From: a virus
Virus record (IMG/VR): IMGVR_UViG_3300020370_000011
Location: 1-41,738 of that record
Length of the DNA stretch: 41,738 bases
Reading direction: 5' to 3' (one strand)
Part shown: piece after piece, positions 1-41,738 of the stretch
Position numbering within the stretch: position 1 is the first letter of the stretch
How the letters are laid out: each line of letters opens with the position of its first letter
Made by a program: the position numbers and the translations under genes
Notes under the pieces: model-generated
Told to the model about the DNA's origin: nothing
What the model saw: the letters and a program-made list of their open reading frames with translations, nothing else
Database searches by the model: none

Positions 1-1120
1 ATGTAATAACATCTGCAATTGTTCCTGTTGCGATAGTTTTAACGACCGCAGAGGCCTCAAAACCTCCTCCTCCAGAAAATTCGACTGAATCTCCTACTTT
101 ATATCCCTTACCTGGATTTTCTACTTTAATCGAAGTTATAACTCCTTGAACTTTTCCTGTTCCAAAAGACCCATTCAATAATGTACTATCTACATCTTCA
201 CCTATGACAAAAGTTCCTATAACATTTTTTAAAAATAATTCAGTAACGGACAAAGAACCAGAATTAAACTTTAATACTCTATCAACTTCTCCTGTCGCAA
301 AACTTTTTCTTCCTGTTACAACTCTTCCTTCAAATTCAGATTCATCATCAAAACTTAGTAATCTTAAAGTCTTATCGGCTACCCATTGACCATCTGATGC
401 TTTCCATAAATCATCTTTGGGCGCATAGTATTCTAAATCTTGTATATCGTATAATGTTTTAAAAAGAAAATCGTAAGAGGCCTTTGAACCTTTCGCTCTA
501 TAAACATCTACAATATGCTTCATTATTAAAGGTTTTGAGCCTGATAAAGTATCAGGTAATTCAGACAAAAATTCTTTTTCAAACTGTTTTATATAAAAAG
601 TTGTCGCCGTATCAATATCACGATTTTTTATTAATGTTCTGGAAGCAAATAATGGATTTTTATAATAATTATGAACGGTCGCTGAAACTCTTGAAGTCGC
701 ACCAGTAATAGTTTCGCCTGGTTCAAAATCTATACCAGTAACATTTGATGGAAACAAAATATTATCAGACAATAAACTATTTCTATCAGAAAAACCTGTT
801 GCTCCAGAGCTCTGTCCCGTTATTTTTTCACCTTTGATAAACCCGCTATTAGGTCCTCTAGTGCTTTCTAAATTTAGATAATTATCATCTTCTAGTTTTA
901 TAAGGCCTGGACTTCTTTCATCATGAAGTTGGAGCTTGAATTCATTTTGAACGGCATCTTCAATTATTAATTCATGACTTTCCATCCATTCATAATATTT
1001 TTTTAAAAATTCAGCAAAATCCTCTCCTTCTTCCGTCATGAAAGAAGGTAATTGTTGAATTATTAAATCTGATATCTGATTTACTGGTATTGTATTTTCC
1101 GTATCTGAATAGAATGACAT
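1..1120 (-). CDS. 7: Baseplate wedge protein gp7-like, 3' end cut by the window edge
   Basis: The frame opens at ATG 1118-1120 and stays open to base 1, giving at least 373 residues. Gp7 is the wedge subunit that nucleates T4 wedge assembly and binds gp6, gp8 and gp10. The N-terminal part reads LIIQQLPSFMTEEGEDFAEF, and about residues 205-240 contain VYRAKGSKASYDFLFKTLYD. The latter strongly resembles the SKGIEASYKFLFKVLYN stretch near the C-terminus of T4 gp7, so the marine version seems to start where the T4 protein nearly ends. Glycine-rich beta repeats (GPNSGFIKGEKITG, GDSVEFSGGGGFEAS) follow. It starts 1 nt after the gp6 stop codon, as expected for the gp25-gp6-gp7 order. The family call rests on this motif and on synteny; the remaining C-terminus cannot be seen. 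Confidence 0.85.
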   Translation of the reverse strand, partial: MSFYSDTENTIPVNQISDLIIQQLPSFMTEEGEDFAEFLKKYYEWMESHELIIEDAVQNEFKLQLHDERSPGLIKLEDDNYLNLESTRGPNSGFIKGEKITGQSSGATGFSDRNSLLSDNILFPSNVTGIDFEPGETITGATSRVSATVHNYYKNPLFASRTLIKNRDIDTATTFYIKQFEKEFLSELPDTLSGSKPLIMKHIVDVYRAKGSKASYDFLFKTLYDIQDLEYYAPKDDLWKASDGQWVADKTLRLLSFDDESEFEGRVVTGRKSFATGEVDRVLKFNSGSLSVTELFLKNVIGTFVIGEDVDSTLLNGSFGTGKVQGVITSIKVENPGKGYKVGDSVEFSGGGGFEASAVVKTIATGTIADVIT

Positions 1121-1121
1121 C

Positions 1122-2939
1122 TTACACTTCTGAAGTTTCTACAGTTGTTGATAAATCAAATAAACTCAAATTAATATCCCTCTCATTAATTAAAATTATT
1201 TGATTATTTTTTGCTTGAAGGTCACTGTTTAACGGTATGACTTTAATATCCAAAGAATTTCCTACAAATGCTTCAGGCTTAAAATTATTAAGTTGTATTC
1301 TTCCAGAATCATAATCTATTGTACCTGCTATAGCATTGACGATAACTTTTTGCCCATCTTGCATTCTGAAAATTCTAACGTTTCCCTTATCATCATCAAA
1401 TTTGCAATTTGGTCTTACAACATCAAAATCATCTATAAAAGTAAATTCAGTAGAAGTTAAAGTACCTTCGAAATTTGTATATGGATGATATAACTCATTA
1501 CTGAAATTTATAACATAATCTAATGCGACAGTTAAATTAGGAGTAAGTTCTTTTTTTAAACTAATCGAACTATCATTTCCTAATATTGATGCATCCGTAT
1601 CATCAATCGCTCGAGATAATTGTGAAATTCTGAAAGTTTCAGTAAATTCATTTAATGAAGTCTGTTGATATTTTTTAATCGTATCTAAAACATTTCTCTT
1701 CAAAATTTGAGGAGTTTTTTGAGTTAATCTGGTATCGATTTTTACTTGTGAAACTAAATTTACATTTAAAAAATCAACATCAACAAATTCAGGAGTTATT
1801 GATGCGACATTGTATTTTCTTATGATATTATTTTTAATACCTTCTTTTATAGAAGAAGAAATAAAGAGACCGTCTCTAGGTTTTATGCCTACATAGACAG
1901 TTCCAAATTTTGGAGGGTCCGCATCTTCTCCACCATATACAATGACAGATTCCGCTAAAGGATATTCTCGTAATATTAATCTTCTATAATCTTCTTTAGT
2001 GACTGCCCTATTTTGTGCAGAAAAATGTTTTGGAGCATTGAATCTAATCGAATTCAATGTTTCTTCATCCGCACCACCGTTTGATGGTGAATTTGTAGTT
2101 ATCGTCACAGAAGGATATCCGCCTGCGGTAGTCGCAATGCTAAACACATTAGCACCATTGCCAAGAATACCTGAGGTTAAATTATAATCTACTAATACTA
2201 TATTACCATTTTTTAAATCGTTTCCTAATATACCATCTCCAAATTTAATTTCAGTAAAAAAATCAGTACCCTCTTCTATAAAGAATATATTAGAAGAACT
2301 ATTCGATTCGAGTAAATCGGTTGCTTTCTCATAAACAGATTTTCTAGTATCCGATTCCGATTCTTGCAAAGTTATTTTTATACTCTGATGGTCAACACCT
2401 CGATTTGGAATTACAAATCTCTGATTCTCAATACTCGTATCAACCGTATGTGTAAACCGTAATGGTTCACCTTCCAATAAAGTTACATTAGGAATAGTGA
2501 CTGCAATATTTTGATTATTGGCAAAACCCGAATATGCTTTATCAGTAATAAAGGTATAATTAATACCATCAATATCGGCATTGAATTTTGTATTTTTAGA
2601 AACTATAATATTTGTAGGAGCATCGGTTGGTGTAATTGTTAAATTAACATTTGCAGTAGCGCCCACTCTCGACCTAGGTGTATAACCTAATAATTTTGAT
2701 AATGAAACCAATCCTGAACGTGTGACCGCAGAATCTAAAAACATTTCATTTGCTATCATATTTAAATAAAAAGAATTGTAATGCGTATTATATGCAAAAA
2801 CATCTAGTAATGAAGATATTACCGAACCTTCAAAATTATAATCCTTAAACTTATCTTGTGATTTCAAAAAAGATTTTAAATTATTTCTTATTTCATTAAA
2901 ATCTAATTCTGATACTCTTAATTTACTAGGTTCTGCCAT
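1122..2939 (-). CDS. 6: Baseplate wedge protein gp6
   Basis: A 605-residue protein, close to T4 gp6 (660). Gp6 dimers form the inner iris ring of the baseplate wedge that links neighbouring wedges and rearranges on sheath contraction. The N-terminus (LDFNEIRNNLKSFLKSQDKF, then SLLDVFAYNTHYNSFYLNM and SKLLGYTPRSRVGA at about residues 45-95) is the usual gp6/gpJ-like signature; a second recognisable block is SAQNRAVTKEDYRRLI at about 310. The gene lies between gp25 (2-nt gap) and gp7 (1-nt gap), the conserved T4 wedge order, and should be made in stoichiometry with them from one late transcript. No truncation is visible. Confidence 0.95.
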   Translation of the reverse strand: MAEPSKLRVSELDFNEIRNNLKSFLKSQDKFKDYNFEGSVISSLLDVFAYNTHYNSFYLNMIANEMFLDSAVTRSGLVSLSKLLGYTPRSRVGATANVNLTITPTDAPTNIIVSKNTKFNADIDGINYTFITDKAYSGFANNQNIAVTIPNVTLLEGEPLRFTHTVDTSIENQRFVIPNRGVDHQSIKITLQESESDTRKSVYEKATDLLESNSSSNIFFIEEGTDFFTEIKFGDGILGNDLKNGNIVLVDYNLTSGILGNGANVFSIATTAGGYPSVTITTNSPSNGGADEETLNSIRFNAPKHFSAQNRAVTKEDYRRLILREYPLAESVIVYGGEDADPPKFGTVYVGIKPRDGLFISSSIKEGIKNNIIRKYNVASITPEFVDVDFLNVNLVSQVKIDTRLTQKTPQILKRNVLDTIKKYQQTSLNEFTETFRISQLSRAIDDTDASILGNDSSISLKKELTPNLTVALDYVINFSNELYHPYTNFEGTLTSTEFTFIDDFDVVRPNCKFDDDKGNVRIFRMQDGQKVIVNAIAGTIDYDSGRIQLNNFKPEAFVGNSLDIKVIPLNSDLQAKNNQIILINERDINLSLFDLSTTVETSEV

Positions 2940-2941
2940 TA

Positions 2942-3421
2942 TTAACCTCTAGTTGACGATAAAAAAGTTGAAATCGTTTCTCTTTCATTACTATTAACTA
3001 TTCCAAAAACTATTGTTATATCATATCCATAATTTTCCGAATCTGCTTTAACTTTTACCGATAAAAAATCCACTCTTGGTTCATAATTTTCTATTACGGC
3101 TCTTATCGTATCTGTTATTCTCTGTTCCGTAATAACATCCATTGGTTCAAAAAGAAGAGATTTCACGGCACATCCTACTTCTGGTTTAAAAGGAATTTCA
3201 TAAAAATCAGTTAAAACTAAATTTCTAATAGATTGCTTTACACTACTGCTTCCTCTTCTCGCAGAAATATCTCCAGTATTAGGATTTTTTGTAAATTTTA
3301 AATCCAAATCATAAAAATCATTTTTGGAAAGTTTTTGTTTTACTAATTGTCTAGCTACATCATCAGATGCATATACATTATCTGTTGAAACGCTTGGTGA
3401 TTTATTTGCTGAATAAGACAT
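2942..3421 (-). CDS. 25: Baseplate wedge protein gp25 (GpW/gp25 lysozyme-like fold)
   Basis: A 159-residue protein, slightly longer than T4 gp25 (132). Gp25 sits in the core bundle of the wedge, next to the tube, and is the most widely conserved contractile-tail baseplate protein (also in R-pyocins and T6SS as TssE). The family EPR motif is present at residues 114-116 in ENYEPRVDFL, preceded by PFKPEVGCAVKSLLFEP, which corresponds to the conserved N-terminal part of the fold. An extra 50 residues or so at the N-terminus, containing NPNTGDISARRGSSSVKQSI, are common in marine T4-like versions. It is placed immediately upstream of gp6 in the same operon. No strong Shine-Dalgarno precedes the ATG. 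Confidence 0.95.
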   Translation of the reverse strand: MSYSANKSPSVSTDNVYASDDVARQLVKQKLSKNDFYDLDLKFTKNPNTGDISARRGSSSVKQSIRNLVLTDFYEIPFKPEVGCAVKSLLFEPMDVITEQRITDTIRAVIENYEPRVDFLSVKVKADSENYGYDITIVFGIVNSNERETISTFLSSTRG

Positions 3422-3429
3422 ATTATTAT

Positions 3430-3702
3430 TTATGTTAAAAAGCCAGTTCCGCTCCCAGTAACAACGGCAGGAACCGTAATAGGACCAGGAGTAGGTACTG
3501 CCACGACAATTGCACTCGCATTAACACCTCCTACAGCCGTTCCTGTATCAGTTGTTGTAACTTGTGCTTGAATTAAATATGTGTGTATTGCGGTTGCTAA
3601 CGAATTTGCTAAAGTTGTAGTTGCCGTTGGAGTAGTATCTGCTTGAGCCGCCAAAAATGCAGTTTCTAATTGCGTGGCCAATGTTGATGATATTAAAGCC
3701 AT
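3430..3702 (-). CDS. Small Ala/Thr/Gly-rich protein, tandem paralogue B
   Basis: A 90-residue protein starting MALISSTLATQLETAF. I chose ATG 3700-3702 and not an upstream in-frame ATG because it overlaps the stop codon of the preceding gene (TAATG) and aligns exactly with the start of the neighbouring paralogue. The first half is a predicted helix rich in Ala/Thr/Gln; the second half is Val/Gly/Thr-rich and ends PAVVTGSGTGFLT. The two small proteins share STLA.QLETA, the TAVGGV segment and the VVTG.GTG ending. I do not recognise the family. Its position between a giant fibrous protein and gp25 suggests a small virion component. It has no cysteine, no signal peptide and no PAAR metal ligands, so a spike-tip role is not supported. 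Confidence 0.75.
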   Translation of the reverse strand: MALISSTLATQLETAFLAAQADTTPTATTTLANSLATAIHTYLIQAQVTTTDTGTAVGGVNASAIVVAVPTPGPITVPAVVTGSGTGFLT

Positions 3703-3959
3703 TATGATAATCCTACCCCAGGTGCACCCGTTCCCGTTCCTGTTACAACGGCACCTACTACAGGACCTAATGGTGTACATACACCACCTACCGCAGTTCC
3801 TGTCACGACCGTAGTGACCATTGCACTTTTAACATATAAATCTATTGCCTGTGCCATTTGTTGTGCTAATTGAGTTTGTGCGGTCGGTGATGTACTTGCC
3901 TTTGCTTGAAGTAAGGCAGTTTCTAATTGTGCCGCCAATGTAGAAGGTACTAATGCCAT
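3702..3959 (-). CDS. Small Ala/Thr/Gly-rich protein, tandem paralogue A
   Basis: An 85-residue protein starting MALVPSTLAAQLETALLQAK and ending in a Val/Gly/Thr-rich tail (VVTGTGTGAPGVGLS). It is clearly a duplicate of the next gene. A good ribosome site (TTAGGAGAATAA before ATG) overlaps the end of the upstream 1342-aa gene, and its stop overlaps the next ATG as TAATG, so the pair is probably translationally coupled. The helical half carries AQTQLAQQMAQAIDLYVKSA. Function is unknown to me. A minor baseplate or fibre-associated virion protein is the most likely guess from position alone. Confidence 0.8.
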   Translation of the reverse strand: MALVPSTLAAQLETALLQAKASTSPTAQTQLAQQMAQAIDLYVKSAMVTTVVTGTAVGGVCTPLGPVVGAVVTGTGTGAPGVGLS

Positions 3960-3967
3960 TTATTCTC

Positions 3968-6900
3968 CTAATTTGTTTGAAAATGATAAACAAGTGAAGT
4001 TGATTGTAATGATACTCCTTTTTCATTTTCTATGCTTGTGTTAATTCTCATATAATAAGTTGTTCCTGTAGATACTAATGAGTCTGAATTATCTCCAATC
4101 GAAATCAATAATTCATTATTATATAATCCCGATACAAAAAAACTTGTTGTGCCTGTATAATGACCACCTGAAAAATCAGATTGTGTAGAAAGTTCTATGT
4201 CTTGTCCGCTTCCTATAGTATAAGTATGAGAAGTTTCTGACTTCAATGCCTCATTAAATACTACAGATATTATTGGTTTGATATTTACACCCAAAAGTTT
4301 ATCACCACTCACATCTAATAATTCTCTTCTAGAAGGTGATAATACGAAAACTCTTTTTACATTAAAATCTGCCGTGGCGGCAATAGTTGCAGTATTCGCA
4401 AAACTAAGAAAATTCCCACTTATTCCTAAATTTTGTAATACTCCGCCTCCTTTATTTTTTAACGTATTCTTTAAGCGACAATTTATAACACCTGTTTGCG
4501 TTAATTGTAATTGAGGGTTTGTTTGAGTTAATAATTTAGGTCTAAACTCAAAATATGTATCATTATTACTTGCTTTAAAATCAGAATCAAATGTTATAGA
4601 ATTTTGATAATTGCTATCATATGAAATAGTTATACTATCATTCAATGAAACATCTTCTGGAGCTGAAGTATTAATTGATATAGAATCAGTATTAATTGTT
4701 TGATTAAATTCAACTATAAGATTGCTGGTAGGATTTACACCAGTTTGTGGTCCATCACTCAATGAAACTATAGTATCATCTGTTTTCCTAAAATACACAT
4801 TTGCTATTAAATCAACCGATTCTGTTTTAAACCCTGGTCCAATAGATTCTATTGGGTCATATGTATTTGCCTTTCCTTCATTGATTTTGCCAATCAATCT
4901 ATCAGCGTTTCCAAAAGTATATAACAAATTTTCTTGTCGATAAATATATTTTCGTGTTGAATCATCATATCTAATTGTTGTGGCAATAGGAGCAGGTAAA
5001 ATTGTCGTAGAGCCAATAGAAAATCTTTTATTTGTGTCAATAGTTCCATCTACATTTAAAAAATCGCAAACCTCTCCATTTATAAAACTTCTATAATTTC
5101 CATCAACCCCAGGCAATTCATTAAATCTTATACTTTTTATATTATCAGAATCTTGCAAAATTAAAAAATAATCCTGTACCGTATCAGGCTCCAATTTAAA
5201 ATCAGAACCTGTTTCTAATTTTAATTGTCCTCCTGATTCATAATCTAAAATTTGTCCCAATGCACCTGATGTTCTACCTTTAAATTTTGCACCATTATCA
5301 TATCCAATTGTAGGTGTTCCTACACTGCTTTTTACAGTTAAAGTTCTTAATCCTCTGACAATTTCCTTTTCAATATATTGCTTCGTTGAATTTGAAGGCA
5401 CATCATTTAATGTAACCTCAAAAATAGAACTAACATTATCCTTCAACATCTTATTTTCTTCTGGAGAATCGTCAGAAACAAAATTGGAAACTTTTAAACT
5501 GTAGACAACATTACTTGATAAATTTGCCTTCGGAACTAAATTTATTGTATCATTTTCTTCAAGTCTATCAGTAAAAACTGGCTCATCAAATTCAACGACC
5601 GTATTGAAATTATCACAAGATAATTGTATTGTACCTATAGGTAGAGTATTTTGAGAATTAACCGATATTGATTCAGTTTTCATGCCTTCATTAAAATTTA
5701 TAACTATTGTTTCACCTGACATGTCAATAGGAACATTTAATAAATCTGACGGACTGGTTATTTCACTAAAGATTTGACTTTCTAAAACTTTTCCAGAAAC
5801 ATTTGCATGTACGACTGTATTCGAAAAACTTATTTTTGATATAGAAGGAGGGTCTTCATCTTTAGTAAAGATAGTTTGCACTCCGGTAAGTTCATCAACA
5901 ATAACTATTCCTGTTGTAAATCCATCTGATGAAAGATAATCATATGTTTGTGGAGTTGAACCTAAATCTTTAACTATGCCACTAACATTAACCTTAAATC
6001 TTTTTCCTTTCGGCACTGTATCAGTTTGTATCGTAAAAAAAGAATTGCCTGTTTCTGATTTAATACTTTCACAATCTAAAACAGTATCAAAATCATCTGT
6101 TGATATTTGAACAGTAGCATCTAATTTACTTTGTCCGGAAGTAATTTCAGTCGTGAGTCCATTAGCATACAAAAAATGAGTAGTGTTTGCTACACTAATA
6201 GTTGAGGTATTCATTGACTGACTAAATTCAACTTGAATACAATTTAATTTTTCTACAAAATTTCCTTCAGAAGTTTTTTTATATTTTAATTTAACAGGTC
6301 CCGTTGATTCTAATGAATCCAAATTAGGAATAGTGTCCAAAAGATATATAAATTGAGTACTCGATAATATTTGATTGATTTTAAATGACCCATTATAAGG
6401 TCGTTGGTCTGAATCTGATATTTCAATTTCATCATTTATACTTAAATTATGAGGATGATTTGTCTCTACTCGCATTACCGTGTCATTACTTCTTGTTAAA
6501 GTCAAAATCTGTAATTTAGATGTAAAAGAACCTAATTCAGGAGGAAAAGTTGAAAGTACAAATGGTGCAGATGTATTAAATGGATTTGTATTATGTGTAG
6601 GCGATGAGTTTGATATGCAATGAAATCTAATAACCGTATTTGCATATATATGTTCGTCATTGACTATTTCACTCAACACTGTAGTAACGTCAATTATATC
6701 GCCATTAGAAAAATAGTCTGTATCTGAAATTTTTATTTTTCCATTATCACTATCCGAGTCATCAACTGAAATGAAAGAAATAATATTATCATCAATTTTT
6801 CTAATAAATCTTCCACCTGTCCCATTTAAACGATTTCCAGGCACACTTCCATCACTTTTTTTAGTTGCCAGCATTTTTGCATTTTTATTCGTGTAATCCA

Positions 6901-7996
6901 ATTCAGAAATATTTTTTATTGGAGAAGATACGATTTTAAAATTGACTATTTCTTGTTTACTAGTATTCACACTTTTAAAAACATCATCTATCTGAAAATT
7001 TGTATAATAATTTAATCTGCCATTAGTTCCTGATGATGTATCAACATTGTCTAATGAAAAACTGTTATCGCTAATTTTTGTAATTTTACAATTTCTCAAA
7101 TTCATACCGTCACCAGAAACAATATCATAAATTTCAACCTGGTCTCCTGTCGTTAAACCGTGATTTGTGCTGGAAACAATAGTGGTCAATCCAGCCGTAT
7201 ATGCGACATTAATTTTATAATAAGGTAATTCTATTTGATAATCATATGAATTTTCTCTCACGTTAGTAATCTTGCCTTGAATTCTTGAAGATGCTGAAAA
7301 TATATCTCCTACAGATAATGATACTTTTTTAAATCCGTTTTCAGTTTCGCTATCAGTCAATTCAATCTCTTCTATTGATATTCTAAAACCAGTATAATAA
7401 TCCGATGTTGTTACAATACTCTTTGAATTATCAGTAGTAAAACCATTTCCTTTGTCAAAAGTTACTGTAACATTATCACCATCTTTCAAATCCTCTTCTG
7501 AAGCATTTAGAAAATATGTGGTATTGGATGATAGAGAGGTAATGGGCTGAAATGTAAAAGTGGAATTAGAATTTGTCACAGATGGTAAATTTTCCATTTC
7601 AACAACTTCATCACTAAAATCGCCTGTTATAGACTGAGAAGATAATTTGTCAGGAGTTGAAGATAAGTTAAATCCTTTTAAATTATTTGAATCCTCTGAA
7701 CTTCCTAACTGTTTATTCACAATATGTGTTATGGCTACAGAACCTTTTTTATTCCTAAATTCTTCTCTCACATCATCATTATTTGTCTGGACAATCACCG
7801 TATTGGTTGTCATAGCCCTAGAAAACGATAAATCAAAATCAGTTGTTATAGGCACAAAAATAACATTTGATTTAATATCAACATCGGAATAAAAGGATGT
7901 GTTCGAATATACCATCGTTGAAATTGCATTTTCAAAACCATTACTGGTTGATAATACGATATTTGATGTATAGGTTTCGGTTCGATTAAATGGCAT
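3968..7996 (-). CDS. Giant Ig-like (SbsA/Big_5-type) repeat protein, probable virion adhesin or fibre
   Basis: A 1342-residue beta-rich protein with no transmembrane segment or signal peptide. At least five copies of a module shaped like the SbsA Ig-like (Big_5) domain can be seen: near residues 50 (FDLSFSRAMTTNTV), 585 (VEFSQSMNTSTISV), 765 (VINFNEGMKTESISV), 1095 (LIVEFNQTINTDSIS) and 1244 (SVVFNEALKSETSH). Each has the pattern hydrophobic-F-(S/N)-x-x-(M/L/I)-x-(T/S) and ends in a Y/F-x-(L/V/M) strand. Two other modules, near 269 (STNHGLTTGDQVEIYD) and 505 (NHPHNLSINDEIEISD), belong to a repeat often found in marine phage structural proteins. It overlaps the upstream 1173-aa gene by 11 nt inside the baseplate operon, so it is likely a baseplate-attached appendage contacting the host. 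Asn/Ser/Thr richness makes it a conceivable glycosylation target, but that is speculation. Confidence 0.8.
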   Translation of the reverse strand: MPFNRTETYTSNIVLSTSNGFENAISTMVYSNTSFYSDVDIKSNVIFVPITTDFDLSFSRAMTTNTVIVQTNNDDVREEFRNKKGSVAITHIVNKQLGSSEDSNNLKGFNLSSTPDKLSSQSITGDFSDEVVEMENLPSVTNSNSTFTFQPITSLSSNTTYFLNASEEDLKDGDNVTVTFDKGNGFTTDNSKSIVTTSDYYTGFRISIEEIELTDSETENGFKKVSLSVGDIFSASSRIQGKITNVRENSYDYQIELPYYKINVAYTAGLTTIVSSTNHGLTTGDQVEIYDIVSGDGMNLRNCKITKISDNSFSLDNVDTSSGTNGRLNYYTNFQIDDVFKSVNTSKQEIVNFKIVSSPIKNISELDYTNKNAKMLATKKSDGSVPGNRLNGTGGRFIRKIDDNIISFISVDDSDSDNGKIKISDTDYFSNGDIIDVTTVLSEIVNDEHIYANTVIRFHCISNSSPTHNTNPFNTSAPFVLSTFPPELGSFTSKLQILTLTRSNDTVMRVETNHPHNLSINDEIEISDSDQRPYNGSFKINQILSSTQFIYLLDTIPNLDSLESTGPVKLKYKKTSEGNFVEKLNCIQVEFSQSMNTSTISVANTTHFLYANGLTTEITSGQSKLDATVQISTDDFDTVLDCESIKSETGNSFFTIQTDTVPKGKRFKVNVSGIVKDLGSTPQTYDYLSSDGFTTGIVIVDELTGVQTIFTKDEDPPSISKISFSNTVVHANVSGKVLESQIFSEITSPSDLLNVPIDMSGETIVINFNEGMKTESISVNSQNTLPIGTIQLSCDNFNTVVEFDEPVFTDRLEENDTINLVPKANLSSNVVYSLKVSNFVSDDSPEENKMLKDNVSSIFEVTLNDVPSNSTKQYIEKEIVRGLRTLTVKSSVGTPTIGYDNGAKFKGRTSGALGQILDYESGGQLKLETGSDFKLEPDTVQDYFLILQDSDNIKSIRFNELPGVDGNYRSFINGEVCDFLNVDGTIDTNKRFSIGSTTILPAPIATTIRYDDSTRKYIYRQENLLYTFGNADRLIGKINEGKANTYDPIESIGPGFKTESVDLIANVYFRKTDDTIVSLSDGPQTGVNPTSNLIVEFNQTINTDSISINTSAPEDVSLNDSITISYDSNYQNSITFDSDFKASNNDTYFEFRPKLLTQTNPQLQLTQTGVINCRLKNTLKNKGGGVLQNLGISGNFLSFANTATIAATADFNVKRVFVLSPSRRELLDVSGDKLLGVNIKPIISVVFNEALKSETSHTYTIGSGQDIELSTQSDFSGGHYTGTTSFFVSGLYNNELLISIGDNSDSLVSTGTTYYMRINTSIENEKGVSLQSTSLVYHFQTN

Positions 7997-10900
7997 TGTT
8001 CAATTCCAAAGATAAAAGTGAAGTTTTTTCAATTTTAAAACCAATGGCAGAATTAAACGCTAAATCATCTCGTCCGGGTTGCCCTTTTCTTTCTTTTCGA
8101 CCTGTTAATTTTAATCTTTCACTTGTCATTGGACTTTCTGTTACGTGTAATTTATATGTTGGGTCATTATCGTTGGAAGCAGGTAAAGATTGACTCTTGG
8201 TGACTAAATCAATAGTAAACTCATGAACAGGATTTCCATTATGAGTTCCTATCTCATTCAAAGATGTTTTAAAAGCATTTTGTAATTGAATGCAATTTGT
8301 TGGTGATGGGGATTCGCCCTTATATAAACAAAAAACATCTGATGAGGTGTTAATGGCCGTATCACTATTTGATACATTTAAAGTTGATGTTATAACAGTA
8401 GGACTATAATCTATCTGTCTTCCCTGGACCTCTTCAAAAGTTGAACGTTCTTCTTGTGTTAATGTGTGTGCTTCATTTTTCAATACAACTCTAATTATTG
8501 TATCAAATTTTGCCTTTTTAGTATTATCATCCGAATTAAAGAAATCACCATTTCTATCTTGCACAAGAACTCTATCGACTTTTGGTCTTAATTTTTCAGC
8601 AAACGTATCTCCAGTACCTAGAAGATTTCCAATAAAACTCAATCCTAGAGAACGGGTAGCTTCTAATTGTCTCATCCAAGCTGAAAATCCTGCACTATCG
8701 TTTGCCTGTCCATAAAAAACGACTGCACCTGAATATTTCAAATTACTAAGTTCGGAAGGTTCTACTATTCTGGGCCCTTTTGGTCCATCTTCCAATGTTT
8801 TTAGGACAGGTTTCATGCCTGTTATAAATTTTTCTTCTTCCAATCCGGTAAAAGGATTTGTTTCAATAATTGACTTCTTAGTTGTTTCTAAAGATAATTC
8901 AGGAAAAACATTTGGTCCTTTTTTTAAAAATTTAGCCCTACCTAATTTTCTTTTGAAATCATTAACACCTCCTGAACCACTAACGTTCAATGTGTAAAAT
9001 CCTGCTCCATTAAATCCTGCCGATAACAACTGAATTAATTGTTGTATAGTTTTATTAAATTCTTTAATAGCATCTATTTCATCCTGTAATCTTTCTATAA
9101 TATTATCTAAAAATTTTAATCCAGATTGAACATATCCTTTACCCCTTTCGATTAATGAAATTGCCTCATCAATAAATGTGCCATATGCAGGTAAAAAATC
9201 TTGAATTCTTATAAATTTCCAATTTGGCGGTCTGCCTCCTGAAAACCTGAATGTTTCAAAAGGCATCACAATTTGTCCATCACTATCTTTTTGATTAAAT
9301 TCAAAATACTTTTTCTTATCTCCAGGCACATTAATAAATGGAGCCATTGCAGTACCTTGAGTTTCATAACTACCATCACCGGTCAAACGACCCAATTTTA
9401 TTTGAATGATATTCATCCTAACAATTTCTTTAGTTTCAGTATTTCTAGAAAAAAGCATCTCTTTTGCTCTTCCTGGTATGAATGTCTTTATAGTACCTGT
9501 TTCAGAATCTTTTATAAAAATTTCTCCAACATGGTAATTTATTCCAAACCCAGGCAAAGCGCTTGCTAATTTTTTTAAATTTACCGAGACATCAGAAGTA
9601 GCTTCAGATATTTCTTCGGGTAATTTCCATTCACCCGTATTTAAATAAGTATGTCTAACAACTAATCCAACAGAAAGATTCTCTAAGAAACTAATCATTT
9701 CAGTTTCAAGTTTTTTCAGCCTACCTCTTGGTTTTGCAAATTGACCTCCTGGACCAGCATTCTCATATGATGCTATAATAAAATCTTCACTGTCATTTGA
9801 TTCTCGTGATTCTCTTAATAGTTCAGCCAAAGCTTCATTTGCACCTGCAGTTCCTAGGGTTACTGGTAAAATATGGTCGATTAAATTTTCTCCCTCTTTT
9901 ATCGTTCCTATAAATTTTATATCAGCAGGGACTGGTTCAGAAATGATAGCATCAGCAGGTTGATATAAAGGAATTTTTCTTAAAACTGCTTCGGCACCAG
10001 GACCACCAGTAACCAAAACTTGTTTAGTTTGCTCATCCTTTAATACGTCCATTCTCCTAATAACACCGGCAGAACCAACACCCCTGGTTGACCTGTTTTG
10101 TTGAATTCTTCCTCTGACGCCTTGAACAGTCAATGTGTTTCTAATAACTTTACCATTCGAAATTTGAATAGGACCATGATTTATAACTTTAGCCATGAAA
10201 CTGGGACCAAATGTCGTGCTTCTACCTTGAACTATATTATCTCCTTTTTTAAACGTAGGAAACCAATCTGGAGCAGGATTATTAGCATCTATCAATAAAT
10301 TTAAAGGTGTTCCGTCAGCATTTAATAATATATTTTTGTTTATCTTTACATTGTTCATAAAGAAAATTGAGTTTTTAGATTCTTTACTTCCATTTTTTCT
10401 TATAAGTTCCAATTCTTCACCCAAATCTGCAATCTCTTCAACTAGTTCTTGTTTTTCTTCTCTAAGGTCAAACTCATCTTCTAATGGTAAAAAACCTGAA
10501 TCTATTTCAGACGTTATTTGAGATATACTTAATTGTTTTTTTCTTATTTTTTGTTCTATATCATACGATGTTTCAACATCAAAAATCAAAGGAGGTCCTA
10601 ATTCTATTGATACTCTTTTTCCATCACTATCCGAACTTTTATCTGCACCTTCTTTAAAATTTCTTGATAAAACTCCACCAAAATAATCAGAAAATGTGGT
10701 AACCAATTGATTCAAATCACTCATCGATGGCAAAGTAAACATCAAAACCATTGCTTGATAATCACCTTTTCCAGTCGGTCTCAATTGGTCATTTGAATCG
10801 TTAAAAGAATTTATTATTATATTAATAACTTCCTCAGGATTTAATTGTCTTTTATTTAAACCAGTTTTCAATCCTTCTAAGAATGTCGCTACACCTTGGT

Positions 10901-11507
10901 CAAACGGCCCTTCCCATGTTGATGGGTCTAAAAATTCACGAATACCTCTGGTCATATCCAATAAAAAATGTTTTGATTCTCCTAATTCACTTAAATCTTT
11001 TACATTTGTTGATTGAGGATTTGCAACTAAATCATCAACTCTTGATAATTTACTTTTACTATTATTTTTCTTATCAACCAATCCGTATCCAGAAGTAGGA
11101 TTCCAAACAAGTTGTTTATTTTTCTTTTCGGAATCAGGTAAGAGATAAAATGCAAGGGCATCTAATCCTTCCTCAAGTTTACTAGTATCGACTGGAGGAG
11201 CAAGAGTTCCGCATTCCCACGGCCAAACTGTTAAAGAACCTATACCAATATTTTTTAAATCTTCTAATTCAGCAATTAAAGCATCTAATAAAGGAATTAA
11301 TACCAATGCCAATGGGTCTCTTAAAGTTTTTAATATAAATTTAGCATACTCTAGAAAACTGATTAAATTTTCCGCAACAACATTAACATTATTACCAAAA
11401 TTTTGTAATCCGCCAATAAATTGATTTATTACAGAATCTTCACCTGAACCGAAAAGTTCAGCCGCACTAGTTTTTTGCTCAAATAAAACTGGTTGTTGTT
11501 CAGCCAT
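7986..11507 (-). CDS. Large probable virion structural protein, function unknown
   Basis: A 1173-residue protein. Residues 1-110 are helical and partly hydrophobic (DPLALVLIPLLDALIAELED at about 62-81), followed by a charged linker. A predicted coiled coil lies near 310-375 (LREEKQELVEEIADLGEELE). The remainder is mixed alpha/beta with a Gly/Pro-rich stretch (GSAGVIRRMD, GGPGAEAV) near 475-500. I do not recognise a T4 counterpart. It lies between gp5 and the Ig-repeat protein and overlaps both flanking genes by a few bases, so it is almost surely a tail or baseplate component. A peripheral baseplate protein taking the place of T4 gp8-gp12 components is possible but not shown. Confidence 0.75.
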   Translation of the reverse strand: MAEQQPVLFEQKTSAAELFGSGEDSVINQFIGGLQNFGNNVNVVAENLISFLEYAKFILKTLRDPLALVLIPLLDALIAELEDLKNIGIGSLTVWPWECGTLAPPVDTSKLEEGLDALAFYLLPDSEKKNKQLVWNPTSGYGLVDKKNNSKSKLSRVDDLVANPQSTNVKDLSELGESKHFLLDMTRGIREFLDPSTWEGPFDQGVATFLEGLKTGLNKRQLNPEEVINIIINSFNDSNDQLRPTGKGDYQAMVLMFTLPSMSDLNQLVTTFSDYFGGVLSRNFKEGADKSSDSDGKRVSIELGPPLIFDVETSYDIEQKIRKKQLSISQITSEIDSGFLPLEDEFDLREEKQELVEEIADLGEELELIRKNGSKESKNSIFFMNNVKINKNILLNADGTPLNLLIDANNPAPDWFPTFKKGDNIVQGRSTTFGPSFMAKVINHGPIQISNGKVIRNTLTVQGVRGRIQQNRSTRGVGSAGVIRRMDVLKDEQTKQVLVTGGPGAEAVLRKIPLYQPADAIISEPVPADIKFIGTIKEGENLIDHILPVTLGTAGANEALAELLRESRESNDSEDFIIASYENAGPGGQFAKPRGRLKKLETEMISFLENLSVGLVVRHTYLNTGEWKLPEEISEATSDVSVNLKKLASALPGFGINYHVGEIFIKDSETGTIKTFIPGRAKEMLFSRNTETKEIVRMNIIQIKLGRLTGDGSYETQGTAMAPFINVPGDKKKYFEFNQKDSDGQIVMPFETFRFSGGRPPNWKFIRIQDFLPAYGTFIDEAISLIERGKGYVQSGLKFLDNIIERLQDEIDAIKEFNKTIQQLIQLLSAGFNGAGFYTLNVSGSGGVNDFKRKLGRAKFLKKGPNVFPELSLETTKKSIIETNPFTGLEEEKFITGMKPVLKTLEDGPKGPRIVEPSELSNLKYSGAVVFYGQANDSAGFSAWMRQLEATRSLGLSFIGNLLGTGDTFAEKLRPKVDRVLVQDRNGDFFNSDDNTKKAKFDTIIRVVLKNEAHTLTQEERSTFEEVQGRQIDYSPTVITSTLNVSNSDTAINTSSDVFCLYKGESPSPTNCIQLQNAFKTSLNEIGTHNGNPVHEFTIDLVTKSQSLPASNDNDPTYKLHVTESPMTSERLKLTGRKERKGQPGRDDLAFNSAIGFKIEKTSLLSLELNNAI

Positions 11508-11679
11508 TATTGCTTTCTTGTTGCTTTTTTATAATCTCTATTCTTTTTTCAATATCTATTTTTTTATTTTCTAATGTTTCTAAAAATTTCTCATTGAATG
11601 CTAGAGTTTTTTTCAAAATATTAATCATTTTATCATTTCGATAAGGTTCATTTTTAAATAATATTTCATCTTTTTTCAT
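11500..11679 (-). CDS. Small Lys/Glu/Asn-rich helical protein (59 aa)
   Basis: A short frame of 59 codons starting at ATG 11677-11679, 1 nt after the gp5 stop, and ending at TGA 11500-11502, overlapping the start of the 1173-aa gene by 8 nt. The protein reads MKKDEILFKNEPYRNDKMIN and continues as one long charged helix (TLENKKIDIEKRIEIIKKQQ), probably a coiled coil. It fills what would otherwise be the only gap in the operon. I do not recognise it. It could be a small chaperone or a baseplate glue peptide. No strong Shine-Dalgarno is seen, so it may rely on coupling to gp5. Confidence 0.6.
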   Translation of the reverse strand: MKKDEILFKNEPYRNDKMINILKKTLAFNEKFLETLENKKIDIEKRIEIIKKQQESNNG

Positions 11680-11680
11680 A

Positions 11681-13711
11681 TCATGCCGTCAAAAATGTTG
11701 ATAAATCTGCTTGTATTTTACTAAACTGACCCACATTCAATGGTGGTGTGCTTGGTCCAGTTCCTGTTCCTACGCTTAGGGAAGTTATTGCAGTTAATAA
11801 TTCATTTAATATAGAAAATAATGAGGTTGTTTGATTTTTAATTGATACCAGACCTGCTTCATTAATTGATATCTCAGTTGCTATTCCTGGAATACTTTCT
11901 TTTTTAATCGATATAGATTTTTTATCTTTAACCTCAAATCCAAATATCGAATCAGAAACAACTTTACCCAAACTTTCTAATTTTATTTCACCTATTGTAG
12001 GAGCATTACTTTGTAATGTTATTCCTCCTGGTGCCACTTCTAATTGGGTTAACTTTAGAGGAGGACCAAAAGCTCCTAAATCCGCACCTATTGAAAAATC
12101 AAATCCTCCAGTAGCAATATCAAAACATTTAAATTCCATACTACCTAATGCGGCGGTCGATGACCTAGAAACGAAACCAGGTTTTCCTAAAACACTTTCT
12201 TGTAAAGTGTTTAGTGCATTTATATTAACATTACCACCAGTAGATGCCAAACTCAAATCTCCTTCAGAAGAAGCAGTTAATGCGGAACTTTTAAATTTAA
12301 TATCTGATTTTGTTTTGAGTTCAACTCTATCAGACTCTACTCTAAATGTAGGTACCTTACTAAAAACTATATTTCTTTCTGATATTGCGTAATCAGAAGC
12401 ATTTGAAGAATCTAATGGTATTTTTGCAGTATTAATTTCGGCGGCTTCTATGTTTAATGCTCCTCTTGCACGTAACCAAATATCTCCGCCTTCTGTTTCA
12501 ATAAAAAATGAACCTTTTTCGCCTACTCGTATTCCGCTTTTTGATGGTGACTTTCTATCATTAATTATTAGGGATAAACCGCCTCCTATTGTTTTAAATT
12601 CATTACCAATAATGTGAGAAAATTTATCTCCATCATTAAATAAAAAAGAACTCCCTACAACATTTTCTATTTTGTCGCCTTGTCTATCTATTTCATAAAA
12701 AGTCAAACTTCTATGTAGAAGTCTTATTCTTTCCGCTCCTGGAGAATCGTCTAATTCAAATAGATGTCCGCTCTCTGTCGATTGTACATGATTAAATGGA
12801 TATTCTGGTTTTCGATAATTTCTGGGCTGTTCAAACGTTTTACCTTGAATATTATCTACTGGAAAAACTGTAGGTATATCGGTATGAAGTGATTGAGCAG
12901 ATTCATTAATCTCACGATTAATTCTACCGACCATTGATAGGATATCCGCCACAGGATTTAAAGTTTTTTCATTACTTCTATTAAATCTTAAACTTGTACC
13001 TGCATTCAAATTTGTCGAAGGAACACTATAAATCAAACCTCCATTCGGGTCAAATCTCATCAGGTTTTCATTAGGAAAAGGCGAATAAGATTGCTGAGAA
13101 TATAATAAATTACCCTCAGAATCATGCACATTTGCCATTACTTTATCATTTCTTTTCACATATGTTAATACACCTCCTTTTTCCGCAAAACTATTATTTC
13201 CATTAAAAACATATGGTTCGCCATCAGGACCTTCCTCATCAAAGTCAACTATTGTCGCACCTTTTCCTTCATCATTTCTATCCGTAAATAATGGAGGATA
13301 TGGATACTTTTTTCGTTGTTTATATTTTCTAGGGTCAAAAAATCCACGTCTTTTATTTGCAATACTACTTGGTATGCCTACACATGCGCCCAATACAACC
13401 GGTTCTTGTGACTCATGGGCATCTCTGAAAAATCCAAATACATGACTGCCCTCAACTAATCCAGTAGGACTCACACCAATACCAGACATAGAAGCAGAAG
13501 TTATTGGTAATATAACCTGTGCCCACGGTAAATCTTCTGTAGGAATTAAAGATTTATCATCAGTATGAAATCCCATACATCTAACTTTTACACGACCTAG
13601 ATATAATGGGTCTTTTCTATCCTCAACAACACCATACCACCAAACAAAACCTTCTTTACCCATGAAATCAACATGGTCGGATATTTGTAATGAATCTTGC
13701 AATCTCTCCAT
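11681..13711 (-). CDS. 5: Baseplate central spike gp5, lysozyme-free form
   Basis: A 676-residue protein. The N-terminal OB fold (residues about 24-115) is clear: WWYGVVEDRKDPLYLGRVKV and ITSASMSGIGVSPTGLVEG align closely with T4 gp5. Residues 304-345 (VQSTESGHLFELDDSPGAER) match the segment that opens the T4 gp5 C-terminal triple beta-helix (METESGHIQEFDDTPG). In T4 a lysozyme domain lies between these two blocks. Here the linker (about 120-300) shows no lysozyme catalytic motif and is instead a polar, beta-rich stretch. The C-terminal half keeps the repetitive spike look (ESDRVELKTKSDIKFKSS). It follows the hub gene with a TAATG overlap. It should form the trimeric membrane-piercing spike. 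Confidence 0.93.
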   Translation of the reverse strand: MERLQDSLQISDHVDFMGKEGFVWWYGVVEDRKDPLYLGRVKVRCMGFHTDDKSLIPTEDLPWAQVILPITSASMSGIGVSPTGLVEGSHVFGFFRDAHESQEPVVLGACVGIPSSIANKRRGFFDPRKYKQRKKYPYPPLFTDRNDEGKGATIVDFDEEGPDGEPYVFNGNNSFAEKGGVLTYVKRNDKVMANVHDSEGNLLYSQQSYSPFPNENLMRFDPNGGLIYSVPSTNLNAGTSLRFNRSNEKTLNPVADILSMVGRINREINESAQSLHTDIPTVFPVDNIQGKTFEQPRNYRKPEYPFNHVQSTESGHLFELDDSPGAERIRLLHRSLTFYEIDRQGDKIENVVGSSFLFNDGDKFSHIIGNEFKTIGGGLSLIINDRKSPSKSGIRVGEKGSFFIETEGGDIWLRARGALNIEAAEINTAKIPLDSSNASDYAISERNIVFSKVPTFRVESDRVELKTKSDIKFKSSALTASSEGDLSLASTGGNVNINALNTLQESVLGKPGFVSRSSTAALGSMEFKCFDIATGGFDFSIGADLGAFGPPLKLTQLEVAPGGITLQSNAPTIGEIKLESLGKVVSDSIFGFEVKDKKSISIKKESIPGIATEISINEAGLVSIKNQTTSLFSILNELLTAITSLSVGTGTGPSTPPLNVGQFSKIQADLSTFLTA

Positions 13712-15534
13712 TACAAGCCTCCAATTATTCTTTGCTTGCCGCCTTTAGTGGTCGCAATTCTAGACCCTGATTTTCCTATATTCAATTCTGGCCCTATTTC
13801 TGTAATTTTATCTGCCTCTTGTTGTTCTAAAATTTCCGAGTCTTCACTACTAAATCTATTTCCAGAAGAATCTAACTCTGGGTCGTTTTCTAATGGATTA
13901 AATAATGAATCTTTTATTAATTGCATCTCTGAATGATATGAACCATTGCTATTTACAATATGTCTAATCTTTGTGAGTAAATAATTTCCTCTGTAATAGG
14001 TATGTCCAGGCTCATCAGGATAAACAAAAGATGGTATTTTTAGTTCTATTATTTCACCAATCATTCTATTATGGTCCCCTTGAACTCTCATTTCAATCAC
14101 AATATTTTTCATCATTCTGTTTTGAGCATTTCTTGTTAAAATAGTTCTTTCGACCTGATTATCAAATCTTTGAAAATTTTTATCTTCTGATACCAATTCT
14201 TTTTCCAACATGGAAATCTGTTGTTTAAATTCGTGCCTAAAATTAGTTGCTTTGTATTTAAAGCTGGCCATAGGACCACCTAAACCAACATGACGATTTG
14301 AGTTTAATGGATGTCCGCCAACAGATGTGTTTTCTGTTTCTCTTTCTCTTATATGTCTAAAATTTTCAAACTCTTCAAGATAACCGTATTCATTAAAAAA
14401 TACTTTCTGACTACCAATTAATAATTTAGGTTCTCGTTTACTTACACTAACGTTTGTGCTAAAATTTAAATTATCTTCACCTACCATTTGCGTTATTGGG
14501 TCATATGTCAATAATCTGGAACCATACATTCCACCTATGATATTCGATAAAACATCAAATGCCGATAAAAACTTAAATGAACTTATTATTCTATCCGCAC
14601 TATCCGGAGAATTACCAACATTATCTGAAGGAGTGAGCATATAAGATGCCATAGGAACTCTTACACTTGCACTAACTGGAGCTGCCTCAATCCTTACTTT
14701 ATTTTTATTCTGTCTTGAAGCGGAATTGATTAGACCTGAATCTTGTCCTTGTTCATCTTTCACTTCCTGCTTTGATTCTTCAAACTCTGCTCCCTGTTGA
14801 GTAAATTGAGGATTTATTAAGTCGCCAATAGATTTAAACCAAAAACCCATTTGATTTTCAAAAAAAAGAAAAGAACCATAATTTGCGATAGTATTTTGTG
14901 TAGAAGATAAAGTTACCGTAGAAGCTAATGACCTTTTTGCCACTAAATTCAATGCCTGAAAAGGTCTTATATAAGGAAATATAAAATGATTCAATAAAAA
15001 TGCACCATCGGAATTTCCTACTTTATCGTAGAAAAGAGGTTTTGTCTCTGTTTTCTTTTTATGGCTTACAATATAATTGTCATAAATGTCTTGAACTATT
15101 TCTTGACTAGTTTTGCCTTTATATGATTTTGAAACTTTTTGTTTTAAATTAACGATAAATTCTTCGGATATGAAAAATAATGTATATATTTGAGTCTTCT
15201 CACGTACAATTTTTTCAGACATTTTATAAATACAAAAACTATTTTTGAATTTTGTCTTAGGCATTCTAGCGTTAAAAAATTCTATATTAATCGTTTCTTC
15301 ACCAATAAAAGGTATTCTTTCTTCAAAACCAGCGGAGTCAAACATAGTGATATCACCATGCATGACATTCTCATCAAACAAAGACTCGTAAATATTAAAA
15401 TTTGTAAAAGCAGATTGGCTTACCTCAAATGGTTCATTTTTATAATTAAAAATTGTAATTTTATATTCTGCTTGACCGGAAAAAACCTGTTGAGATTCCT
15501 CAAGATTATCTTTTTGAATTAAGGGGTCGACCAT
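13711..15534 (-). CDS. 27: Baseplate hub protein, gp27-like
   Basis: A 607-residue protein placed directly upstream of gp5, where the hub that carries the spike is expected. The start (QAEYKITIFNYKNEPFEVSQ, then FTNFNIYESLFDENVMHGDI) is the first tube-like domain of gp27/VgrG-type hubs, and SYKGKTSQEIVQDIYDNYIV at about residues 137-156 matches the second-domain helix of that fold. Near the C-terminus, FVYPDEPGHTYYRGNYLLTK (about 510-530) is the usual last-domain beta hairpin. T4 gp27 is 391 aa; the extra length is in a polar insertion (about 240-300) and an acidic C-terminal tail. In the hub, three copies would adapt the sixfold tube to the threefold gp5 spike. The symbol is assigned by fold signature and context. 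Confidence 0.85.
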   Translation of the reverse strand: MVDPLIQKDNLEESQQVFSGQAEYKITIFNYKNEPFEVSQSAFTNFNIYESLFDENVMHGDITMFDSAGFEERIPFIGEETINIEFFNARMPKTKFKNSFCIYKMSEKIVREKTQIYTLFFISEEFIVNLKQKVSKSYKGKTSQEIVQDIYDNYIVSHKKKTETKPLFYDKVGNSDGAFLLNHFIFPYIRPFQALNLVAKRSLASTVTLSSTQNTIANYGSFLFFENQMGFWFKSIGDLINPQFTQQGAEFEESKQEVKDEQGQDSGLINSASRQNKNKVRIEAAPVSASVRVPMASYMLTPSDNVGNSPDSADRIISSFKFLSAFDVLSNIIGGMYGSRLLTYDPITQMVGEDNLNFSTNVSVSKREPKLLIGSQKVFFNEYGYLEEFENFRHIRERETENTSVGGHPLNSNRHVGLGGPMASFKYKATNFRHEFKQQISMLEKELVSEDKNFQRFDNQVERTILTRNAQNRMMKNIVIEMRVQGDHNRMIGEIIELKIPSFVYPDEPGHTYYRGNYLLTKIRHIVNSNGSYHSEMQLIKDSLFNPLENDPELDSSGNRFSSEDSEILEQQEADKITEIGPELNIGKSGSRIATTKGGKQRIIGGL

Positions 15535-15536
15535 GA

Positions 15537-16118
15537 TTACCTAAAAATTATTCTAAATTCATCTTGTATTTGTCTTGCATATGCATTATCAACCAATATA
15601 ATGTTTCTTTTTTTATCTCTTTGTATAACTTCATAATCATAACACGATATAGTTCGTTTTGTTCTTGAACTATTATTATATGCTATCTCATCAACAATAA
15701 TACTTCTTTCTAATAATTTTTTATAACCATCATTTTCATCATAGATTGTAGTTTCTTCTCTTAAAATTTCCAAATAATGATGAATCTTAGATGTGGCTTC
15801 GGGAATGCTACCATATTTTTTAATTATCATATTATCGAAATTATTTCCGAACAAGGGCCAATCATAATATGGGTCTTTTATGTCATTAGCCAATAATACT
15901 AACCATGTATAGGAAGCTGAACCATAATAATCATATGCAATAGTATCAGGTCTATCTGATTCTTGAACAGCATATTCATAATAAGATGTAATATTGGCTA
16001 ATATTTTATCTCTTATTACAGGACGATTCAAAATGTTAACAGCCTTTGTTGTTCTCAAAGGCTTAAATTTATCGATATTATAATCTATTTTTTTAAAATT
16101 AGTAAAATATTCTGACAT
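15537..16118 (-). CDS. 53: Baseplate wedge protein gp53
   Basis: A 193-residue protein (T4 gp53: 196). Gp53 binds at the hub side of the wedges and holds neighbouring wedges together. The conserved block is clear: YDYYGSASYTWLVLLANDIK followed by DPYYDWPLFGNNFDNMIIKK at about residues 63-100. The C-terminal part (DEIAYNNSSRTKRTISCYDY) is typical for the family. A frame with a TTG three bases earlier also exists, but I chose ATG 16116-16118, which overlaps the previous stop as TGATG. It lies between the gp48-like and gp27-like genes. Confidence 0.93.
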   Translation of the reverse strand: MSEYFTNFKKIDYNIDKFKPLRTTKAVNILNRPVIRDKILANITSYYEYAVQESDRPDTIAYDYYGSASYTWLVLLANDIKDPYYDWPLFGNNFDNMIIKKYGSIPEATSKIHHYLEILREETTIYDENDGYKKLLERSIIVDEIAYNNSSRTKRTISCYDYEVIQRDKKRNIILVDNAYARQIQDEFRIIFR

Positions 16119-17260
16119 CAATAACCCTCTTCTACGTGTGTTCTACTGAGTGTAAAGTTTTCTTTAAATTCTAAATTTAAATTTATTTGAGTGGGTAATC
16201 CTGTTTTTTGAAAAAACGTTTCCGCATAATCAACTTTCAAAGATGTTAAAACTGACTGACCAATTTTATATAAATGTTTATTAGACTCCAGTTCAGTTGA
16301 ATTAGAGTCAAAAAAATTAATAGTATATACGTTTGGAAATTTAAACAAATTTGAGTCCATATTATTGCTTGTACGATAAGTTTTTGGTATTTGTTTTTTT
16401 ACTGGTGTTATGTGTCCAAACTCTGCTTCCACTACTTCATCATATGCTGGATTATCTTCCATTACCGTAAACGAATCTACTCTGGGGTTTATTTTAGGTA
16501 AACTAGGCAACATACCATGTTTTAAATTAGCTACTATTTGTTGAACGGTTTCTGATTCTGGACTACTTTTGGGGTTGAATTGAAATTTAAAATTATGAGT
16601 TCTTTTAGTCGTGTTTCCCACAAAAACTAAAGATGTATAAGGATTTCTCTGAGCTCTCATTGATAAAGCCGCCACATCTTCACCTCTTACTTTGTCATTA
16701 CCTAAAGTCGCAATACCACCAATTGCAGATGCTACATTAAACTTCATTTGGTCAATCATTCTATTACTTGTGACAAATTCCTCTACAGTTCTGGCCGCAT
16801 TACTATTTGCAAAAGTTCCTATTGCTTTATCATAAAAATTAAAAGTATTTTCTAACATTCCTCCACCGGCTTGTCTATCTAGTTGATAATCATCGAAAGC
16901 CGAACCGAGTTGGTCCATCATGCCTCCTAAATTATTTTCAACTAATCTACCGAAAAAACCAACATCTACGGAATCATATTTTGCAGAATACTGAGATGTT
17001 AATCCTCCCTGAGGCAAAAATAAAATAAATGTTCTTCCTTCCTTATAAAAAGAATTATCATTTCTAGAACCAACAATTTGTTCAAATTTAGTTTGACCAT
17101 TCAATGGGTCATCATTTTTTTTCTCTTCGTCATATATCATTTCTTTTATAATCATAAAATGATGAAGACCATCTTCTACACTACCTACATTTGAAGGATA
17201 TCTTAGGTCTCTACCTAATTTAGTTACTCGACCGATATAGTTATTAGGATTATTGCTCAC
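16118..17260 (-). CDS. 48: Baseplate tail-tube cap protein gp48-like
   Basis: A 380-residue protein (T4 gp48: 364) next to gp53. Gp48 sits on the hub and starts tube polymerisation. The C-terminal segment (VLTSLKVDYAETFFQKTGLP, then LNLEFKENFTLSR) fits the tube-like fold ending of gp48 (LEITMREIITLNR in T4). A hydrophobic, glycine-rich middle (IDQMKFNVASAIGGIATLG) resembles the insertion loop of this family. The start is GTG 17258-17260, overlapping the previous stop as GTGA and preceded by GGGAG at good spacing; the next in-frame Met is at residue 32. It is a clear paralogue of the gene just upstream. Confidence 0.85.
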   Translation of the reverse strand: MSNNPNNYIGRVTKLGRDLRYPSNVGSVEDGLHHFMIIKEMIYDEEKKNDDPLNGQTKFEQIVGSRNDNSFYKEGRTFILFLPQGGLTSQYSAKYDSVDVGFFGRLVENNLGGMMDQLGSAFDDYQLDRQAGGGMLENTFNFYDKAIGTFANSNAARTVEEFVTSNRMIDQMKFNVASAIGGIATLGNDKVRGEDVAALSMRAQRNPYTSLVFVGNTTKRTHNFKFQFNPKSSPESETVQQIVANLKHGMLPSLPKINPRVDSFTVMEDNPAYDEVVEAEFGHITPVKKQIPKTYRTSNNMDSNLFKFPNVYTINFFDSNSTELESNKHLYKIGQSVLTSLKVDYAETFFQKTGLPTQINLNLEFKENFTLSRTHVEEGY

Positions 17261-18186
17261 TCCTCATCTCCCATAACCGTATCTGCTTCTTCATTTACAC
17301 CAAATATCAATCTAGAATAATCGTCATTACATCTTTCTCTTGTATAAATTGTTGTTTCTTTAAAAGTTAGAGTAAGATTTACTCCCATAGGGGCATTGGT
17401 ATTCTTAAAAAAAGTAGGTGCTTGTGTATCTGAAGAATAGTCGGTCTTCATATCAGTTAAAACTGCATTTCTTATTTGTACTAAATCGTTTCCAGCATCA
17501 CCATTTTGATAATTTCCTGTAGTTGGAAAAAATTTAATATCGAATATATCAGGTAATTTTTGAATTCCTGTTACTTGAGTATGACCTTTTTGAAAAGAAG
17601 CACTATTTTTTGAAACTAAAATATCGTCAGGCATCATTGCTTTTTTAAATATTTTTATAATTCTTGTTATGGTTTCGGATTCATTGGCAGATTTCGCTCT
17701 CAATGAATATGAAAAAGAAAATTGTCTAAATCCTGTCGATTTAAATACATTTGTCAAATAGGGATTTGCAATAGTTCTTAAACCATTTACCAATGATGCC
17801 CTCAAACCAGGAAATGCTTTTGTTGCTAAGTCCGCTCCAACTCGACCAACAGTCGTTTGATTAAAAGATGAAAGTCCTGTTTTCATAATATTCGATAATT
17901 TTTCAAAATCTCCACTAATATTTCCTCCCATAGAACCAACTGAAACTGCGCCTGCCGCCCCAAATTCAGCATCAGAATATGAAACATTAACCGCATCATT
18001 TATTTTTGGCATAGGGAGTACAACATAACCCAAGTCAGTCAATTGTTGTGAACCTCTACTTTTACCTTTTAATGTATATACTGAAAATTTTCTTGCTTCA
18101 GGACCACCATTTTCTTCGCCAATAGTTTCTGGAAATCTTTCCGTTGTTGGAAGTTCTCTTAAATTTGCTACTTTTCTTAAACTCAT
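17257..18186 (-). CDS. Second gp48-like baseplate/tube initiator protein
   Basis: A 309-residue protein, first gene of the baseplate operon, with a strong ribosome site (AAGGAG then TTT before ATG). Its C-terminal half parallels the next gene: FSFSYSLRAKSANESETITR versus FKFQFNPKSSPESETVQQIV, and VLTDMKTDYSSDTQAPTFFK with LTLTFKE near the end. The middle is Gly/Ala-rich (FGAAGAVSVGSMGGNISGD). Two stacked gp48-type discs, or a gp48/gp54 pair that diverged by duplication, would explain it. I cannot decide which of the two is the true gp48 equivalent. It starts 27 bp from the divergent gp4 gene. Confidence 0.75.
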   Translation of the reverse strand: MSLRKVANLRELPTTERFPETIGEENGGPEARKFSVYTLKGKSRGSQQLTDLGYVVLPMPKINDAVNVSYSDAEFGAAGAVSVGSMGGNISGDFEKLSNIMKTGLSSFNQTTVGRVGADLATKAFPGLRASLVNGLRTIANPYLTNVFKSTGFRQFSFSYSLRAKSANESETITRIIKIFKKAMMPDDILVSKNSASFQKGHTQVTGIQKLPDIFDIKFFPTTGNYQNGDAGNDLVQIRNAVLTDMKTDYSSDTQAPTFFKNTNAPMGVNLTLTFKETTIYTRERCNDDYSRLIFGVNEEADTVMGDEE

Positions 18187-18205
18187 AAACTCCTTATATA
18201 CATAT

Positions 18206-18213
18206 TATTTAGT
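18206..18213 (-). promoter_or_regulatory. Candidate late promoter octamer ACTAAATA
   Basis: The minus strand reads ACTAAATA, which ends 19 nt before the ATG of the baseplate operon, with AAGGAG in between. The same octamer lies on the plus strand 18 nt before the 18670 gene. T4-type late promoters are a single AT-rich octamer (TATAAATA) at -10, so this could be the phage's variant. In so AT-rich a genome such 8-mers occur often by chance. The equal spacing is the main support. Confidence 0.4.
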
Positions 18214-18648
18214 ATGGCTTACAAAGGAAAATACAGAATTAAAAAATTAGAAAAATATAAAGGCGACCCAACCAACGTAACCTATCGTTCTTTATGGGAA
18301 CGAAAATTTATGAACTATTGTGAAGAAAATCCAAATGTAATTCAATGGTCGAGTGAAGAAATTATAATACCTTATAGGTCACCGATTGATAAAAAAGTAC
18401 ATAGATATTATCCTGATTTTTGGATTCGAGTAAAAAATGCAAAAGGACAATTAGAAAGTATTCTAATAGAAATAAAACCTAAAAAACAAGTATTGCCTCC
18501 AAAGAAACCGAAACGAACAACCAAAAGATATATTAGTGAAGTCTATACCTATGGAGTAAATGAAGCAAAATGGAAAGCCGCCAAAGAATATTGTAAAGAT
18601 AGAAAATGGAAATTTGAGATTATCACAGAAGACCATCTTTTCAACTAA
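18214..18648 (+). CDS. 4: Head completion protein gp4 (TnsA-N nuclease fold)
   Basis: A 144-residue protein (T4 gp4: 150). It finishes the capsid after DNA packaging so that tails can attach. The nuclease-like core is visible: RSLWERKFMNYCEENP (Glu29), HRYYPDFWIRV (Asp68) and ESILIEIKPKKQ (Glu86, Lys88), the E-D-ExK set of TnsA-N/restriction-like folds, so it may cut or trim packaged DNA. The basic stretch PPKKPKRTTKRYIS follows. It is divergent from the baseplate operon across 27 bp. There is only a weak ribosome site before its ATG. Confidence 0.9.
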   Translation: MAYKGKYRIKKLEKYKGDPTNVTYRSLWERKFMNYCEENPNVIQWSSEEIIIPYRSPIDKKVHRYYPDFWIRVKNAKGQLESILIEIKPKKQVLPPKKPKRTTKRYISEVYTYGVNEAKWKAAKEYCKDRKWKFEIITEDHLFN

Positions 18649-18651
18649 ATA
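18644..18651 (+). promoter_or_regulatory. Candidate late promoter octamer ACTAAATA
   Basis: The plus strand reads ACTAAATA across the gp4 stop codon, 18 nt before the ATG at 18670, with a GAGAG ribosome site in between. The octamer and spacing match the copy before the baseplate operon on the other strand. A transcript starting about 6 nt downstream would carry a short leader. Support is by pattern only. Confidence 0.4.
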
Positions 18652-18669
18652 TAGAATATAGAGAGAAAA

Positions 18670-19245
18670 ATGGCAGAACAGAGTTTTTTAGACACATTAA
18701 AAGATGCTATCAGAAAAAATGAGGGCACACCGAAAACAAGAAATGCGGCACAATGGTTTCGTAGAAAAATGGGTGCCCTGAGAGCCGAATTAAAAAATAA
18801 ATTTAGTCAAGCAGATACGGCTGACGAATTTTATAATAAATCTAAAAAATCAAAACCAACTACAATCTCTCCTGGAGTCATGGCCGCATATTTCTATGAC
18901 CCAAAAACAAAACAACAGATGAAATACTATGACAGATTTCCTCTTATCATGTGTGTGCAAATGTATAACAATGGTTTTTTAGGATTAAACTTTCATTATT
19001 TACCGCCTATGTTAAGAGCAAATCTTATGGACAATTTAGATAAAGCTAAATCATTAAATTGGAATGCATTAATTAAAATTAAACAAATCAAACCTACCGT
19101 AAAAAGATATTTGTGGTCACATATATCATCAAAAGTTGTATTGATTGATGACGATGAAAAAAACATAGCTTTATTTTTGCCCACCGAAAGATTTAAAAAA
19201 GAAAACAAACTTGTAGTTTGGAACGATAGCAGGAGTATGATTTAA
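18670..19245 (+). CDS. Conserved T4-like phage protein (LGLNFHYLPP family)
   Basis: A 191-residue protein with a basic, helical N-terminal half (NAAQWFRRKMGALRAELKNK) and a well-conserved core: AAYFYDPKTKQQMKYYDRFP, then NGFLGLNFHYLPPMLRANLM at about residues 101-120, and RYLWSHISSKVV plus IALFLPTERF near the C-terminus. I know this motif set from many T4-like phages of marine and enteric hosts, where naming is inconsistent; some place it with the DNA-end protector gp2, others with the baseplate hub. T4 has gp2 beside gp4, which would fit the neighbour here. I leave the symbol empty because the sequence alone does not settle it. Its stop overlaps the next start (TAATG). Confidence 0.75.
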   Translation: MAEQSFLDTLKDAIRKNEGTPKTRNAAQWFRRKMGALRAELKNKFSQADTADEFYNKSKKSKPTTISPGVMAAYFYDPKTKQQMKYYDRFPLIMCVQMYNNGFLGLNFHYLPPMLRANLMDNLDKAKSLNWNALIKIKQIKPTVKRYLWSHISSKVVLIDDDEKNIALFLPTERFKKENKLVVWNDSRSMI

Positions 19246-19841
19246 TGCCATTAAGTATTCAAAAATTCAGAGAAAATTTTCGTTTTGAACCAGCTCCAAC
19301 CAATAGATTTGAGGTATATTTTGAGGGTTTAAATTCTAAAGTTGCAATTAATAATCCAGGAAACTTACAATTTAGATTAGATACTGCTGAATTACCTCCC
19401 AGGTCTTTAGCGACTGTTCAAGATAAAATATATGGACCTATAAGAAATATGCCATATACCTCAACATATGTAGATACTACAATGTCTTTTATTTGCTCTT
19501 CCGATGGCATGAAAGAGAAAAGATTTTTTGATTTGTGGCAAAATTTTATCAATGATTCAAGTTCTTTCGATATCGAATATTGGAAGACATTTACTTGTAA
19601 AATGAAACTTTTAGTTTTTAGTAATTTAAATACATTAATGTATACATGTGTATTTCATGAAGCATATCCCATGATTGTAAGTGGTATACAATTATCACAA
19701 GCAAACGATGAATTTGCAAGAGTGAATGTCACATTTTCATTTCATAAATGGAATTTAGGTGAGAATGATACAGGAAGTGTAAACTATCCACCTGAAAGTA
19801 GAAATAGTTTAGATTTTGAGGATGAAATATTTAATGCTTAG
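19245..19841 (+). CDS. Tail-tube-fold protein (gp54/gp19-like)
   Basis: A 198-residue protein with the phage tube fold pattern: NRFEVYFEGLN (about 21-31), LQFRLDTAELPPRSLATVQD (about 41-60), YGPIRNMPYTSTYVDTTMSF (about 63-82), a helix KRFFDLWQNFIND, and a C-terminal strand pair HEAYPMIVSGIQLS with FARVNVTFSFHKW. This matches gp19 tube and gp54 tube-initiator proteins (compare FNMAYNS and ITTFDVTFAYRV in T4 gp54). Because it sits with gp26 and the tape measure and not next to a sheath gene, I favour the gp54-type tube initiator; it is shorter than T4 gp54 (320 aa), so a minor tube protein is also possible. Confidence 0.8.
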   Translation: MPLSIQKFRENFRFEPAPTNRFEVYFEGLNSKVAINNPGNLQFRLDTAELPPRSLATVQDKIYGPIRNMPYTSTYVDTTMSFICSSDGMKEKRFFDLWQNFINDSSSFDIEYWKTFTCKMKLLVFSNLNTLMYTCVFHEAYPMIVSGIQLSQANDEFARVNVTFSFHKWNLGENDTGSVNYPPESRNSLDFEDEIFNA

Positions 19842-19854
19842 TTAATTTATAATG

Positions 19855-19866
19855 TATGACACAGGC
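19855..19866 (+). repeat. 12-bp inverted repeat, left arm (TATGACACAGGC)
   Basis: TATGACACAGGC lies immediately before the gp26 ribosome site (GAAAGGA). Its exact reverse complement GCCTGTGTCATA begins 1 nt after the gp26 stop codon at 20622. The arms are 6/12 GC in a strongly AT-rich region, so a chance match at such exact gene borders is unlikely. They could pair in the gp26 mRNA and affect initiation or frameshifting. Confidence 0.75.
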
Positions 19867-19877
19867 GAAAGGAAATT

Positions 19878-20621
19878 ATGGCTTTACCCACCATTGAAAC
19901 GCCAATCCATGATATTTTTTTAACATCACTTGATAAAAAAATCAAGTATAGACCATTTTTAGTCAGAGAAGAAAAAATATTATTGATGGCAATTGAAAGT
20001 AATGATGAAAAAGAAATGTATGAAGCTATGAAAACAATTTTGAAAAATTGTATTCTAGAAAAAAACATTGACGTTGAATCGTTACCCATATTTGATGTGC
20101 AATTTTTATTTCTTCAACTCAGAGCAAAATCTGTAGGAGAAGTAGCAGAAGTTACACTTAAACACCCTAATGGTAAAAATAAAAACGGAGAAGAGTGTGA
20201 CGGCATACAACCAATTAATATAAATCTGAATGAGGTTAAACCAATCATACCAGAAAATCATTCTAAAGTAATTAGATTGAGTGAAAAAATTGGTGTATCT
20301 ATGATGTATCCCACTTTAGATTTTTTTAAAAAAATAGATGACATGCAAACTCAAGAAAAAGGTGTTGTCGAATCTCTATTCGATTCTATTGCCAATTCAA
20401 TAGAATATATCTATCAGGGTGAAGAGATATTCTATGCAAATGAACATTCAAGAGAAGAATTATTAGATTTTTTAAACAGTCTTAATAATACGCAATTTGA
20501 AGAATTGCGAAATTTCTTTTCATCAATGCCATCTATTCAACATAAAGAAACATATACCTGCCCTAAATGTGGCAGTCAAGAAGAATTAACACTTAGTACG
20601 GTAGAAGATTTTTTCGCATAA
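19878..20621 (+). CDS. 26: Baseplate hub assembly protein gp26 (tail assembly chaperone, short product)
   Basis: A 247-residue member of the T4 gp26 baseplate family. The start MALPTIETPIHDIFLTSLDK followed by KIKYRPFLVREEKILLMAIE is the usual signature. About residues 70-100 (LPIFDVQFLFLQLRAKSVGE) and a C-terminal Cys pair (YTCPKCGSQEELT, about 227-240) are conserved; the CxxC may be half a zinc site. Gp26 is needed for hub assembly in T4 and is not in the mature virion. With the adjoining frame and the tape measure gene next, it has the layout of the lambda G/GT chaperones. Ribosome site AAAGGA lies just upstream. It ends at TAA 20619, 3 nt after a T-TTT-TTC slippery sequence. Confidence 0.92.
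   Translation: MALPTIETPIHDIFLTSLDKKIKYRPFLVREEKILLMAIESNDEKEMYEAMKTILKNCILEKNIDVESLPIFDVQFLFLQLRAKSVGEVAEVTLKHPNGKNKNGEECDGIQPININLNEVKPIIPENHSKVIRLSEKIGVSMMYPTLDFFKKIDDMQTQEKGVVESLFDSIANSIEYIYQGEEIFYANEHSREELLDFLNSLNNTQFEELRNFFSSMPSIQHKETYTCPKCGSQEELTLSTVEDFFA
20609..20615 (+). other. Probable -1 programmed frameshift site T TTT TTC
   Basis: In the gp26 frame the bases read GAT TTT TTC GCA TAA. T-TTT-TTC fits the X-XXY-YYZ slippery heptamer exactly in phase. After a -1 slip the next codon is CGC at 20615, and the frame stays open to TAA 20810-20812. The extended product would be 311 residues against 247 for gp26. The 12-bp inverted-repeat arm begins 7 nt downstream and may serve as a stimulator. 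Confidence 0.75.
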
Positions 20622-20812
20622 GCCTGTGTCATAATACGCTTGAAAATTATTTCATTACCAACTTTAATATGATGCAACATCATAAATATTCATTGACAGA
20701 GTTGGATAATTTAATACCGTTTGAAAAAGAAATTTATGTCAATTTATTAGTGAGTCATATAAAAGAAGAAAATGAAAAAATAAGAGACCAACAAGCACAT
20801 TCTAGAAGGTAA
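20615..20812 (+). CDS. 51: gp51-like tail assembly chaperone extension, -1 frame of gp26
   Basis: This 65-codon frame lies -1 to gp26 and adds RISLCHNTLENYFITNFNMM, then QHHKYSLTELDNLIPFEKEI, and ends IRDQQAHSRR. The LxxYFxTNFxMMQHHKYSL pattern resembles the small hub-assembly protein encoded after gp26 in marine T4-like phages and the T part of gpG-T chaperones. The recognisable sequence begins upstream of the first ATG in this frame (20669), and that ATG has no ribosome site, so synthesis by frameshifting from gp26 is the simplest reading. T4 encodes gp51, a hub assembly catalyst, at this place. The stop is 1 nt before the tape measure ATG. Confidence 0.75.
   Translation, partial: RISLCHNTLENYFITNFNMMQHHKYSLTELDNLIPFEKEIYVNLLVSHIKEENEKIRDQQAHSRR
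20622..20633 (+). repeat. 12-bp inverted repeat, right arm (GCCTGTGTCATA)
   Basis: This is the exact reverse complement of the arm at 19855-19866 and starts directly after the gp26 TAA, 7 nt 3' of the slippery heptamer. It is also coding in the -1 frame (…LCHN). Long-range pairing with the gp26 leader would place a stable duplex at the usual distance for stimulating -1 slippage. Confidence 0.75.
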
Positions 20813-20813
20813 A

Positions 20814-23294
20814 ATGGCCGAAACATTAAAAGACGTTATTGAGCAATTAAAAATACAAAACACTTCATCTAAACTTCCAGTTGTAGGTGAAGTAAGAAAT
20901 TTAGGAACTCAGTTCACTAAACTGAACTTCAATCTCAAAAGATTTACAGATTCGTCAGTTCAATTAAATTCAGAAATGATAGAAAAAAATGAACTGATAA
21001 ATGCCGAAAATCTCTCAAATCAAAATGATAATGCAGAGTTGTTAAATTTGCAATTAATGGATATAGGTAATGTGTTTTCTACAAAAATAGATGACTTAAA
21101 AAGTTTTCTATTGGATGGTCCTAAAGTTAGTGATGATATGTTGAATGAAATCAAAAATCAATCCAGTTACATGCAAGAAGTTGGTCGAATGCAAGGTGAT
21201 TATTTTTCTGAACTCAGAGAACAACTCGCAATAAACAACGAACCTACAAGAGAAGAAGTAAAAGAAGATAATTCGGATGATAAAGTTGCCAAGGACACTC
21301 TCATTATATCTAAAGAATCAAACTCCACATTAAATCAAATGATGTCTTTTTTCATGGCAGAATCCGAAAGAGATAAATTAAGAGAGCAAGAAGAAAAAAA
21401 CGAAAGAAAAAGTTCAAAACCTTTATCCGAAAAAACAGTAGACCCATCGAGATTAGTACGAGGTAATAAAGGTATATTAGGAATTCTTCAAGAATTTCTC
21501 ACTACTGCATTTTTAGGGTCAAAAGGTAAGGCATTACTTAGAAGTTTAATTCCTGGAAAATTTACTATAGGAGGTTTTGGTAAGACATTAATGACAGGTA
21601 TAGCAGGCGTTTTATTCGGACCAGAATTGATAAAAGTAATATCAAACGCATTTGACGGTGCCATGAAAGAAGAAGGAATCAGTAATATGGCTCTTGAAGG
21701 AGCAAAAACATTTCTAAAAGATGCTGATACATCAACTCTTGCGGCCGTTGGTGGTGTAGGAGGTCTTTTACTAGGAGGAGTGCCTGGTGCAATTACTGGT
21801 GCATTATTAGGCGTTTCCCTCAAAGCAATAGGTTCGGCACTTGGTGGTGAAAAAACCGTAATAGACCTTGCCGAAGGTGATGTAACAAAATTACAAGGTC
21901 TGTTGGGAGGAGCCGCATCTGGTGCCGGTATAGGATTTATGTTGGGAGGTCCAACCATACAAGGAAGACTCGCAGGAGCATTATTGGGCGCAGGTGTTGG
22001 AGCACTTGCCGGCTATTTAAATTCAAAAGAAGAAATGTCTCTTACAGAAGTAATTACTGGAGCTATTGGAGTTGGAGCAGGAATAAAAGCCGCCATGATG
22101 CTAGGCGCAAAAGCAGGAATGGCAGGTGGACCATTGGGAATGATAGCAGGAGCATTAATAGGAGCCGCCCTTGGATTGGCATTTGGGGCGTTAATGAAAC
22201 CTCCTAAAAATGCAATAGAAAAAGAAATGGATAAAGTCACAGAGGAACTTGAAGAAGCAAAAAAGTTAAGAGAAGCGAGAACTGCAGGTAAAACACTTAC
22301 ATCAGACCAAGCAAAAAAAGTTAAAAATTATGAATCTGGGGATTTGCAAAAGAACTTACTTCAGCAAACCCAAGATTTAGTTTTTGAACATGAAGGCAGT
22401 TCAATGATGAGAGGGTTTGAAAGAGGCTTGGCACTAAAAAAACTTGCAGAAACTGGAGAATATACTCAAGATGAAATTTATGAAGAAAACGAAAGAATGA
22501 ATAAACGGTCTGCAATAAATTCATTTAAAAAATTCAATCAAATATTCAATACAAATCATGAAACTATTATGGATTTAGTCAAAGCCTATGCAAACACGAC
22601 CAGAATAAATGAAATAGAATTAAATGAAGATATGAAAATAAAATTACCAATCTCGGGTAATAGTGAGGGCGAGACTAACATGATGAGGTCTAGAATTGAA
22701 ATGTTAGGAGGTGATATTAATACTGGTGTTGTCACAATAGAAAAAGGAACAGACTTAGATGAAGCGATAAAATCTGCAATTGGTTATCCTGCGGCAAGAA
22801 CTTTAATTCAAGACCTCGTAACACCAGCAAAGCTTTTGATGAATAAATTAGATGACCAAGATAGTAATAATTTTAATGATGCTGGAAGATATGTAGGAAA
22901 AATGGCACAGGGTGGATTACTTACTCCTGATATGGGACCAATAACAGCCATTATAAATGAAGATGCTAGATTTTCACCTGAAGGTATTTTCAATAGACCT
23001 CAAATGCAGTACATTGCCGATTTAATCAAACCAAAACGTACTGAAATAAATTTAAAATCAGATAATAGTTTTGCGAAAAATCCTCAAATTCAAGAAAAAT
23101 ATTTTGCTATGAATGCTATGCAATCTGAAAATGAAGCCCGAAGAAGAGATATGGCGACACCAATTGTGATGCCACCATCTGCACCAAATATTGTAGATAA
23201 CAAAAATATAACGGTGCAAGAACAATTCAATGTAACTGAGATGTTGCCTGCACCGTCTTCTCACGTATCTTTTAAAGATAATATAGTATATTAA
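20814..23294 (+). CDS. 29: Tape measure protein (gp29-like)
   Basis: An 826-residue protein directly after the gp26/gp51 chaperones, the standard place for a tape measure. The N-terminal 220 residues are polar and helical (EEVKEDNSDDKVAKDTLIIS). Residues about 240-470 carry Gly/Ala-rich hydrophobic hairpins such as VGGLLLGGVPGAITGALLGV, AGALLGAGVGALAGYL and GPLGMIAGALIGAALGLAFG, typical of tape measure proteins that enter the host membrane during DNA delivery. The rest is helical and charged. T4 gp29 has 590 residues, so if length scales the tail tube would be longer here. Ribosome site AGAAGG overlaps the end of the gp51-like frame. Its stop overlaps that of gp32 (TTAA). Confidence 0.82.
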   Translation: MAETLKDVIEQLKIQNTSSKLPVVGEVRNLGTQFTKLNFNLKRFTDSSVQLNSEMIEKNELINAENLSNQNDNAELLNLQLMDIGNVFSTKIDDLKSFLLDGPKVSDDMLNEIKNQSSYMQEVGRMQGDYFSELREQLAINNEPTREEVKEDNSDDKVAKDTLIISKESNSTLNQMMSFFMAESERDKLREQEEKNERKSSKPLSEKTVDPSRLVRGNKGILGILQEFLTTAFLGSKGKALLRSLIPGKFTIGGFGKTLMTGIAGVLFGPELIKVISNAFDGAMKEEGISNMALEGAKTFLKDADTSTLAAVGGVGGLLLGGVPGAITGALLGVSLKAIGSALGGEKTVIDLAEGDVTKLQGLLGGAASGAGIGFMLGGPTIQGRLAGALLGAGVGALAGYLNSKEEMSLTEVITGAIGVGAGIKAAMMLGAKAGMAGGPLGMIAGALIGAALGLAFGALMKPPKNAIEKEMDKVTEELEEAKKLREARTAGKTLTSDQAKKVKNYESGDLQKNLLQQTQDLVFEHEGSSMMRGFERGLALKKLAETGEYTQDEIYEENERMNKRSAINSFKKFNQIFNTNHETIMDLVKAYANTTRINEIELNEDMKIKLPISGNSEGETNMMRSRIEMLGGDINTGVVTIEKGTDLDEAIKSAIGYPAARTLIQDLVTPAKLLMNKLDDQDSNNFNDAGRYVGKMAQGGLLTPDMGPITAIINEDARFSPEGIFNRPQMQYIADLIKPKRTEINLKSDNSFAKNPQIQEKYFAMNAMQSENEARRRDMATPIVMPPSAPNIVDNKNITVQEQFNVTEMLPAPSSHVSFKDNIVY

Positions 23295-24199
23295 TTCTCT
23301 TCTGCCAATTTAGCAAAATAAGACATATCCTCATCATCTTCATCAGATGTGGCCTTTACCGCAAAATCATCTTCCGCAGTAGTTACTTTAGGTGTTGATT
23401 GAACAACAGGTTCTTCAACAGGAGTTGTTTTTGGTGTGGGAAAACTAGGTCCTCCAAGAGCAAGAACCAAGTCAAGTCTCTCTTTTAACTCATCATAAGT
23501 TTTAAAGTTCTCTTCCGATGTGAACTCGTTAAGAGGATATTGTGACTTCCAAACTTTTTCAAGTTCTTGGTCTGTTTCAAGAAGTTGTGAAGTTTTTTCA
23601 AATTCACTCTTATCATAATTTTGAAAACCTTCTACTTTACGAATCTTCAATTTGAAGTTCGCACCTTCCCAAAGGTCAAATGGGTTTACAGGATTTTCAT
23701 CCTCAAACTCAGGATTCATCAAGTCATTGACTTTATCAAAAATCTTTTTTCCGAATTTATACAGAAAAACTTTACCTTCATTCTGAGGATTTTTAGGGTC
23801 AGAAACCACATAGATGTTACTCATGTAATTCAATCTACGTTTTTGCTTACGAGCAATTTCCTTGTTTGCTTCGACACCTGAATTCCAGAGTGATGTATTA
23901 TATTCTGAAACTGGGTCTTTCTTACCCAAAGTAGTCAAAGAATTTTCAATGTACCAAAGACCTGTTGGTCCTTGAAAACCATGATTGAAAACTCTTGCCC
24001 ATGGAATGTCTTCTCCATCAACTGGAGGGAGAAAACGAATCACGGCATAACCGTTTCCAGACTTATCTACTTCTGGTTTCCAGAATCTATCATCCGTATA
24101 ATTTTTAGTGTCTTGTGGACTTTCAATCTTCTCAATTTCTTTATTGAGTTTTTTCATGAAGTCGTTGCGGGATTTTTTAAGTGAGGATAGTGAAGACAT
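23291..24199 (-). CDS. 32: Single-stranded DNA-binding protein gp32
   Basis: A 302-residue protein (T4 gp32: 301). It coats ssDNA in replication, recombination and repair. The N-terminal basic cooperativity region is MSSLSSLKKSRNDFMKKLNK. The OB core includes GYAVIRFLPPVDGEDIPWAR, FQGPTGLWYIENSLTTLGKK and NIYVVSDPKNPQNEGKVFLY, and the acidic tail DEDDEDMSYFAKLAEEN binds partner proteins. There is no cysteine anywhere, so the His/Cys3 zinc site of T4 gp32 is absent. A good ribosome site (AAAGGA) precedes the ATG. It is the last gene of the gp33-gp59-gp32 run and meets the tape measure gene tail to tail. Confidence 0.96.
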   Translation of the reverse strand: MSSLSSLKKSRNDFMKKLNKEIEKIESPQDTKNYTDDRFWKPEVDKSGNGYAVIRFLPPVDGEDIPWARVFNHGFQGPTGLWYIENSLTTLGKKDPVSEYNTSLWNSGVEANKEIARKQKRRLNYMSNIYVVSDPKNPQNEGKVFLYKFGKKIFDKVNDLMNPEFEDENPVNPFDLWEGANFKLKIRKVEGFQNYDKSEFEKTSQLLETDQELEKVWKSQYPLNEFTSEENFKTYDELKERLDLVLALGGPSFPTPKTTPVEEPVVQSTPKVTTAEDDFAVKATSDEDDEDMSYFAKLAEEN

Positions 24200-24223
24200 A
24201 TATTCCTTTCATATATCGTTGTA

Positions 24224-24829
24224 TTACGTTGTATTTTGTTTTATTTTGTCTCGTAATAATTTACGAAACTTTTTCTTATCCACCTCCAAGAATGGAGAAT
24301 ACTTCAGAACTTTACTTTTATATCGAGGCCAGACAATTTTTTCTCTTATCTGTTTGTCCCAATCAGAAATAAAATTCGTCAACAAATTCAGTATAGAGAA
24401 CGTTTCTATACTGATGTATTTAGCAATTGCCAACTTTAGCAACATAGGATGCTCATTGCCAACTACTTTAAACCAGTTTTCAAACTCATCTTTTTCAAGT
24501 AGCTTTTCAATGTCTTCATTAAAAAAATAAGTCAATGCTTGTATTCTTTTTTGCCAATCTTTATATCTCAATTCGGCTTGTGGGTCGAGAGCTTCTCCAA
24601 TCCACAAGTTTTCATCGTCAATGAAATTAGCAACAAAAAATTTTGCAATTTCTTCATCTTTATAATTTTTAGACAATCTTACAAAAAAGAACTGGTCATT
24701 TCTTTTTTTGAAAGTTTCATACGAAACTTTCCTATTTCGACCTTTGAAGTAATCAAACTTCTCAGTACGAAAATGTGTTTTGATTGCCACATATTCTTTG
24801 TAACAATCGAAAGGTTCCATTTTTATCAT
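24224..24829 (-). CDS. 59: Helicase loader gp59
   Basis: A 201-residue protein (T4 gp59: 217). It loads the gp41 helicase onto gp32-coated forks. KRNDQFFFVRLSKNYKDEEI and AKFFVANFIDDENLWIGEAL correspond to KRRDKYFFQKLSEKYKLKEL and ALIFISNLVANQDAWIGDIS in T4 gp59; the C-terminal half carries FSILNLLTNFISDWDKQIRE and VWPRYKSKVLKY, matching the T4 FETFILLDSF and LVWNNYSIKLKAY blocks. The start overlaps the gp33 stop as ATGA, so gp33 and gp59 are probably coupled. A 24-nt gap leads to gp32, the partner it binds. Confidence 0.95.
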   Translation of the reverse strand: MIKMEPFDCYKEYVAIKTHFRTEKFDYFKGRNRKVSYETFKKRNDQFFFVRLSKNYKDEEIAKFFVANFIDDENLWIGEALDPQAELRYKDWQKRIQALTYFFNEDIEKLLEKDEFENWFKVVGNEHPMLLKLAIAKYISIETFSILNLLTNFISDWDKQIREKIVWPRYKSKVLKYSPFLEVDKKKFRKLLRDKIKQNTT

Positions 24830-25089
24830 ATACCAGGTATTGTAGCAGTTTTTGGGAGAAAATGCAAGTTGATAGCCTCTTCTCTTACTTTCTGTTTTAA
24901 AACTCCTTGTACTAATTTACCTGCCGTTTCTGGTTCCATTTTTGTTTCTTGACAATAATAGCTTATAGCATCTAAATATGTCATTCTTTTATTCATTACG
25001 ATATCTTCGATAATTTCTGTAAAATCTTGAGGTTTTATTGTTTTTAACAAAAACTCTCCTTTAATTAATTGTATCAAATAATCATTCAT
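24826..25089 (-). CDS. 33: Late-promoter coactivator gp33
   Basis: An 87-residue protein from ATG 25087-25089 (T4 gp33: 112). Gp33 bridges RNA polymerase and the sliding clamp to activate late transcription. IVMNKRMTYLDAISYYCQET parallels MVEEFGMSYLEATTAFLEEN in T4, and the C-terminus ends in a hydrophobic tail (NLHFLPKTATIPGI). Position before gp59 and gp32 supports the call. Two starts are plausible. The ATG overlaps the upstream stop by 8 nt. Alternatively TTG 25048-25050 follows AAAGGAGAG, itself just downstream of a consensus-like promoter, and would give 74 residues. The promoter-derived transcript could only use the TTG. Confidence 0.85.
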   Translation of the reverse strand: MNDYLIQLIKGEFLLKTIKPQDFTEIIEDIVMNKRMTYLDAISYYCQETKMEPETAGKLVQGVLKQKVREEAINLHFLPKTATIPGI

Positions 25090-25096
25090 TTGTCAA
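25068..25096 (-). promoter_or_regulatory. Sigma-70-type promoter at the gp33 start
   Basis: On the minus strand TTGACA (25091-25096) is followed after exactly 17 bp by TACAAT (25068-25073). A start about 7 nt downstream would put the transcript 5' end right at AAAGGAGAG, the ribosome site for a TTG start of gp33. It overlaps the end of the 1129-aa enzyme gene and would let gp33-gp59-gp32 be transcribed apart from the glycosylation genes. Confidence 0.65.
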
Positions 25097-28000
25097 TTCT
25101 TGTATCACGTTATCCACTGCATCACAAACCGATTCCACCGAAATGTTTTTTGTACATTCAAACATTCTATCAGTTCCTTCATGGTCAGGACACCATGTCC
25201 AATTTGATGGGTCAAGTTTCACACGATTATAACAACCATGACACACATCAGTATTAATAATTCTTGTGCATTTATTTTGAAATTCGGAAAAAGGTTGACT
25301 AAATCCTGAAATAAGTATTACCTCTTTATTTAGAGCCCAAGAAATCCAGGATAATCCTGAACCTATTCCGATAAAAAATTCAGAACCTGCAATCGTTGCA
25401 ATTGTCTGGTCTAATGTTCTTTCATTTCTTTTGATAGCATTTGAAGGATTTGAATTCATATGAGGTTCTTTTCCAAAATGCTCATGTTTATCGACAAAAA
25501 CAACACCATAACCTTTGCTTTTTATATAATCAGTAAGTTTTTCCCAACCGCCAGGATTGTTCCAATATTTGGCCTGGGCAGTTGATTGCATCCCAATAGC
25601 AACATATGGAGTTTTTAATTCAGTTTCTTTTTCCTTTACAGTTATTTTAGTAGGTACTTCTTTCATACCTTCAACACCCAAAATACTAGCACACACATTT
25701 TGTAATGATGTATTTTTACAATCAATGGGATTAAATTGGCCTTCTTCCAACCAAGGTATTCTATACTGTATTTCGAAATCATCAAAACCTGTATTCGGCT
25801 CGATGAATTTTATATCAAGGTACTCTTTTTCAAATAAATCATTAAAAAACGTAGCACATGTCACATGTTTTACATTATATGTTTTTCTAAATTCATCTAC
25901 GGCCGAAACCCACGCAACATTATCACCGATAGATTTAGAATCAAAATAAACATGTGTTTTTCTACTCGTTATTTCTTCTGTCAAATCATATTCAAAAATT
26001 ATTTCACCATTCTCTATGCGTTCCACATATATTAGCCAAGGAATAAAATATTTTTCAGATACGGCCGCCCAATGATTGTTTCTAAGTTGTGTAGAAAATT
26101 TTATTTCTCCTGTGTTTTTATTTTTAAATACTACGTTATATTCTTCACCGTCTTGACATATTAATGTTGCTATAGGATTACCTTCTTTCAAATTTATTTC
26201 CAAACAAACATCTATCTTTTGCTCATAATGTTCTGGTTGCTCAGTCTTTTCAACAACATTTTCATACGTGTCTTCCAACCTATCTTTCATAGTGACAGGC
26301 ACATTATTTCTCAATGAAACAAATTCATCATATAAACGCTTGTTAATCTCATAACATTTATCCCAAGTTTTATCTAAAGTAAAATCATTTGCAATGCCGC
26401 TAATAAGTTCATATGAATTATCTTTTAAAATTTTTCTAATATTTTCAATGATAGAATTTTTAGTTTTTTCGATAGATAATAAACCAGGTATTGATTTTTC
26501 ACCAGTTACAGACAAACATACCATGCCTGTTGACATAGCATTTAATGTATCAGAAGTTAAATAATTATCATTTAAGTTTATGAAAAAATGATTTTCATTA
26601 TATAAATCATTTAATTGATTATCGGTTACTTCTCTTAAATGAGAGACCGTATCATGTTCAGTATCAAAATTACCTAGTATTTCAATCAAAGATTTGTATT
26701 GACTAGAATTTTCATCTGCTTCTGGAGTCACAATTATGACCGGTAAATGCATCTCTCTCGCCACTAATAAGGATAAATGGGCCGATGATTTAGACAGGTT
26801 CCTCTCGACACATATTAATTTTGGAGTATTAGGGAATCTAAAAACAGTATTTCTTTCAGATTTGTTATAGTAAACTTCTTTATATGTTCCGATACTCAAA
26901 TGATGAAAATCGTTTTTGGTGTTGTCAGTTCTTTTGCTCGATACATTTAATAAAGATTTAGATAATAAATCTTCATGCAATTCATCATGTTCATGAACAA
27001 AATTCATAAAAGGTATATACATTTGTTGAAGTTTATCATTTAAAAAAGAATCGTGATTTATAATTACATCATATTTTTCTAAATCTGTTTGAGTAATGTC
27101 GTAATATTTCTTTAAAATGACATCATTGCCAGCCCTTGATTCTGCCATCATCAATTCTTCTATTATTTTATTTTTAGAATTATTAGTATTTTCTGGTTCT
27201 ACGTGTAAAAAATTATAATTATTCTTTATTTCTTTTGGTTTTATATTATCAGTCTTTGTCTCTATTTGATGTTCTATCACATTCTCGACATTAACCGTTT
27301 TATCGAAAGAGGCAAAAAATCTATTTTTTTGAATATTGAAAAAATGATGATATCCTTCGGCAGTTAACATTTGGCATAATGTTTGTAAATAATCTTTATT
27401 CGTTTTATTATTGTGCATTAAATGTGTATTACTGCAAAAAACTGTTACATTTGATGTATTTTTAATTTTAGAAATTAATTTCATTATATCTTCAGGTTCA
27501 TTCTGTATATCCATATTTAAAATATAATATTCGGAACCAGAATATTTATCAAAGTGTAATGTATGCTCATGAAATAAAATTTTAGATTTTACTTTTTGTT
27601 CATCTGATAGATTAAAGTTTAAAAAAGAAATATTTTTATTTTCAGTTTCATAATTTAATTTATTAGTATAAACAGATTCAGCCAATTCAAATATATCATC
27701 AAAATATTTTATATTTCTAGGCCGCTCTAATATCAAATTTTTTCTTCGTTCTCTGGCGTCTTCTATTAATTTTACTTCACCTCTAATGTTCCATTTAGTG
27801 AATTGTTCACTACCTACTCTTCTACGAATAAGATAAGTAGTTCTAGGTATAGTCATCCATTTTCCATACTCTTCTGCCACTAAACACCATTGACCATCAT
27901 TTGAAGAACAGGCCTCTCCATCTTCATGAACTGGAAATTTTAATCGAGAGTCATTTTTTATCACACGTAAACAACCAAATATATCTGTTCTGAATGGTGT

Positions 28001-28471
28001 TAATTTTTCAAATCCTTCCAAAAAAGAATCGTTATCAGTTGAAATATAAACATTTTCTACAAAATTATTGATAAATTCATCTTTATTCTTCGGCAAATTA
28101 TCAGAAAATTTATTAGCATAAAAGTGTAAAAAATATAAATCTGGAAATTTACCAAAATAATAATTTATATGTTTCAAAGTATTTGGTAATATTCTATCAT
28201 CAGAATCTAAATGAGCAAAAACATCTCCAGTTGCGGCAATTTGTGGATTCCACCAATATTGTTTTTTAAACTCCGCTTTCAAACTTCTAATTCTACCATC
28301 TCTTTTTACAACTTCAGAAATAATTTCTTGCGTATTATCTTCAGAAAAATCATCTATTAATATCCATTCCCAATTTTTATAATTTTGTGATAATATAGAA
28401 TCACAAGTCTCATGTAAATACGGACCGCAATTATAACATGATGTTACAATAGATATTTTAATTTCACTCAT
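25082..28471 (-). CDS. Three-domain glycosyltransferase: GT2 + GT-B-like + TibC/Aah-type autotransporter heptosyltransferase
   Basis: A 1129-residue fusion. Residues 1-250 are a GT2 domain (SIVTSCYNCGPYLHETCDSI; DDFSEDNT 40-47; DSDD 89-92). The middle, about 300-720, looks like a degenerate GT-B glycosyltransferase (PKLICVERNLSKSSAHLSLL; MSTGMVCLSV). Residues about 755-845 form a beta-sandwich (FKNKNTGEIKFSTQLRNNHW), and 845-1129 match autotransporter O-heptosyltransferases: YFDSKSIGDNVAWVSAVDEF, QSTAQAKYWNNPGGW (962-976), GIGSGLSWISWALNK and the four-cysteine iron finger C1077-H-G-C1080, C1094, C1106. Family enzymes move ADP-heptose to Ser of bacterial autotransporters. Here the acceptor is unknown; a phage virion protein or a host surface protein are candidates. 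It follows the 889-aa enzyme by 1 nt and overlaps gp33 by 8 nt. Confidence 0.85.
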   Translation of the reverse strand: MSEIKISIVTSCYNCGPYLHETCDSILSQNYKNWEWILIDDFSEDNTQEIISEVVKRDGRIRSLKAEFKKQYWWNPQIAATGDVFAHLDSDDRILPNTLKHINYYFGKFPDLYFLHFYANKFSDNLPKNKDEFINNFVENVYISTDNDSFLEGFEKLTPFRTDIFGCLRVIKNDSRLKFPVHEDGEACSSNDGQWCLVAEEYGKWMTIPRTTYLIRRRVGSEQFTKWNIRGEVKLIEDARERRKNLILERPRNIKYFDDIFELAESVYTNKLNYETENKNISFLNFNLSDEQKVKSKILFHEHTLHFDKYSGSEYYILNMDIQNEPEDIMKLISKIKNTSNVTVFCSNTHLMHNNKTNKDYLQTLCQMLTAEGYHHFFNIQKNRFFASFDKTVNVENVIEHQIETKTDNIKPKEIKNNYNFLHVEPENTNNSKNKIIEELMMAESRAGNDVILKKYYDITQTDLEKYDVIINHDSFLNDKLQQMYIPFMNFVHEHDELHEDLLSKSLLNVSSKRTDNTKNDFHHLSIGTYKEVYYNKSERNTVFRFPNTPKLICVERNLSKSSAHLSLLVAREMHLPVIIVTPEADENSSQYKSLIEILGNFDTEHDTVSHLREVTDNQLNDLYNENHFFINLNDNYLTSDTLNAMSTGMVCLSVTGEKSIPGLLSIEKTKNSIIENIRKILKDNSYELISGIANDFTLDKTWDKCYEINKRLYDEFVSLRNNVPVTMKDRLEDTYENVVEKTEQPEHYEQKIDVCLEINLKEGNPIATLICQDGEEYNVVFKNKNTGEIKFSTQLRNNHWAAVSEKYFIPWLIYVERIENGEIIFEYDLTEEITSRKTHVYFDSKSIGDNVAWVSAVDEFRKTYNVKHVTCATFFNDLFEKEYLDIKFIEPNTGFDDFEIQYRIPWLEEGQFNPIDCKNTSLQNVCASILGVEGMKEVPTKITVKEKETELKTPYVAIGMQSTAQAKYWNNPGGWEKLTDYIKSKGYGVVFVDKHEHFGKEPHMNSNPSNAIKRNERTLDQTIATIAGSEFFIGIGSGLSWISWALNKEVILISGFSQPFSEFQNKCTRIINTDVCHGCYNRVKLDPSNWTWCPDHEGTDRMFECTKNISVESVCDAVDNVIQELTNE

Positions 28472-28472
28472 A

Positions 28473-31142
28473 TCAAAGACTTTCTTTTAATTGTTTTATT
28501 TTTTCTTCCGATAATCCAGTTGTACCGTCTTTATAATTTTTATCCAAATAAGAATCACCTGAACATTGAATAGATAACGGTTCTTTCAATATGCAACCAT
28601 GACCGTGCCACATAACATTGTTGTTTAACCATAAATCAAAAGTATCCCATCCTGTATTATTCAATTGTTGCACGAAAAAATCTTTTTCATATGTAGGAAT
28701 CATATAAAAATGTGCTTCGGACATTCTGTTTGTTGTTCCTAGATAATCATTAAATTCTGTATGAGGTTGACCAAGAATTCTTTTCGCCATATTCATTATT
28801 TTCATATTATTATACCTCATATCATCAAATCTGTCTAGTATTATTTTATAAACTTTTTCATAAGATTCAATTAATATGGCATCACATTCACAAAAAATAA
28901 TACCATCATATTCATCACTTAAATGTTCTTCTATTGCAGTTTTATGAGCAAGAAAATTACCATAATGAGCTGGAGACAATTTATATTCGCCAGGCTCTAT
29001 TTGTACCACATCTGGTCTAGCACAGGTTTCAATAGGAGGTAACTCGGTATAAAGTTCATTTATCATTTGAACATATTCAAAACCTGAATATTCAGAAAAT
29101 TCTTTCAATTGCCTGATAGATTCTTTTTCACGAACTCCTTCAACATCAACTAACATATGTACCATTTTTATTTTTGGAATTCTTTTAGCAAAAAGATTTC
29201 CACACTCTCCATTTAATATTTTTTGCTCATAATCAACATCAAATTCACATTCTTTAAGCCTATTAATCAATCCCAATGACCTCGTTTTTCTAGAGGCTAA
29301 ATCATTATTTTCATGAAAATCGTGAACTTCCATTACAATTTTTCTAACTTTACGTTTTAAAAAATCATCACTAATTGTAGGCAATATATCCCACTCAGAA
29401 CCCTCACAATCTAATTTCAGAATATCAATTCTATCAACAGAATAATTTTTAATAAAAGAATTGAAATCTATTGTTTTAACATTTTCTCTAACCTTTATGC
29501 CCATATTAACATCATTAGATTCATCTGTGTTATAACTCTCATAAAAAGAGTGAACCGCACTAGAGCCAACATGAATGAATTCTTTTTCTCCATTTTTATC
29601 TGACAACGCCATGTTTATTTTTGTTACATTATCATATTTTTTTAAATTTTTACACAATATATTAAATGTTTTCTTAGAAGGCTCCAAAGTATATACATGA
29701 GAAACATTATTTTTTAAACAATATACATCAAAAAAACCATAATGACCTCCTACATCAACTACAATATCGCCTTCTTTCACATCTATATTTTTATAAACTT
29801 GATGAAGAAATATTTCGTACATTGTAAACCAAGCGGAAGGGTCATCTTTTATACCATGTATATCTTTTAAACCTAAATCATTTTCAAAATCACATTCTTT
29901 TTCAAAAATAACATTGTGCCTTGTCAATAGATTTTCTTCTGATAAATTAGAAAAATATTTGTAATCTATATCATAAATTTTTATAGATAACCCACTTAAA
30001 AATTTCTTTCTAGAATTTAATACTACCCACCAAGAATTAGCAGAAATTTTTGTTCTATAAATCAATTGTTCTGTTTTTAAATCATAAACACATAACATTT
30101 TATTTTTCAATAAATCAAAAAATTTTGTACAATTTAAATTTAATTTTATACTATCTTGATTAGAGTCATATTCTAAATCAATTTTATAAAAATTATCTTG
30201 CAAATCCAATTCATTTAATATTTTTAATGCATTTATATTCAAATCTTCCGACAGATAAGTAACTTTTTCATCAAATTTATCGAGATAACTATCGGTATGA
30301 TGAATCAATGTTTTCATTTTATGCGATAATGCTTCTTTTATCGATAAGGGATTAGTTTCCTTGTCGCCAGAATGACCCCTTGAAGGAAATAAAAATAAAT
30401 CCATTGCCGAATAAAAATTACTAACATCGGACCTTTCTCCCCAAATAACACAATTTTCTGGCTTATTGTTAACAAGAGGTTCCCAATACAGTTTAAAATT
30501 TGGTGCAGTATTTCCTATAAAATGAAATTTGATTGGAAAATCTTTTAAGATTTTAGCATATTCAAATATTTCTGCTTGATTTTTTCTTGGCGTAAATAGC
30601 CCGACATGAACAACGTGTTTAAAATTATTATCCAGTTTTAAAGCACTAAATGATTTAGATTTATTAATTTCAGGTTTTTCGATTGGATATTCAATCACAC
30701 ATGATGGTATATTTAATTCTTTGAAATTTATAAGTTGATTGTCGCTACAGAACAAAAATTTATCTGGAAAAAACTTTTTATCGCTATGATGAAAAGATGA
30801 ATCATGTGACGTTTCAAAAATTTTGTAACTTCTATCATTAGAATAAACTTTTTTTGCCAAATGGTCATGCATAAAAAATTCTGGCATTTCAACAAAATGA
30901 ATGATATCAGGATTCCATAAATTAATATAGGTTATAAGTTCATTTTTGTCATCATATAAAGTTTTGTGTTTATCGCCTAATATTTTGATTATTTTATTTT
31001 TTTGAACTCTATAATGCCCGTGGTCGCTGTATTCGATGACATATATATCATATACAGAAGATAAAAATTCTATTTTTTTTAGTAAATATTGGGGAGCCCC
31101 ACCTGTGGATAAATGTGGAGTAATATATAATAATTTCTTCAT
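28473..31142 (-). CDS. Fusion enzyme: GT4 glycosyltransferase + FkbM methyltransferase + GT-A domain
   Basis: An 889-residue fusion. Residues 1-310 are a GT4 (GT-B) domain: LLYITPHLSTGGAPQYL at the start, VVHVGLFTPRKNQAEIF (177-193) and the C-terminal site DLFLFPSRGHSGD with NPLSIKEALSHKMK (248-277). Residues 335-420 are a beta domain resembling the one before the heptosyltransferase of the next gene (ISANSWWVVLNSRKKFLSG). Residues 435-645 are an FkbM-type SAM methyltransferase (VDVGGHYGFFD 462-472, LEPSKKTFNIL, ILKLDCEGSEWDIL 574-587). Residues 655-889 look like a GT-A enzyme with the metal motif CECDAIL (751-757). It probably builds and O-methylates a glycan. First gene after a consensus promoter; there is no clear Shine-Dalgarno. 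Confidence 0.85.
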   Translation of the reverse strand: MKKLLYITPHLSTGGAPQYLLKKIEFLSSVYDIYVIEYSDHGHYRVQKNKIIKILGDKHKTLYDDKNELITYINLWNPDIIHFVEMPEFFMHDHLAKKVYSNDRSYKIFETSHDSSFHHSDKKFFPDKFLFCSDNQLINFKELNIPSCVIEYPIEKPEINKSKSFSALKLDNNFKHVVHVGLFTPRKNQAEIFEYAKILKDFPIKFHFIGNTAPNFKLYWEPLVNNKPENCVIWGERSDVSNFYSAMDLFLFPSRGHSGDKETNPLSIKEALSHKMKTLIHHTDSYLDKFDEKVTYLSEDLNINALKILNELDLQDNFYKIDLEYDSNQDSIKLNLNCTKFFDLLKNKMLCVYDLKTEQLIYRTKISANSWWVVLNSRKKFLSGLSIKIYDIDYKYFSNLSEENLLTRHNVIFEKECDFENDLGLKDIHGIKDDPSAWFTMYEIFLHQVYKNIDVKEGDIVVDVGGHYGFFDVYCLKNNVSHVYTLEPSKKTFNILCKNLKKYDNVTKINMALSDKNGEKEFIHVGSSAVHSFYESYNTDESNDVNMGIKVRENVKTIDFNSFIKNYSVDRIDILKLDCEGSEWDILPTISDDFLKRKVRKIVMEVHDFHENNDLASRKTRSLGLINRLKECEFDVDYEQKILNGECGNLFAKRIPKIKMVHMLVDVEGVREKESIRQLKEFSEYSGFEYVQMINELYTELPPIETCARPDVVQIEPGEYKLSPAHYGNFLAHKTAIEEHLSDEYDGIIFCECDAILIESYEKVYKIILDRFDDMRYNNMKIMNMAKRILGQPHTEFNDYLGTTNRMSEAHFYMIPTYEKDFFVQQLNNTGWDTFDLWLNNNVMWHGHGCILKEPLSIQCSGDSYLDKNYKDGTTGLSEEKIKQLKESL

Positions 31143-31226
31143 AAAATATAGTTATTTCAAGTTCATAAATAATACAGTAATATTTAGTATATCACTTTAA
31201 ACCCTTTTTGTCAATGTGGATTAATA
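31143..31226. other. Divergent intergenic region
   Basis: These 84 bp separate the minus-strand enzyme operon from the plus-strand 31227 operon. They contain the minus-strand sigma-70-like promoter described separately, and on the plus strand CATAAATA at 31164-31171, one mismatch from the T4 late consensus but 55 nt from the next ATG. There is no hairpin or coding frame of note. Confidence 0.6.
31186..31214 (-). promoter_or_regulatory. Consensus sigma-70-type promoter for the glycosylation/replication operon
   Basis: The minus strand has TTGACA (31209-31214), exactly 17 bp, then TATACT (31186-31191). Transcription would begin near 31179, about 36 nt before the ATG of the 889-aa enzyme. This is the best host-type promoter in the window and suggests early transcription of both fusion enzymes, with read-through into gp33-gp59-gp32. 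Confidence 0.75.
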
Positions 31227-32453
31227 ATGCCTGCACAAGCTTTTTATAAAGGTTCTTTTTTCAATTCTCCTATATTTTATGATAGAGTGTTAAATGGGTT
31301 AAAAAAAGTAGATGATATCGCATTGGAAAGAATAAGTTTTTTAATTCGTTATCTATATTCCCAAGAAATAAAAAGATATCATTACTATGAAAAATATCCT
31401 AACTTGATACCTTCGGGCAAAACTTTAGCCGATTATATTGTATCCGGTGCCTTATCGGCCACTAAAACCGCAGGAGATGGAAAAATAAATATAGGTTTTG
31501 TAACCGATTCCGTTAGAGACTTTGGAATATCGGTTTCTCCTGATAACGACAATTTGGCACCTCCTCCTGGTGCTGACATATCAAGAATACCATTTCCTGG
31601 GTTAGTTTTTTCAACGACAAATACAAATTTATATCAATACTCTGTTATACCGTCTCAAATACTAAAAAGTAACTTAAATTCTAGTAGTTATTTCGTATAC
31701 GATGATAGTTATTTTAGTGGCTCTTTAAGAATTTCTGGAGGTAGAAGAGAGCAAGATTTAACCCATACTATAGTTTTCGATTCAATAAATCAATTAGATA
31801 AAGGTGATGGTTTAGGCTCCTATTTTATAGCATCTTCAAATGACCTAGACCCTAATACGGGTCAACCATCCACTGCAGGTGACCCAGGTACCTGGTTCGA
31901 CTGTGGAAGTTTTTTTCAAGATACCCTTTTTGACCCACAAAATTCTCTTGTGTATCCAACTAATAGTTTTCAACAGGTATCAATTGATTATAATTTATGG
32001 GTAAAAACAGATTTAGACAATGTTACTTTCTCTTTTCCTAGTAGCATAAAAGGGTTTTTAAACCACGATTCGAATTTAGATAATGCAGGAGCATTGCAAG
32101 AGTTTTATCCTGATTTTTCGATATCTGAAGTTTATTTCAATAATTCATCAGGCGCTGATACTCTTCATCTAGCCCCTTCTCTTTATAAAGATGTTTTACT
32201 ACCAATATTTCGTAGATACTATCCAATATATACTTTAGGCACAACAGACCCAGGAGTGCGTAATAGAAAAGGTAGGATTTTTGACAATTACTATGAAAAA
32301 TCTGAATCTATGGTCGTGTTAAATAATAGCGTGTATACAAAAATAGCGGAACCAAAATTTCAAGACGAATTAGGAAATTTTTATGGGTCAAATCAAAATT
32401 ATCTTAGAATTAAAAATACATATTTTTTAAAAACGGATATACTTTTTACATGA
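31227..32453 (+). CDS. Unrecognised protein, possible virion component (408 aa)
   Basis: A 408-residue protein with a helical N-terminus (ALERISFLIRYLYSQEIKRY) followed by a long Ser/Asn/Asp-rich, probably beta-structured body (SNLNSSSYFVYDDSYFSGSL). Near residue 325 it has LPIFRRYYPIYTLGTTDPG, which echoes a segment of the next protein (KIFLRRYPVYDFTNSQNPG), so the two may be distant paralogues. No signal peptide, membrane segment or catalytic motif is seen. The next gene overlaps by ATGA. Composition is like other structural proteins here. No strong ribosome site is visible before the ATG. I cannot assign a function. Confidence 0.7.
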   Translation: MPAQAFYKGSFFNSPIFYDRVLNGLKKVDDIALERISFLIRYLYSQEIKRYHYYEKYPNLIPSGKTLADYIVSGALSATKTAGDGKINIGFVTDSVRDFGISVSPDNDNLAPPPGADISRIPFPGLVFSTTNTNLYQYSVIPSQILKSNLNSSSYFVYDDSYFSGSLRISGGRREQDLTHTIVFDSINQLDKGDGLGSYFIASSNDLDPNTGQPSTAGDPGTWFDCGSFFQDTLFDPQNSLVYPTNSFQQVSIDYNLWVKTDLDNVTFSFPSSIKGFLNHDSNLDNAGALQEFYPDFSISEVYFNNSSGADTLHLAPSLYKDVLLPIFRRYYPIYTLGTTDPGVRNRKGRIFDNYYEKSESMVVLNNSVYTKIAEPKFQDELGNFYGSNQNYLRIKNTYFLKTDILFT

Positions 32454-33940
32454 CTTATCTGAGAGAAGAAAGACCAAAATTAGCTTCATCTAGAAGACCT
32501 TTATTTTACAGTAATAGCGGTAATGACCAATTATTGGCACAAACAATTCTTAGAGAACTGCCAGATAAATCATTAGAATGGTTTAGTTACATTTTAAGAA
32601 AAAAATGGGCGGCTGAATTTATTGATGGTTTAAACACTCAAGTACCTGGACATATTAAGGTTGTCATAACAAGTATTAATACAGATGGCTCTTTCAACCC
32701 TCTCTCTATAGGAGATTATGATTCATTGTACACAAATTTAGCATATTCTGCATGGAGTGAAGGCGTAGGAGGTTTGGCGAATAAAGAAAGAATCAAATTA
32801 GTTAATACCGTTCATGGAAATAATTGGAGTCCTGGAAATGATACGCCATCACTCACTCCTGACTTACAATATGTAACATCTAGTACTGGATACACTTATT
32901 GGAGATTAGACAATAATAATCCTGTTGTGAGAACGACATCAGATTTTGCCGAATATGGTTACGTCACAACATATGAAAACGAAAGAGTTTCAGGAACTGA
33001 AGTATATTTGGTCGCTGAGGAATTCACATCCGGTATGACTAACGGAGTTGATAAAATCAAACTTGAGACAGGAACAATTGTAAATGACACATCATTAGGT
33101 GACCAACATAAATTGATATTGTCCGCACAAAACAAAACCATTAATTTAAAACAGATAGGTACCGGAAGGTCGCTCAATCTATCGCATCAGGGTGTCGCCT
33201 ATGATACAACATATAATGCAGGGAATGCCGCAGAAGAAGATGTAGTAGATTTATTATTCAATGACATAGAATTAAGAATAAGAGAAAATGATATTGGAGC
33301 AGTAAGAATTGCTAACCATTTACATGGTCCGGGAAACGATATAGACAATATATTATTAAAAAGAGACGGTGAATATTACGATTTTGATATTTTTGATTGG
33401 CACGATATGGGCTTAATATTTGAAGATACGAGAATTAATGCTGAAACAGGAAACAGTCCTAATCAAATATATAATCAATACAACATGTACGTAAATAAAG
33501 ATTACGATAGTGGTTATTCAAAAGCACCAATTCAACCAACATATAATGGAGCACAAATTAAATTATTATCAGCTCATTTCGGAACTGATATAACCGATGG
33601 AAGAAGATTGAAAGAGCAAGAACTAGATATTGCTGATAATTTTATTGCAAATTTTTTATATAAAATTTTTCTAAGACGATATCCTGTTTATGATTTTACA
33701 AATTCTCAGAATCCAGGAAACGGTTATACATGGATGGGAACTATTACAGATACTTATTTTAGTTCACAAGAAGTGACAATTTATGGAGGCGGTTCTTCTC
33801 CTCCATCTCACTTTGCTCCCTATACCAGAACAACAAAAACATTGGCCGATTCAAACAATGTTACAACATCAGAGAGTTTTTTTCAATTTGTAGGACTACG
33901 TGGACAGGCAAATGTGAAAGTTAGAAACCCTACCTTATAG
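32450..33940 (+). CDS. Unrecognised protein, possible virion component (496 aa)
   Basis: A 496-residue protein, coupled to the previous gene by an ATGA overlap. The N-terminus holds a helical segment (KSLEWFSYILRKKWAAEFID), then a Thr/Asn/Gly-rich beta body (LIVHG-like loops absent; NTVHGNNWSPGNDTPSLTPD is visible) and the shared block KIFLRRYPVYDFTNSQNPGN near residue 405. The end (FFQFVGLRGQANVKVRNPTL) looks like a beta strand pair. No enzymatic motif was found. Its place between two sets of glycosylation genes makes it a candidate substrate or a receptor-binding virion part, which is inference only. Confidence 0.7.
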   Translation: MTYLREERPKLASSRRPLFYSNSGNDQLLAQTILRELPDKSLEWFSYILRKKWAAEFIDGLNTQVPGHIKVVITSINTDGSFNPLSIGDYDSLYTNLAYSAWSEGVGGLANKERIKLVNTVHGNNWSPGNDTPSLTPDLQYVTSSTGYTYWRLDNNNPVVRTTSDFAEYGYVTTYENERVSGTEVYLVAEEFTSGMTNGVDKIKLETGTIVNDTSLGDQHKLILSAQNKTINLKQIGTGRSLNLSHQGVAYDTTYNAGNAAEEDVVDLLFNDIELRIRENDIGAVRIANHLHGPGNDIDNILLKRDGEYYDFDIFDWHDMGLIFEDTRINAETGNSPNQIYNQYNMYVNKDYDSGYSKAPIQPTYNGAQIKLLSAHFGTDITDGRRLKEQELDIADNFIANFLYKIFLRRYPVYDFTNSQNPGNGYTWMGTITDTYFSSQEVTIYGGGSSPPSHFAPYTRTTKTLADSNNVTTSESFFQFVGLRGQANVKVRNPTL

Positions 33941-33953
33941 GAGATTTAAAAAA

Positions 33954-34595
33954 ATGGAAGATAATACAAATGTGATACCTGATTTTGAAAAACATAATGA
34001 AAATGAAATCATAATTTCCGATACGATAGAGCCAGAAATCGATGAAAGAATGATTGAACATGAAAAAATGATTGAGGAGCATAATAAGAAAAGAGAAGAA
34101 TTACTAGAAAGAATGACGATTACTGGTGCATATTATCCATCCGTCAGTAATAGAGTTTCATTTTTTGTGGAGTATTTTTTAGATGCTGAAATAAATGAAC
34201 CGAAAAAAGAATTAGTTTCAACATTAACTAAAAGTGATATGCTAGATAGAGTATTAAAAACAGTCACTTTTGATGATATATTAGAAAACACAAAAAAACG
34301 AGAAGAACTAATTACCAAAATGAATCAAGAATTTTTAGAATTTACGGAATGGAAAAAAGATGGAACGATAACTTCGAATTCTGAAAATGAAAAAAATTAT
34401 TATTCTTTGGAGAAATTAGAAAATTTAGAAACAGAGTCATTATTTAAATTAAAATTAGAAATTTTCGAACAAGAAATAGTTCAAAATAGTGAAGATAGAG
34501 AACTTAGGTCGAGTATTAGAAAATCAAAAAATGTTGTGGAATTATTACACTACTATTGGGAAATACAACAAGAAAAAGTTAATGAAACCGAGTAA
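33954..34595 (+). CDS. Acidic helical protein of unknown function (213 aa)
   Basis: A 213-residue, Glu/Lys-rich protein. Residues about 25-55 (DERMIEHEKMIEEHNKKREE) are predicted coiled coil; the core ITGAYYPSVSNRVSFFVEYF (about 56-75) is the only less charged part, and the C-terminus is again helical. A proper ribosome site (TAGGAG) precedes the start, 13 nt after the previous gene. It could be an assembly chaperone for the two upstream products, as is common for small helical proteins downstream of fibre genes, but nothing proves this. Its 3' end overlaps the converging glycosyltransferase gene by 17 nt. Confidence 0.7.
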   Translation: MEDNTNVIPDFEKHNENEIIISDTIEPEIDERMIEHEKMIEEHNKKREELLERMTITGAYYPSVSNRVSFFVEYFLDAEINEPKKELVSTLTKSDMLDRVLKTVTFDDILENTKKREELITKMNQEFLEFTEWKKDGTITSNSENEKNYYSLEKLENLETESLFKLKLEIFEQEIVQNSEDRELRSSIRKSKNVVELLHYYWEIQQEKVNETE

Positions 34596-35244
34596 ATTTT
34601 TTTATTACGGTATCATCAAATTTATCATCCATAAAATGAACTATTTTTATCTCCGGATTAAATTCGTAACCCATGCAGGCCCAATCTTCTGGATATAATT
34701 TATTTAACCATAATAAATGTTCTGTTGACATGTCATCTTCCATTCGACAAAACCATTTTTCAGGTAAATATTTTAATTTTAATTTTTTATTAACCATGTG
34801 TTCAATAAAAAATTGTTCACCGTTAACAGGGCCATGAGTTATACCCAATTTAATATAATATTCTTCCCAAAATTCTTTTCTAGAAATAAATTCATCATAA
34901 ATATATTTACAATCTTCGGGATAATATTTTTGAAATCCTCCGTTTAACGTGCTATTAATGCCATTACTATCTCTCCACCATGATTTGGCGGTTAAAAATT
35001 CTCCTCTTTTTATAGGATATTCTATCGCTTTCATATAATCATTAATGAAAAGCATATCTATATCAATAGTTAAAATTGGACCCTCTATATCAGAATTCAT
35101 AAGATGAAGACGATTCCATTGCAATTTAAATCCATCTTTTTCCTCACGAATCCAAGTCACATTTGGTATTTTTGAATTTATGTAATCTTCAACATCTTGA
35201 CCATATTTTTCGCCTATTCTAATAGCAAATACTTTTGTACCCAT
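34579..35244 (-). CDS. GT-A fold glycosyltransferase, DxD type (221 aa)
   Basis: A 221-residue protein. ILTIDIDMLFIND carries the DxD metal/nucleotide-sugar motif, followed by FLTAKSWWRDSNGINSTLNG and a late PVNGEQFFIEHM segment. With the genes at 35214 and 36794 it forms a paralogous set sharing DxD, an aromatic W-W/W element, an Asn-Ser loop and a following helix. The sugar and acceptor are unknown. It is the last gene of the right-hand operon, starts within the end of the previous gene (31-nt overlap), and meets the plus-strand 213-aa gene tail to tail. Confidence 0.78.
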   Translation of the reverse strand: MGTKVFAIRIGEKYGQDVEDYINSKIPNVTWIREEKDGFKLQWNRLHLMNSDIEGPILTIDIDMLFINDYMKAIEYPIKRGEFLTAKSWWRDSNGINSTLNGGFQKYYPEDCKYIYDEFISRKEFWEEYYIKLGITHGPVNGEQFFIEHMVNKKLKLKYLPEKWFCRMEDDMSTEHLLWLNKLYPEDWACMGYEFNPEIKIVHFMDDKFDDTVIKKFTRFH

Positions 35245-35774
35245 TTCAATTCTCTCATATTTTTATATTCGTCATGATTAAATAAGCATATAGGATAATC
35301 TTTATATGTTTTATCCCACCACCATGACCAACAGACTTTATCATAAGTTTCATAATCTATTTCTTTATAAATGTATTCATCTATACCTCTATAATATTTC
35401 ACTCTACTATAATCTTCATCCTCATAAAATTTATCATATATGTGAGATTGGTCACCTTTCCATGAAATTATAGAAGAATTTAAGGGAGTATGAAGTTTTT
35501 TTCTCCACCAAGCATATAATAACGTAAAATTTTCCTTCAATAAATTACTAATATCTCCTTTAATAATTATATCTAAATCAAAATATAAATATTGCACATC
35601 ATCAGTGCATTCTTTGAACATTTTCAATTTATCATAATAACTGCCTTCGCCCTCTCTTATAATATGCACCTTATCATATTCCAATTTACCGTATTCACAA
35701 ATCATATACAATATATTATCGACATACCACTCATCATATTTTTCTCCTGTACATACTAAAATTATCGTTACCAT
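35214..35774 (-). CDS. GT-A fold glycosyltransferase-like protein, DxD type (186 aa)
   Basis: A 186-residue paralogue of its neighbours. YLYFDLDIIIKGDIS carries the DxD motif; TLLYAWWRKKLHTPLNSSII gives the aromatic/Asn-Ser element, and WKGDQSHIYDKFY the helix after it. It is shorter than usual for a GT-A enzyme and may be a minimal or partially degenerate version. It overlaps the preceding methyltransferase-like gene by ATGGTAA and the next gene by 31 nt, so translation is surely coupled. Confidence 0.75.
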   Translation of the reverse strand: MVTIILVCTGEKYDEWYVDNILYMICEYGKLEYDKVHIIREGEGSYYDKLKMFKECTDDVQYLYFDLDIIIKGDISNLLKENFTLLYAWWRKKLHTPLNSSIISWKGDQSHIYDKFYEDEDYSRVKYYRGIDEYIYKEIDYETYDKVCWSWWWDKTYKDYPICLFNHDEYKNMRELKWVQKYLLLE

Positions 35775-36418
35775 CTTCCAATTACCATAAATCTGTCATA
35801 TAAAGGTAAAGACTGTTTTCCCTTAAAATAAACTTCTTTTAATTGATTTTTTTCCACAAGTTCATCTTCATCATTAACACAATTAATGTGGTCATTTAAT
35901 TCAAAATAATTATTTGATTGAATGACTAGTAAAGGAGTAACTGGATAATCTTTATAATGAGATTTTAAATTCAACATATCAGGCATATGTTCTGATGAAG
36001 TATTAATGACAATATGCCTTCTTCTCCAATCTTTTCTTTCAAATGCATCATTAAACTGTACCATTCTAAAATTAAAATCAAAATGATTTATATACTGAGT
36101 CGCTACTCTATGACAATTATCATCCAAATCATACAAATCCACCTGTTTAATTTTAAATTTACTACTAATCATTTCCACTAAAGGAAAAGAAAACCATGAA
36201 CCGATAATATCAATATGTAACGGCCCATATTCAGACATTCTTATTTTAGATAATTCAGTAATCAACCATTTTTTAGAATCATATTGACCCTGGGAAATAG
36301 AGTCCTCAAAACTATTAAGATAATCAGGTAAATTATTTTTAACCCATAATCCAACCCAATAATATACAGATTCTTTAATTTTATTAGTACAATTTCTAAA
36401 TTCAGAAATTTGTTCCAT
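35768..36418 (-). CDS. Class I SAM methyltransferase-like protein (216 aa)
   Basis: A 216-residue protein with a Rossmann-like layout: IDIIGSWFSFPLVEMIS (motif I region, a degenerate glycine loop), VDLYDLDDNCHRVA with the acidic residue after strand 2, and HIVINTSSEHMPDM as the strand-4 region. The C-terminal part (PLLVIQSNNYFELNDHINCV) is shared with the shorter neighbour upstream. Without a clear GxGxG, SAM binding is plausible but unproven. In a glycan operon an O- or N-methyltransferase would fit. Confidence 0.65.
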   Translation of the reverse strand: MEQISEFRNCTNKIKESVYYWVGLWVKNNLPDYLNSFEDSISQGQYDSKKWLITELSKIRMSEYGPLHIDIIGSWFSFPLVEMISSKFKIKQVDLYDLDDNCHRVATQYINHFDFNFRMVQFNDAFERKDWRRRHIVINTSSEHMPDMLNLKSHYKDYPVTPLLVIQSNNYFELNDHINCVNDEDELVEKNQLKEVYFKGKQSLPLYDRFMVIGRW

Positions 36419-36821
36419 ATACGTAATAATGATTATAATTTTTATTTAAATTTTTTACTACTTGACAATCAAAAATTTCAGTTATTTCATTATCGTCAAT
36501 TAATTTTTCAACAGATTCAATAGGGTTACAATCTCCATTATGGTTTTTATCATCTCCTCTTAAAATAAAAACACCTTTATGTAAACGTCCTACCGGATAA
36601 GTTTTTTCACAATTATAATGTATAACACATTCTTTTAATTTTATGTTGTCAAAAACAAAATCGTTGCAAATTACATTTGGCATATCTTTAAAATTAATAT
36701 CATAATTTATATTATCAACGATAATTCCTAATTTTTTAATCATATTTACTATTTTAAAGTTAGGACAACATAATATGGACACCTCATCATGTTCTATAAC
36801 CCAATCGAATAATTTTTCCAT
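36402..36821 (-). CDS. Short paralogue of the methyltransferase-like protein (139 aa)
   Basis: A 139-residue protein that parallels the C-terminal two-thirds of the next gene: CPNFKIVNMIKKLG versus SWFSFPLVEMISSK, ECVIHYNCEKTYP versus HIVINTSSEHMP, and GVFILRGDDKNHNGDCNPIE versus LLVIQSNNYFELNDHINCVN. It lacks the N-terminal helical region. It may be a truncated or regulatory partner that pairs with the larger copy. Overlaps of 17 and 28 nt with neighbours show that it is translated as part of the operon and is not a decayed remnant. Confidence 0.6.
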   Translation of the reverse strand: MEKLFDWVIEHDEVSILCCPNFKIVNMIKKLGIIVDNINYDINFKDMPNVICNDFVFDNIKLKECVIHYNCEKTYPVGRLHKGVFILRGDDKNHNGDCNPIESVEKLIDDNEITEIFDCQVVKNLNKNYNHYYVYGTNF

Positions 36822-37519
36822 AAGTCTGCCACTGAAGATTCGTGTAACTCATAATGTTTTACATCTATCATGTTTTTATTATTATATAAATGTGAAGTAT
36901 TAAACAGTGATATTTTATTTTTTAAAATATATTCTTCTTTGTTATAATTTGAAAATATTCCATCTTCCCATAATTCAATTCTATTATTTCTAAAATGTTG
37001 ATAAAAAAGATACTTATCAAGGCTTTTATATGTCCATTCTATTTTTTTCCAATTTTTATGTGTATATTCTAAAAGCCAAGATGCGGTACCTTTGTCCCAA
37101 GCAACAAATGATGAGTTAGTGTGACAAGAAACTCCACGACCAAAATTAAACAAACTCATTCTTTCATAATCATTCCAATAGTTCCATATGAAAGTTATAT
37201 TATTGTGCGGCCTTGTAATTAAATCAGTAACATCTTTATGAATTAGTAAATCTAAATCTATCCATAAATTTTTATCAAATTCATCTTTATCAATCAACAT
37301 TAATTTTTCGTAGGTAAAAACCATTTTTGTGTTATATGGCCTCAATTCTTCTATGTCCTTTAGTTCAATTCGTGAAGAAATACCATCAACATTATCCGTA
37401 TAACACACAAAATGAAAAGGCTCACGACAATGTTTTAATAATCCGCCATAAGCTCTATTGACATACTCCGGTCCATATAATGCTCCCCATTTAAGACAAT
37501 TTATTTTTATTCTATTCAT
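36794..37519 (-). CDS. GT-A fold glycosyltransferase, DxD type (241 aa)
   Basis: A 241-residue protein starting MNRIKINCLKWGALYGPEYV. I chose ATG 37517-37519, which overlaps the previous stop as ATGAATAG; the frame itself opens earlier inside the SGNH gene. NLWIDLDLLIHKD carries the DxD motif, preceded by HFVCYTDNVDGI typical of small GT-A enzymes, and followed by FIWNYWNDYERM and HTNSSFVAWDKG. It is the longest and most canonical of the three paralogues, so probably an active glycosyltransferase of unknown specificity. Confidence 0.8.
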   Translation of the reverse strand: MNRIKINCLKWGALYGPEYVNRAYGGLLKHCREPFHFVCYTDNVDGISSRIELKDIEELRPYNTKMVFTYEKLMLIDKDEFDKNLWIDLDLLIHKDVTDLITRPHNNITFIWNYWNDYERMSLFNFGRGVSCHTNSSFVAWDKGTASWLLEYTHKNWKKIEWTYKSLDKYLFYQHFRNNRIELWEDGIFSNYNKEEYILKNKISLFNTSHLYNNKNMIDVKHYELHESSVADLWKNYSIGL

Positions 37520-38327
37520 ATATGAAAAGAGGTTCAACCGGTCTATCTTCTTCAGCAACATCATCATACGGCTCATCAGCAAACCAAGATTTATCGGGTT
37601 CATTAAACATAATAACATCATAAACAAATTTACCAAATTTTGCATTTTGTTCTGTAGTCATATGATTATCTAAAACAGAACCATCACCACGACCCACCAT
37701 ATGTCCTATAGGAATCTTTACATAATCAAAATTATCAGTATCTAACGATTCAAAATTTAAATAATTTAATAATTTAGTTGATTCAATATCAAAATCTTTA
37801 TAATGCGATAGATAATGTTCTAAACTAAAACAAGTAAATACGACAAATCTTATCCTTTTAAATTGTTGCGAAATTAAATGAAGAAAAGTTATATTTTTTA
37901 TATTTTCATATAAAAACATAGGACCTAATGTTTGTGCTATAACTCTTATTTCAGATATGTAATCATTTAAATATGATTGGTCGCCCATCATATCTAATGT
38001 TTCTTCTGAAACTGTTGGTCCTGGCTGATATGGATGTTGCCAAGATTCCTCCAATAATCTAAATACACCACCTGTATGCTGTTTGTCTTTTAGAAAAGGA
38101 AATTCTAATCTTTTTTGGTCTGATAATAAAAAAACTATAGTATCAAAATTTTTTATTTCATCATTTTCTAAATGATTGACAAGTTTTCTTAATGACCAAT
38201 TAGGACCAGTTCCGCCTTTTGCATTTACGATTAAATTTTCTTTTTTTAAATCAGATAAAACTATTGGCCAAGTTTTATTATTATAAAATTCTGCGCCAAA
38301 GCTATCTCCGTATATGTGTATTGTCAT
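37512..38327 (-). CDS. SGNH-type hydrolase-like protein 1 (271 aa)
   Basis: A 271-residue protein. MTIHIYGDSFGAEFYNN holds the GDS block I; NAKGGTGPNWSLRKLV fits block II (Gly), and VLDNHMTTEQNAKFG supplies the His near the C-terminus. Such enzymes add or remove acyl groups on glycans or lipids. The chosen ATG (38325-38327) overlaps the upstream radical SAM stop as ATGA; a GTG two codons earlier is an alternative. It ends LFIYE, as does its paralogue at 40230. Confidence 0.72.
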   Translation of the reverse strand: MTIHIYGDSFGAEFYNNKTWPIVLSDLKKENLIVNAKGGTGPNWSLRKLVNHLENDEIKNFDTIVFLLSDQKRLEFPFLKDKQHTGGVFRLLEESWQHPYQPGPTVSEETLDMMGDQSYLNDYISEIRVIAQTLGPMFLYENIKNITFLHLISQQFKRIRFVVFTCFSLEHYLSHYKDFDIESTKLLNYLNFESLDTDNFDYVKIPIGHMVGRGDGSVLDNHMTTEQNAKFGKFVYDVIMFNEPDKSWFADEPYDDVAEEDRPVEPLFIYE

Positions 38328-39364
38328 TTCCACTGGTCCTCAAAAACGTCAAAACCTATTCCACATTTTTCTGCACATACTTTTGATTTGCCTTGAGAAC
38401 AACTTGCTAGACCCCAAGACTTTTCTATATTTTTAAAAAAATTACCATCAATAATTTTACGTAATGGAGTATGTAATGCATTTATACTTTTTATATCATC
38501 AATATAAGACCACATTTGATTTTTTCCTATTTCTTCATATGTCTTATATAATTTACCAGCGGTCCAACAACAGGGAGTTACGAGACCCTCCGCCGAAATA
38601 TAAATTTCTTTCGAATCTATTGATTTACATTTTATTTTAGTATCATTTAAATAAGAATCAAAATCACCATATTTTTGTATTAAATTATCATAATCATTTA
38701 CACTTTTATTTTGATATTTTTTATTTATAGGAGGTCTTATTTCATTGCCTTTAGTTGTTTCCTTTTTACTTATTTTATTTCCTTTAAATGACTGCACCCA
38801 TCTTCCAGTTTTCTTTTTTATAAATTTTAATCCAAACAACTTCGCCATTTGTTCCGCCTCTTCTACTTGATGTTCATTATGTTTGAATATTAGAAAAGTC
38901 CAAATACCCTTTCCTCCTGCTTGAGTATAAACGTCCATTGAATTTTCTACTTTTTTCCAATCTACATTTACCCTATACAAATGATTTGTATCTTCTAATC
39001 CATCTACTGAAAACGTTACTCTACCATTTTTACCAAATACTTTTGCAAGTTCTCTCCACCAATCATCTGTTCGGCCACCTGCATTTGTGGTCATATGTAA
39101 ATAAAGTTTATTATTATTGTATCTTAGCCACTTATACATGTCAAGAGTATCTTTTGCAACCATTGGGTCTCCGTGATTACCACACATAAGAAAACTGTTT
39201 AATTGTTTTACAAAGTCTGAATCTATAATTTGTCTGAATTGTTCAGCCGATAATTCAGCGTTTTTTATATGAGGATTATTTGTTCTATCACACATGGTAC
39301 ACAACGCCTGACATCGTTGAGTGGGCTCAAAATGAACGTGACTTATTTCATAGTGCTTATACAT
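38324..39364 (-). CDS. Radical SAM protein with SPASM-like cysteine-rich C-terminus
   Basis: A 346-residue protein. The CxxxCxxC cluster motif is C18-QAL-C22-TM-C25 in EPTQRCQALCTMCDR. Further elements are NHGDPMV, TTNAGGRTDDWW and VTFSVDGLEDTNHLYR (the SAM-binding barrel). The C-terminal region has more cysteines (GLVTPCCWTAG; SCSQGKSKVCAEKCG) and probably binds one or two auxiliary iron-sulfur clusters. Related enzymes alter sugars or peptides. It overlaps the upstream GT-B-like gene by 22 nt and the downstream SGNH gene by 4 nt. Confidence 0.88.
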   Translation of the reverse strand: MYKHYEISHVHFEPTQRCQALCTMCDRTNNPHIKNAELSAEQFRQIIDSDFVKQLNSFLMCGNHGDPMVAKDTLDMYKWLRYNNNKLYLHMTTNAGGRTDDWWRELAKVFGKNGRVTFSVDGLEDTNHLYRVNVDWKKVENSMDVYTQAGGKGIWTFLIFKHNEHQVEEAEQMAKLFGLKFIKKKTGRWVQSFKGNKISKKETTKGNEIRPPINKKYQNKSVNDYDNLIQKYGDFDSYLNDTKIKCKSIDSKEIYISAEGLVTPCCWTAGKLYKTYEEIGKNQMWSYIDDIKSINALHTPLRKIIDGNFFKNIEKSWGLASCSQGKSKVCAEKCGIGFDVFEDQWK

Positions 39365-40050
39365 CTGTGCCTTAACTCGAATAAACAGTCTTCAAAATCT
39401 GAGGAACAATAATGTCCTTGTTGATTAATCTCTCTAACCCAATCAGAATTCCGACTAAAAGCAATAGTAGGTATTTTCATTGCTCTCGATAGGTGGGTCC
39501 ACATACCTTCACAGGCAAAAAGAAATTTACTTCTTGATAATAGTTTTACATTTTCTGAGAAGTTGAAATGTTCTAACATTTGGTTATTGAACGATTCCTT
39601 ATCAATCAAATATTTAAACTTATCATAATCAGTTTTTGTAATTTGTTTTTCTGACAAACTATTTTTAGTATATAGCATCCAACAAAAAATATTTTGCTCG
39701 TTTCTAATAAAATTTATTGGCCAATATTCTCCTTTTTCTAATTTTTCATGTCGAATGTCTGTAAAATTTTCTATTTTATTATTCATATCATGAATCGAAT
39801 TTAAACTGTTCAAAGATTTATCTTTCAAAACAAAAATTGGAATATCAAAATCAGGGCGTTTAAAATGAAAAAAATCCGTAAGGCTATATAAATTTATTAT
39901 ATTATCGATAAAAGTATGATGGTTATTGTTTGTAATCAAATATATTTCTGAACGACTTCTAGAGTGATAATTATGTAATAAGATGTCAGAAAGTATTGAA
40001 AATTTATCACCTAATCCTCCTGATTTCAAAGGAAAATAATAACTATTCAT
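39343..40050 (-). CDS. Possible GT-B-type glycosyltransferase (235 aa)
   Basis: A 235-residue protein from ATG 40048-40050, which overlaps the previous stop as ATGAATAG; the frame opens slightly earlier. It begins MNSYYFPLKSGGLGDKFSIL with a glycine loop, and near the C-terminus has SRSKFLFACEGMWTHLSRAM followed by KIPTIAFSRN. This resembles the donor-site half of GT9/heptosyltransferase-like enzymes (…D.G..H.A.A...P.I...), but key residues are changed. The remainder is not recognisable. Moderate to low certainty about the activity. Confidence 0.6.
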   Translation of the reverse strand: MNSYYFPLKSGGLGDKFSILSDILLHNYHSRSRSEIYLITNNNHHTFIDNIINLYSLTDFFHFKRPDFDIPIFVLKDKSLNSLNSIHDMNNKIENFTDIRHEKLEKGEYWPINFIRNEQNIFCWMLYTKNSLSEKQITKTDYDKFKYLIDKESFNNQMLEHFNFSENVKLLSRSKFLFACEGMWTHLSRAMKIPTIAFSRNSDWVREINQQGHYCSSDFEDCLFELRHRCISTMK

Positions 40051-40237
40051 CAGGAAATCTTTCATATAACTCAATATACCACATTATTACATTTTTGTAA
40101 AATTGCACGCTATCATGGTCGGCTTTAAATTTTTTTATTTGACTATTAGAGGCGCTAACTGGATGGTCTGATAAAATTTTACCTGATATTATTTGCAATT
40201 CTCTTATTGAATAATCATTTAAAATATTGTCATTCAT
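40043..40237 (-). CDS. Small unrecognised protein (64 aa)
   Basis: A 64-residue protein, MNDNILNDYSIRELQIISGK, then a C-terminal helix FYKNVIMWYIELYERFPDE. ATG 40235-40237 overlaps the upstream SGNH stop as ATGAATGA, and its own stop overlaps the next start. The frame could start 12 codons earlier, but the overlap pattern of this operon favours this start. Function unknown; no motif. Confidence 0.6.
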   Translation of the reverse strand: MNDNILNDYSIRELQIISGKILSDHPVSASNSQIKKFKADHDSVQFYKNVIMWYIELYERFPDE

Positions 40238-41063
40238 AAATAAATTTTCTATTATTTTTTTCCGTATGAACAAAGTTCATAGGTTTATCGATGATATTTT
40301 TTTTAAATTCAGGCAAGTGTTCATTATAATCTATAATTCCTTTGATAATTTCACGCATTACTGAATGATTTTGAGTTGACATATGATTGACTCTATCATC
40401 CTTTATCATATATTCTTCCTGCACTGCCTGTTTTTTATTTTTCCATTCATCATCAGACACTTCTGATAAATTTTTTTCATATAAATAAAAATAATCTGTG
40501 TTTTCATATTTTTTTACAAAATCGTTTTTGGAAAAAACTATTACCCTGCATTTTTTATCATGAGATATATTTTTTAAATATCCTAAAAAAAGTTTTTCTA
40601 ATAATTCAATAGAAAAAATTTTAAAAAAATTATCATAAAAAAAATCTATTTCTGTTTCATTTAAAAGATAAAATGCTTTTAATTTATTATGGTGTTTAAA
40701 ACTTTGGTCATCAAATAAAGAACTTTTTTTTGTTATCGGTGAATAAAAAATATTACTCGTATGCGTTTTTATTTCTTCTGGGGAGCAAAAATCTATTCTA
40801 TCAAAATCGGAGAGAAAAAATAATATAATATCATTTTCTTTTAATTCATCATGTCGTAATTGTAATTTGAACATCGCATCATAGGGACTGGAACCTGATA
40901 ATGCTAAATTTTCATAAATATATTTTCTTTCAAATTCTTTTTTTATTTTCATCGGCCATCTATATTGATGATTTTTTTGCCATTCATCATTTTCTTCGAC
41001 TGATGGATGAGGATATTTGTACTCATCCGCATAACTATCTCCATAAATTAAAAATTTATTCAT
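40230..41063 (-). CDS. SGNH-type hydrolase-like protein 2 (277 aa)
   Basis: A 277-residue paralogue of the 37512 gene. MNKFLIYGDSYADEY has the GDS block I; NLALSGSSPYDAMFKL corresponds to block II; DDRVNHMSTQNHSVMREI near residue 235 carries the likely catalytic His region. IILFFLSDFDRIDF parallels IVFLLSDQKRLEF of the other copy. It begins within the radical SAM gene stop (ATGAATAA) and ends KFIYE. It may act as an acyltransferase or esterase on a glycan. Confidence 0.72.
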   Translation of the reverse strand: MNKFLIYGDSYADEYKYPHPSVEENDEWQKNHQYRWPMKIKKEFERKYIYENLALSGSSPYDAMFKLQLRHDELKENDIILFFLSDFDRIDFCSPEEIKTHTSNIFYSPITKKSSLFDDQSFKHHNKLKAFYLLNETEIDFFYDNFFKIFSIELLEKLFLGYLKNISHDKKCRVIVFSKNDFVKKYENTDYFYLYEKNLSEVSDDEWKNKKQAVQEEYMIKDDRVNHMSTQNHSVMREIIKGIIDYNEHLPEFKKNIIDKPMNFVHTEKNNRKFIYE

Positions 41064-41738
41064 AATATTTTTCAAATTCTGGCCATTCAGTCAATAAACT
41101 TGTTTCATGTATTACATCATATTTTTTTAAAAATTTTATACCCAATTTAAAATGTTCTACATTTTTTATTTTAGAATTATATAGAATATGATACTCTCCT
41201 CTACTACTATACAATTTAACTATTTCTTCTGGCAGATTATTTATTTGAAAATAAAAAGGTTCTACTAATACATTAAAAAAACTTGGTTTTTTATTAAATT
41301 TAGAGCAATATTCTATTATCTCTCTTTGATATCCAACATTCAATATCGATAAAGTCACACAAAAATTCATATTAAAATAATTTTTCAATTGTTCTATATT
41401 TGAATTTTTTTCTTTGAATATAGTTCCTCTTCTAATATATTCATCTTTTGATTCAACGCCATCAATTGAAACATTAATTGTAAAAGTTTTAAATTTATCA
41501 AAATATTTTTTAAAATTTTTAGGTAATTTTGTCAAATTTGAAAAAACGGTAATTTTTAAATCATGGGAAAATTTATTTTCTATTAACCACTGCAAAAAAT
41601 AATAAAAATTATCATTTAAAAAAGGTTCACCTCCTGATATTATTATATTGCGTATATTTTTTATCAATAATTTTAATTCACTATAAAAAGTATCATCAAA
41701 ATTATAATTTAATTTTTCAAGGTCTTGAGAAAATTCAT
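41056..41738 (-). CDS. Radical SAM protein, 5' part beyond the window edge
   Basis: The frame is open to the right edge, so the first codons and the CxxxCxxC motif are outside. The visible 226 codons include NIRNIIISGGEPFLND (the GGE motif that binds SAM), KITVFSNLTKLP, and FTINVSIDGVESKDEYIRRG, typical of the radical SAM barrel. No SPASM-type cysteine cluster is seen at the C-terminus, unlike the 38324 protein. Like that one it is followed directly by an SGNH gene, with an 8-nt overlap. Confidence 0.85.
   Translation of the reverse strand, partial: EFSQDLEKLNYNFDDTFYSELKLLIKNIRNIIISGGEPFLNDNFYYFLQWLIENKFSHDLKITVFSNLTKLPKNFKKYFDKFKTFTINVSIDGVESKDEYIRRGTIFKEKNSNIEQLKNYFNMNFCVTLSILNVGYQREIIEYCSKFNKKPSFFNVLVEPFYFQINNLPEEIVKLYSSRGEYHILYNSKIKNVEHFKLGIKFLKKYDVIHETSLLTEWPEFEKYYE

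Follow-up and report, generated by a model that had tools for sequence, protein, structure and literature searches.

The viral DNA analysed here, a stretch of 41,738 nucleotides referred to as the window, carries a gene of the T4 gp26 type that is bracketed by a short inverted repeat. One arm stands ahead of the ribosome-binding site of the gene and the other one directly behind its stop codon, close to a heptamer which might allow ribosomes to slip into the -1 frame. This raises the question whether two strands separated by the length of a whole gene pair with each other in the mRNA and, if so, what such a helix would be good for. In long-tailed phages, -1 frameshifting in chaperone genes is widely conserved, T4 being an exception (PMC5009743). 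For T4-like phages, a mechanism other than frameshifting was proposed by Vladimirov et al. (2022), as far as the title of that work and the text citing it in PMC10885494 indicate. In bacteria and phages, stimulators of frameshifting are looked for in the tens of bases that follow the slip site; the predictor PRFect, for example, folds windows of 50 and 100 bases (PMC10885494).

The gp26-gp51 locus and its inverted repeat

The product of the bracketed gene belongs to the T4 gp26 sequence family, with E-values of 3e-58 for PF12322 (T4_baseplate) in Pfam and 3e-62 for phrog_150 (baseplate hub). At the position of the heptamer, the related gp51-type loci listed feature TTTTTT followed by C, T or A. 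The -1 frame matches phrog_634 (baseplate hub assembly catalyst, gp51) with an E-value of 3e-28, and this match sets in with its first residues, just past the heptamer. In the window, the frame opens 12 nt upstream of the heptamer and contains no ATG, GTG or TTG before codon 20 downstream of the heptamer. Thus, lacking a start codon near its conserved beginning, the frame can be entered there only by a shift. Among 12 loci tested, candidate starts in the -1 frame were located upstream of the heptamer in L095 and L064, on both sides of it in L043 (several) and shortly after it in L019 (some). As far as can be read from the sequence, the arrangement is the layout of tail-assembly chaperone frameshifting; neither an assay nor proteomics is available. 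In the gpG/gpGT pair of phage lambda and its counterparts, a slippery heptamer likewise marks the end of a short chaperone gene, to whose product a small C-terminal part from the -1 frame is fused by frameshifting. The present case differs in concerning gp26 and gp51 of T4-like phages and in a presumed stimulator helix, one strand of which lies ~760 nt upstream.

In the records of cultured relatives, gp26 and gp51 are entered as separate genes (L307, P-TIM40; L308, Mosig; L309, S-SKS1), and the annotated gp51 starts well past the heptamer in P-TIM40 and Mosig. As a consequence of the separate annotation in these three records, the conserved residues directly after the heptamer are missed.

Table 1. 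Positions of the repeat arms and of the translation signals around gp26 in the window.
Feature	Position	Strand	Remarks
Left arm TATGACACAGGC in the gp26 leader	19855..19866	+	Ends 11 nt upstream of the gp26 ATG, just ahead of AAGGA
Core TGACACAGGC of the left arm	19857-19866	+	Unchanged in 27/27 clade members; distance to the downstream gp26 ATG 6-17 nt
Shine-Dalgarno-like AAGGA of gp26	19869..19873	+	Read from the sequence; outside the duplex in the window
gp26	19878..20621	+	T4-type baseplate hub / tail-assembly chaperone, 247 aa; ATG at 19878, TAA at 20619-20621
Slippery heptamer T_TTT_TTC (-1 shift)	20609..20615	+	X_XXY_YYZ type, in correct phase relative to gp26
gp51-type domain in the -1 frame	20615..20812	+	Reached only by frameshifting; phrog_634 match
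Spacer GCATAA, 6 nt	20616..20621	+	Includes the gp26 stop codon; 6-nt spacing identical in 27/27 clade members
Right arm GCCTGTGTCATA	20622..20633	+	Exact reverse complement of the left arm; reads (A)GC CTG TGT CAT A.. = Ser-Leu-Cys-His in the -1 frame

The original prediction of a 12-bp repeat which brackets gp26, with its second arm directly past the stop codon and near the heptamer, proved exact in sequence and coordinates. The right arm begins at the base following the gp26 TAA, its first base being the seventh nucleotide past the heptamer, which leaves a spacer of 6 nt. The length of such a repeat alone proves nothing. The window comprises 12 perfect inverted repeats of at least 12 bp within 1 kb, with 11.1 being expected from first-order Markov sequences, and chance cannot be excluded from the window by length. 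Only the G+C content is unusual, as one repeat of this class with at least six G/C is found in the window vs. 0.1 expected. Accordingly, the possibility of chance was tested by conservation. The core TGACACAGGC occurs once per strand and nowhere else in the record of the window and in 9 further records of 11-84 kb (10 records). A short-query search judged by coverage and identity revealed the exact arm in no cultured phage, and among bacterial genomes no more than isolated, scattered matches in unrelated bacteria were obtained. The one match from an Rfam covariance-model search lay on the opposite strand, was of chance level and stayed well below its gathering score.

Conservation and predicted pairing of the two arms

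Relatives of the locus were collected by protein searches as well as with DNA patterns that represented the right arm or alternative codings of it. One of the DNA-pattern searches selected for the right arm, two of the protein searches did not, and a left-arm pattern, applied in one search only, brought no locus which was absent from the other searches. Both arms were present in 27 of the 230 distinct gp26-51 loci obtained, either arm in 0 of the other 203, and loci with a single arm did not occur. The two-arm loci form one monophyletic clade (local support 1.0) without exceptions, in which the identity of the fused protein drops to as low as 47%. Judged by this distribution, with both arms being kept in 27/27 clade members vs. 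0/203 other loci, the repeat is not a product of chance. The gp26 genes of L008 and L009, for example, share only 50% amino-acid and 63% DNA identity with that of the window, and both arms are identical. The left arm is non-coding and the leader sequence surrounding it is not conserved in the clade. The distance of this arm to the ATG varies (6, 11, 12, 15 or 17 nt), while that from the heptamer to the right arm is always 6 nt. As far as the collections show, no member of the clade has been cultured. In L107, whose gp51 seems more distantly related, a right arm AGCCTGTGTCAT follows the heptamer; the left arm cannot be checked there because the contig stops short of the gp26 leader.

Two other readings of the left arm were rejected. 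A TATAAT box is situated just upstream of it in the window (19848-19853) and in L001, which might place the arm near the 5' end of the transcript. Still, this box is not common to the clade and a promoter at the left arm was consequently dismissed. A short upstream reading frame starting from the NTG of the arm, whose first base is A, G or T, is unlikely to be coding, as the third positions of its would-be codons (ACA, CAG) are invariant and the ends of the frame differ.

Throughout the clade, the right arm reads AGC CTG TGT CAY (Ser-Leu-Cys-His). The fixed codons include rare ones, AGC accounting for 2.7% of the Ser and CTG for 1.8% of the Leu codons in the remainder of these genes. Only a few codons past the arm, synonymous sites vary freely. 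Other codons for these four residues are used by around 25 loci that do not belong to the clade, and the left arm is found in none of them. Going by this codon choice, the right arm is under selection on its RNA sequence, with the reservation that one of the locus searches had selected for the right arm.

Independent variation of the arms among relatives would have refuted the original prediction. This was not observed, the core being invariant and the flanking pairs changing mostly in step or to G-U. As the 10-bp core TGACACAGGC/GCCTGTGTCA is invariant in both arms, compensatory changes are absent over most of the helix and covariation is confined to two flanking pairs. In the 18 distinct rows, the first flanking pair is G-C (8), A-U (6), G-U (2) or unpaired (2; A/C in L121 and U/U in L095), and the second one is U-G, U-A or C-G in 16, being broken in L088 and L106. 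Shifts of the first pair between A-U, G-C and G-U accompany the CAT/CAC alternation of the His codon. In 6 rows, both bases of this pair have changed, and 9 of the 13 non-Watson-Crick cells in the two flanking pairs are G-U. The covariation score of 0.113 (shuffled mean 0.081) was reached by 7 of 500 shuffles, kinship being ignored, and on the tree the A-U/G-C changes correspond to one or two independent double changes. Covariation thus appears modest; it supports pairing and would not prove it alone. The length of the helix ranges from 10 to 16 bp in the clade, with 14 bp in L112 and 16 bp (AATCATGACACAGGCT) in L109, which is located in the same record as L100.

Free folding of 881 nt of the window resulted in the full helix, with pair probabilities of 0.65-1.0, none of the ten core pairs falling below 0.95. 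The comparison of many loci made use of minimum-energy folds, computed without constraints for the leader, gp26 and 60 nt of gp51, and all 10 core pairs were recovered in 27/27 members, with duplex energies of -19.6 to -26.7 kcal/mol. The pairing that had been suggested to close the gp26 mRNA into a loop is therefore the predicted minimum-energy fold in every clade member. In all 27, the predicted helix starts 6 nt past the heptamer, or 5 nt if there is one additional pair. The 6-nt spacer falls into the range of 5-9 nt usual for -1 stimulators (PMC5009743), and the predicted duplex stands, as anticipated, at the distance typical of such elements. Such folding shows only that nothing in the mRNA is predicted to compete well with the helix, since translating ribosomes are ignored. 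A search for other leader-to-site pairings in the other lineages revealed nothing beyond chance. In L052, outside the clade, the minimum-energy fold pairs the leader with the region past the heptamer by 19 pairs without a long exact match, which may be chance.

Local hairpins, the predicted long-range helix and its possible roles

In the other lineages, the 45 nt past the heptamer are more strongly folded than shuffled sequence (mean z -1.17), in comparison to -0.03 deeper in gp51 (p 2e-11). For the clade, the corresponding mean is +0.18 (p 7e-6 against the other lineages). Both p-values ignore kinship. A z below -1.5 was reached by 38% of the other loci vs. 10% in the control, and an obvious hairpin is not present in every locus. 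Clear local hairpins past the heptamer are featured by L084 (GGGCTCTC TCAC GAGAGCCT), L086, L197 and L259, and the one of S-SKS1 (L309) amounts to -15.0 kcal/mol. The stems in these sister gp26-51 loci begin mostly 3-6 nt past the heptamer. Local folding analysis did not reveal any such hairpin in the clade. The sister loci (S-SKS1, L084, L086, L197) share the same heptamer with the clade and have both hairpin strands close to it, whereas the partner strand of the clade resides in the leader. According to the folding models, the family often carries a local structure at the position typical of stimulators; the clade has lost it, and the long-range helix stands in its place. This replacement of hairpin by helix is the strongest pointer to a function.

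Hence, a long-range helix between the 5' leader and the recoding site has probably replaced a local stimulator of -1 frameshifting, a view that is without any data from frameshift assays, probing or proteomics. The two arms would pair in the gp26 mRNA and form a helix of 10-16 bp that closes a loop of ~755 nt, 6 nt downstream of the heptamer. A ribosome finishing gp26 would run into this helix while T_TTT_TTC occupies its P and A sites, and pause. In a fraction of passages it would slip back by one base, giving rise to a gp26-gp51 fusion beside plain gp26, i.e., to a long and a short form of the chaperone. The helix would take over the role of the local hairpin in related phages, with its partner strand at the far 5' end, before the ribosome site of gp26. 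A duplex acting as frameshift stimulator, as put forward originally, is supported by the conservation of the arms, by the folds in 27/27 members and by the local structure in relatives without the helix; the stimulating effect itself is inferred from the position and from the replacement of the hairpin. Formation of the helix in cells, a rise in frameshifting and production of the fusion protein are inferred as well. One of the points against the stimulator is the closeness of the left arm to the ATG, which forces the helix and initiating ribosomes into competition.

The helix might be real and nevertheless serve mainly to control the initiation of gp26, by covering the leader and limiting the binding of 30S subunits, with ribosomes reaching the end of gp26 reopening it. 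The left arm does lie 6-17 nt before the ATG in every clade member, and in leaders of the L008 type (L008, L009, L088, L093, L104) the only Shine-Dalgarno-like AGG is located inside the arm, whose end is 6 nt away from the ATG. In the WIN-like and L100-like members, however, the Shine-Dalgarno sequence lies between the arm and the ATG and stays outside the duplex. This renders a pure initiation block less likely, and the shielding of the leader, which had also been proposed, holds only partly for the same reason. Moreover, the distance between arm and ATG is variable while the one to the heptamer is fixed, and control of initiation leaves unexplained why the local hairpin is missing just in the clade. 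Such control is rather improbable as the main role of the helix. As a side effect, some influence on initiation can hardly be prevented, most of all in the L008-type leaders. One and the same helix could also stimulate frameshifting and throttle initiation, in which case ribosome traffic would determine how much fusion is made relative to plain gp26. This follows from the position of both arms and extends the stimulator function without excluding it. Still, it is no more than a tentative idea, for which direct evidence is lacking, and a steric effect that cannot be avoided has not necessarily been selected as a function. Spelled out as a two-way switch, which remains speculative and is regarded as doubtful, the helix would form when the leader is free of initiating ribosomes, raise frameshifting and hold back initiation, and would be reopened by ribosomes at the end of gp26. 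The closed-loop mRNA would in this way set the ratio of short to long chaperone by ribosome traffic.

Two exact inverted copies with an invariant core would look just alike if the arms were inverted sites for a DNA-binding protein, or if they were kept alike by recombination between the copies. Nevertheless, the motif is found nowhere else in the 10 records, by which a general DNA motif is rejected, the G-U share among the non-Watson-Crick flanking cells (9/13) suits RNA and not a symmetric DNA site, and placement and spacing follow translation signals. An origin at the DNA level is therefore very unlikely. Even less can be said for chance or for coding conservation of gp51 alone. Although a repeat of this length is to be expected by chance and the right arm is coding, the contrast of 27/27 to 0/203 loci and the fixation of rare synonymous codons are hardly conceivable on this basis, which is already refuted by the conservation of the non-coding left arm.

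Relation to known frameshift elements

For the long-range stimulator favored here, a limited search of open papers revealed no counterpart in phages or bacteria and none with the partner strand in a 5' leader. Long-distance frameshift elements are known from plant RNA viruses, with the partner located 3' of the site (PMC5009743; PMC10602861). In barley yellow dwarf virus, dianthoviruses and umbraviruses, a distant part of the same RNA likewise pairs just past the shift site, and in the best-known case it does so with a stem loop 6 nt 3' of this site (PMC5009743). However, the partner in these viruses is kilobases away on the downstream side and interacts with a local stem loop, whereas the one described here lies upstream in the 5' leader, without a local stem and in a bacterial host. 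A downstream partner pairing with the loop of a local hairpin, the criterion of the plant-virus type, is accordingly absent from the clade. The frameshift element of the class 2 umbravirus-like RNA CY1 is subject to several long-distance interactions (PMC10602861), which resembles the present case. Still, CY1 is an RNA virus translated by eukaryotic ribosomes, its element adopts multiple conformations, and some of its long-distance pairs weaken the stimulator. Furthermore, frameshift regions of coronaviruses take part in long-range stems (PMC11326378).

If the proposed replacement is true, a stimulator can have its pairing strand relocated upstream by the length of a gene, into the 5' leader, and such an arrangement can be inherited stably. 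The natural swap from local hairpin to long-range helix makes the question whether a stimulator has to be local directly testable by means of two short arms. Besides, a clear -1 frameshift signature is added to gp26/gp51 of marine T4-like phages, which are annotated as separate genes in the records inspected. Apart from the clade, strong local hairpins or long-loop stems directly behind the heptamer were noticed in L084, L086, L197, L199, L259 and L309, and these are apparently undescribed frameshift stimulators of T4-like phages.

Follow-up and report, generated by a model that had tools for sequence, protein, structure and literature searches.

How does a T4-like phage produce the long partner of its gp26-type tail protein, if the distal domain of that partner is encoded in another reading frame and has no start site of its own? 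This question is raised by a locus in the window, i.e., the complete stretch of 41,738 bases that was analysed (IMG/VR virus record IMGVR_UViG_3300020370_000011, a partial record), of which the source is an uncultured T4-like phage. The minus strand of the window encodes T4-like wedge proteins, a gp5-type hub/lysozyme protein and tube-cap proteins, with the gene for a single-strand DNA binding protein further downstream, while the plus strand encodes head closure, DNA end protector and tail-tube-like proteins. Two very large minus-strand ORFs among the baseplate genes (3968-7996 and 7986-11507; 1342 and 1173 aa) are without a PHROG match at E 0.001. The region beyond the gene for the single-strand DNA binding protein (25082-41667) contains glycosyltransferase-like, methyltransferase-like and radical SAM-like ORFs and is possibly a surface-modification or metabolic island. 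An Rfam search of the window returned no known element. The features that make up the locus are the following.

19245-19841, plus strand: tail-tube-like protein of 198 aa, 5′ neighbour of gp26 (PHROG 45, E 8e-24)
19855-19866, plus strand: leader arm TATGACACAGGC, in the noncoding stretch that separates the upstream ORF's stop codon from the ribosome site of gp26 (conserved in 12 loci)
19868-19874, plus strand: Shine-Dalgarno (SD)-like AAAGGAA of gp26, just 3′ of the leader arm (anti-SD energy -4.7 kcal/mol)
19878-20621, plus strand: gp26-type gene, short tail assembly chaperone (TAC-N, equivalent of G), 247 aa (PF12322, E 3e-58; PHROG 150, E 3e-62)
20609-20615, plus strand: slippery T-TTT-TTC, matching the gp26 reading phase and ending 3 nt 5′ of the gp26 stop codon (from the sequence; 166 of 169 loci)
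20615-20812, plus strand: -1 frame extension, T-like domain (annotated as 'gp51' in cyanophages), 65 codons and a stop codon (PHROG 634, E 1e-27)
20622-20633, plus strand: downstream arm GCCTGTGTCATA, fully complementary to the leader arm and immediately 3′ of the gp26 stop codon (conservation and predicted folding)
20814-23294, plus strand: ORF of 826 aa, candidate tape measure (by position only)

The gp26-type gene and its -1 extension

The Pfam family PF12322 covers the entire gp26-type protein of the window. Its AlphaFold2 model has a mean pLDDT of 91, and a Foldseek search of BFVD with this model yields only viral gp26-type proteins and uncharacterised phage proteins. In the PDB no match is found by sequence profile, nor by Foldseek at E ≤ 0.001 with the same confident model. 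The 3′ end of the gene reads GAT TTT TTC GCA TAA, and the -1 frame is open from 20597 to the stop codon at 20810-20812. Together, gp26 and the -1 extension would form a predicted fusion of 311 aa (TAC-NC), with TVEDFFRISLCH as the predicted peptide across the junction. The position and phase of the heptamer and the lengths of the two products, as given in an earlier note on this DNA, are all confirmed by the sequence. According to that note, the -1 frame is open up to the tape measure gene; the frame is indeed open to 20812, and a single base separates its stop codon from the start of the 826-aa ORF, but the tape-measure label is based on position only. This ORF has no tape-measure match in PHROG, Pfam or NCBIfam, where only weak Gly-zipper matches are observed, and no BLASTP match to the ORFs at the same position in other phages.

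On its own, the heptamer of the window is weak evidence, because the sequence is AT-rich and, given gp26 codon usage, a locus would have the slippery form by chance with a mean probability of ∼0.46. It is the conservation across loci which decides that the observation is real. Loci were collected from annotated phages and from IMG/VR, where they were found by the gp26 protein or by the T domain, and the removal of near copies left 169 non-redundant loci. The full-diversity alignment (A1) lacks conserved stretches, and closer subsets were used for searching. In 166 of these an in-phase T-TTT-TTN closes gp26, ending in TTC (135 loci), TTT (27), TTA (3) or TTG (1), and the T domain lies in the -1 frame, without an intervening stop, in all 164 loci in which it was detected. 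Phe-Phe pairs elsewhere in the same gp26 genes show the slippery form in only 10 of 155 cases, or 10 of 86 if a suitable preceding residue is required. The joint codon-usage probability of the heptamers is 1e-66, a value which ignores shared ancestry and is not to be taken literally. In the -1 frame, the 17 codons from the shift to a conserved Met have a pN/pS of 0.27, versus 1.2 and 1.6 for the other frames, from which it follows that the DNA has been selected as a -1 frame protein ahead of the usual Met. The claim that gp51-like sequence begins before any ATG is hereby upheld. The conservation of heptamer and frame in related phages, which the earlier note had proposed as a check, is observed; a T domain in an unrelated frame with its own ribosome site and no conserved heptamer, the pattern named there as contradictory, is not what these loci contain.

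The three loci of the 169 that lack the heptamer (L009, L015 and L016) are those of Vibrio phage K475 and of two Ackermannviridae (Kujavirus and Escherichia phage AV101). L009 and L016 contain a TAATG stop-start overlap with a downstream short ORF, so that they may make the T domain by coupling or by a different slip. In a KVP40-like locus (L014) heptamer and TAATG are both present. For L017 (S-SSM4), L018 (ACG-2014e), L012 (ZPAH1) and L019 (HTVC008M) the public annotation omits the T domain or starts it internally at an ATG, and PHROG 634 ('baseplate hub assembly catalyst') may have been built partly on ORFs with doubtful starts.

Frame, heptamer and coding are conserved and the downstream domain is without a start site; these observations strongly support -1 frameshifting. 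As judged from the sequences, programmed -1 frameshifting almost certainly produces the long chaperone TAC-NC, and the 311-aa fusion is taken to be the functional product of the T-domain frame. Two other origins of this domain have been considered. It could be expressed as a separate gene, initiated independently (ATG 20669) or through coupling, in which case there would be no functional fusion. This reading agrees with the short gp51 gene that GenBank records contain for most cyanophages, with a Met at codon 18 or 19 past the shift being common among the loci, and with the TAATG of L009 and L016, but is extremely improbable in view of the purifying selection ahead of that Met, the near-universal heptamer and T4 gp51, which is exactly such a fusion in a single frame. 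Moreover, no ribosome site is found at the codon-18/19 Met, where the mean anti-SD energy is 0.15 kcal/mol, weaker than at random positions (gp26 starts, -5.5), and for ATG 20669 of the window the value is 2.6 kcal/mol. Alternatively, the long product could result from slippage of RNA polymerase, rather than of the ribosome, on the run of T. Runs of 8-9 T do occur in some loci (e.g., L029 and L030), but 135 of the 166 sites have only TTTTTTC, with a run of six, and in other clades SD-like and structural elements are located at ribosomal spacing, making polymerase slippage very unlikely. Programmed ribosomal frameshifting is thus the reading that is followed below.

Local stimulators and the leader-downstream pair

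Across the whole locus set, an SD-like sequence (GGAGG-like) is usually present 8-10 nt 5′ of the heptamer. Within this element, GAG is used for Glu 64 times out of 89, against 966 out of 3784 in the remainder of gp26 (Fisher p 2e-19), and Leu codons with a final G account for 48 of 76, against 866 of 3274 in the remainder (p 6e-11). The element is therefore enriched beyond amino-acid constraint, and is likely a frameshift stimulator of the dnaX type across cyanophage-type T4-like phages. The RNA 3′ of the slip site is more stable than its shuffled counterparts, with a mean z of -1.7 over 100 nt compared to -0.2 to -0.7 for control stretches. Strong local hairpins just past the slip site are observed in L007 (S-PM2), L006, L397 and L408, with sequences that are unrelated between clades, and RNAalifold, applied to 223 downstream sequences from outside the window clade, gives no single consensus hairpin; the hairpins differ by clade.

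In the clade of the window both elements are weaker. The SD-like energy is -3.2 versus -6.5 in the remaining loci (p 3e-5, ignoring shared ancestry), and local downstream folding has a z of +0.7 versus -0.6 (p 0.005, again ignoring shared ancestry). The sister groups of this clade have the SD-like sequence and, mostly, the local folding. One locus with the long-range helix described below, L340, combines it with a local hairpin.

The most unusual feature of the locus, which is absent from the earlier note, is the pair of complementary arms in the gp26 leader and directly behind the gp26 stop codon. The downstream arm begins 6 nt past the heptamer, and the two arms are ∼750 nt apart. Among 236 loci, 12 carry both arms and 224 carry neither, with not a single locus having only one. 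When IMG/VR was searched with the downstream arm only, the leader arm was present in every gp26 locus with enough upstream sequence; three of the 12 loci (L329, L340 and L362) were found only in this way, the leader arm having played no part in finding them. In a search with the gp26 protein only, the closest relatives (at least 48% identity) all carry both arms. Two further gp26/T loci, L363 and L332, have the downstream arm on contigs that end before the leader; the T domain of L363 is more divergent.

A 12-bp inverted repeat is not rare in this AT-rich window, which contains 31 such pairs of 12 bp at such a distance, and the case for the helix is therefore based on its conservation. The 10-mer core of the leader arm is invariant in the 12 loci, whereas the other leader columns are ∼50% alike, and the gp26 proteins of 11 loci share 43-73% identity (that of L002, the remaining locus, has 91% identity to the protein of the window). 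Each of 14 records, which are up to 84 kb long, holds a single copy of the core in each orientation. The leader arm is noncoding, past the stop of the upstream ORF, in 12 of 12 loci. In the coding arm the codons AGC CTG TGT are frozen in 11 of 11 loci, wobble bases included, while other Leu codons vary freely. Unconstrained folds of ∼850 nt give the helix a pairing probability of 0.98-1.00 in all 12 loci. Two edge pairs have changed on both sides, one being A-U, G-U or G-C and the other U-A, U-G or C-G. The covariation signal stems from these edge pairs only, because the 10-bp core is invariant, and is modest, as its score is equalled by 12 of 500 shuffles.

In the protein tree, the 12 loci that carry the pair group together in a single clade of 13 rows (support 100/99). 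The thirteenth row, L031, is nested with weak support; it keeps the heptamer and lacks both arms. A search for some other complement to the downstream region gave nothing for L031, and nothing beyond chance for the sister groups. The clade loci are metagenomic, with no cultured phage found inside the clade, and the best gp26 identity to a cultured phage is ∼43%. Taken together, the conservation of both arms makes it probable that the helix has been selected as an RNA pairing, and the predicted long-range pairing of slip site and leader in this lineage appears to be new.

A possible role for the helix

In the proposed mechanism, some of the ribosomes translating gp26 would slip back one base at T-TTT-TTC and continue in the -1 frame. 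The slip would yield the 247-aa TAC-N, like lambda G, and the 311-aa TAC-NC, like lambda GT, of which the latter, by analogy with lambda, would be the minority product; the short and long chaperones would then guide the tail tube onto the tape measure. The leader (19855-19866) would pair with 20622-20633, closing the gene into a loop of ∼750 nt, and the resulting helix most likely stimulates the slip, presumably by standing at the entry of the ribosome. Such a mechanism implies that the leader arm would have to re-pair behind translating ribosomes. The helix is read as a stimulator because of its position and because of the weakness of the usual stimulators in the clade. The best explanation of the locus as a whole, i.e., a -1 slip to TAC-NC that is most likely stimulated by the leader-downstream helix, is considered reasonably probable; that the helix raises frameshifting is, taken separately, an evenly balanced proposition. 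More tentatively, the clade may have replaced local stimulators by a long-range mRNA helix between the ribosome-binding leader of gp26 and the sequence just past its slip site and stop codon, which would physically couple initiation traffic to the frameshift ratio.

The main alternative follows from the fact that the helix joins the start region of gp26 to its stop codon. The helix could govern initiation or recycling, either by masking the start region or by bringing the stop codon beside the start, leading to reinitiation. The gp26 ribosome site is immediately preceded by the leader arm, three loci (L029, L030 and L324) have no evident SD sequence besides an AGG within the arm, and in the window and most T-TTT-TTC loci the downstream arm directly follows the gp26 stop codon. 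However, control of initiation or recycling does not explain the constant spacing of 5-6 nt from the heptamer (though this spacing could be inherited with the coding sequence), nor the weak SD-like and hairpin stimulators of the clade, and the arm-to-ATG spacing has a spread of 11 nt; such control is regarded as rather unlikely. Less likely still is that the arms act as a DNA-level inverted repeat flanking gp26, for example as the site of a regulator or a recombination enzyme. Such a site would fit a core that is invariant rather than freely covarying, and its occurrence exactly once per orientation in each record. The same records, up to 84 kb, are free of extra copies, though, while one of the arms is embedded in codons of a conserved tail protein at a fixed spot past the slip site, and the edge bases mostly still pair (A-U, G-U, G-C), so that a DNA-level role has a low probability. 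Stimulation of the slip by an RNA helix is thus retained as the preferred reading of the pair.

T4 and other known systems

In T4, gp26 and gp51 are paralogues. Both match PF12322, the family shared with the window, and they are similar to each other by BLASTP (E 2e-6). T4 gp51 (249 aa) matches phrog_150 (13-280) as well as phrog_634, which is also matched by the -1 frame product of the window. The alignment reveals that T4 gp26 ends, with EFFELL, at the shift point, and that T4 gp51 runs on past this point, without a change of frame, through the T-like domain. As gp51 is paralogous to gp26 and holds both the gp26-type and the T-like domain, T4 gp26 is the short chaperone (TAC-N) and gp51 the long one (TAC-NC). 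T4 has two copies of the family, in separate and divergently transcribed genes, versus one copy in each of 19 other phages; unlike the window, with one gene and a frameshift, T4 has a second gene in place of the frameshift. The equation of T4 gp26 and gp51 with G and T, made in the earlier note, is consequently correct for gp26 as G, but gp51 is the equivalent of the G-T fusion, carrying a whole gp26-type domain in addition to the T-like domain. This corrects the annotation of many cyanophage genomes, of which the 'gp51' is the tail end of a fusion and is not homologous to T4 gp51 over its full length.

Tail assembly chaperones of T4-like phages, including a short gene and a longer fusion gene in some of these phages and poly-T slippery sites in TAC-N genes, were reported by Vladimirov et al. 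2022 (doi 10.1016/j.virol.2021.11.003), as cited in PMC10885494 and PMC12846349. To the extent that these citing papers convey that work, the frameshift interpretation is mostly right and was largely known already for T4-like phages. In a 2016 review T4 is still given as an exception (PMC5009743). In GenBank, Acinetobacter phage records already list these genes as 'tape measure protein assembly chaperone'.

The tail chaperone frameshift of the lambda G/GT type (Xu, Hendrix, Duda 2004; reviewed in Atkins et al. 2016, PMC5009743) has in common with the window a -1 slip on an in-phase heptamer that ends the first ORF, a fusion which gains a C-terminal domain, an adjoining tail-tube-like gene and a candidate tape measure behind it. 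The lambda precedent invoked in the earlier note thus extends to the architecture, the -1 frame overlap and the heptamer, but not to any detectable link in sequence or fold from gp26 to solved structures, and so not to lambda G or HK97 gp13. The heptamers also differ, being T-TTT-TTC in the window and GGGAAAG in lambda, and the window clade has the long-range helix. In E. coli dnaX, frameshifting is stimulated by an upstream SD-like sequence; the GGAGG-like sequence 8-10 nt before the heptamer in other clades resembles this arrangement, whereas it is weak in the clade of the window.

Long-distance frameshift stimulators are known from plant RNA viruses, i.e., barley yellow dwarf virus, red clover necrotic mosaic virus and pea enation mosaic virus RNA 2 (PMC5009743). 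As in these viruses, an element ∼6 nt past the slip site of the window pairs with a distant part of the same RNA. The partner in the window, however, is located 5′, ∼750 nt away in the gene's own leader, and not up to 4 kb 3′, and the pairing would be a plain duplex in the mRNA of a dsDNA phage, instead of the loop-to-bulge pairing of the plant RNA viruses. Should the proposed role be correct, it would possibly be, within the literature searched, the first long-distance -1 frameshift stimulator in a dsDNA phage.

Lambda depends critically on the proportion of short and long chaperone, and how phages set this ratio has been little explored beyond a few models. The present family has three apparent solutions, i.e., an SD-like sequence with a local hairpin, a long-range helix, and two genes in T4, which puts the evolution of a frameshift signal within reach of direct tests. 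If true, a helix that joins leader and stop in a phage mRNA would connect initiation to recoding in a new way.
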